From positions 1-33,716 of IMG/VR virus record IMGVR_UViG_3300011113_000285: DNA of 33,716 bases; one strand, written 5' to 3'. The notes below the pieces were generated by a model, which saw only the letters and a program-made list of their open reading frames with translations, did no database searches and had not been told where the DNA came from. The stretch comes from a virus. Every line of letters starts with the position of its first letter. The stretch's first letter is position 1. Shown here piece by piece: positions 1-33,716 of this stretch. The position numbers and the translations under genes were made by a program.

Positions 1-153
1 ACGCTAGTCGCTACGTGCCCGAAGGGGAACGAGCCATGCTGCCGGCCGCGCGGCCTAGGCACCCAGCAACTGCCGCCGGGAACGATGGGCGAAGTGACGA
101 TCATCGGCTGCGGCCCTCTTGTGCAGAACCCGGATCCGATTGAGGCTCCATGC
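1..153. repeat. Terminal overlap, left copy (circular contig)
   Basis: These 153 bases recur at 33564-33716. The copies differ at four positions, and each time the left copy has G where the right copy has T (near 17, 45, 50 and 78). One open reading frame runs through the overlap in both copies, so this is one locus seen twice: the two ends of a circular or circularly permuted genome of 33,563 bp. The one-directional T-to-G pattern looks like sequencing error in the left copy. In the gene it would change F to C and L to R. Confidence 0.93.
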
Positions 154-1644
154 ACGGAACTGATCGCGGACTGCTACGACCTCTGCGACCAGTACGGCCT
201 CGTCCCCGGCAAGCACATTACGGTAGAGAGCACCCTGTCGCTCTGCGTAAACCTTCCCGGCGTACCTGCGAACGTAAGATGCAACCACGGTCCACCGGAT
301 CAAACCATTACCGTGCAGTTTGCTGCCAGCGCGAAAATCGGCAGTTGCGAACCCTGCGAGTTTTTGAACGGTATTCCGGTCCCAAATCCGGGTGGCGGCT
401 ATGACTGTCTTCCATCGCCGTTCAGTTGTCCCAACCAGATCGTGCAGGTCTACAAGGGCTATGAGACCTGCCCGAACTGCTGGGCATTAGTTGCCTCCGA
501 CTGTTGCGGAGGACAAAATCCGTGCGCGACGGATCCGAACGCCTGTGCCGGAGTCCTCGACCCGTACCAGAGTTTCGTGGTCGTGACCTGCTACAGCGTT
601 AACGACTGCACGCTGACGGGAACGCAGTATCACGTCGAGGATCTGCTGTCGCTGACGCTCAACGAATGCCTGCCCTTGAACGATGGATTCGACCCTGCGA
701 ATCCTGCGTCATTGCAGACGTGGGTTGAAACGCAGTTCCTGACGTGGATGCCGGGCGTGTATCCGACGTGCTGGGGACAGATGACGACGCTCGACGTGTA
801 CATCTGCGGTCTGGAAGTGCGATTCATTTCCGGGACGGCCAAGAAACTCGCAGAGAAAATCAATGCTCGGATCGGGCCGCAGGTGCAGGCGACGGTACTG
901 AACAAGTGGGCGGATTACTTCTGGTTTGGGAATCGCCAGCCCTGCGACAATTGCCCGTGGCAACTGTACGTCACGCGAGCCGCGTATCTACCGGGCGACG
1001 AGTTTGAGATAGGCCCGATTACCTACGACGCGGCGACGGGAACAATCACGGTCATCCTTCGTGGCAAGAGTCCCAAAAAATACTGCTGCGTGGCACAAAG
1101 TCTTGAAGCAAATCATTCGGAAACCCATGCACCCAACTGCCTGCAGGATCAGGCGGGTACAGGGCAACTGGCGACGACCGTCTGCAAAATCACGGCCACC
1201 GACCTGCCGTATCTCATTGACTGCCTGTCGATGCCGGAGTACGCGAGCGGCGAGCGATACAACTGGCTGGAGGTCGAGCAGGAGGCGACGACGCAGGACA
1301 TCTGCGTCGATCCCGGCAACATCGTCACCGTCACGAAATGCCCTGCGCGAACAGGCTGGCCGCTGGAGAACATCGTGGTGACACCTCCGGTCGATCCGCC
1401 GTACATCAGCGTGTACGGCTGGCACACCTTGTGCGCGTCAATGCCGGATCCAGCGTACGAGTGCAGGTGTCATCCGCTGATCTACAATCCGGCTCCGTGT
1501 TGTCCCGACGATTACCCTGACTGCGAGGTCTGGGAGGCGACACATCCGCTGCCCGTCCCCTGCGTGACCGCGTTCCAGAACGGCGGCGTGTACTGCGAGA
1601 CGCAGGCGACCGACCTGACCGTGCATGATTGCGGAACCGTATGA
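1..1644 (+). CDS. Cysteine-rich late protein, 3' part
   Basis: This is the C-terminal 547 residues of the gene that begins at 33279; base 1 is the first base of codon 96. The later ATG at 85 is internal, since the frame is open upstream and across the circle junction. There are 39 cysteines in residues 124-642, in pairs such as CEPC, CPNC, DNC, YCC and APCC. With the N-terminal part this makes 53 in 642 residues (about 8%), very high for a phage protein expressed in a reducing cytoplasm. The sequence is rich in Pro, Thr, Asp and aromatic residues and looks like beta-rich, extracellular-type modules. A stretch near 840-900 (KKLAEKINARIG) looks helical. It overlaps the next gene by ATGA. A structural or receptor-binding role is inference. 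Confidence 0.85.
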   Translation, partial: TLVATCPKGNEPCCRPRGLGTQQLPPGTMGEVTIIGCGPLVQNPDPIEAPCTELIADCYDLCDQYGLVPGKHITVESTLSLCVNLPGVPANVRCNHGPPDQTITVQFAASAKIGSCEPCEFLNGIPVPNPGGGYDCLPSPFSCPNQIVQVYKGYETCPNCWALVASDCCGGQNPCATDPNACAGVLDPYQSFVVVTCYSVNDCTLTGTQYHVEDLLSLTLNECLPLNDGFDPANPASLQTWVETQFLTWMPGVYPTCWGQMTTLDVYICGLEVRFISGTAKKLAEKINARIGPQVQATVLNKWADYFWFGNRQPCDNCPWQLYVTRAAYLPGDEFEIGPITYDAATGTITVILRGKSPKKYCCVAQSLEANHSETHAPNCLQDQAGTGQLATTVCKITATDLPYLIDCLSMPEYASGERYNWLEVEQEATTQDICVDPGNIVTVTKCPARTGWPLENIVVTPPVDPPYISVYGWHTLCASMPDPAYECRCHPLIYNPAPCCPDDYPDCEVWEATHPLPVPCVTAFQNGGVYCETQATDLTVHDCGTV

Positions 1645-2120
1645 GCCACCTGACCGGAACCAGCCTCACCATCGGAACCCTGACGCTGCCTGTCGTGGAT
1701 TGTCAAGCGTGGCACGTCTGCGGACGGTCGGCGGCGTGTGAAAAAAACCTAGACGTTTCCGGTTGCGAATCCTGCTCGGAGCGCGTCAGTAGGGGCGGGG
1801 ATCTGGAGAACCCCCCGATCTACGGCTGCGGGAGGCCGGGAATGCCCCGTGGGGCCGTCCGCACGGTTCAGAGGGCCGCAGGCCCGTCTACGGGCGCGGA
1901 GGCTCCAGCGGCCCCTCCACGCCCTCAGAAATGGAGAGGGCTGGGGGATGTCATCGAATCGGCCACCAAGGCGGTTGGATTCCGACCCTGCGGCGGGTGC
2001 GCTCGACGCAGGGACGCTCTGAACCGTCTTGTACCCTTCAAGGGCGACCCGCAGGCGCAGGATGCTGCCGGGGCCGCTCCGCGACCCGAACCGGAGACGC
2101 TAGGCGACCCGGAGGAGTGA
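1641..2120 (+). CDS. Small late protein with GLGDV...CGGC...RRR...LN motif
   Basis: 159 aa, ATG at 1641 overlapping the stop before it (ATGA); an upstream ATG at 1629 lies inside the preceding gene and is not needed. The N-terminal half has four Cys (CQAW, CGRS, AAC, CESC). A Pro/Ala-rich linker follows, then a C-terminal block reading GLGDVIESATKAVGF..., CGGC, ARRRDALNRLVPF. That block resembles a short motif (GLGD-[VT]-I-x-K-[VI]-T-K-A...CGC-x-[KR]-R-x-x-x-LN) that I recall at the C-termini of uncharacterised proteins in many environmental phages. Function is unknown. It is the last gene of the late operon, directly before a terminator. Confidence 0.8.
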   Translation: MSHLTGTSLTIGTLTLPVVDCQAWHVCGRSAACEKNLDVSGCESCSERVSRGGDLENPPIYGCGRPGMPRGAVRTVQRAAGPSTGAEAPAAPPRPQKWRGLGDVIESATKAVGFRPCGGCARRRDALNRLVPFKGDPQAQDAAGAAPRPEPETLGDPEE

Positions 2121-2134
2121 CGCGCCATCGCAAC

Positions 2135-2171
2135 CGCCGGGGGAGGTCACGGACGACACCCCCGGCGTTTT
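2135..2171 (+). terminator. Rho-independent terminator of the late operon
   Basis: A perfect 9-bp stem (CGCCGGGGG at 2135-2143, CCCCCGGCG at 2159-2167) with a 15-nt loop is followed by TTTT at 2168-2171. It lies 14 bp after the stop of the last late gene and should end the long plus-strand late transcript. It faces the minus-strand terminator at 2181-2212. Confidence 0.8.
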
Positions 2172-2180
2172 CCGTTGATG

Positions 2181-2212
2181 AAACAACCCCCGGCGGATCG
2201 GATCGCCGGGGG
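2181..2212 (-). terminator. Terminator of the minus-strand operon
   Basis: Arms CCCCCGGCG (2187-2195) and CGCCGGGGG (2204-2212) form a perfect 9-bp stem with an 8-nt loop. On the minus strand it is followed by TTGTTT. It lies 43 bp past the stop of the last minus-strand gene. Its arms are identical to those of the facing plus-strand terminator. Confidence 0.75.
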
Positions 2213-2255
2213 TCGCATGGGGGAAAAGATGTCCGTGCCGGAGTGTAGCGGATCC

Positions 2256-2576
2256 TCAGTCGAGTTCAACCGGGAGGTCGCGCATGAACGCCGGGGTGTC
2301 GTCGCAGGTCGCAGCCGGGCCGCAGCGGGGGCCACGGATCCCGTCGCGTCGGCAGCAGGTGCCGCAGAGGGCGATTTCCGTGAGGTCGAGCGCGTCGTCG
2401 GCAGACATCAGTTCCCCGCAGCCGTCGCAGGTGAACAGGTCGAGTGCGTGCGCCAGCCGCACGCGGAGGGAGGAGAGTTCCCCGCGCACGGTGGCGGGGA
2501 TCGCTGGGTTGCTGCGAATCGCGTCGAGCCGCTTGACGAGTTCGATTGCGTTGTGTGTGGCCTGATCGCGCTTCAC
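2256..2576 (-). CDS. Small zinc-ribbon-like protein
   Basis: 106 aa, last gene of the minus-strand operon; its ATG overlaps the stop of the gene before it (ATGA). The N-terminal half is a helical segment rich in Arg and Leu. The C-terminal half has CDGC (about residues 50-53), then CGTCC some 20 residues later, then RCGPAATC. This spacing suits a zinc ribbon or treble-clef knuckle like those of small DksA/TraR-type or zinc-finger regulators, but no helix signature of DksA is present. A regulatory or nucleic-acid-binding role is possible. I do not recognise the family. Confidence 0.75.
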   Translation of the reverse strand: MKRDQATHNAIELVKRLDAIRSNPAIPATVRGELSSLRVRLAHALDLFTCDGCGELMSADDALDLTEIALCGTCCRRDGIRGPRCGPAATCDDTPAFMRDLPVELD

Positions 2577-2797
2577 TTGACACCTCCCATGAGACGCATC
2601 TCCGACACGCGGAAAACCTCGCGAGCGTCGGCTGCGATGCAGTTTGCGAGCCGTTCGATTTCGTACGCGACGTTGCCGACCGTGTTCGCGTCGGCGGTCG
2701 CGAGCATCCGGTTGAGCGCATCCACGCGCCTGCGGAGGTTAAGCGCGTCGGCCTTCATGCGGCCCTTGACGCGGGGGTAGGTCGGAAGATTGCTCAC
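2573..2797 (-). CDS. Hypothetical helical protein
   Basis: 74 aa. I chose the GTG at 2797, which overlaps the stop of the upstream gene (GTGA) and sits 8 nt after a GGAGG site. An ATG at 2827 in the same frame lies deep inside the upstream gene and has a poorer ribosome site. The protein is almost entirely helical (MKADALNLRRRVDALNRML, then EIERLANCIAADAREVF) and may form a coiled coil. No family is recognised. The junction GGAGGTGCGGCGTGA recurs at two other gene boundaries in this genome. Confidence 0.7.
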   Translation of the reverse strand: MSNLPTYPRVKGRMKADALNLRRRVDALNRMLATADANTVGNVAYEIERLANCIAADAREVFRVSEMRLMGGVK

Positions 2798-3069
2798 GCC
2801 GCACCTCCGATATTTGCAACTGCCCACGCCTTGGCAGCCGAGATAGCCGCAGCACCCTTGCCGTAAGCCACGGGGAATGCAGTTTCGATGCCGTTGGCGA
2901 TCACGGTTACATCTGAAATGCGCTTCGTGTAGAACGCATAGTCAATCCGAATCTGCACGTTGGTTCCGTTCACCTGAGATTCCATCACGGACCGCCATCC
3001 GTATGCGCGGGAGTACCACGTCGAACGGTTCCAAGCGGTTGCGGTGGTCGTGGTCGTCTTCGTCGTCAT
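2794..3069 (-). CDS. First gene of the minus-strand operon, hypothetical
   Basis: 91 aa, ATG at 3069 preceded by GAAAGGAAA. The frame stays open far upstream, but promoter, leader hairpin and ribosome site all sit between 3070 and 3150, so the long version is not real. After a Thr-rich start (MTTKTTTTTATAWN) come aromatic-rich residues (STWYSRAYGWRSV) and a segment rich in Val and Ile that looks like a beta sheet. It ends IGGAA, a C-terminus shared with two plus-strand genes because that codon run doubles as the next gene's ribosome site. Function unknown. It is the promoter-proximal gene of a likely early operon. Confidence 0.75.
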   Translation of the reverse strand: MTTKTTTTTATAWNRSTWYSRAYGWRSVMESQVNGTNVQIRIDYAFYTKRISDVTVIANGIETAFPVAYGKGAAAISAAKAWAVANIGGAA

Positions 3070-3073
3070 GGGT

Positions 3074-3112
3074 CGATTTCCTTTCGGGGTTGGGAAACGC
3101 AACGTGCGTTTC
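3074..3112 (-). promoter_or_regulatory. Leader A: ACGTT-loop hairpin and SD hairpin
   Basis: On the minus strand a perfect 7-bp stem, GAAACGC (3112-3106) and GCGTTTC (3100-3094), closes an ACGTT loop. It starts 9 nt after the -10 box, so it is close to the very 5' end of the RNA. Further on, the Shine-Dalgarno AAGGAAA lies between CGA and TCG (3086-3074), which can close a weak 3-bp hairpin with GGA in its loop. The same two-hairpin plan recurs in four other leaders here. Confidence 0.7.
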
Positions 3113-3121
3113 GATGTCGGA

Positions 3122-3150
3122 ACGATAGCCTGTATCGGCGCAGGGTGCAA
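3122..3150 (-). promoter_or_regulatory. Promoter A (minus-strand operon)
   Basis: TTGCAC (3150-3145), a 17-bp spacer and TATCGT (3127-3122) on the minus strand. The spacer begins CCTGCGCCGA, matching the other four promoters of this family. A T-rich stretch lies upstream (TTTTTTGTTCC). It should drive the three minus-strand genes. Confidence 0.8.
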
Positions 3151-3197
3151 CCCGACTTGACACTTTGGAACAAAAAATCGGAAAAAGTTTTGGGCGC

Positions 3198-3238
3198 AAA
3201 AAGCAAGCGACCCGGTTGCAAGGCAAATCCGGGTCGCT
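3198..3238 (-). terminator. Minus-strand terminator upstream of promoter A
   Basis: A perfect 10-bp stem, AGCGACCCGG and CCGGGTCGCT (3206-3215 with 3229-3238), has a 13-nt loop. On the minus strand it is followed by TGCTTTTTGCG. There is no T run on the plus side, so it should stop a minus-strand transcript coming from the gene-free region to the right, before promoter A restarts transcription. This implies a minus-strand RNA from 3239-3750. Confidence 0.65.
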
Positions 3239-3720
3239 ACGCTTCCACCCGCTGAACGGCCCTGTCTTGGCAGGCGAGGCCGAACAGCGTTCAACTTGAG
3301 GCGTGAGCAGCATACCACGCGACACCGGGGAATCCAAGCGGTCAGACCGCAACGCTGCAGCCTTGCGAGAGGCTCCGTATCTCGGCTGAGAGGGCGCGGC
3401 GAATGCCGCAGAGTCGCGGGGACTGACCCTACCCCGCGCCAGCGCGAACGCGCTGCGCTCCTGCATCGTGGAAGCGGCTGGCCCGGCGAAATGGTGAAAA
3501 CGATGCCTATGGGAAACCTCGCTGCGGCTCCGTGCGGCTGATCCCTGACCTCGCGATCCGGGGTCATGGTGTTCCTGCCGCTCACCATGCAACTGATTTC
3601 AACCGCGCCGGAGGCGCGGCGAGTGCGCGGAGCGCAACTGTCTGGAAAGGCCGTCGCCGGACGAATCCCGCCCCCCGCCGGGGCCGTCCAAGAAGCCCAA
3701 GGCGGGGCGGCGGAAAAAAT
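3200..3720 (-). ncRNA. Gene-free, hairpin-dense region: candidate structured RNA
   Basis: No ORF here has a ribosome site or family signal. Perfect stems follow one another. They are 3250-3289 (CGCTG/CAGCG and CGGCC/GGCCG round a TT/AA symmetric internal loop), 3301-3320, 3338-3350 (GCGGT/ACCGC), 3366-3384 (CGAGA/TCTCG), 3396-3409 (GCGGC/GCCGC), 3415-3438 (CGCGGGG/CCCCGCG), 3440-3455 (CAGCGC/GCGCTG), 3463-3506 (GCATCGT/ACGATGC, long loop), 3546-3566 (TGACC/GGTCA), 3565-3589 (CATGGTG/CACCATG), 3603-3619 (CCGCGCC/GGCGCGG) and 3624-3636 (TGCGC/GCGCA). The minus strand is preferred because a terminator lies at its 3' end, but I find no good minus promoter. GC-rich DNA raises chance pairing. An origin of replication is the main alternative. 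Confidence 0.4.
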
Positions 3721-3752
3721 CGACAAAGCGGAAAGATTTTCCTGCAGGCCGC

Positions 3753-3781
3753 TTGCACCCTTTGCCGACGTAGGGCATACT
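3753..3781 (+). promoter_or_regulatory. Promoter B
   Basis: TTGCAC (3753-3758), 17-bp spacer CCTTTGCCGACGTAGGG, and CATACT (3776-3781). The spacer start CCT-x-x-GCCGAC matches promoters A and E. An A/T-rich patch (GGAAAGATTTTCC) lies just upstream. It drives the gene at 3830. Confidence 0.8.
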
Positions 3782-3787
3782 CCACCC

Positions 3788-3827
3788 GTCAGACACGTCG
3801 TCTGACTCAACCCCGAAAGGACTTTCG
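3788..3827 (+). promoter_or_regulatory. Leader B: ACGTC-loop hairpin and SD in GGAC tetraloop
   Basis: GTCAGAC (3788-3794), ACGTC loop and GTCTGAC (3800-3806) form a perfect 7-bp hairpin beginning 7 nt after the -10. Then CGAAA (3814-3818), loop GGAC and TTTCG (3823-3827) form a perfect 5-bp hairpin that puts the Shine-Dalgarno GGA in a tetraloop three bases before the ATG. Burying the ribosome site this way predicts translational control; a GGA in a loop is the CsrA-family recognition pattern. Confidence 0.7.
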
Positions 3828-3829
3828 CC

Positions 3830-4411
3830 ATGCTGACCGCCACCGACCCCATCGCCCTCGCGCTCCTCTCCCGTCTTGCGGATGTGAAGGAGCAGATCGC
3901 CGCCAAGATCGTTCAGGACTACGTTGTCATCAGCACGCGCTACGCGCTGCCGGGCGGTGGCTGGGGAATGACCCGCGAGCAGTCGTTCCGAATGTCGTCG
4001 GCAGTCATTCAGGAGTTCTACGCAACGACTGCGTTCTCCATGACGATTCAGCGCAACCCGTTCAACACGGATCCGCAGGGCGTGAACTACACCTACGGCG
4101 AGATAGATCGCGCAAAGGTGAACGAGACTGCGGAACGCAAGGCTCGCGAAACCTGCCTTGAATGGCACGCAAAGTTGATCGGAAAGTTGGGCGCGGTCGA
4201 GTCGTGCCAGATCCTGCACGACGGCGGCTACTCGTTCCGCATTCAAGTCCGCAAGGCTGGCATTTCGCAGCCCATCACGATCATGCAGCAGATCGTCTGG
4301 AAGGTTGCGAAGCGTCGTCGGAACTGGTTCGCGCAGTTCCCGTCGCGCATCTACGTCGGCGGCACGTTCGTGCCGGAAAAAAAGTTCCGCGAGATGTGCG
4401 CGGCCATCTGA
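3830..4411 (+). CDS. Hypothetical early protein
   Basis: 193 aa, ATG at 3830 after AAAGGA in a structured leader. Single-gene unit with promoter B in front and a hairpin behind. The N-terminus is helical (LALLSRLADVKEQIAAKIVQ). The middle is mixed and ends with a basic segment (KVAKRRRNW) and a Phe/Tyr-rich C-terminus. Two Cys are scattered. I do not recognise a domain. Its own promoter and long, structured leader suggest regulated, probably early, expression. Confidence 0.8.
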   Translation: MLTATDPIALALLSRLADVKEQIAAKIVQDYVVISTRYALPGGGWGMTREQSFRMSSAVIQEFYATTAFSMTIQRNPFNTDPQGVNYTYGEIDRAKVNETAERKARETCLEWHAKLIGKLGAVESCQILHDGGYSFRIQVRKAGISQPITIMQQIVWKVAKRRRNWFAQFPSRIYVGGTFVPEKKFREMCAAI

Positions 4412-4422
4412 GCCGAACGCGG

Positions 4423-4447
4423 CCTCCCCGGCATCGGGCCGGGGAGG
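4423..4447 (+). terminator. Strong hairpin after the 3830-4411 gene
   Basis: CCTCCCCGGC (4423-4432) and GCCGGGGAGG (4438-4447) make a perfect 10-bp stem with a 5-nt loop, 11 bp after the stop. No T run follows on either strand, so it may be a 3'-end stabilising hairpin or a weak terminator. Promoter C lies 37 bp further on. Confidence 0.45.
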
Positions 4448-4484
4448 AAATCGAAAAATCGCGCAGGATTCTCGGTTGCACGCC

Positions 4485-4513
4485 TTGCACCCTGCGCGGA
4501 CACAATCCACAAT
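4485..4513 (+). promoter_or_regulatory. Promoter C
   Basis: TTGCAC (4485-4490), 17-bp spacer CCTGCGCGGACACAATC, and CACAAT (4508-4513). A second TTGCAC lies nine bases upstream (4476-4481), a tandem -35. It drives the operon that includes the CsrA-like gene. Confidence 0.75.
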
Positions 4514-4519
4514 CTCCGT

Positions 4520-4555
4520 GCCGGGAATGACCCCGGCCAAATCTGAAGGAGTCAG
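4520..4555 (+). promoter_or_regulatory. Leader C: GC hairpin and SD in AGGAG loop
   Basis: GCCGGG (4520-4525) and CCCGGC (4532-4537) close a 6-nt loop, AATGAC, at the same distance from the -10 as the other leaders; this is the one member without the ACGTY loop. CTGA (4543-4546), loop AGGAG and TCAG (4552-4555) then place the Shine-Dalgarno in a hairpin loop two bases before the ATG at 4558. Confidence 0.65.
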
Positions 4556-4557
4556 AA

Positions 4558-4815
4558 ATGCAGATCCGCGTCAATCGAACGAGTTTTCGCAAAGGTCTTC
4601 GTCTTAGGAACAGGCCGGATGGGCCGATGTTCACGGAGTTGGAGGTCGTGAGCGTCACGGATTGCACGGTTGTCGTGCGACTCCGCAGGTGGCGTACCGA
4701 TTCGTGGTCGAGTCCGTTTCGCTGCCGTGATCGTGGAGGCAGTTGGAACGCGCAGCACTTCTTTGTGGCTGGATTCGGATGGCTGCGGGTGAACGGCGCG
4801 GGAGGTGCGCGATGA
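4558..4815 (+). CDS. Hypothetical basic protein
   Basis: 85 aa, first gene of the operon driven by promoter C; AAGGAG lies six bases before the ATG. The protein is Arg-rich (SFRKGLRLRNR, VVRLRRWRT) and contains many beta-prone and aromatic residues (WNAQHFFVAGFGWLRV). It may bind nucleic acid, but no domain is recognised. It ends GGAR because the last codons carry the ribosome site of the next gene (GGAGGTGCGCGATGA at 4801-4815). Confidence 0.7.
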   Translation: MQIRVNRTSFRKGLRLRNRPDGPMFTELEVVSVTDCTVVVRLRRWRTDSWSSPFRCRDRGGSWNAQHFFVAGFGWLRVNGAGGAR

Positions 4816-5096
4816 ACCGATCCCAACAAGCGGCTGCTGCCGCGATTTCGCGTGCGGAGTCCGCGCAGCGACCACACGAAGCCGATCTTGCCGTCGCGCT
4901 CTGGATCGCGAAGACCCGGCTTTCGGAATACGACACCTGCGCCGCGAAACACGGAGCAGTCTGGACGGCGTGGAGGCTGCGATTCGCGACGAAGCGATTG
5001 CAGGCACTTCTGGACGGCAAGACCGTCGCGACGAACAGGCACATCGCAGCACAGCAGTACAGGGCAATGACCGCAGAAACGGAGGCAACCCGATGA
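4812..5096 (+). CDS. Hypothetical helical protein
   Basis: 94 aa. The ATG at 4812 overlaps the previous stop (ATGA) with GGAGGTG just upstream; an earlier in-frame ATG at 4743 lies within the preceding gene. Mostly alpha-helical and Ala/Arg-rich (QQAAAAAISRAESAQ, WRLRFATKRLQALLDGK). No recognised family. Tight coupling to both neighbours suggests co-production. Confidence 0.7.
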   Translation: MNRSQQAAAAAISRAESAQRPHEADLAVALWIAKTRLSEYDTCAAKHGAVWTAWRLRFATKRLQALLDGKTVATNRHIAAQQYRAMTAETEATR

Positions 5097-5446
5097 CCCG
5101 AAGATGGAACCGGATCATGCTCGCAAATCCCACCGATCCGCCGTCGTCGGAGATCCTTGAGATGGTTGACGTGTGCCAGCGCACCAGCACGATGAGCGTC
5201 AACACGATGCATCCGCACCTGCACCGCATGACCGACAACGACGCTGGCACGACCGAAACGGAATGGCGGCTGCGAGCGTGGATTGTCCTGCCGGACGGTT
5301 GTGCGCCGATCTACGTCGAGGGCAGCACCCCGGCAGCAGATGGAGACGACAGCAGCGCGGTCGCGGAGGCATTCGGACGCGAGGTCGCGACGAAGTTCGT
5401 GGAATCGCTGATGCGTCGGCTCGCAGACACGGGAGGTGACGAATGA
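5093..5446 (+). CDS. Hypothetical protein
   Basis: 117 aa, ATG at 5093 overlapping the previous stop (ATGA), with GGAGG seven bases upstream. The C-terminal half is acidic (PAADGDDSSAVAEAFGREVATKFVESLMRRLAD) and looks helical; the middle has a beta-like stretch (TEWRLRAWIVLPDGCAPIYVEG). I recognise no domain. Its end overlaps the CsrA-like gene by four bases, so its translation should feed that gene. Confidence 0.7.
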   Translation: MTRRWNRIMLANPTDPPSSEILEMVDVCQRTSTMSVNTMHPHLHRMTDNDAGTTETEWRLRAWIVLPDGCAPIYVEGSTPAADGDDSSAVAEAFGREVATKFVESLMRRLADTGGDE

Positions 5447-5640
5447 GCGAGGAAAAAACGTGCGTGGTGGTCGGAATCCGCGATCACCGGGAGTTCGTTC
5501 GCCTGCAGACATCGCAGGGGGAGGTGGATGTGGAGGTGCGAGCGGTCGGCGCGAAGCGATGCCGCGTGTGCGTTCGCGCACCACGCGAGGTCAAGGTGCA
5601 TCGCGTGGTGCGGGAAACGGAGGCGGCGGATGAGCGATGA
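5443..5640 (+). CDS. csrA-like: CsrA-like RNA-binding protein
   Basis: 65 aa, close to the family size (about 61). CsrA dimers bind GGA in hairpin loops of mRNA leaders and block or change translation. Residues 26-54 (GEVDVEV...RVCV, then RAPREVKVHR) follow the E. coli CsrA pattern (GDEVTVTV...VRIGV, then NAPKEVSVHR). This includes the Ala-Pro, Glu-Val and the Val-His-Arg whose Arg (R54 here, R44 in E. coli) contacts RNA. The N-terminal strand is different from the usual MLxLxRxxGE and about ten residues longer, so this is a divergent member. The ATG overlaps the previous stop after GGAGG. It sits in the promoter C operon, whose own leader shows a GGA loop, so autoregulation is plausible. A different small beta protein is the alternative. 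Confidence 0.72.
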   Translation: MSEEKTCVVVGIRDHREFVRLQTSQGEVDVEVRAVGAKRCRVCVRAPREVKVHRVVRETEAADER

Positions 5641-5986
5641 CATCTTGGACAGGCTGCGGATCATTTGGACATCCTGCAACAGTCGAATCACCGCTGAACG
5701 CGCCGCAGCAGCCGACGAGATCGAACGGCTTCGACGCGAGGTCGATCAACGCGACCGTCGTTGCGTCGAACTGCAGTATCAACTTCGCGATGCAGCAGAG
5801 ACCGAACTGCTACTGCAGCAGGAAATCTGTCGGCTTGTCGGGGAGCAAGCGAACATGACCAGCATTGCGGTCGCGCAGGATCGCGGTTGGGACTGCTTTA
5901 AGTGCGCGTTCTGCGGCGTGGTAGATACGGTAGACCGCAAGCAAACCTGTCGCGCCTGCAACAAGGACTTCTACGCCGATGAATGA
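5630..5986 (+). CDS. Coiled-coil protein with C-terminal zinc ribbon
   Basis: 118 aa, ATG at 5630 overlapping the CsrA-like gene by 11 bases, with GGAGG eight bases upstream. Residues 20-75 form a long charged helix with coiled-coil character (ADEIERLRREVDQRDRRCVELQ). It then has VAQDRGWDCFK followed by CAFC and CRAC about 17 residues apart, a zinc ribbon. The VAxxRGWDCFK segment reappears in the gene at 6775, which lacks the zinc ribbon. I recall similar short RGWDCFKE proteins in other phages, all of unknown function. Confidence 0.78.
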   Translation: MSDDILDRLRIIWTSCNSRITAERAAAADEIERLRREVDQRDRRCVELQYQLRDAAETELLLQQEICRLVGEQANMTSIAVAQDRGWDCFKCAFCGVVDTVDRKQTCRACNKDFYADE

Positions 5987-6815
5987 AGAGAGCAATACAC
6001 GCAATCCATATGCGATAGAGCAACCGTGGGTTGTTTCGTTCAGCGGTGGACGAACCAGCGCGTTTATGCTGTGGAAGATTCTTGAGGCGAACGGAGGTCT
6101 ACCGGAAGGAAATGTCATTGCGTTCGCGAATACAGGTCGCGAGCATGAATCCACATTGGATTTCGTGGAAGCCTGCAGTCAAAACTGGCGGGTTCCTATT
6201 GTCTGGGTTGAACGACAGTTTCGTCAGACACCGGGGTTTCGCATCGTCACCCATGCAAGCGCGAGCAGGAACGGCGAGCCTTTTGCGGAACTGATTGAGC
6301 AGAAGCAGTATCTGCCGAATCCCATTGCGCGATTTTGCACACAGGAACTGAAGGTGCAGGCGATTGCGTCGTATCTGAAAAGCATTGGCATAATGGATGC
6401 GACGATGGCGGTTGGACTCAGAGCCGATGAGCCGCGCCGCGTGCATCGCGTGCATGGGGATGTTCGCAACGGATTTTCCTATGTATGCCCGATGCATCAA
6501 GCGGGGCATACGCTTGCCGATGTCGCGACATTTTGGAAGAGCCAGCGTTTTGATCTGCGCCTTCCCAATGATGATCGGGCGTTTGGAAACTGCGATTTGT
6601 GTTTCCTAAAGGGGCGTTCGATGGTTGAGCGCGTGATGCGCGAGGAACCACAGCGAGCGGATTGGTGGATTGAACAAGAGGAGAAGATAAAGGCGCGATT
6701 TCGGAAAGACAGGCCGACTTACGCGCAGATGCTGCATCAAATCCGCATTCAACCGACGCTTTTTGAAAGAGAGAATGACGATGACTCAACAATCCCCTGC
6801 ACCTGCACCGATTGA
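5979..6815 (+). CDS. PP-loop PAPS-reductase/sulfotransferase-like protein
   Basis: 278 aa. The PP-loop SGGRTS at residues 22-27 binds ATP or an adenylated substrate. FANTGREHESTLDF follows (an acidic TG-x-E motif typical of PAPS reductase-like proteins). Then come RFCTQELK (C120), a second conserved basic segment AVGLRADEPRR, and NCDLCFLKG (C205, C208) near the C-terminus. This set matches the phage 'phosphoadenosine phosphosulfate reductase family', related to the DndC and TilS fold. With C170 the cysteines could bind Fe-S or zinc. The substrate is unknown: nucleotide or DNA modification or sulfur transfer are possibilities, true sulfate assimilation is unlikely in a phage. The gene starts within the previous stop (8-base overlap). 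Codon use looks more AT-rich than in its neighbours, a sign of separate acquisition. Confidence 0.85.
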   Translation: MNEESNTRNPYAIEQPWVVSFSGGRTSAFMLWKILEANGGLPEGNVIAFANTGREHESTLDFVEACSQNWRVPIVWVERQFRQTPGFRIVTHASASRNGEPFAELIEQKQYLPNPIARFCTQELKVQAIASYLKSIGIMDATMAVGLRADEPRRVHRVHGDVRNGFSYVCPMHQAGHTLADVATFWKSQRFDLRLPNDDRAFGNCDLCFLKGRSMVERVMREEPQRADWWIEQEEKIKARFRKDRPTYAQMLHQIRIQPTLFERENDDDSTIPCTCTD

Positions 6816-6987
6816 ATCTTTGGAACTAGTCATGGCAATCAGGGAGCGCGACGAGGCGCGGAGATGGGTGTGCCGACTAGTTTCAGCCATTCGCCGCGAG
6901 ACACAGGGGACGGATTGCACGCATCTGCAGGTTGCGCGTGAGCGTGGATGGGATTGTTTCAAGGAGGTTCAGCATGACGCTGTTTGA
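6775..6987 (+). CDS. Short RGWDCFK-motif protein
   Basis: 70 aa. ATGs at 6775 and 6781 are both possible; 6775 follows GAAAGAGAG. The start lies within the end of the PAPS-reductase-like gene. After a helical segment (LELVMAIRERDEARRWVCRLV) it ends in VARERGWDCFKEVQHDAV. That matches VAQDRGWDCFK in the gene at 5630 but stops where that protein has its zinc ribbon. Possibly a truncated paralogue. The ribosome site of the next gene (AAGGAGG) is encoded in its last codons. Confidence 0.65.
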   Translation: MTMTQQSPAPAPIESLELVMAIRERDEARRWVCRLVSAIRRETQGTDCTHLQVARERGWDCFKEVQHDAV

Positions 6988-7372
6988 TCTGGTGGAGGCG
7001 CAGAGACGGAAGGACGAGGGCATCGACCGCGCCAGCGAGGCGCGTAGCACGCTGCTCGCGCAGGCGCAGGCCATCGCCGTTGAACTGACCGCCTACGGGC
7101 GCGAGGTCACTAGCGACGAGGTGGCGGCTGAGATGCAGGCGCGTGGGCTTTCCTACGACGCGCTCGGCAACGCCGCCGGAGGCGTGTTCCGGTCGCCTCT
7201 GCTGGAGTGGACGGGAGCCATGAGGCCGTCGAGCCGGGTATCGACGCACGCACGCCTGATCCGGGTCTGGCGACGAAAGCCCCAGATCGGGGACGGCGCA
7301 CGCCTCTCAGCGGTTATGCTCCCCCGGCATGACCGACCAACGACCCCGCCGTCGAAGGTTGACGCAGGATGA
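6974..7372 (+). CDS. Phage DNA-metabolism-region protein (winged-helix-like)
   Basis: 132 aa, ATG at 6974 after AAGGAGG. The order GIDRASEAR, a helical stretch, TSDEVAAEMQARGLSYDALGNAAGGVFR, then STHARLIRVWRRK resembles a widespread small phage protein. That protein has the pattern G-I-x-R-A, T-x-[ED]-D-V-x-x-x-A-x-x-x-G-L, R-A-x-G-x-V, then S-x-x-x-x-H-x-R-x-V-x-x-W, and is commonly found near recombination and replication genes. A winged-helix DNA-binding fold is likely, but the function is not established. Its last 44 bases overlap the next small gene. Confidence 0.72.
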   Translation: MTLFDLVEAQRRKDEGIDRASEARSTLLAQAQAIAVELTAYGREVTSDEVAAEMQARGLSYDALGNAAGGVFRSPLLEWTGAMRPSSRVSTHARLIRVWRRKPQIGDGARLSAVMLPRHDRPTTPPSKVDAG

Positions 7373-7496
7373 GGTCGAGCGCATCCGAACGCTCAAGGCG
7401 CAGGGAGTCCCGCAGAAGGCAATCGCAGCCGAAATGCGCGTCTCGCAGTCCTGCGTCTCGCTCATCCTCAACCACAAGCGGCGGTTCAATCTCTGA
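7329..7496 (+). CDS. Small helix-turn-helix protein (55 aa)
   Basis: ATG at 7329, stop 7494-7496, 55 aa, overlapping the end of the previous gene by 44 bases. After a basic N-terminus (TDQRPRRRRLTQDE) residues 17-50 read VERIRTLKAQGVPQKAIAAEMRVSQ (given here in two parts), then SCVSLILNHKRRF. This is a clear trihelical HTH of the Hin-resolvase/homeodomain-like type: turn at QGVPQ, recognition helix at VSQSCVSLILN. It is likely a DNA-binding regulator of this phage. TTATGCT about 13 bases upstream could be a -10 box. No ribosome site stands out. Confidence 0.72.
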   Translation: MTDQRPRRRRLTQDEVERIRTLKAQGVPQKAIAAEMRVSQSCVSLILNHKRRFNL

Positions 7497-7500
7497 GACG

Positions 7501-7929
7501 ATGCACCACCTTGAGGTGATCGGAGACGTTGCCACGCAAGGCAGCAAGCGGATCGTCCGCCTGCGGAACGGTCGCACCGCCATGCTGGAGGCCAGCCGCC
7601 GGATCCGTCCGTGGCGGCAGGCCGTCGCGGAGGCCGCGATGGCGCACGGCATCCCGATGTTCACCGGGGACGTGACGCTGGAGATCGTGGCGCGATGGGT
7701 GCGCCCGGCATCGCACTACCGGAGGGACGGGACGCTGCGCGGCAACCTGCCGCAGAGGCCCGGATACGCCGATTGCGACAAGATTGCCCGGGGAGTGTGC
7801 GATGCGCTCGCGGGGATCGCGTACGCGAACGACAGGCAGGTCGCCGTACTCCGCGTCGAGCGCAGATGGTGCGAGCCGAGCCAGCCGCCGGGCGCGGGAA
7901 TCGACATCGGCGGCATCCCGAAATCGTGA
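7501..7929 (+). CDS. rusA: RusA-like Holliday junction resolvase
   Basis: 142 aa. RusA-family dimers cut Holliday junctions with Mg2+ and help resolve phage recombination intermediates. The family's acidic motif, D-x-D followed by D-A-L-x-G and D-x-Q-V, is seen here as PGYADCDKIARGVCDALAG and ANDRQV (D91, D93, D101, D111). The usual Asn after the second Asp is replaced by Lys and the DDxxV is NDRQV, so one acidic residue may differ. RRIRPWRQAV near residue 33 is the usual entry to the fold. The ATG at 7501 is four bases after the HTH gene's stop, with no strong ribosome site, so translation is probably coupled. It sits next to the ERF annealing protein, a fitting recombination pair. Confidence 0.85.
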   Translation: MHHLEVIGDVATQGSKRIVRLRNGRTAMLEASRRIRPWRQAVAEAAMAHGIPMFTGDVTLEIVARWVRPASHYRRDGTLRGNLPQRPGYADCDKIARGVCDALAGIAYANDRQVAVLRVERRWCEPSQPPGAGIDIGGIPKS

Positions 7930-7939
7930 CACGGGCCAG

Positions 7940-7967
7940 TTGCACCTACGCCGGGAAAGGCTATAGT
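7940..7967 (+). promoter_or_regulatory. Promoter D
   Basis: TTGCAC (7940-7945), a 16-bp spacer and TATAGT (7962-7967). Same family as A, B, C and E, with one base less in the spacer. It drives the ERF-Gp157 operon. Confidence 0.8.
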
Positions 7968-7974
7968 GTCGCAG

Positions 7975-8017
7975 GGGCGCGACGTTCGCGCCCGTGAATG
8001 CAAGGAACTGCAAGGAG
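7975..8017 (+). promoter_or_regulatory. Leader D: ACGTT-loop hairpin and AGGAAC hexaloop
   Basis: GGGCGCG (7975-7981), ACGTT and CGCGCCC (7987-7993) form a perfect 7-bp hairpin beginning 8 nt after the -10. TGCA (7999-8002), loop AGGAAC and TGCA (8009-8012) form a 4-bp hairpin with GGA in a hexaloop, immediately followed by the real Shine-Dalgarno AGGAG (8013-8017). An upstream GGA loop beside an SD GGA is the usual dual-site arrangement for CsrA repression. Confidence 0.7.
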
Positions 8018-8023
8018 AAGACC

Positions 8024-8788
8024 ATGCAGCAGAGTCAGAGCATCGGAGCGTTGGTCGCGGCAGTCGCGAAGGCGCAGCAGGAGATCCGCAACCCCGCGCT
8101 CGACAAGGCGCATCCCCATTTCAAGGGTTTCAAGTACGCATCGCTGGGATCGCACATCGACGCGATCCGCGAGCCGTTCGCGAGGAACGGGCTAATGATC
8201 TCGCAGGGAGTCAACAGCGACGACATGAGGGTCAGCGTCACGACGCTGATCGCGCACACCAGCGGCGAGTGGATGAGCAGCACGGTTGGCATGACGCTGG
8301 CGGAAAAGGCGACGGCGCAGAACCTCGGCGCGTGCGTGACGTACCTGCGGCGGTACGCGCTCGCGGCGATGTGCCTCCTGACCGGAGACGATGACACCGA
8401 CGCGGAGGAGGATCGCGAGGCTAAGGTGGAGCGGCCACCCGTCCGCTCACCGCAGCGCGACGTGTTCGATCCGACCCCCGTGAACGCGGCCCCGGTCGCG
8501 GCGCGGCCTCCGGCGAAGATGTGGCCGGACAGCGGCAAGGACGTGGTGATCGTGGAGAAGATCGTGCCGCGAGGCGAGACGAACGCCGTGCTTTGCAAGC
8601 ACGCCACGCAAGGAGCCTGCTGGGTGTCGGTTCCCGTCGCAGGCAATATGCCGCTCGGGGTCGGGGATCGCATCGAACTGTCATGGAAGTTCAATCACAA
8701 GGGCGACAGGCCTTTCGCGGAGGCCGTGGAGATCGGCGTGCCGCCAACCCTCAAGAGCATCCGCAAGGAGCAGGAGATTCCGTTTTGA
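8024..8788 (+). CDS. erf: ERF-family single-strand annealing protein
   Basis: 254 aa, ATG at 8024 with AAGGAG six bases upstream; a GTG at 7994 lies in the leader hairpin and is not the start. ERF proteins anneal homologous single strands during phage recombination and genome circularisation. Residues 1-60 (AKAQQEI.NPALDKAHPHFKGF.YASL, then IREPFARNGLMISQ) and the hallmark LGACVTYLRRYAL (101-113), followed by LLTGDDDTDAEED, are typical of the family. After a Pro-rich linker (about 137-165) the C-terminal 90 residues form an extra beta-rich domain (VVIVEKIVPRG, CWVSVP, IELSWKF) that may bind partners or ssDNA. Its neighbours are RusA upstream and the Gp157-like gene downstream. Confidence 0.9.
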   Translation: MQQSQSIGALVAAVAKAQQEIRNPALDKAHPHFKGFKYASLGSHIDAIREPFARNGLMISQGVNSDDMRVSVTTLIAHTSGEWMSSTVGMTLAEKATAQNLGACVTYLRRYALAAMCLLTGDDDTDAEEDREAKVERPPVRSPQRDVFDPTPVNAAPVAARPPAKMWPDSGKDVVIVEKIVPRGETNAVLCKHATQGACWVSVPVAGNMPLGVGDRIELSWKFNHKGDRPFAEAVEIGVPPTLKSIRKEQEIPF

Positions 8789-8949
8789 ACGCCTTTTACG
8801 AACTGATCGGATGCTTCTTCATCCTTGTCTACATCGGGATGTTCGTCGGGATCATCATGTGCGAGTTCCGCCTCTCCAAGATGCAGCGCATGATCGAAGC
8901 GCACTTGCGTTCGCTTGAGGCGCAGCGGCGGAAGGAAGGCCAGCGATGA
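8785..8949 (+). CDS. Small single-span membrane protein
   Basis: 54 aa from a TTG start at 8785 that overlaps the ERF stop (TTGA); no ATG comes before the membrane segment. Residues 5-28 (YELIGCFFILVYIGMFVGII) form one clear transmembrane helix. It is followed by a basic amphipathic helix (RLSKMQRMIEAHLRSLEAQ), so it probably sits N-out, C-in. The rare TTG start suggests low expression tied to ERF translation. Role unknown. Its last bases overlap the Gp157-like gene (ATGA). Confidence 0.68.
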   Translation: MNAFYELIGCFFILVYIGMFVGIIMCEFRLSKMQRMIEAHLRSLEAQRRKEGQR

Positions 8950-9455
8950 GCCTCTACGCCATTACGGAGGAGATGCAGCGGCTGCTGGATGTGTTCGACC
9001 AGCACGGCGACAGCGGCAGCGAGACCGCCGCTGCGATGCAGGAACACATCGCGGCACTCGCGGAGGCGTTCGACGCGAAGGCGGACTCCTACGCGGCCCT
9101 GATCCGCGTGTGCGAGGTGCGATCGCAGGCCCGGAAGGAGGAGGCGCAGCGGCTGATCGCGCTATCCGCTTCCGATGCCTCGCTCGCGGACAGGCTCCGA
9201 AACGCGCTCATGCAGGCGATGCAGGCCACCCGGCAGACAAGGGTGGAGACGGAGCGGTTCCGGCTGGCGGTGAGGCAGAACGGCGGCAAGTTGCCTATCC
9301 TGATCGCAGACACCGACGCGATCCCGCAGGCGTACCGAATCCCGGTCGTCACGGAACGCATCGACAAAGACGGCATCCGCGATGCGCTGGAGCGCGGAGA
9401 GACCGTTCCGGGAGCCAGCCTAGGGGTGCGCGGGTTCCGCCTCGACCTGCGTTGA
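8946..9455 (+). CDS. Gp157-like phage protein
   Basis: 169 aa, ATG overlapping the previous stop. The layout fits the siphovirus Gp157 family (PF05565). It opens MSLYAITEEMQRLLD, has a long helical hairpin (FDAKADSYAALIR, EEAQRLIALSASDASLADRL), the segment TRVETERFRLAVRQNGGKLP, and the typical ending IPQAYR...RIDKDGIRDALERGETVPGASL. It is a common companion of annealing proteins (ERF, Sak). Family members have been linked to phage resistance in Streptococcus, but the biochemical role is unclear. It is the last gene of this unit, before a strong terminator. Confidence 0.85.
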   Translation: MSLYAITEEMQRLLDVFDQHGDSGSETAAAMQEHIAALAEAFDAKADSYAALIRVCEVRSQARKEEAQRLIALSASDASLADRLRNALMQAMQATRQTRVETERFRLAVRQNGGKLPILIADTDAIPQAYRIPVVTERIDKDGIRDALERGETVPGASLGVRGFRLDLR

Positions 9456-9465
9456 CCGGGCCGAT

Positions 9466-9507
9466 CCACGCCGGGGAAGCACCCGTCCCCGGCGTGGGTC
9501 TTTTTTT
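9466..9507 (+). terminator. Rho-independent terminator after the Gp157-like gene
   Basis: A perfect 11-bp stem, CCACGCCGGGG (9466-9476) and CCCCGGCGTGG (9487-9497), with a 10-nt loop and seven Ts (9501-9507). It is directly followed by an 8-bp palindrome TTTTTGAC-ATTC-GTCAAAAA (9503-9522) upstream of promoter E. Confidence 0.92.
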
Positions 9508-9537
9508 GACATTCGTCAAAAATCTTGTGCAGCAGGG

Positions 9538-9566
9538 TTGCACCCTATGCCGACACAACGTATCGT
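9538..9566 (+). promoter_or_regulatory. Promoter E
   Basis: TTGCAC (9538-9543), 17-bp spacer CCTATGCCGACACAACG and TATCGT (9561-9566). Nearly the same as promoters A and B. An A/T-rich palindrome (9503-9522) lies 15 bp upstream and might be an UP-like element or operator. Confidence 0.82.
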
Positions 9567-9574
9567 TCCCGCAG

Positions 9575-9611
9575 CAGGCACGTCGCCTGACTCAAACCCG
9601 AAAGGAACTCG
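9575..9611 (+). promoter_or_regulatory. Leader E: ACGTC-loop hairpin and SD hairpin
   Basis: CAGGC (9575-9579), ACGTC and GCCTG (9585-9589) form a 5-bp hairpin. Compared with leader B (CAGAC/GTCTG) one A-T pair has become G-C on both arms, a compensatory change. CGA (9599-9601), loop AAGGAAC and TCG (9609-9611) can hold the Shine-Dalgarno in a weak loop. Confidence 0.68.
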
Positions 9612-9614
9612 ACC

Positions 9615-10055
9615 ATGACGACCCACACCGACACGAACACCGCCTCCTTCAAGCGCCCGTACACGAACGACCCGGCTCGCAAGCACTTTGAGTGGTACGC
9701 TCATCGCTTCAATCTCTTCCTGCTGTACCCGAATGTTGAAGCGTTCGCGCCGCGCTCGATTTTCCGTGATCACGCTTACGTCCCCGACGCGATTGCGCCG
9801 CTTCGCCGCCTGCACGAACTGATCGCAAAATGCGCGGAGTTCATGGCAAACCGGGCAACGGATCGTGCCGAACTTCTGGAACACGTCAACTACGCAATGG
9901 GGCTAGTGATGGCTGCGGAACTCGCCACGTCGCACGCGCACGCATCGGGATTCGGCGCGGAAACTCTGCGGAACGATTGGATTAACGCGGCCCGTAGGAT
10001 GACGAAGTGGGCAGAAACGTGCGCCATCGAACGATTGGAAGGAGGTGCGGCGTGA
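9615..10055 (+). CDS. Hypothetical protein
   Basis: 146 aa, ATG at 9615 after GAAAGGAAC, first gene of the promoter E operon. Largely helical (APLRRLHELIAKCAEFMANRA, DRAELLEHVNYAMGLVMAAELAT), His- and Trp-containing, no recognised domain. It ends LEGGAA; these codons carry the GGAGG site and GTGA start of the next gene, the same junction found in the minus-strand operon. Confidence 0.75.
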   Translation: MTTHTDTNTASFKRPYTNDPARKHFEWYAHRFNLFLLYPNVEAFAPRSIFRDHAYVPDAIAPLRRLHELIAKCAEFMANRATDRAELLEHVNYAMGLVMAAELATSHAHASGFGAETLRNDWINAARRMTKWAETCAIERLEGGAA

Positions 10056-10252
10056 CCCTCTCCGCTCTGCACACCGAAGTCGTTGAACACCTTGTTTCGC
10101 TCGGATTCGACCGCGTTGATGCCGAATCCATTGCCGAAATGGATTTGGATTCTCACGAAGAGCGCGAGTCTCATTATCACTACGTCCTTGAATGTGACGC
10201 TGCGGACATTGCGGGATGGATCGGCATTCGACCGAAGGGAGGTGCGGCGTGA
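10052..10252 (+). CDS. Small acidic hypothetical protein
   Basis: 66 aa from a GTG at 10052 that overlaps the previous stop (GTGA), eight bases after GGAGG. Acidic and His-rich (AEMDLDSHEERESHYHYVLECDAADIAGW). LHTEVVEHLVSLGFDRVDAESIAEM resembles the N-terminal helices of a UBA-like or HTH bundle, but this is not firm. Ends PKGGAA with the same coupling junction as its upstream neighbour. Confidence 0.68.
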   Translation: MTLSALHTEVVEHLVSLGFDRVDAESIAEMDLDSHEERESHYHYVLECDAADIAGWIGIRPKGGAA

Positions 10253-10506
10253 CCCGCTACGAGACCGACATCGTTATGGGGATGGCGGCGCAGTACGCCG
10301 TCGCCTCCGAAGAGTGCGTCCGGGAGGGCAACCTGCGCGAGGCGCATTCGTTTCTGGAACGGGCGGATGCGATCCTCGACGTAGCCGTGAGCCTATCCAT
10401 CGCGCCCGGCAGGATCGAAGCCCTGCGGCGAGCCACGCAGCCGCAGAGGAACAGTCTGGAGACGTGGCGACGAGAACAGGAGAACCATCGTGAAGCGACA
10501 TCTTGA
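10249..10506 (+). CDS. Small hypothetical protein
   Basis: 85 aa from a GTG at 10249 overlapping the previous stop, after GGAGG. Helical throughout, with TPR-like spacing (YAVASEECVREGNLREAHSF, then LERADAILDVAV) and a polar C-terminus. No family recognised. It overlaps the next gene by 17 bases. Confidence 0.68.
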   Translation: MTRYETDIVMGMAAQYAVASEECVREGNLREAHSFLERADAILDVAVSLSIAPGRIEALRRATQPQRNSLETWRREQENHREATS

Positions 10507-10741
10507 GATCAGCGATCCCGGAGATTGGAAGGCCGCGATCCGGCAGGCACTCGACAAGCAGGGGACGAGCCGATACGCATTCATCAAGCGGTGCGTCGAG
10601 CGCAAAATCTGCAGCCAGCACAACGCCCAATGCCTGCTGGCGGACGACGACACCGTGACCGGAACCCGCCGACCGTCGTTCATCACGGCGATCCGTATGG
10701 CGCATGAGGCCGGATTCGATGTCATCCTGCGTCCCCGGTGA
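10490..10741 (+). CDS. HTH-like small protein
   Basis: 83 aa from a GTG at 10490 after AGGAGAA. The central part SRYAFIKRCVERKICSQHNA, then TRRPSFITAIRMAHEAGFDVILRP, has the layout of a short lambda-repressor/antitoxin HTH. It shows a first helix pair, a variable loop, then PSxxTAIRMA-x-EAGF. Antitoxins and phage regulators often end this way. No toxin partner is seen. It is the last gene before the packaging operon and may be a regulator of it; that is inference. Confidence 0.65.
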   Translation: MKRHLEISDPGDWKAAIRQALDKQGTSRYAFIKRCVERKICSQHNAQCLLADDDTVTGTRRPSFITAIRMAHEAGFDVILRPR

Positions 10742-10753
10742 TAGGATCCCCGC

Positions 10754-11161
10754 ATGACCGATGACACCGCCAACGCCGGGGGTGTGGGGGGACTACGCGA
10801 CCCCGCCAGACGATGGGAGCAGCGGCAGCACCTGCGGGTGCTGGAGCAGGCCGTCTATCAGGGATGGGAGATCCCGGAGACGGCCTACGCGACCATCCCG
10901 ATTGACCTGCTCACCATCGCGCAGGACGAGGAGGCATCGCCCCGCGACCGGATCCGCGCCACCGAAGCGTTGATGCACCTAGCCGGGCAGCGCATGGATG
11001 CAGCGGTTCAGTACGACCGGATCAAGCGGCTGGATGCCGACATGGCGACGGACCGCGTGGAAATCTCGTCGTCGGTGTCCGATTCCCAACTGGCAGCGGT
11101 CGCTGCCGCCCTGCAGGCGAAGCCCCCATGCCCCGCAAAGGCCAAGCGAAAGCGACGTTGA
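10754..11161 (+). CDS. terS-like: Probable small terminase subunit
   Basis: 135 aa, ATG at 10754, directly upstream of and overlapping the large terminase by 34 bases. Small terminase subunits bind the packaging site and pass DNA to the large subunit. Helical core (RRWEQRQHLRVLEQAVYQGWEIPE, DLLTIAQDEEASPRDRIRATEALMHL, given in parts) with a polar C-terminus ending in KAKRKRR. I see no clear N-terminal HTH, so the call rests on position, size and predicted helical make-up. Confidence 0.6.
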   Translation: MTDDTANAGGVGGLRDPARRWEQRQHLRVLEQAVYQGWEIPETAYATIPIDLLTIAQDEEASPRDRIRATEALMHLAGQRMDAAVQYDRIKRLDADMATDRVEISSSVSDSQLAAVAAALQAKPPCPAKAKRKRR

Positions 11162-12594
11162 CCGCATTTGACGCGGTGGTGGCCGCACGCGAGAACCCTC
11201 TGGCGTGGCTCGCGCTCGCGCTCGGTCGCACGCCGTCCGACCTGCAGCGCGAACTCGTTTCGCACGCGCTCACGAACCTTTCGTGGTACGCGGAACTGCC
11301 TCGCGGCCACGCGAAGACCAGTACCATCGCCTACCTGATCGCGTGGTGGCTGGGAATCCGGCCAGACGCACGCATCAAGGTCATTTCGCAGACCGACGAC
11401 GCGGCGACGGCTACCAGCCGATTCGTGCGCGAAATCGTCAGATCCGATATCTACCGCGCCGTGTTCCCGGCAGTCAGCCTGCGAGCGGGAGAGGACACCG
11501 TGACAGGCTGGACGGTCACGGCCAAGGGCATCGTCCGGGGCCGCGACCCCAGCGTCAGCGCGTCCGGGATATTCGGGCGTACCGGAGGCCGTGCGGATGT
11601 CCTTTGGTTCGATGACATCTGCGACCTGCGGAACGCCGTCCTGCAGCCTGCGCTCCGGCAGCAGGTCAAGGAGGCCGTCGCGAACATCTGGATGCCCATG
11701 CTCGACCCCAGCGCGGCAAACGAGCCACGGGTCTGGAAAACTGCCACGCCGTTCCATACGGACGACGTGACGGCGGATTGGCGACGGCAGCACGCTGCCG
11801 ATGACAGCCTGTTGCGACGACCCTGCACCGAATCGCTGTCGCCGTGGCCGGAGGTGTTCACGCCGGACGTGCTGGCGGCACGCCGGGAGGACATGGGCGC
11901 GATGGCCTACGCTCGCGCCTACGAACTCGTCCCGCTGTCGAGCGACCTGCTGGTGTTCCGCCCGGAGTGGCTGGGGTACTACCGTCCCAACCAGCGACCG
12001 GGGACCGCCCGGTGCATCGCGGCGGTGGATTGGGGGTACGGGCGGAAAGAGCAGAGCCGGGATGACCCCGACTACAGCGTCTGCATCGTCGGGGAGGTCG
12101 GGCCAGACCGAAAACTGTACCTGACCGACATCCTGCGGATCCGCGAGCCGTTCCCGGCGTTCGCAAGGCAGGCGGCGGCATTGCTGGAGCGGCGCGGCGC
12201 GTCCGTCGTGCTAGCGGAGGCCAACGGCCCTCAGCGCGGGATATTCGACCAGTTTGCGGAAATGACGCACCAACCGATGGTGGCGGTCGAGCGCGTCAAC
12301 GACAAGCACCTGCGAGCGACCGGAGCGCAGCCGTTCGTGCAGGCCGGGAAACTCATGTTCCCGACCGACGACACCGGAGCCGTGCAGCCAGCGTTCCAGC
12401 CCGTCATGGACGAGATGCTCGCGTTCCCCGCCGGAGCGCACGACGACACGGTGGACGTAGTAGTTGACATGGTGTCGGAGGCCACACGCGGAACGCTCAC
12501 GAAGGCAGACATGAATGTCAATCGGATCGAACGACCCGATGCGATCTCGCGGATGTTTGGCAAGTCGGGAGTGAAACGTCCGTTCTTCTCCTGA
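11128..12594 (+). CDS. terL: Terminase large subunit
   Basis: 488 aa. ATP-driven packaging motor with a C-terminal nuclease that cuts genome ends. Walker A-like RGHAKTST (59-66), Walker B VLWFDD (158-163, with the catalytic acid after it) and the coupling segment TATPFH (206-211) make up the ATPase. The nuclease domain shows VDWGYG with D301, LAEANG with E364, and GAHDDTVD with D439/D440, a complete RNase H-like acidic triad. No ribosome site is obvious at the ATG 11128, consistent with coupling to the overlapping upstream gene. Length and motifs are normal for the family. Confidence 0.95.
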   Translation: MPRKGQAKATLTAFDAVVAARENPLAWLALALGRTPSDLQRELVSHALTNLSWYAELPRGHAKTSTIAYLIAWWLGIRPDARIKVISQTDDAATATSRFVREIVRSDIYRAVFPAVSLRAGEDTVTGWTVTAKGIVRGRDPSVSASGIFGRTGGRADVLWFDDICDLRNAVLQPALRQQVKEAVANIWMPMLDPSAANEPRVWKTATPFHTDDVTADWRRQHAADDSLLRRPCTESLSPWPEVFTPDVLAARREDMGAMAYARAYELVPLSSDLLVFRPEWLGYYRPNQRPGTARCIAAVDWGYGRKEQSRDDPDYSVCIVGEVGPDRKLYLTDILRIREPFPAFARQAAALLERRGASVVLAEANGPQRGIFDQFAEMTHQPMVAVERVNDKHLRATGAQPFVQAGKLMFPTDDTGAVQPAFQPVMDEMLAFPAGAHDDTVDVVVDMVSEATRGTLTKADMNVNRIERPDAISRMFGKSGVKRPFFS

Positions 12595-12607
12595 TACACT
12601 CCCGCTC

Positions 12608-15574
12608 ATGTGCGGAAGCCGACACGCGTTCTCGCAACAAGACCTCGACCTCAAGCCGACGCAGCAGATGGCCGACAACGCGGCGCGGGGGCTGGAACTC
12701 CGCGAGAAGCACGGCAAGGGCGGCACGTCGGTCGGCGTGGCTCGCGCTCGCGACATCAAGAACCGCGCCAACCTCTCGCCGGAGACCGTCAAGAGGATGC
12801 ACTCGTTCTTCTCTCGTCATCAGGGCAATCAGGCCGGAGGCGAGGACGACGCAGGCTACATTGCGTGGATGCTCTGGGGTGGAGACGCTGGAAAGGCGTG
12901 GAGCGCACGAAAGGCCGCGCAGATCGACAAAAACGAATCGGCCCGGAGGGCCGCAAACATGAACGTCAAATCAAAAACCACGTTTGCTGCCGACCTTGTT
13001 GTACATAAGTTCCCAGATGGGTGGTTGGTCGTGGAAAGGCATTCGGGATTCAGCGGACAAAAGGAACTGGTGTTGACGAAGGCAGGCCAGCAGGGCTTGA
13101 TAGTCGGTTCCATTAGCGAAGCAAAAACTAAACACGACGCACTTACGAACTGGGTTTTTCGCGCTCAGGTAGTAGAAAAGCGACCGAACGAATGGGTGAT
13201 TCAATCCACCACGCAGGACGGAGGATATTCGTTGGGGGGTCGCGGAGGCCAGCCGTTTACTAGCAAAGTCAAAGCAGAGGAAGCATTGAGAAAAATGCAA
13301 GAATCCTATCGGAAAAAGGCTGGCATGAAGCGTGAACGGAACACGTTTGCAAATCCAGCCGCGAGGAAATCAACGATGGCTCTCAATCCCGTCATCACGG
13401 ATGCTCTGAAGTTTCACACCGCAAAGATGAGCGATCTGCTGCGGCAGTTCATCTCGGAGGCAAAGCGGGTTCATGCGACCTACGCCGATCTGGGATGGGC
13501 GGGAAGGGGATTCGATTCCTCTTGGATCTCGGAGCAGCGCGGCATCGTGGATAATGCGATCTCCGCTATGGCTCGCGGAAACGTCGTGGGGGCGAGCAAC
13601 ATCGTCCGGCAATGGGCCGACGAGTTCTTTGGAACCTACGGTCATCACGAACACTCTCGGACCTTGGCGTTCCTTGCGCGAGCGATTGCACGCGAACCTT
13701 CCCATGTTGTCGAACTCGCGAAGGCGCACAAGGTCACTCTGTCCCGGAGTGCAAGGAAGGCAACGATGGCACGCGAACTCATCGGATCCAAGGGCAACAA
13801 GCGGGTCTATCTCGGTGGCCCGGACGGCAGCGGCAAGTACAACGTGTACTTCGTGCAGGTTGCAAGCACGGGCGTCCCCGGTGAAACCCCCGCCGAAGAC
13901 CTGATCGAACTCAAGCAGTTCGCGACGGAGGCGAAGGCGCGTAGCGCGGCGCAGAAGATGCTGTCGAGCCGCCCCGGCGCGAAGGCCGCGATGGGGGATC
14001 AAGACCCTGCAAAGGAACTTCTGCGAGTCCGAATCGGGAGCAGTACTGTTTCCGCAAAGGATTTCATGGACTATGCGAAGCAATATGTTCCCGGCGTGAG
14101 CCGCAGCGATTTTCTGGCGGATGTCATTGAGAAGGTCAATGCCGCATTGCAGCGTCGTGGAGAGTCAATCCGCGCAACAATGCTAGTGCGTGGAAAGGAT
14201 TTCTCCCGCCCCGGTGCGAAGGCGCGGTTCAACGCTGCTTCCGCATGGCTGGCGAAGTATCTGTCCAAGGTCAATGAGTGGTGGCGCGATCACACGGATT
14301 ACCCGACCGACCTCGACGCGAGTTCAGATCGCGGAGACATCGAAGGCGTGCTGGATGACATCGCGGAACATTGTCGTGAGGCCGTGCCGCGTGAGGCAAG
14401 GCCGTCGTGGTACGCTGCAGCGGTGCGCGATATGCAGAAGATCCCGCACGCACGAAAGGCTCACATGAAGAACCATTTCGGAATCGACCGTCCGATGAAT
14501 GTCTCGCAGACCGCTTCCGGCGGCGGCACATGGACGACGAAGACGGAACGCTACGGATCCAAGAAGGCAACCGTCGAGTTCTACAACAAGGGCGGCATGG
14601 TCGGATCCGTGTATCAGGATCCAGACAATCCGCGTCTGTACAAGGCGTTCAGCGAGCCGGATGGACGCGAGATCGCCAGCGGCTCGCGTGATGCGTGCAA
14701 GGCGGCTGTCGAAAAGTTGGCAATGTCCCGCCCCGGCAAGGCAACGATGGCGAAGTTCAAGGTTGGCGACCGCATTGCTTATAAGCCGTTCCCTGCGGAT
14801 ACTGCCGGGGAAATCGTGGAAATCCGTGAGCCGGATTTTGTTGGCGACATTCAACGCCGCCGTTCGGGGCAACGCCTTGAAGTTGAGTACGGCGTTCGGC
14901 AGGCGGGTGGGGCGATCATGTGGATTGACGAGGGCATGGCGGTGAAGGCATCCCGCCCCGGCGCGAAGGCGGTGTTTGAAATCAAGGTTGGCGACCGTGT
15001 GCTAGGTAGCCTTGCTGTCCAAGGCGGTGCTGGAGTGATTGGTACGGTGTTCAAGATCGAAGACGGATACGCGCATATCCACGGAGATCCAAGCGTGGAC
15101 GATGAGCGGTGGGGACGTAAGACCTACAAAGTACCGCTGCGGCTCGTCACGAAGATGTCCCGCCCCGGTGCGAAGGCGCGGTTCGGCGGTATGCGAAACA
15201 TGACGAATGGGCCGTACACCCTGCACTACACCGCATCGGGACTTTACGGCGAACCAACGTGGCGACTGATCGACAAGAACGGCAAGCCCACGAATGCGGT
15301 GGAGCATGACGAGGCGAACGCGAGGGAAATGCTTCGCAAGGCAAACGCTGGAGAGGCGGTGTACATTTCTTCTCGCCCCGGCGCGAAGGCGGCAATGTCC
15401 CGCCCCGGCGAGGCAGAGGCGTTCGCCATCGGCGCGACCTCCGACAGCGCAGATCCTGCAAAGGACGAAGCCCTGACCGCTCTGGCCGCGAAAGTCGGGC
15501 GCGAGCACACCGTCAACCTGTTCAAGCGTTGGAGCGAGGGCAAGGCGAGCATGAACCGCTCGGAAGGAAACTGA
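12608..15574 (+). CDS. 988-aa modular protein with repeated SRPGAKA linkers
   Basis: Residues 1-105 (ARGLELREKHGKGGTSVGVA, NLSPETVKRMHSFFSRHQ, YIAWMLWGGDAGKAW) match a domain I recall from the C-termini of XkdF-like phage proteases and related head proteins. The rest is a chain of about ten different small modules, 50-145 aa each. The linkers between them start at residues 99 (SARKAAQ), 251 (AARKSTM), 378 (LSRSARKATM), 453 (SSRPGAKAAM), 532 (FSRPGAKARF), 614 (HARKAHM), 706 (MSRPGKATM), 781 (ASRPGAKAVF), 850 (MSRPGAKARF), 921 (SSRPGAKAAM) and 930 (MSRPGEAEAF). Modules 715-780 and 791-849 both begin K-x-K-V-G-D-R and look like SH3-like barrels; 463-613 is helical. It lies between terL and the head genes. 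A capsid cargo polyprotein cut by the head protease at 19004 is a hypothesis. No ribosome site is evident at the ATG. Confidence 0.85.
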   Translation: MCGSRHAFSQQDLDLKPTQQMADNAARGLELREKHGKGGTSVGVARARDIKNRANLSPETVKRMHSFFSRHQGNQAGGEDDAGYIAWMLWGGDAGKAWSARKAAQIDKNESARRAANMNVKSKTTFAADLVVHKFPDGWLVVERHSGFSGQKELVLTKAGQQGLIVGSISEAKTKHDALTNWVFRAQVVEKRPNEWVIQSTTQDGGYSLGGRGGQPFTSKVKAEEALRKMQESYRKKAGMKRERNTFANPAARKSTMALNPVITDALKFHTAKMSDLLRQFISEAKRVHATYADLGWAGRGFDSSWISEQRGIVDNAISAMARGNVVGASNIVRQWADEFFGTYGHHEHSRTLAFLARAIAREPSHVVELAKAHKVTLSRSARKATMARELIGSKGNKRVYLGGPDGSGKYNVYFVQVASTGVPGETPAEDLIELKQFATEAKARSAAQKMLSSRPGAKAAMGDQDPAKELLRVRIGSSTVSAKDFMDYAKQYVPGVSRSDFLADVIEKVNAALQRRGESIRATMLVRGKDFSRPGAKARFNAASAWLAKYLSKVNEWWRDHTDYPTDLDASSDRGDIEGVLDDIAEHCREAVPREARPSWYAAAVRDMQKIPHARKAHMKNHFGIDRPMNVSQTASGGGTWTTKTERYGSKKATVEFYNKGGMVGSVYQDPDNPRLYKAFSEPDGREIASGSRDACKAAVEKLAMSRPGKATMAKFKVGDRIAYKPFPADTAGEIVEIREPDFVGDIQRRRSGQRLEVEYGVRQAGGAIMWIDEGMAVKASRPGAKAVFEIKVGDRVLGSLAVQGGAGVIGTVFKIEDGYAHIHGDPSVDDERWGRKTYKVPLRLVTKMSRPGAKARFGGMRNMTNGPYTLHYTASGLYGEPTWRLIDKNGKPTNAVEHDEANAREMLRKANAGEAVYISSRPGAKAAMSRPGEAEAFAIGATSDSADPAKDEALTALAAKVGREHTVNLFKRWSEGKASMNRSEGN
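13964..15424 (+). repeat. Dispersed SRPGAKA-coding DNA repeats
   Basis: About 20-30 bp units coding S-R-P-G-A-K-A-x-[MF], built on CCCGCCCCGGCGCGAAGGC with small changes. They lie at 13964-13993, 14201-14230, 14723-14749, 14948-14977, 15155-15184, 15368-15397 and 15395-15424. More diverged relatives (ARKATM type) are at 12902, 13358, 13739 and 14447. Near-identity at the DNA level between unrelated modules points to recent duplication or to recombination between linkers. Confidence 0.85.
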
Positions 15575-15575
15575 C

Positions 15576-16430
15576 ATGAGCACCGCAGGCAACACACCGA
15601 ACTTCATCGCCGCTAATCAGATTCTTCCGTTTCGCACCGTGAAGATGCAAGACGGGAATTCGTTTTCAGTCAGGCCTTTTGCATCAGCGGATACCCGCGA
15701 TGCGATGATCGGTGTCACGGATGGCAGCGTTCGCGGTTTCCGTAGCAGTTTGCACGCCGAACCGGGCGATCCTGTCGTGTTGCAGAACGGCGAGTTCGTG
15801 CAACTAACCTGTGCAAGCGCATCGGTGATTGCTGCAGGTGATCTGTTGGATTCGGATGCCAATGGCGCGGTTTATCCGCTTACGCCGGACGTAACGATTG
15901 GAACAACCAGAGCGCATTTCGTCGCGTGCGAGAACGCGCAGTACGGTGAGGTGTTCTGGGCGAAGCGGATTGGCGCGTACGAGGAGCGGTCTGTTCAAGG
16001 GGATTTGGTTTATGCGGGAGCACAGACGGCCCAGACGGAGAATGCAACCCCGGTGCTTCTAGACCTCAATCTTTCGTTTGGATCTCGGGCGGCAGCGTTG
16101 GGATTCGCTCAGTCTTTCTCAACATTTGGATTTCAGGCAATCGTCACAGGATCGACTGCTACGAGTCAAATCTGCGGCGCGTACCTGTTCCAAGGTTTGA
16201 TTCGGGGACCGGGAAATGCTGGCGGTATCGCGTTTGACAATCCGCAGGTAATCGTCGCATCGACCAAGACGGTTCTTGGAGAAACTAACGCGGCACTCAA
16301 CTGCAACCTCGTCATAAACTCATCTACGGGTTGGTCTTCGTTTGAACTGATTGGGCTTGCTGCAACGACGATGCGCTGGACTTTCAGCGCCAACGTCTCC
16401 GTGATGGGAAGCACGTCAGGTACGTTCTGA
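15576..16430 (+). CDS. Capsid decoration-like protein with extra C-terminal domain
   Basis: 284 aa, ATG at 15576 after GGAAGG, one base past the previous stop. Residues about 1-110 share a pattern with the small decoration protein at 20263: I-[LN]-PFR at the start, then GVTDGSV, then a stretch ending LLxSDANG. The C-terminal half (about 140-284) is a separate Ser/Thr/Gly-rich beta domain (LDLNLSFGSR, FELIGLAATTMRWTFSANV) as in head-fibre or jelly-roll spikes. It is probably a minor head decoration or fibre. Head location is inferred from the shared domain and from the portal gene directly after it (TGATG overlap). Confidence 0.7.
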   Translation: MSTAGNTPNFIAANQILPFRTVKMQDGNSFSVRPFASADTRDAMIGVTDGSVRGFRSSLHAEPGDPVVLQNGEFVQLTCASASVIAAGDLLDSDANGAVYPLTPDVTIGTTRAHFVACENAQYGEVFWAKRIGAYEERSVQGDLVYAGAQTAQTENATPVLLDLNLSFGSRAAALGFAQSFSTFGFQAIVTGSTATSQICGAYLFQGLIRGPGNAGGIAFDNPQVIVASTKTVLGETNAALNCNLVINSSTGWSSFELIGLAATTMRWTFSANVSVMGSTSGTF

Positions 16431-17884
16431 TGTCGCAGGCATCCGACAATCCTCTCACGAACGGGTTGCCCCCGGAAAAGCGACCGCGCAAGCCGCTCAA
16501 GCCTCCGGTCGAGCGCGGCATCACGCAGCCGCTCGCTACGGCGGTCGAACTTCAGCGGTCGTTTTTTACGACAGCGGACAAACTGCTCCGCAACTCGTCG
16601 CTCGCATACAGGCTGAATCCGCAGTATCAGCAGATGATGCGTGCGGACGCGGACATCGAAGGTGTCCTACGGTCGCTACAGGTCACGCTGGCATCGTTGG
16701 AATGGACGGTCACGTGCGACGACGAGAAGAACGAGAAGGCCAAGCAGTACGCGGAGAGGATCGGTGCGATCTTCGCTGCGATGCCGCGTCGGTCGGACTT
16801 CGTGCGAGCGATGCATGAAGCGGTCTGGTACGGCAACGCTGCGTGCAACATCGTATACATGAAGGATCCGCGTCTCGGCGTGGCGGTGCGCGAGTGGTTC
16901 CCGTTCCACCCGGACACGCTTGCGTACGACCAGCGCGGCAACCTCGCGATGCGCGTCGGCGCGGACTACTCCGCGCACGGGCCGTCGTCGCAGAACATCG
17001 GCTTCGATTCCCGCGTTCACATTTTCACCGAAGCGGAGCGCAAGGCGATCATCCTGCACCGGGTGTTCATCAACGCGCCGGACTTCAACGATCCAAACAG
17101 CACGGAGTCGATCTACCGTGGCGTCGGAGCGCGTGACGTGTGCTGGTTCATGTGGCTCGCGAAGCAGGAGATTTTGCAGGACGCGATCACCTACGCGGAA
17201 CGCTACGCGATGGGGATTCGCGTCGGCTACTACCCGCTCGGACAGGATCAGGGTCGGACGATGATGGAGAACGTCCTCTCCAACCTGACGAACGACAACA
17301 GCGTGCTGTTGCCGCAGAGCGGGACGGAGAAAATCTACGACATCGACATCAAGGAGCCGAACGCGGGTCGCGCTCAAGTCTTCATGGAACTCGTCAACTG
17401 GTTCAGCGGCAAGATCAAGGAGGCGATCCTTGGTCAGAGCCTGAGCAGCGAGACGGGCAGTACCGGACTCGGATCCGGGGTCGCCAGCCTGCACGCCGAC
17501 ACGCTGTCGCGCATCATCCGGTATCACGCAGACGCGCTCGCGGACAGCATGACCTGCGATTTCGTTCGCGTCGTCGCAAGGATGCTCGGAGCCTCCGACG
17601 AGGAGGCGAGCCTCCTGCGATTTGAGTTCGCGCCGGAGCGCCCCGACCCGAAGGAGCGCCTTGAGGCGATCAAGGCGTTCGTGGAACTCGGAGGTCGCGT
17701 GGCGGAATCCGAAGTTCGCGACCTGCTCGGCCTGTCTGCGCCCTCCGAAGGCGAGCGGACGCTCGGCGGCGGGTCGGGCGAGCCGACGACCGTGGCCGGA
17801 TGGCTGGAGTCGGGGCAAGCCCCCGAAGGTCAGCCTCCCGCGCCGGACGCGCCCAGAGCCTTCCAGCGGCGTTCTCTCTGGTAA
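16430..17884 (+). CDS. Portal protein (DUF935, Mu gp29-like)
   Basis: 484 aa, ATG at 16430 within the previous stop (TGATG). The portal is the dodecameric ring at the head vertex through which DNA is packaged. The DUF935 pattern is clear: MMRADADIEGVLRSLQVTL and WTVTCDD near residues 68-100. There follow a stem region (FVRAMHEAVWYGNAACNIVY, WFPFHPDTLAYD) and the hallmark IKEAILGQSLSSETGSTG with ADTLSRIIRYHADALADSM in the last third. The Gly/Pro-rich tail after 435 is probably flexible. Next gene overlaps by one base (TAATG), the usual Mu-like order portal then gpF. Confidence 0.93.
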   Translation: MSQASDNPLTNGLPPEKRPRKPLKPPVERGITQPLATAVELQRSFFTTADKLLRNSSLAYRLNPQYQQMMRADADIEGVLRSLQVTLASLEWTVTCDDEKNEKAKQYAERIGAIFAAMPRRSDFVRAMHEAVWYGNAACNIVYMKDPRLGVAVREWFPFHPDTLAYDQRGNLAMRVGADYSAHGPSSQNIGFDSRVHIFTEAERKAIILHRVFINAPDFNDPNSTESIYRGVGARDVCWFMWLAKQEILQDAITYAERYAMGIRVGYYPLGQDQGRTMMENVLSNLTNDNSVLLPQSGTEKIYDIDIKEPNAGRAQVFMELVNWFSGKIKEAILGQSLSSETGSTGLGSGVASLHADTLSRIIRYHADALADSMTCDFVRVVARMLGASDEEASLLRFEFAPERPDPKERLEAIKAFVELGGRVAESEVRDLLGLSAPSEGERTLGGGSGEPTTVAGWLESGQAPEGQPPAPDAPRAFQRRSLW

Positions 17885-18999
17885 TGGCCTCTCAACCCTT
17901 TCCAGCCGTAGCAACGCTCCTGAAGGCCGGGGAAGCCGCCTATCGCGCAGCGGTGGCCCTACAGGTGCAGAACCGCGACAGCACGGAGGAATGGGATTCG
18001 TGGGAACAAGTGACAGCAGCCCTGCTGCTGGTGTCATGGGCGGAAGGCGCAGCCGCGACCCTCAAGGCGGCGGGAGCGAACGTCCCCATGCCGGAACCCC
18101 GGATCACGTTCGTCCGATTGGATGAGCGGGTGCGAGTCGGGGATGCCGCGCTTGACGTGGCGATGCGGTTTGACCCCGGCCCGGCTCGCGAGGTCGTGGA
18201 GCGATACGTCCGGCTGCTGCCGATGACTCGCGAACGATGGGACGCGCTGATCGAACACGCGCTGCAGGCGGCAGGCGAGATGCGCGACGACGAGGCCGCG
18301 AACGCTCTGGAGGCGATTCTGGAGCGCAGCCCGGCCCTCCGCGCTCTGGTGCAGGGCAAGCCTCAGCCCCGGAAGGGGACGCTTCCTCGCGAGGTCGAGG
18401 TGCGCCGCACCCCGGGGGTGCAGGCAGCGGTGCAGGGATCGTGGTTCGTGACGGGAATGACGCAGGAGCAGGTTGAGGAAACGCGGGATCTGCTGGCAAA
18501 GACCATTCGGGGAGAGGTCACGCAGTCGGTCGCGGGTAAGCGGCTGGAGCGGCTGGGGGTCGGGGACTTCGTGGAGCAGGCCACGCTCGCGACCGGAACC
18601 GACCTGACCGCAGCACGGCTGGAGACGGTTTTCCGCACCAATTTGAATCGGGCGCAGACGCAGGGTCGGCTTGACATCTGCCGGGATCCAGTTGTCAAGA
18701 AGTTCGTTCCATTGATGCGGTTCAACGCGACGAGGGATCGGCGCACCCGTGACACCCATCGGCAGATGGACGGATTCATCGCGACGACCGATCAGATCGA
18801 CTCGTACGGGATCCCGGCCCCGCTGGGATACAACTGCCGATGCAGTTGGTCGCCCGTTTCGATTGCGAAGGCGTTTGCTGCAGGCTGGTGCGACGAGGAC
18901 GGAAATCCCGACCTTGAGGCGATCCGCAGACACAACGGGCAGCGGCAGACATTGATTGACAAAGGTCTGGTTCCCGATCCCGGATTTATTAGTGGCTGA
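17884..18999 (+). CDS. Mu F-like / SPP1 gp7-like minor head protein
   Basis: 371 aa, ATG at 17884 overlapping the portal stop; the frame is open upstream within the portal gene but the TAATG junction fits. The last 170 residues carry the Mu F signature: ETVFRTNLNRAQTQGR, RFNATRDRRTRDTHRQMDGF, YGIPAPLGYNCRCSW. Proteins of this family sit inside the head near the portal and are needed for assembly and often for DNA ejection. The N-terminal 200 residues are helical and specific to this phage. Confidence 0.92.
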   Translation: MASQPFPAVATLLKAGEAAYRAAVALQVQNRDSTEEWDSWEQVTAALLLVSWAEGAAATLKAAGANVPMPEPRITFVRLDERVRVGDAALDVAMRFDPGPAREVVERYVRLLPMTRERWDALIEHALQAAGEMRDDEAANALEAILERSPALRALVQGKPQPRKGTLPREVEVRRTPGVQAAVQGSWFVTGMTQEQVEETRDLLAKTIRGEVTQSVAGKRLERLGVGDFVEQATLATGTDLTAARLETVFRTNLNRAQTQGRLDICRDPVVKKFVPLMRFNATRDRRTRDTHRQMDGFIATTDQIDSYGIPAPLGYNCRCSWSPVSIAKAFAAGWCDEDGNPDLEAIRRHNGQRQTLIDKGLVPDPGFISG

Positions 19000-19003
19000 T
19001 ACG

Positions 19004-20251
19004 ATGCACGCGCAAATGTCCCAACCATCTCACCGGATCACCGACGCAGGAGACAAGGTCGTCATTCACGATCTTGAGGTCTTCTGCGCGTACGACCCGA
19101 CCATCGACGGCGATCACGACGAGGAACTGAAGGCGTTCACCAACGAGCGCGTGCAGGACATCGTGGACAGCACGCAGCGGTACATGGAAAAGGGTTCCTT
19201 CCCAAGACTAGTGGTCATGCACGAACGCGATGGAAAGGAACCGAAGTCCTCCGTCGGTCGGTTCACGCACATCGCGTATCAGGATCGCGATGGTGTCGGC
19301 TACATCGTCGGTGACTGCGAGGTCGAGCGCAGCGTGTTCGACAAGTTGCTGGCTACGAACGCATTCCCGCGCCGCAGCGCGGAAATCTGGCAGGATCACA
19401 ACCATCTATCTGAGGTCGCGCTGTTGGGTCGAGAGACTCCGCGCAGGCCGCTTCCCGACACGCATTTCGCTCGCAAGGGCGAGCGCGTGACCTTCAGCAG
19501 ATCACTCCGCTTCGACATGGGGACGGTCGGCGGCGGTCTATCGACTTTCGTCCCCGGAACGGAAAAAACCAAGATGGCAGACAACGACATCCGAAGCGAG
19601 ATGTCCGCGCTGAAGGCATCGCTGGAGGAACTCGCTAGCGAGTTCAAGAAGCGGTTTGCCGACGAGGCGGACGACAAGGACGAGATGATGTATCACGAAC
19701 GCGAGGAGAACGACATCAAGGAGACGATGGACGCGGACGATATGCTCGCGCAGCAGTTCGCGGAGGAGGAGGGCGATGGCGATGGCATCCACATCGACAT
19801 TGATTCCCACGGCGACGAGGACGAGGACGAGGACGAGGAAGAGGTCGATCAGATGCTCACGGCAAGCCGCCGTGGTCGTCCCGATGTCTTCGCTCTCCGT
19901 CGCGAGAACCGCCGCATGGCGCGTGAACTCGCGGAGATCCGCGCCGAACTCAGCCGCGAGAAGTTCAGCCGCGAACTCGACGCGATGGAGCAGGAGGGAT
20001 ATCGCATCCCGACCGACCGTCGTCCGCAACTCATCTCCGAACTGTCCGCGAGCGTCGATCCCGCCGCTCTGCTCGACACTTGGCGCGAACTCTTCGCACG
20101 CGACCCGATGGGTGTTCGCATCGACATGAGCCGCGCCAAACTTCCCGAAAGCGACATCGACTCCCGCCAGATCGGTGATCTCGTCCGCGAGTTCGCCGGG
20201 AAGCCGGAGGAGTTCCGCAAGGCAATCAACAACCGCATGAAGCAGCGGTAA
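19004..20251 (+). CDS. Prohead protease-scaffold fusion
   Basis: 415 aa from the ATG at 19004; a TTG at 18956 also lies in frame but inside the previous gene. Residues 1-160 resemble the Mu I / phage prohead protease type: FTNERVQDIVDSTQRY, LVVMHERDGKEP with a conserved His, VGDCEV, then RRSAEIWQDHNHLSEVALLG with Ser and a second His region. After about residue 180 comes a scaffold region: TVGGGLSTFVPGT, a helix, a very acidic run (DEDEDEDEEE near 275) and long coiled-coil helices (RRENRRMARELAEIRAELSR) to a basic C-terminus. Scaffold would assemble the capsid and be removed by the protease. Exact catalytic residues are not certain. Confidence 0.82.
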   Translation: MHAQMSQPSHRITDAGDKVVIHDLEVFCAYDPTIDGDHDEELKAFTNERVQDIVDSTQRYMEKGSFPRLVVMHERDGKEPKSSVGRFTHIAYQDRDGVGYIVGDCEVERSVFDKLLATNAFPRRSAEIWQDHNHLSEVALLGRETPRRPLPDTHFARKGERVTFSRSLRFDMGTVGGGLSTFVPGTEKTKMADNDIRSEMSALKASLEELASEFKKRFADEADDKDEMMYHEREENDIKETMDADDMLAQQFAEEEGDGDGIHIDIDSHGDEDEDEDEEEVDQMLTASRRGRPDVFALRRENRRMARELAEIRAELSREKFSRELDAMEQEGYRIPTDRRPQLISELSASVDPAALLDTWRELFARDPMGVRIDMSRAKLPESDIDSRQIGDLVREFAGKPEEFRKAINNRMKQR

Positions 20252-20262
20252 GGAAAAAAAAC

Positions 20263-20655
20263 ATGGCAGACTTCGGATTCACTCCCAATCTCACCGCAAG
20301 CGGAACGATCAATCCGTTCCGCTTCGTGGAACTCAACACCGGAAACCCGTTCACCGGGCAGTCGGCAAACGCCGCGTCCGACAACATTCTTGGCGTTACG
20401 GACGGCAGCGTGTATCAGTACGATCAGACCGCACACGCGATTGCTGGCCGTCAGATCACGCTGCAGCCGTCCAACACCGTGCAGGTGCAACTTGGATCTG
20501 GCGGCGCGAGTATCGCAAACCTGCTGACCTCCGACGCAAACGGCAGGGCCGTCGTCGGAACCCAATCGCAGGTGTGCTACTACATCGCGCTGGAGGCTGG
20601 CAGCGAGGATGAAATCATCCGCGCATTCCGAATCGGCACTCGCGTCGTTCCGTGA
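20263..20655 (+). CDS. Small capsid decoration protein
   Basis: 130 aa, ATG at 20263 after AAGGAAA, between the scaffold and capsid genes, the usual site of lambda D-like or head-stabilising proteins. Gly, Ala and Thr-rich, beta-type, with GVTDGSV (residues about 46-52) and LLTSDANGRAVV (about 86-97). The first half of the protein at 15576 shares both. It would trim or stabilise the capsid surface. Confidence 0.78.
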   Translation: MADFGFTPNLTASGTINPFRFVELNTGNPFTGQSANAASDNILGVTDGSVYQYDQTAHAIAGRQITLQPSNTVQVQLGSGGASIANLLTSDANGRAVVGTQSQVCYYIALEAGSEDEIIRAFRIGTRVVP

Positions 20656-20691
20656 TCGTTCACCCCTGATTCCTAGAAGGGACTTTCAAAC

Positions 20692-21729
20692 ATGGCATTC
20701 TCAGTCGTCGGTGGTGGACTTTCGACGTACATCCCGTCCACCAATGATCTCGCTACTGGTGCGCTGCAGGTGGAGTTCACCCGCAGCGTCAACTCATTTG
20801 CGATCTCGCGCTACGCGCAGATCGTCCCCGTCACCAAGATGACGGGGTTCTATCTCCGTCAGGACGTTCCCGACAACGTGCGGCTCACGAATGATCGTGA
20901 GTTTGCGTGGCCGCTCGGGAACGACCGTCCCGTCGGCAAGCAGAACGCTTTCGACTTCGTTCAGTATTCGACGCAGCGGTTTGCGTTCCCGTTCTACATC
21001 CCGCAGGAGACCACGCAGCAGGCCGCGTGGGATGTCGTCGCGCAGCACGCTCGTTCCAAGGCGCAGTTGGCGATGACCTCCCGTACGAACCGCGCTGCGT
21101 CCGTCCTGACGGCGACGGCCAACTGGGGAAGCAACTTCGTCGCGGCTCCGGGTACGGCTCCCATCTCGGCAGGGTCGTGGTCTAACTCGTCCGAAGCGAA
21201 CGGCTACATCCAGAAGTCCATTCAGGCCGTCATGCGGCAGGTCAGCCTTTCGACGGGTGGAGCGGTTGCCCCCAACCAGTTGATCATGGTCATCAGCCCG
21301 ACCATCGCGCAGGTCATCTCGCAGGCTCCAGAGGTCAAGGCATACGTTCGGAACTATCCGCAGGCTCTCAACTTCCTGCAGGGTTCCGACACGTTCTCCC
21401 GCTGGGGCATCCCCTCGACGCTGTTCGGTCTTGGCGATGTCGTCGTTGACGATTCGGTCAAGGTGACGAGCAAGAAGGGTTCGGCAAGCGTGACCAGCGA
21501 CTACATCTTCGGCAATAGTGCCGTGTTTGTGAGTCGTCCGGGTGGTCTGGTCGGCGTGGAGGGCGCAACGTCGTTCTCTACCTGCCAGATTTTCGCGTAC
21601 GAGGACATGACCGTCGAGCAGTTCAACGATCCGATGAACCGTCGTATCGAAGGCCGGGTCATCGACAACAGCGTCACGGCTGTCGTCGCTCCGGTCGGCG
21701 GCTATCTCATCTCGGATGTGACCGCGTAA
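20692..21729 (+). CDS. Major capsid protein
   Basis: 345 aa, ATG at 20692 after AAGGGA, in the standard place downstream of the scaffold. It has the composition and flow of an HK97-fold capsid protein: YAQIVPVTKMTGFYLRQDVPDN, a P-domain-like helix (QQAAWDVVAQHARSKAQLAM, SRTNRAASVL), LIMVISPTIAQVISQAPEVK and a beta-rich C-terminus with SRPGGLVGVEGATSF. No large N-terminal scaffold domain, in agreement with a separate scaffold. Its N-terminus VVGGGLSTYIPST echoes the scaffold's TVGGGLSTFVPGT. Confidence 0.88.
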   Translation: MAFSVVGGGLSTYIPSTNDLATGALQVEFTRSVNSFAISRYAQIVPVTKMTGFYLRQDVPDNVRLTNDREFAWPLGNDRPVGKQNAFDFVQYSTQRFAFPFYIPQETTQQAAWDVVAQHARSKAQLAMTSRTNRAASVLTATANWGSNFVAAPGTAPISAGSWSNSSEANGYIQKSIQAVMRQVSLSTGGAVAPNQLIMVISPTIAQVISQAPEVKAYVRNYPQALNFLQGSDTFSRWGIPSTLFGLGDVVVDDSVKVTSKKGSASVTSDYIFGNSAVFVSRPGGLVGVEGATSFSTCQIFAYEDMTVEQFNDPMNRRIEGRVIDNSVTAVVAPVGGYLISDVTA

Positions 21730-21767
21730 TCACGGGTCACTAACTAGCCATCTTCTCCCCTTGCGTA

Positions 21768-21794
21768 GCCGGGGGGGGCTTGTCCCCCCCCGGC
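21768..21794 (+). terminator. Very strong hairpin after the capsid gene
   Basis: GCC plus eight G (21768-21778) pairs with eight C plus GGC (21784-21794): 11 bp with a CTTGT loop, 39 bp after the capsid stop and 16 bp before the connector start. There is no T run, so it probably protects the capsid mRNA 3' end or lowers downstream expression rather than ending transcription outright. Confidence 0.5.
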
Positions 21795-21809
21795 CACGAT
21801 GGAGACGCA

Positions 21810-22295
21810 ATGCCCTACGCTGACTACGCGGATCTGGAACACGCTCTGGATCAGGGCATCATCGCGCAACTCTGCGGTGATGGCGGCGTGCCGATGCCGG
21901 GTCCGAATCCGATGACGGACGCGGCACTTGAGCGCGGCACGGCAAGCGTGCGAGCCTACATCAAGGTCGGGAACATCTACTCGGATGACGAGATCACCGC
22001 CCTTGCGGCAGCGCACGATCCGCTGCTTGTCGCGCTGGTGGTCGATCTCGCGACGGAGTTCCTGTTCCAGCGACGTGGCGCAAAACTGACCCCGGCCATC
22101 GAACAGCGCATTAAGCAGTCCTATTCCTATCTGGAGGGTCTGCGTGACGGCAAGATGCTGTTTGGCTCGGTGGCTGGCAACATCGCTGCCGGAACACCAA
22201 AGGCCGCAGCCGTGAGCACGTCGAATCTCTACTGGTACAACGAGGCGAGCAACTCGCAGTTCTTTCCGCCGCGTCGTGGAACGGTGTACCCGTGA
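21810..22295 (+). CDS. DUF1320-like head-tail connector (Mu gp36-like)
   Basis: 161 aa, ATG at 21810 nine bases after GGAG. Opening YADYADLEHALDQGIIAQLC, then ALERGTASVRAYIKV.NIYSDDEITALA and LLVALVVDLATEFLFQRRG, is the helical pattern of Mu gp36 / DUF1320 adaptor proteins that bind under the portal. The C-terminal extension (about 130-161) is rich in Asn, Tyr and Phe. It overlaps the next gene by GTGA. Confidence 0.85.
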   Translation: MPYADYADLEHALDQGIIAQLCGDGGVPMPGPNPMTDAALERGTASVRAYIKVGNIYSDDEITALAAAHDPLLVALVVDLATEFLFQRRGAKLTPAIEQRIKQSYSYLEGLRDGKMLFGSVAGNIAAGTPKAAAVSTSNLYWYNEASNSQFFPPRRGTVYP

Positions 22296-22975
22296 GCGCG
22301 TGGGCCGCAAAGGTAAGAGCGGCCCTAAAGGATCCCCGCGTATTGCAGGGGATTTCCGCCGTCGCTTCGGAGTGGATGGAAGAGCACATTCAGCAGAACA
22401 TGGGACGGGGGCCGGGTGGTACTCCCGTCGAGCACAAGCCGCTGAAGACGGTCACGGCGCAGACGTGGACTACCAAACGGCAGAAGAAGGGCGTGCTCGG
22501 AACACGACTGAAGACCAGCATCGTGACCACGCGGCGCAGAATCCGCAAAAACGTGTTCATGGTCATCCGTCGCAAGAAGTTGGAGACGGAGTATCTGGTG
22601 CAGACTACCTCGTATCGTGCAGGCGGTCAGCCGCTTCGCGATACAGGCGATCTCGCACGCAGTCTCGGAGCCACCGCCACCAGCACGGGAACTCGCATCA
22701 GGCTGGGGATGCTCGGCAACCGCTACGGCCTGTATCAGGATCGCGGTTTCAAGACCAAGGGGCCGAACTACATCCCACTCACGCGGAAGGGAAAGCGCGG
22801 TCACGGCACAGGGCAGAACCCGATTGCAGAAGGACTGACGCGCAACAGGGATTTCAAGATGGCGTGGAAAGGCGTCACCGTGCCGTCGCGACCATTCATC
22901 CTGCCGACTCGGGACGATATGCTGTCATTCGGTAGGAGCATCTATCTCGGCCTGAAGGCCGTTCTGAAAGGCTAA
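22292..22975 (+). CDS. Virion morphogenesis / tail completion protein (gpG-like)
   Basis: 227 aa from a GTG at 22292 overlapping the previous stop. LKTVTAQTWTTKRQKKG, the segment PLRDTGDLARSLGAT, FGNRYG-like GMLGNRYGLYQDRGF and PSRPFILPTRDD near the end are the shared motifs of Phage_tail_S / gpG-type tail completion proteins. These join the tail tube to the head connector. Very basic overall (many Lys and Arg), also typical. Confidence 0.82.
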   Translation: MSAWAAKVRAALKDPRVLQGISAVASEWMEEHIQQNMGRGPGGTPVEHKPLKTVTAQTWTTKRQKKGVLGTRLKTSIVTTRRRIRKNVFMVIRRKKLETEYLVQTTSYRAGGQPLRDTGDLARSLGATATSTGTRIRLGMLGNRYGLYQDRGFKTKGPNYIPLTRKGKRGHGTGQNPIAEGLTRNRDFKMAWKGVTVPSRPFILPTRDDMLSFGRSIYLGLKAVLKG

Positions 22976-22978
22976 CCA

Positions 22979-23497
22979 ATGGCAATGACGATTCAGGTTC
23001 CCGGCCCGACAGTCGTGCAGTACATTCTCGCAAACACAGGGACAAACTGGACGAATCTCGGATATTCGGACAACGACAATCTGCCGACAATACAATTCAC
23101 GGATCATCAGCACGAAATCAAGACCGCGCTGTCTGGAGCCGTTCCAGAGGAAATCGTGATGAACGGCGCAGAGGCTCGCATTGGCGTGTCTTTGGTCAAG
23201 TGGGATCAGACGAACTTCACAAGCCTTCTGGAGTTCGTTCGCGGAGGTCAGGACTACAGCATCCCGGGGACTCGCGTGGTCGGGCAGGCAAATCCACGTC
23301 TGATTTCGCTTCGGCTCAATGCAGCGGACGGCAGCAACTGGGTGTTCCGAAACGTGTATCCGCAAACGGAGTTTATGGGGGATTCCCAATGGGGAAACCG
23401 CGAGCGCGTGCTCACGCTTGCTTTCCGAACTCTGTTCATCAAGAACGCTGAAACTGGCGTTGTTACGGATCCTTGGGTATACACGGCGGCACAATGA
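22979..23497 (+). CDS. Probable major tail tube protein
   Basis: 172 aa, ATG at 22979 three bases after the previous stop. Mostly beta, with PTIQFTDHQHEIKTALSGAVPEEIVMNG and later FRTLFI, the size and composition of a tail tube subunit. It is placed after the tail completion gene and before the frameshifted chaperone pair, as in siphoviruses. No separate sheath gene is seen, so the tail is probably non-contractile. Confidence 0.72.
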   Translation: MAMTIQVPGPTVVQYILANTGTNWTNLGYSDNDNLPTIQFTDHQHEIKTALSGAVPEEIVMNGAEARIGVSLVKWDQTNFTSLLEFVRGGQDYSIPGTRVVGQANPRLISLRLNAADGSNWVFRNVYPQTEFMGDSQWGNRERVLTLAFRTLFIKNAETGVVTDPWVYTAAQ

Positions 23498-23757
23498 TCG
23501 AACTAACCGACGACAACGACCCGTACCTGTTCTCCATCCGCATCCCCGCCGGACAGTTGATCCTGCAGTACATGGAGGTGCTGTCATGCCTGCAGGAATC
23601 GCTGCGGGATTCAACGCAGCCTACGAACGCAGATATCATCGCTGCCGTTCGTAGGGCGTCGAGGACTCGCGAGGTTGCGCTCGCGGCGCAGGACTATGAG
23701 ATCACGGCTGCGTGGCTCAGGATCACGAAGGCGGTCGAGGCAGCGGGAAACGTCTGA
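23494..23757 (+). CDS. Tail assembly chaperone, short form (gpG-type)
   Basis: 87 aa, ATG at 23494 overlapping the previous stop (ATGA). Helical, no membrane segment. The last in-frame codons are GGA AAC GTC TGA; the GGGAAAC slippery site lets a fraction of ribosomes shift to the -1 frame and add 85 residues. This copies the lambda G/GT arrangement, where both products chaperone the tape measure and tail tube. Identification rests on position and frameshift more than on sequence. Confidence 0.85.
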   Translation: MIELTDDNDPYLFSIRIPAGQLILQYMEVLSCLQESLRDSTQPTNADIIAAVRRASRTREVALAAQDYEITAAWLRITKAVEAAGNV

Positions 23758-23797
23758 GGGCATCCGCACGGTTCCTAGCGACGTACGGACGGATGCC
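23745..23797 (+). promoter_or_regulatory. -1 programmed frameshift site
   Basis: G GGA AAC at 23745-23751 lies in the correct reading frame for a -1 slip (lambda uses G GGA AAG). A spacer of 7 nt is followed by a perfect 8-bp stem, GGCATCCG (23759-23766) with CGGATGCC (23790-23797), a suitable stimulator. The -1 frame is then open for 85 codons, while the zero frame stops at once (23755-23757). Confidence 0.9.
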
Positions 23798-24008
23798 TGA
23801 CGAGTTTGATGCAGAGACCGCTATGGGGCTTGCCGCGAACATTCCCGGCATTGAGGCGAGCAAGGCGTTGTGCTTGGCTCGCGCAATCTCCATCGCTTTC
23901 GGGGACGCGAAATCGCTCGCAAACGCTGTCTATGAAATGACCGGATCTGCAAAACTCGCCCAGCGCGTCGAGGTGCAGGCCCAGATGCGAAAGGCGATCA
24001 ATGGCTAA
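23751..24008 (+). CDS. Tail assembly chaperone, frameshift extension (gpT-type)
   Basis: The 85-residue -1 extension read as KRLRASARFLATYGRMPDEF onward, joined to the first 86 residues of the gene at 23494 to give a fusion of about 171 aa. A GTG at 23712 in this frame has no ribosome site, so separate initiation is unlikely. Helical (IEASKALCLARAISIAFG, AQRVEVQAQMRKAING). It overlaps the next gene by 8 bases. Confidence 0.85.
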   Translation, partial: RLRASARFLATYGRMPDEFDAETAMGLAANIPGIEASKALCLARAISIAFGDAKSLANAVYEMTGSAKLAQRVEVQAQMRKAING

Positions 24009-24459
24009 CGTACCGGACATCATGTACACCATGCGCGGCGATCTGGCTGCATGGATGTCGGAGCGCGGTTACGGCGACACGGTGTACATCGTGGAGGCTC
24101 GCATTGACGAGGTGGTCGGGCCTTACGCCATTCAGATCATCCCCGGCGCAGACAATGCCGTACATCCGAACTCCGGCGTTGGATTGGTAAGAACCGCCGT
24201 GGATATCGTGGTCTGGTGGCGCGGGATGCTCGACCCCATGCAGCGAGGTACGGAGCGCATCGCGGGTCAACACGGCATTCAGCAGTTCGTCGCGGAACTC
24301 CGCGAGTATCTGGTGCAGCGAACCTACGACGGCATGGTGATTCCCCTGCTGTTTCGCAACGGCGGCACAGTCGAGGCTATCGCGGAACTTGAGGGCTGGC
24401 TCACGTTGCGCGATTCATACGATTTCGCGTATGAAATGGATTGGACGGTCAAGACGTAA
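24001..24459 (+). CDS. Hypothetical tail protein
   Basis: 152 aa, ATG at 24001 inside the end of the chaperone extension. Mixed alpha/beta with LAAWMSERGYGDTVYIVEA, TAVDIVVWWRG and FVAELREYLVQRTYDG. The general look (helix, strands, long helix) is like small tail terminator or tail assembly proteins, but position after the tube and chaperone is unusual for a terminator. No firm family. Confidence 0.7.
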   Translation: MANVPDIMYTMRGDLAAWMSERGYGDTVYIVEARIDEVVGPYAIQIIPGADNAVHPNSGVGLVRTAVDIVVWWRGMLDPMQRGTERIAGQHGIQQFVAELREYLVQRTYDGMVIPLLFRNGGTVEAIAELEGWLTLRDSYDFAYEMDWTVKT

Positions 24460-25433
24460 TGGAAGACCTTGGAAACATCAACATCACCATTCGCGAGAGC
24501 GGTGGCGGCGGCGGTGGTGGTTTCATTCCGGGAATGGGAGGTGGTGGCGGTGGTCAGCCGGGATCCGGCCCCGGCCCTGTTGCCGCGCTGTCTGGTCGCA
24601 CGTCTGGCCTGTTTGACAAACTGCAAAGGGTTTTGGGGGTCACAGGGGAACTCGGGTCTGCTATCCGCTCGCCGTCCGTTGCGGGGTTCGTCGGCATCGG
24701 CAGCAGTTCATCGGCAACGGCGGGAGCGTTGGCCGGATTGACAGGCGCGGCTGCATTGGCGTTTCCTGCCGTCATAGCCGTGACGGGCGCAATCATGGCA
24801 GCAAAGGCGGCTCTTGATGTTCTCAGCAGGGCATCGGAATACGTCGCGGACAGAATCCGGGAGTTGACCAGATTCAGCGGATCTCTGATGGTCGCGACCG
24901 CGCAGGAAAGACTCGCGCAGTTCCAAAGGCAACTGGCGGATGCAACTGTCAACGGCAAGGCGTACGCACAGGTGCAGGTGCTGGAGACGCAGGCCAACAA
25001 CGCTCAAGCGCAGGCGATGCTGCACCTCAACGCGGTCATCGCTGACATGGCTGCGCTGTTCCAGCGGCTCCGATTGGCGTTCTGGCAAACCGTCACACCG
25101 ATCATCAGCGTGTTGTCCACCGTGAACTGGAGGCGGGTGCTGGAGATCGCGAATCTGTTCAATCCGCTGTATCAGGTGCTGCGGCTGACTACGGCGACCA
25201 TTCAGAACCTTCTGCAAAGTCTGGCATCTGTGTTTCAATGGCTTGGATCGTTGCCGTTCATAGGGTCGTTGTCAGGGGTGCAGAGCCTTGCGGCATTCGG
25301 GCAGTATCTCCAGCAGGTGCTTCAATGGCTGCAGGGAATCTGGCAGAACACGCAGCCGCAGCAGCAGCGGGTCGGCAACGTCAACGCATGGTTCATGGAT
25401 GATGTCCGCGCCGTAACCGGAAGGAGATACTGA
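24459..25433 (+). CDS. Probable short tape measure protein
   Basis: 324 aa from the ATG at 24459 (TAATG). Begins with Gly runs (SGGGGGGGF, GGGGGG). It then has a hydrophobic, Ala/Gly-rich segment (about 85-125, AGALAGLTGAAALAFPAVIA) and long helices (LAQFQRQLADATVNGKAYAQ, VQVLETQANNAQAQAMLHL). It occupies the tape measure position, right after the chaperone pair. At the usual 0.15 nm per residue it would set a tail near 50 nm. It is short for a tape measure, and a membrane-penetrating ejection role for the hydrophobic part is possible. Confidence 0.65.
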   Translation: MEDLGNINITIRESGGGGGGGFIPGMGGGGGGQPGSGPGPVAALSGRTSGLFDKLQRVLGVTGELGSAIRSPSVAGFVGIGSSSSATAGALAGLTGAAALAFPAVIAVTGAIMAAKAALDVLSRASEYVADRIRELTRFSGSLMVATAQERLAQFQRQLADATVNGKAYAQVQVLETQANNAQAQAMLHLNAVIADMAALFQRLRLAFWQTVTPIISVLSTVNWRRVLEIANLFNPLYQVLRLTTATIQNLLQSLASVFQWLGSLPFIGSLSGVQSLAAFGQYLQQVLQWLQGIWQNTQPQQQRVGNVNAWFMDDVRAVTGRRY

Positions 25434-27325
25434 TGCCCGTCGTACTGTCACTAGTCACGCGAGACGCGGCGCAGGAGATTTTTGAGAACGCCGACATCGA
25501 CTCCTACGACGTGTCGCCGGAACTCGCAGACGATCAGTTGACCCCGGTCGCGGAACGAATCAGCGTCAGCGTCTCCGCAACGATTTCAAAGGCAAGTTGG
25601 GCGGCTCTAGAGGCTGTTCTAAGGCGATTTGGCAACCGCATGAGCGCGGTTTCCGTCTATGACCCGGCTGCACCAGCATTCCCGATGGTGTATCTGACAT
25701 CAACGGAATGCTCCGATGGCGGTCCATTCGTCAAGACGACGGCTACGGAAATCGTCGGCACGACCTTGATGATGATTCGCGCCGATATCACCGCGCATCG
25801 ACCTTTCTGCCAGACGCGCCCCATTCTGGCGCACACATGGAAACAGTCGATGGCGGTGGACGAGGCTGGAAGGCTTACACGAACACTAGAGGGAAATATC
25901 AGGGCGTTTGGAAATGCACCCGGTCAGACAATCACACCTGCACCAAAGCCGTTGACGTTTGCGGCGTTGCCATCCTACAGCGGCATCGCAGATTTGTTTC
26001 GCAACGCTCTTATGCCGGATGTACCGGGGCCGGGCTGGCGGCGAACTTCGCAATCGTTTGCGTACGATCCTGCGAACCTCGCCTTGCAGTATGTGGTCAC
26101 GGACAAACAGTTCATGCACGATCTGCCGAACTTCGTCCGCGTCGGAGACATGGATTTCACATACGAGCGAACGGCGGAACAGGCTGGAATCGCCAACCTG
26201 TCGTTTTCGTGCGAGTTGGAGACCGACAACAACGCATTCCTGCAGGCAACAGGCGGATGGGGGACGGGAAACAGGCAACTCGTACAGGCTGCGGTCAAAC
26301 TCAGCAAGGCGCGGATCAACGCGGCGTACGCAAACACGATCATCACGCGAATGCGCGTGACCGAACGGGGTCTGCTGAGTGGTCAGTCGATCCGGTTTGA
26401 ACTTGACGCGCAGGTGTTCCCGTCGCTGAACTCAACGTCCGGCATCGCGACCATCGCGCCTTTGGCGTACATGATCGGCCAAAAGTTCACGGTCGCCCGA
26501 ACGCAACCGACAACAGTCTCCGCATTCGGTCAGCCGACGAAGACGGTTGTCAATCAAAATGATGTGTTCAACTGGCACATCATGCAGCCGCTGTGGACAC
26601 AGCAGATGATCAACGGGATGGAATCCTGCGGCTCGCAACCCGCAGGAAATGTTCCGGTCGCGGCTTTCATTCAGTATCCCACGGACATCAACAACTCCGG
26701 CGATATTACGGTGACTGTTGCCGATGTCGTGCTCGACACCGCTGCGCTCAACTCGGAGTTCCAAGGCAAGTTTTCCTCCGACCAGTATCAGCCTCCGCAG
26801 GGCGACAACTACATTACAGTCGTTTCGCACAATGTCGCGCACACAAAGGCTGGGTACAGCAGCGGCCTTGTTCGGCTGTCAACCATGTACACGACGGGCG
26901 CGGATCTGGTGTTTCAGACGCAGAAGCCGCAGGCGATAGTGCGCGAGCGCGTCGAGGTTGCGCGTGCCAACGTGGCTCCGGCAAAGGTGTTCCGACCGCT
27001 GCCAACAGGCGCGTATGTCATGGATGAGGATTGGAATGTATCGTTTGGTAAGTTCGACGCGCAGGGCCAACGTATGTTCATCGGCACATACGAACGCACA
27101 TACTGCATGATCGACAATGGCGACAACGGTCGAGGATTCGCGACACAGGTGAACGCAACCTTCGGCAACATCCGGGCGTGGGGTGCTCCCAATCAAACCC
27201 TGTTGCCGACAGTTGCGAGTATCGCCACCACGGCATCGCAGGAAACGAATGCAAGCGTGTTTGCCGGGTCGATATCCGCCGACCAGAAATACAACACGGG
27301 CGCAGCACAGACCTTTATCACATGA
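25433..27325 (+). CDS. Tail or baseplate structural protein (630 aa)
   Basis: ATG at 25433 within the previous stop (TGATG). Beta-rich with many aromatic and Asn/Thr residues; segments such as LILAHTWKQSMAVDEAGRLTRTLEGNIRA-like (here HTWKQSMAVDEAGRLTRTLE) and TVARTQPTTVSAFG suggest tail hub or distal tail. Placed straight after the tape measure, where distal tail proteins lie. No conserved enzymatic motif seen. Its family is not recognised. Confidence 0.75.
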   Translation: MPVVLSLVTRDAAQEIFENADIDSYDVSPELADDQLTPVAERISVSVSATISKASWAALEAVLRRFGNRMSAVSVYDPAAPAFPMVYLTSTECSDGGPFVKTTATEIVGTTLMMIRADITAHRPFCQTRPILAHTWKQSMAVDEAGRLTRTLEGNIRAFGNAPGQTITPAPKPLTFAALPSYSGIADLFRNALMPDVPGPGWRRTSQSFAYDPANLALQYVVTDKQFMHDLPNFVRVGDMDFTYERTAEQAGIANLSFSCELETDNNAFLQATGGWGTGNRQLVQAAVKLSKARINAAYANTIITRMRVTERGLLSGQSIRFELDAQVFPSLNSTSGIATIAPLAYMIGQKFTVARTQPTTVSAFGQPTKTVVNQNDVFNWHIMQPLWTQQMINGMESCGSQPAGNVPVAAFIQYPTDINNSGDITVTVADVVLDTAALNSEFQGKFSSDQYQPPQGDNYITVVSHNVAHTKAGYSSGLVRLSTMYTTGADLVFQTQKPQAIVRERVEVARANVAPAKVFRPLPTGAYVMDEDWNVSFGKFDAQGQRMFIGTYERTYCMIDNGDNGRGFATQVNATFGNIRAWGAPNQTLLPTVASIATTASQETNASVFAGSISADQKYNTGAAQTFIT

Positions 27326-29157
27326 TTGAAGCATGGTTTGAACTGACCTCGGGCGCAATCGTGCCTGCTCTCGTTCCAGACGAGCAGGTGCGGGAGATCG
27401 CACGCATGGCAGACCTGCCGATCAGCGATCTGTTCTGCATCGACATTCCCGGTGGCGCGACGAACCGCGCACGCATTCGCGTGCTGATCGCGCAGTCCGC
27501 GCTCGCGAACCTCTATGCAAACGACGGATGGCTGGGAACCGCGTCGTGCGTGTTCAAATGGCGGGAGCACAGCGCGGCAACGACGTTTACGATGAACGTC
27601 ATACTGCTACCGCCGCGCCCGTTGTTCATGGTGCCAGAGAGTTCGGGCATTGCGGTCGTTGAGGCAACCGACATTCGGTTTCATTGGGCGCGAACATCTA
27701 CAGATGCGTCGAATACGGCGGCAATGACTCCGCGACAGTACAGCAGCGACGGACGCTATGTTGACAGCGCGACGTACCCGACCTCATTGCTGGAACTGGT
27801 GCAGGACATCAAGAGCGACCTGAGCACGGGTGGCGGCGCAGCCCTGTTAGAAACCTTCCCGACGACGGGATATGCACCTAATGCCGCGCTGCTGGATCGC
27901 ATTGCTAACTACAAGTGGCCGCAGCAGGCTTCTCTTGCGTTGATGTTGGACACCGTTTTGTCCCTATCGGGATACGCGCTGATCTGGAATCCTGCTGCCG
28001 CAGCCGGAGCAGAAAAGTACCTCCTCGTTCCGATCCAGAACAACGGCACGCTGCTGGCATCTTGGATGACGAACAACCAGAGAGCAGTCGCTTCCGGTCT
28101 GGAACCTCCCAGCATCGTCACAGCGACGGCGGAACCGCTCTACGATCTGTGGGAGGGATCCGACGCGATGCAGTACAACCGCAGCCCCGGTGCGGTGGAC
28201 ATCGTGTATCCCCTTCGTGCCTGCGAGGGCCAAACCCACTTCCCGAACAACCGGGCCGCGCTCCCGGCTAACGGAGTGAGATCGCCGGAGTTTGCGGAGA
28301 CGCACTACAACGTCTCCGTGAACACCTCTCGGGCGCGACGAGCCACGTTCGTCGGAATGGTGCATGAGTCGCGAGCGGTCGCCAAGAACGTCGCTGCGCC
28401 ACCCAACTGGAGTCCGGCGGCTGCTAACACGCAAATCGCTGCGAATCTCGTCAACCGGGCGCAGGCCAGCCTTGGCCGCGTCGTCTGGGGAGGATGGGTG
28501 GCACTCCCGAACGGAGTGTTCCGGCTTTCAATGTACCGATTCACGCTCGGTGAGCGCGACGGGCAGGTCGTCCCCATCACCCTGAGCGAATGCGCGGAGG
28601 AGGATTGGAGGCTCGGGCCGGACGGCCTGCTGCCGAACGACCCTCGCGAAATCGTCATTGGGACGGGCATGGTGCAGGCGAGACGATTGTCATCGGGCAG
28701 CATGACTCTGAATGTCATGGAGCCGATGTGCCGGATCTTCCCGGCAGAGATCCTGTCGAGCGAGCCGTGCGGAGCGAGCGGGAACAGTCTCTGGCAATAC
28801 CGATACACGTTCCGCGAGATTGAACCGGATCCGTTGGTGGTTTGTCCGGCTGGAGTGACCATTGGCGCATTCGCTCGCAGCACGGCGGCTAGCACGTTGA
28901 AGGCGCGGAATCTCTGCGAGACACCAAACGTGTATCAGGGTCCGGGCAATCTCAACAACGTCATTGGTCCGGGAGTTCGCCAAAGCGATTACGACCCGGC
29001 ACAGATCATCGTGGAACCCGTTCCAATCATGGCAGGGACCATCGTGATGATGTGCGAGCAGTTCCCCACCAACTCGTACACTACGCAAAATCCGCCAGCG
29101 CAACGAGAATACTGGTTCTCTATGCCGCAGGCGATCAAGACAATCTGTCTGGAGTGA
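27322..29157 (+). CDS. Tail or baseplate structural protein (611 aa)
   Basis: ATG at 27322 overlapping the previous stop (ATGA); the frame is open upstream inside the neighbour. Beta-rich with several Cys (FCIDI, SCVFKW, ACEGQ, SEPCG, RNLCET). EAWFELTSGAIVPALVPDEQ at the N-terminus and repeated short beta segments suggest a hub or tail-tip protein such as a gp27-like platform. No lysozyme or peptidase motif found. Function is by position only. Confidence 0.75.
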   Translation: MIEAWFELTSGAIVPALVPDEQVREIARMADLPISDLFCIDIPGGATNRARIRVLIAQSALANLYANDGWLGTASCVFKWREHSAATTFTMNVILLPPRPLFMVPESSGIAVVEATDIRFHWARTSTDASNTAAMTPRQYSSDGRYVDSATYPTSLLELVQDIKSDLSTGGGAALLETFPTTGYAPNAALLDRIANYKWPQQASLALMLDTVLSLSGYALIWNPAAAAGAEKYLLVPIQNNGTLLASWMTNNQRAVASGLEPPSIVTATAEPLYDLWEGSDAMQYNRSPGAVDIVYPLRACEGQTHFPNNRAALPANGVRSPEFAETHYNVSVNTSRARRATFVGMVHESRAVAKNVAAPPNWSPAAANTQIAANLVNRAQASLGRVVWGGWVALPNGVFRLSMYRFTLGERDGQVVPITLSECAEEDWRLGPDGLLPNDPREIVIGTGMVQARRLSSGSMTLNVMEPMCRIFPAEILSSEPCGASGNSLWQYRYTFREIEPDPLVVCPAGVTIGAFARSTAASTLKARNLCETPNVYQGPGNLNNVIGPGVRQSDYDPAQIIVEPVPIMAGTIVMMCEQFPTNSYTTQNPPAQREYWFSMPQAIKTICLE

Positions 29158-29160
29158 CCC

Positions 29161-29499
29161 GTGGCAACCGACCGTTTCAGCATCATCTTCAACAAGGGCG
29201 CGACGTACCGAACGGGTATCACGATCACCGGAGTCGCGGACATCGCGACCGCGACGTTGTGGAGAGTGCGGTGCGCGATGCCGAACGAAGCGGCCTTCCT
29301 TGAGGCGACGACGGCAAACGGCATGATCATCGCGGGTACAGGCGCAAACAACAAGGTGCTGGTCGTGCCTGCAGCGACGACGGCAGGCTTCCCGCTTGGC
29401 AACGGGCGATACGATCTTGAGATCGAATGGGCTGGCGGCGTGGTGATGCGCTATCTCGCAGGCCAGCCCCTGCAGGTCGTTCCGAAGGTAGGAGCCTGA
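29161..29499 (+). CDS. Small baseplate/fibre-adaptor-like protein
   Basis: 112 aa from a GTG at 29161. Pattern: FSIIFNKGATYRTGITITG, TLWRVRCAMPNEAAFLEAT, then GRYDLEIEWAGGVVMRYLAG and VVPKV. This follows the short beta-sandwich proteins that sit just before tail fibre genes in many phages (G-x-Y-x-[YW]-D-L-E...R-L-L-x-G...V-x-P). It is probably an adaptor or fibre anchor. Confidence 0.7.
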   Translation: MATDRFSIIFNKGATYRTGITITGVADIATATLWRVRCAMPNEAAFLEATTANGMIIAGTGANNKVLVVPAATTAGFPLGNGRYDLEIEWAGGVVMRYLAGQPLQVVPKVGA

Positions 29500-29501
29500 C
29501 G

Positions 29502-29804
29502 ATGCCCGATACGATCACCGTCACGGTCACGGAGACGAACGCAACCATCGACGTTTCCCCGGTGGACATCTCGGTCTACGTCAGCGGATCGCAGGGCGCG
29601 TTCACGCCGCTGAATCCCAATCCTGCCGGATCGTTCGTTGCTGCATCTCTCACGGTCGATGCGTATGGGCGCGTCACGACCGCCAGCAACACACCCGACA
29701 TCGCGAGCGAGATCACGCAGCAGCAGATATTGCAGCAGGTGAACGATCTGCTTGCGGATTTCGGCAACATCGGCATCATCGGCGGTTTGACGTGGGGTAA
29801 CTGA
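29502..29804 (+). CDS. Small fibre-like protein
   Basis: 100 aa, ATG at 29502 after GGAG. N-terminal Thr/Val-rich strands (TITVTVTETNATIDVSPVDI). It then has SLTVDAYGRVTTASNT, a typical tail-fibre repeat unit, and a helical end that may trimerise (ITQQQILQQVNDLLADFG). It overlaps the next gene by TGATG. A short fibre or fibre-head piece is likely. Confidence 0.7.
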   Translation: MPDTITVTVTETNATIDVSPVDISVYVSGSQGAFTPLNPNPAGSFVAASLTVDAYGRVTTASNTPDIASEITQQQILQQVNDLLADFGNIGIIGGLTWGN

Positions 29805-30856
29805 TGCTCATTCCGTATCAGTATGTACCTGCGTTGCATGATCTCTGGCTCTACGAGGATCACGTCGTCTCATGGACGTTCCCGTCTCCCTCGTCCATGA
29901 CGCTCAAGCGCCCATATGCGTGGAATCCCGGATCCGCGTTGTATCCCTATCGCAAGAGCATCCAAGCGATGCCTGCGACCTATCGCATTCTGACCAGTTT
30001 CTCAGGCGCATATCAGTACGGGGTCAATCTGGAAAGCAACCCGGTCAACAAGCCCGTGTTCTGGAACTCCTACTGTCCTTGGAAGGGATTTTTCTTCAGT
30101 CCGACATTGGGAGCGCATTGCGAACATTGGCAGACGTCCAGCCAGTACCGCGATCTGAGCAAGAACTTTGGCAATCAGTATGCTGAGGGAAGTTTTTTTG
30201 AAGCATCGATGCTCATTCGGCATATTTCGCACGACAACGTGATTTATGACCTCGACATGAACGCGATGATATGGCCCTACAGAGTTACATCGCCAGCGTT
30301 TGGCAGCACGTATGCATTCGGCAGTACAAACCAAGCGGACATTGCCATCGTAGAGTATCCGGCGGGAATCTCGGTTCCTCCGTTGACGCTGGCTGACACG
30401 CGCACGGTTCCGTATGGAACGAAATGTTGGATGGTTGACAGCAACTTCAAGGTCGTGGAGTTGCTGTACGACGGATGTTATTTCCCTTCCGCCGCATTTC
30501 CCGGATCGTATTCCGTGCGAACCTCGTCGGTAGAGCAGGTTCAACTGTTTCAGCACGATTCCGGCAGCATGGCGTTTGTCGAACTTGCTCCACCGACCAG
30601 CGCGGAGGCCGGGGACGGCGTACTAGGGGTGATCGGCGTATCGGTTGAAAGCGGAGTCGATTTGGTCTCTGGATATCCAACCATGATTGCTTTGATACCT
30701 CCAGAGAATCACGCTACAGAGCCAGCGGTGCTGTATCAGCAATCGCTCGGGAACGTGTTTCCTGCCGCTATACCGATCTCCCGACAAACCACGCGATCTC
30801 TCGCAACGGAAACAGTTGCTCTTCAGATTTCAAACCTGCTAACGCAGATTGGATGA
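29804..30856 (+). CDS. Hypothetical tail/fibre protein (350 aa)
   Basis: ATG at 29804 within the previous stop. Very aromatic (PYQYVPALHDLWLYEDHVVSWTF in parts; many Trp, Tyr, Phe), beta-type, without helical repeats. Codon use looks a little more AT-rich than the capsid genes. The position among fibre genes and the aromatic surface suggest receptor or glycan binding. No family recognised. Confidence 0.72.
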   Translation: MLIPYQYVPALHDLWLYEDHVVSWTFPSPSSMTLKRPYAWNPGSALYPYRKSIQAMPATYRILTSFSGAYQYGVNLESNPVNKPVFWNSYCPWKGFFFSPTLGAHCEHWQTSSQYRDLSKNFGNQYAEGSFFEASMLIRHISHDNVIYDLDMNAMIWPYRVTSPAFGSTYAFGSTNQADIAIVEYPAGISVPPLTLADTRTVPYGTKCWMVDSNFKVVELLYDGCYFPSAAFPGSYSVRTSSVEQVQLFQHDSGSMAFVELAPPTSAEAGDGVLGVIGVSVESGVDLVSGYPTMIALIPPENHATEPAVLYQQSLGNVFPAAIPISRQTTRSLATETVALQISNLLTQIG

Positions 30857-30859
30857 CCT

Positions 30860-32185
30860 ATGGCAATGCAGGGTTCTATAGTTCCGCGTCAGTATTACAA
30901 CACGGCCACGGCGAGTCCATATCCGACCAATGTCCTTCCGGGGTTGCAGGGAGAGGTTGGAGAGTTGTTAACCTGCTCGGCCACGGGTAGAACATGGATG
31001 ATTTCGGATCTCAGTCCGGTATGGATACCGCTGGCGCTGCAATATCAGACGACGAGCGCGGGAGCAGGAACGACGACCGCCAACATTCGGCGTGTGAACA
31101 GCGGTGCGGCAGGAAACGAGGTCGCAGGATTTGAGCACACGGGCGCGGTGCAGTTGACCGATCTTCCGTCTGCGCCAATGCTTGGAACAAACGCGAACGG
31201 TCGCGTCGTTTCGGTATCCACCGCTCCCGCAGCAAGCACTTCAGACTCCGTTCGGATTCTTGCTCGGAACAACACCGGAGCGCCAATCACCAAAGGCGCA
31301 GCGGTGCGGATTTCCGGTGCGCTAGGCCAGAACCCGACGATTGCGCTGGCTCAGGCAAATACATATGCGACGACCGATGCAATCGGCCTAGCCGCTGCGA
31401 CGATTGCGAACAACGCTACTGGATACGTCATCATCGCCGGGACGCTGACCGATCTGGATACGCAGGCGTTTACCGATGGCGCGGCCCTGTATCTGAGCGC
31501 GACCACTCCCGGCGGTCTGACCGCCACCGAACCCGTCAAGCCCAACTGGCAGATGCAGATTGGAACGGTCGAACACGCGCACCCGACGCAGGGGAAAATC
31601 CTAGTTCACACCAATCTGGAGTCCACCAAAACCGAATACATCGCGGACATGACAAGCGCAGGTCAGACGCTTGCCACCCTGCCGCCGCTCAATGAAGGCA
31701 CGGTGCTAGGGCGAAAGAGCAGTTTTGGTGCTGGGAATCCAGAGGAGATTGCCGTCGGATACGGAATGTTCGCGCTCGGAAACCTCAGCGTCAACTTGAC
31801 AACCGCGCAGACCAAACTTGCTGCAAACGTCAGTATGTTGAATGCGAATCAATGGTACGACGGCCCGACCGTTTCCTTGGCCGCAGGAACATGGTTTGTC
31901 ACGACGACCCTGACGCTCAGAAAGCAAAATATCACCAACGTATTCAATCTGGCGATCCGGTTGTCTGACAACACGACGCACTACGCCTCTGCCGGACAGT
32001 CGTGGATCACGCAGGTATCCACGAATCTAAACATGGCGACGGCAGCGATCATCACGCTGGGAGCCACGACCACGATCCGCGCCCAAGCGAACTCCGCGCT
32101 TGCAAACTGCACCATCCTGTCCGCTACCGATCAGGCTAGCAGCGGAGCAAACGCGAGCATCATCTCGGCCATTCGCATTGCCTGA
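30860..32185 (+). CDS. Tail fibre / structural protein (441 aa)
   Basis: ATG at 30860, three bases after the previous stop. The central region GAPITKGAAVRISGALGQNP, ATNATGYVIIAGTLTDLDTQ (as seen near residues 170-200) and FTDGAALYLSATTPGGLTA, then IGTVEHAHPTQGKILVHTN, is the classic phage fibre block that resembles capsid decoration beta domains. The C-terminal 130 residues look like a jelly-roll tip (WYDGPTVSLAAGTWFVTTTL, IRLSDNTTHYASAGQSW). It is probably the main fibre or receptor-binding tip. Confidence 0.78.
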   Translation: MAMQGSIVPRQYYNTATASPYPTNVLPGLQGEVGELLTCSATGRTWMISDLSPVWIPLALQYQTTSAGAGTTTANIRRVNSGAAGNEVAGFEHTGAVQLTDLPSAPMLGTNANGRVVSVSTAPAASTSDSVRILARNNTGAPITKGAAVRISGALGQNPTIALAQANTYATTDAIGLAAATIANNATGYVIIAGTLTDLDTQAFTDGAALYLSATTPGGLTATEPVKPNWQMQIGTVEHAHPTQGKILVHTNLESTKTEYIADMTSAGQTLATLPPLNEGTVLGRKSSFGAGNPEEIAVGYGMFALGNLSVNLTTAQTKLAANVSMLNANQWYDGPTVSLAAGTWFVTTTLTLRKQNITNVFNLAIRLSDNTTHYASAGQSWITQVSTNLNMATAAIITLGATTTIRAQANSALANCTILSATDQASSGANASIISAIRIA

Positions 32186-32205
32186 CTCGCGCAGGTAGGT
32201 ATCAT
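32178..32205 (+). promoter_or_regulatory. Possible lysis-cassette promoter
   Basis: TTGCCT (32178-32183), 16-bp spacer and TATCAT (32200-32205), overlapping the fibre gene's stop and 40 bp before the next start. Related to, but weaker than, the TTGCAC family. No ACGTY hairpin follows; instead GGTAGG and CCTACC arms flank 32194-32230. Confidence 0.4.
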
Positions 32206-32244
32206 CCCACTAGGAATACACCCCTACCGATCACAGGTACCACC

Positions 32245-32514
32245 ATGAGCGATCAATCCCGCAGCGTGCAGCAACTCATCGCTACATGGGCTTCCTTCGT
32301 AGCCCTTTGCTCCGGCATCGCCATCGCGCTGATTCAGATGGGTCGCCGTGACGCGCAACTGACCCAGACCGTTGAGGAGGTTCGCGAGATCGGCAGCATC
32401 GTGGCTGAACTTGCTAAGACGCAGGTTGCGCTTACACTTACCGACGCGCAGATGGCCGAACGTCTTCGCGATTTGACCGAACGCTTGAATCACCTTGAAA
32501 GGAACCGACCATGA
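32245..32514 (+). CDS. Membrane-anchored coiled-coil protein, lysis region
   Basis: 89 aa. One transmembrane helix at about residues 11-31 (IATWASFVALCSGIAIALIQ), then a long amphipathic helix (QTVEEVREIGSIVAELAKTQ, MAERLRDLTERLNHLERN). This layout fits an XhlA-like holin accessory protein or an inner-membrane spanin. It sits immediately before the two-span holin candidate with an ATGA overlap. Confidence 0.65.
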   Translation: MSDQSRSVQQLIATWASFVALCSGIAIALIQMGRRDAQLTQTVEEVREIGSIVAELAKTQVALTLTDAQMAERLRDLTERLNHLERNRP

Positions 32515-32711
32515 AGGCGAGTTGGCGAACGACGACGGCGGGGATCGGCGCGATTCTGGTGGCGGTTGGATCGGCAATCGTGGCGCATTTCGATTCCGAC
32601 CCCACGACCGTTTCCGATTGGGGTGCGGTCGTCGCAGCGATCATCGCAGGCGTTGGCCTGATGCTGGCGCGGGACGACAAGGTTAGCAGCGAATCTGCTG
32701 GAGCCAAGTAA
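32511..32711 (+). CDS. Holin-like protein, two membrane segments
   Basis: 66 aa, ATG at 32511 overlapping the previous stop and following GAAAGGAACCGACC, a ribosome-site context nearly identical to leader E. Two hydrophobic helices (about 9-26, TAGIGAILVAVGSAIVAH; about 36-53, WGAVVAAIIAGVGLMLAR) with a short acidic turn (DSDPTTVSD). A small class II holin would form the lesions that let the lysin through. A common phage family of this shape is usually annotated as holin. Confidence 0.7.
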   Translation: MKASWRTTTAGIGAILVAVGSAIVAHFDSDPTTVSDWGAVVAAIIAGVGLMLARDDKVSSESAGAK

Positions 32712-32715
32712 TGCC

Positions 32716-32973
32716 ATGTTCGACCGCATCGTCGCGCAGATCGCGCTCGCTCTCATCTCGTACCTCGACCGCCGCATTGAACGCGGCCACATCGCGGTCG
32801 AGAGCGATTCTGACGATGCTCGGCTTCGTCGCGCTGGTGCTCGCGTGCGCGAGTGGATGCGGCAGGACGGTGCTGGTAAAGCAGGGAAGCCCCCTGCGGA
32901 TCGGCCCGGATGCCCATGCTCGCGTGTATGCGCGTGTGAACGGCGAATGGAGTTTGAGCGCGAATCGGGTTGA
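32716..32973 (+). CDS. Small amphipathic lysis-region protein, overlaps lipoprotein gene
   Basis: 85 aa, ATG at 32716, two bases after an ATG in another frame (32711). MFDRIVAQIALALISYLDRR, then RLRRAGARVREWMRQ, has the look of small phage proteins from the lysis region: a weak N-terminal membrane-associated helix and basic helices. The last 40 residues (Gly/Pro/Cys-rich) overlap the spanin-like lipoprotein and may not be conserved. It might be the inner partner of an Rz/Rz1-like pair. Confidence is limited because two frames compete here. Confidence 0.55.
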   Translation: MFDRIVAQIALALISYLDRRIERGHIAVESDSDDARLRRAGARVREWMRQDGAGKAGKPPADRPGCPCSRVCACERRMEFERESG

Positions 32974-33025
32974 AATCCCGGAGGGCTGGTATCTCGTACC
33001 GCCCGACTACGTTGACGCGGAGTGA
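32816..33025 (+). CDS. Spanin-like lipoprotein (o-spanin candidate)
   Basis: 69 aa from the ATG at 32816; the frame is open back to an ATG at 32711 (104 aa), but only the later start gives a normal signal peptide. MLGFVALVLACASGCGRT has a hydrophobic core and a lipobox ending ASGC, so Cys would be lipidated in the outer membrane. The mature part (VKQGSPLRIGPDAHARVYAR, EIPEGWYLVPPDYVDAE) is common in phage small lipoproteins of the lysis region. It is embedded out of frame in the gene at 32716, the classic Rz/Rz1 nesting. It suggests a Gram-negative host. Confidence 0.65.
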   Translation: MLGFVALVLACASGCGRTVLVKQGSPLRIGPDAHARVYARVNGEWSLSANRVEIPEGWYLVPPDYVDAE

Positions 33026-33282
33026 TGGTGGCAAAGGCACGCAATCGAATCGTTCCGATGCTCGACCGTCCCGGCGAGATGAACGTCCGGTGGCTTTCCA
33101 CGCAGCAGATCGCCACTCGTCTCGGTGTCGCGGTTCGCACGGTCACGAAGTGGATCGACAACGGAAAACTGCAAGGGATCCGACTGCCGGGCAGCAGATA
33201 TCGCCGGGTGCATCCCGACGTGCTTGCGGAGTTTGAGCGGCACTACGGATTCGACCGTGCGAGAGGAGTGCGCGAGGGATGA
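33025..33282 (+). CDS. Excisionase/MerR-like HTH protein in the late operon
   Basis: 85 aa, ATG at 33025 within the previous stop (TGATG); the GTG at 33022 is the alternative. Residues 24-60 (LSTQQIATRLGVAVRTVTKW, IDNGKLQGIRLPGSRYRR) match the winged helix of the excisionase/MerR family (HTH_17), with the wing at LPGSRYRR. A DNA-binding regulator between lysis genes and the cysteine-rich gene is unusual. No integrase is encoded, so it is probably not an excisionase; a late-gene regulator is more likely. Confidence 0.82.
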   Translation: MVAKARNRIVPMLDRPGEMNVRWLSTQQIATRLGVAVRTVTKWIDNGKLQGIRLPGSRYRRVHPDVLAEFERHYGFDRARGVREG

Positions 33283-33716
33283 GTGCCACCACGGTCGTCG
33301 CCTGCTGCTGCGGGATTTCGGAACGCTACTATGCGTTGAAATGTCCTGAACTGTTTGTCCCGTGCTGCAACCACAACAACTGCGAGGGTGCGCCGGATCG
33401 CATCGACCTTTGTACTCCGTATATGCAGGCCATCGGTATTCCGGTTCCACCGGATCCGACCGTCTGCTACGTCCTCGCGTACGACTGCTGTTTGTATGTG
33501 CTGACAGGCACGGATGTTGGTCCGTGTCCGAACCCAGCGTCTCCGTGGCCGACGAACGTAGGAACGCTAGTCGCTACGTTCCCGAAGGGGAACGAGCCAT
33601 GCTGCCGTCCGCTCGGCCTAGGCACCCAGCAACTGCCGCCTGGAACGATGGGCGAAGTGACGATCATCGGCTGCGGCCCTCTTGTGCAGAACCCGGATCC
33701 GATTGAGGCTCCATGC
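33279..33716 (+). CDS. Cysteine-rich late protein, 5' part (continues at base 1)
   Basis: The ATG at 33279 overlaps the stop of the HTH gene before it (ATGA). The frame stays open to the window end and continues in the same frame at base 1, because base 1 equals base 33564. Joined, the protein is 642 aa. The N-terminal 123 residues hold 14 cysteines, in groups such as ACCCG, PCCNHNNC, DCC and PCC. I see no clear signal peptide or membrane segment. Its position as the next-to-last gene of the late operon, after the lysis genes, suggests a virion surface or adhesion protein, but no family is recognised. Such clustered CC and CxxC pairs suggest disulfides or metal binding. Confidence 0.85.
   Translation, partial: MSATTVVACCCGISERYYALKCPELFVPCCNHNNCEGAPDRIDLCTPYMQAIGIPVPPDPTVCYVLAYDCCLYVLTGTDVGPCPNPASPWPTNVGTLVATFPKGNEPCCRPLGLGTQQLPPGTMGEVTIIGCGPLVQNPDPIEAPC
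33564..33716. repeat. Terminal overlap, right copy
   Basis: Right-hand copy of the 153-bp overlap also found at 1-153. This copy is probably the correct one: it preserves Phe and Leu codons that the left copy turns into Cys and Arg through G-for-T changes. True direct terminal repeats of a phage are usually identical, so an assembly overlap of a circular map is the simpler reading. Confidence 0.93.

Follow-up and report, generated by a model that had tools for sequence, protein, structure and literature searches.

It has long been proposed that recombination between phage modules takes place at conserved sequences on their boundaries. Several described systems come close to the locus analyzed here. 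Phage T4 makes basic internal proteins that carry a targeting leader of 10 to 19 residues and are cut by gp21 (PMC9026906). Phages and conjugative elements also encode polyvalent proteins, multidomain products of genes beside the portal-terminase genes, for which packaging and injection have been inferred (Iyer et al. 2017, PMC5512222). Phage recombinases of the Rad52-like kind, Erf among them, act with relaxed fidelity and exchange DNA that has diverged (PMC3945230). Against this background, we consider it reasonably probable that, in a clade of uncultured phages whose portal is of the Mu type, our locus encodes a combinatorial chain of modules among the head genes, that the chain is shuffled at its linkers, and that it is a basic cargo with host-directed modules.

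The window, a 33,716-nucleotide stretch of viral DNA (IMG/VR record IMGVR_UViG_3300011113_000285), carries all the features described below on its plus strand. The modular polyprotein of 988 aa is encoded at 12608-15574. Its slot is bordered on the left by the gene for the terminase large subunit (TerL, 11128-12594) and on the right by the Mu-type portal (Portal_Mu, 16430-17884), with a small gene (15576-16430) preceding the portal. An earlier note on this DNA had described a 988-aa chain between terL and the head genes, in which seven near-identical linkers and four weaker ones, with near-identical linker DNA, separate about ten small domains. The intact open frame and its place in the slot were confirmed, about ten modules of roughly 60 to 120 aa each were found after an N-terminal domain, and all eleven linkers are present. 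Strict near-identity, however, holds only for five of the seven, which read SRPGAKAx[MF]; the other two are a variant that is one residue shorter (SRPGKATM, 14726-14749) and a diverged one (SRPGEAEAF, 15398-15424).

The five full linkers, each of nine residues, are SRPGAKAAM (13967-13993), SRPGAKARF (14204-14230), SRPGAKAVF (14951-14977), SRPGAKARF (15158-15184) and SRPGAKAAM (15371-15397). The DNA core of the linker at 14951-14977 is identical to the 21-mer of the clade. The four weaker, KAxM-like linkers are ARKSTM (13361-13378), SRSARKATM (13742-13768), HARKAHM (14447-14467) and EGKASM (15536-15553). The 21-mer TCCCGCCCCGGCGCGAAGGCG matched the window five times at up to three mismatches, always inside the polyprotein ORF, where dinucleotide shuffles lead one to expect 0.00 matches. 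With a position matrix trained on relatives, the five full linkers scored 26 to 28 and the best reversed sequences about 5 to 10. No linker motif was found elsewhere in the window or in any other frame.

The modules themselves are diverse. The chain opens with a helical domain that is a common first module (phrog_2859, starting DLKPTQQMA, 12653-12967). It is followed by a module predicted to be beta-rich (12986-13360), lying between the weak linkers KSKTTF and ARKSTM, and by a predicted helical bundle (13379-13741, pLDDT about 85). Module clustering assigned the next two to family M7, known from relatives (13769-13966), and to family M64, also found in locus L044 (13994-14203). The module at 14231-14446 is predicted to be helical, and locus L037 has a related stretch. 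The one at 14468-14725 has a predicted beta-beta-beta-beta-alpha core (residues 650-707, pLDDT about 90), and the next, starting MAKFKVGDR (14750-14950, pLDDT under 50), looks KOW/SH3-like by eye. The remaining modules start FEIKVGDRVLG (14978-15157, family M27 by clustering) and FGGMRNMT (15185-15370), and the C-terminal one (15425-15571, family M35) is common to the window and its nearest relative. A model of the whole chain was weak (mean pLDDT 58), and a Foldseek search with it gave no useful match.

Two samples were used to follow the linker in other phages. In the first, loci were gathered by portal homology alone, independently of the linker, and 59 of these had both TerL and portal. 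A linker ORF was present between the two genes in 58, with two or more linkers in 53, and the slot ranged in size from 280 to 4500 bp. The motif is thus clade-wide in metagenomic phages, and its absence from relatives, which the earlier note had held would count against its reading, is excluded. The second sample was selected by the linker itself, using a degenerate DNA pattern that left synonymous third bases free. On IMG/VR contigs, this pattern matched more than 100, mostly with several linkers per ORF. Of the 113 linker ORFs selected in this way, all but four had the same strand and occupied one of two slots among the head genes, between TerL and portal or, in some relatives, between MuF and protease. 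The left border of this second slot corresponds to the MuF-type minor head protein of the window (17800-18999).

Cutting the 113 linker ORFs at matrix-scored linkers, a matrix on which the resulting families depend, yielded 644 modules in about 200 families. Chains begin either with the phrog_2859 helical domain or with a leader of about 15 to 20 residues, such as MSNTRKQIAARLGMA, that has a linker at its end and runs directly into it; a leader helix was seen in 75 of 144 ORFs. The C-terminal module phrog_2423 closes many chains. Across the clade, the predicted proteins show one plan, with a fixed start, interchangeable interior modules (typically 60 to 90 aa and mostly without cysteine), common C-terminal modules and a single type of linker throughout. 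Apart from the N-terminal domain and the C-terminal module, PHROGs matched only a few modules, such as phrog_9437, which is a stand-alone protein in Rhizobium and other phages. No cultured phage is known to carry the linker: a portal search for cultured relatives gave two weak matches among 50,697 phage records, and a set of common modules had no match in phage records. An exact 20-mer scan of genomes returned 13 single matches, among which one true relative was found (L163, a 6.5-kb contig of a Nitrospiraceae MAG); the remaining single matches look like chance.

Within this plan, module families recur next to changing neighbors, as illustrated by the 23 copies of family M1, which occupy 18 neighbor contexts. 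In near-isogenic pairs, defined by flanks at least 90% identical in DNA, the slot differed in 60 of the 73 pairs. Half of the 218 breakpoints in these pairs, which as pairs of relatives are not independent events, fell within 6 nt of a linker, compared with 9.7% of random positions. The proportion at linkers was 32% versus 12% expected for all pairs of the portal-selected set, and 47% versus 13% expected for the linker-selected set. Where portals were 97 to 100% identical, interior-module sharing averaged only about 40%, a value in which a few two-ORF slots were counted by one ORF. An apparent slot difference between L186 and L187 in the portal-selected set came from counting one of two ORFs per slot, which the comparison of near-isogenic pairs avoids. 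The nearest relative of the window (L152/G001) has TerL and portal flanks that are 91 to 94% identical to it. The two have in common the N-terminal domain and the C-terminus from exactly position 15398, the first base of the SRPGEAEAF linker, and none of the interior modules. About half of the breakpoints lay away from scored linkers, and many of them recur at a single point close to where the N-terminal domain ends.

Comparison of the contigs therefore shows gain, loss and replacement of modules between near-identical phages, the breakpoints clustering at linkers, and the idea in the earlier note that linkers are recombination points for the gain and loss of modules is strongly supported. Breakpoints at linkers are not resolvable within the 21 bp, so that a homologous crossover cannot be told from gene conversion or from the insertion of a cassette. 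The median dN/dS of the modules was 0.10, with values below 0.5 in 48 of 49 families. With purifying selection this strong, the modules are functional and their turnover is not decay. Nearly all of the relatives are metagenome contigs, and a 21-bp repeat is a possible chimera point, so one might suspect an assembly artefact that joined repeats. We find this scarcely credible, given that frames are open across many linkers, that the modules are under such selection, that independent contigs repeat identical architectures and that the core is presumably shorter than typical assembly reads.

The window encodes recombination genes. An Erf-type single-strand annealing recombinase (7994-8788) is a candidate driver of exchange at the linkers, and there are also a RusA-like Holliday junction resolvase (7369-7929) and a Mu Gam-like end protection protein (8946-9455). 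From the presence of its gene, we infer that the phage most likely promotes exchange with its own Erf-type recombinase. Homologous recombination would proceed across the linker core, each linker supplying a short identical stretch between sequences that are otherwise unrelated, and exchanges would stay in frame because all linkers share one frame. As in the mosaicism attributed to Rad52-like recombinases (Red beta, Erf), exchange occurs at short shared stretches, exchange borders fall at shared homology at the frequencies given above, and an Erf-type gene is present (PMC3945230). The difference is that the shared stretch in this clade is not incidental homology; it is a repeated, standardized in-frame seam within one gene. 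Integron gene cassettes also consist of interchangeable units bordered by a repeated short sequence, but here the units are in-frame protein modules and the linker has no attC-like folded site. The 27-nt linker DNA formed no hairpin beyond shuffles (fold z-scores of -0.13 and 0.37 for the two strands), and no integron-type integrase was recognized among the scanned part of the window genes.

Conservation of the linker DNA was pronounced. Among 245 SRPGAKA linkers, 151 were identical over 21 bp and 220 differed by at most one base. Serine was encoded by TCC in 87% of linkers versus 21% elsewhere, proline by CCC in 90% versus 27%, glycine by GGC in 95% versus 48% and the alanine at position 5 by GCG in 93% versus 34%. 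For control, invariant S, R, P, G and A columns in TerL, portal, major capsid protein (MCP, 20692-21729) and protease had a median top-codon share of about 0.5 to 0.66. Such conservation fits a recombination seam that is either selected or kept identical by exchange. The frozen synonymous codons, the sharp edges of this freezing at the linker and the identical core in a phage whose portal is only 37% identical would also be expected if the linker peptide were a neutral by-product of sequence held identical by recombination. We judge a seam of DNA alone to be quite unlikely, since in cores with only five of seven matches, K6 is found in 96% and Met or Phe at position 9 in 74% (background 5.9%). 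At this position Phe is written TTT or TTC and Met ATG, and one module family may carry either. Diverged linkers retain R2, G4, K6 and above all [MF]9, and the peptide pattern R-x-G-x-K-x-x-[MF] persists after the DNA core has decayed. Because peptide conservation outlasts the DNA core, the linker matters as protein too, and our comparisons show the predicted linker to be constrained at two levels, in a 21-bp DNA core and in a peptide pattern. A fixed Met or Phe after the linker, as first noticed in the window, was present at position 9 in 84% of exact cores among relatives, against the same background. A relic start codon as the origin of the Met was rejected, as Phe is equally common and families switch between the two.

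What the peptide does is suggested in part by the neighboring head genes. The gene at 18956-20251 joins a head maturation protease of the gp21/herpesvirus-protease fold to an acidic scaffold with a net charge of -32. The earlier note had placed a head protease at 19004, and this fold assignment holds. Among solved structures, a model of 18995-19633 came closest to T4 gp21 (Z 8.8, rmsd 3.2 over 120 residues), with herpesvirus proteases in second place, and its matches in BFVD were capsid maturation and prohead serine proteases. Such a protease in the same phage argues for a true polyprotein, in which the neighboring enzyme would cut every linker at maturation and free mini-proteins in the capsid, in the manner of T4 gp21. 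The linker also has the look of a processing site, with Ala or Gly after position 9 in 65 to 80% of cases, after both Met and Phe (background about 25%), and Phe or Met just before position 1 in 42 to 51%. The leader with its linker resembles a T4 capsid targeting sequence in size (PMC9026906), and in other clade members the phrog_2859-type N-terminal domain forms one protein with the head protease itself. The same domain begins proteins that, read by eye, are protease-like or protease-capsid-fusion-like in Vibrio, Limnohabitans and Roseobacter phages.

Several observations weigh against cleavage. A search of the protease-scaffold protein and the MCP turned up no site resembling a linker; the protease-scaffold junction and the MCP N-terminus share instead GGGL[SN]T[FY][VI]P, a peptide unlike the linkers, whose variation runs in parallel in both proteins. 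In addition, gp21-like proteases are known to cut after Glu (PMC9026906), not after Met or Phe, and the last residue of some linkers is A, H or N. On balance, we put cutting at every linker somewhat below an even chance. The combined reading, in which the 27-bp element would be both a recombination site and a head-protease cut site that releases injected mini-proteins, is one that we hold tentatively, with our doubts outweighing it. Alternatively, the linker could remain uncut and its R, K, K and aromatic or Met residues could form a repeated tag that docks on the acidic scaffold, the capsid lining or DNA, spacing and packaging the modules. Each linker contributes about +2 to +3 of charge, the polyproteins are strongly basic (+12 to +52, as against -32 for the scaffold), and the R, G, K and [MF] positions that outlast the DNA core would suit such docking. 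There is, however, no obvious need in a tag for the small residue that follows [MF], and we regard it as somewhat unlikely.

In the preferred reading, that of a shuffled cargo chain, the basic chain would be made with the head proteins, would assemble into the procapsid alongside the acidic protease-scaffold and would then enter the host together with the DNA. Capsid cargo and injection are inferred from context, namely the conserved place among the head genes, the basic charge, a leader about as long as the capsid targeting sequence of T4, and the protease. The modules may be small host-directed or counter-defence proteins, in which case their rapid turnover would reflect an arms race. Calling them host-directed is a guess, because Pfam, NCBIfam and PADLOC gave scattered weak matches and no clear module function for 45 linker proteins. 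The fixed place between terminase and portal and the lack of any recognized effector domain would also be in keeping with an ordinary internal head or assembly protein without a host role, whose module turnover would be drift of tolerant structural filler. Strong purifying selection together with wholesale replacement beside near-identical portals would be unusual for structural parts, and we think such a role unlikely.

The cargo reading leans on the T4 internal proteins IPI-III and Alt, which are likewise small, basic, variable proteins made with the head genes and equipped with a short N-terminal leader, in a phage with a protease of the same fold (here a predicted model). In T4, however, these are separate genes with one leader each and L/I-x-E sites, whereas here many modules are joined by the same linker in one predicted chain. 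The T4-type L/I-x-E motif is absent from the boundary between leader and cargo, which has the form [SA]RPGAKAx[MF] in leaders as well as in linkers. Polyvalent proteins resemble the chain in their variable combinations of disparate domains and in being encoded with portal-terminase late genes; they differ in that the modules of the present clade are very small and largely confined to it. Polyvalent-protein domains (MPTase, ART, PBECR, ParB-like, LPD) were not detected with Pfam at E <= 0.01 in the 45 linker proteins, a search that could miss remote relatives. The text of PMC5512222 does not describe a repeated seam in polyvalent proteins and uses the word "linker" 0 times. The chain is best seen as kin of modular phage head-associated proteins. 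It resembles both T4 internal proteins and polyvalent proteins but lacks one defining feature of each, the L/I-x-E site of the former and a recognized domain of the latter.

In the open-access literature we found no description of a phage polyprotein of this kind and no earlier description of a repeated, standardized seam inside one gene, and the string SRPGAKA occurred in no open-access paper searched. If our reading is right, the chains offer a ready collection of small phage proteins, most of them lacking relatives in databases, that are probably delivered at the start of infection, with many candidate counter-defence proteins to screen. They would also supply a natural design rule for in-frame exchange of protein modules and make the idea of recombination at boundaries measurable within a single gene. 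Should the linker be recombination site and cut site at once, the system would be categorically new, a cassette polyprotein delivery system in phages that shuffle in-frame cassettes between them, drawn from an open library numbering about 200 or more.

The second half of the protease gene (18956-20251) is an acidic scaffold that is probably also started at an internal ATG at 19574. The probable separately translated product (19574-20251) begins at an invariant Met, and AAGGA(GG) precedes it in relatives. The sequence KTKM at the protease-scaffold junction was considered as a linker and rejected, as relatives show there the codon context of the internal start.

The protease-scaffold gene (18956-20251), which encodes the head maturation protease fused to an acidic scaffold, contains a Met at 19574 that is invariant and is preceded in most relatives by AAGGA(GG). 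This Met is likely the internal start of a separate scaffold protein, for which the lambda C/Nu3 pair, where a separate scaffold is made from an internal start within the protease gene, provides a parallel. The peptide GGGL[SN]T[FY][VI]P is present both at the protease-scaffold junction (19523-19574) and at the N-terminus of the major capsid protein (MCP; 20692-20740), and in a clade-wide comparison its S/N position covaries between the two proteins. It may serve as a docking or cleavage peptide common to protease-scaffold and MCP.

The N-terminal domain of the 988-aa chain (12653-12967) matches phrog_2859, and in many phages this domain opens a head-protease or protease-capsid protein. It may act generally as a capsid-interior domain. 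Two related genes matching phrog_673 flank the head genes, at 15576-16430 and 20263-20655. The first additionally shows a weak resemblance to Phage_cement_2, and the pair could represent a duplicated decoration protein.

Some chains in relatives (contigs L007, at 5567-6836, L045 and L090) include large modules in which the cysteine-glycine motif FxExCGTGAGGFxPGNxCG occurs, a peptide unlike anything in the remaining modules. The clear exception to the placement of linker ORFs between TerL and portal or between MuF and protease on the same strand was contig L043, where one linker ORF (2587-3424, minus strand) is located upstream of TerL and runs in the opposite direction. In a distant clade member, the 6.5-kb contig OMJK01000020.1, the linker ORF precedes the protease. 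This contig was binned in a Nitrospiraceae genome, a weak hint of a Nitrospiraceae host that binning error could also explain. Elsewhere, the window encodes a phosphoadenosine phosphosulfate reductase family gene (5979-6815).
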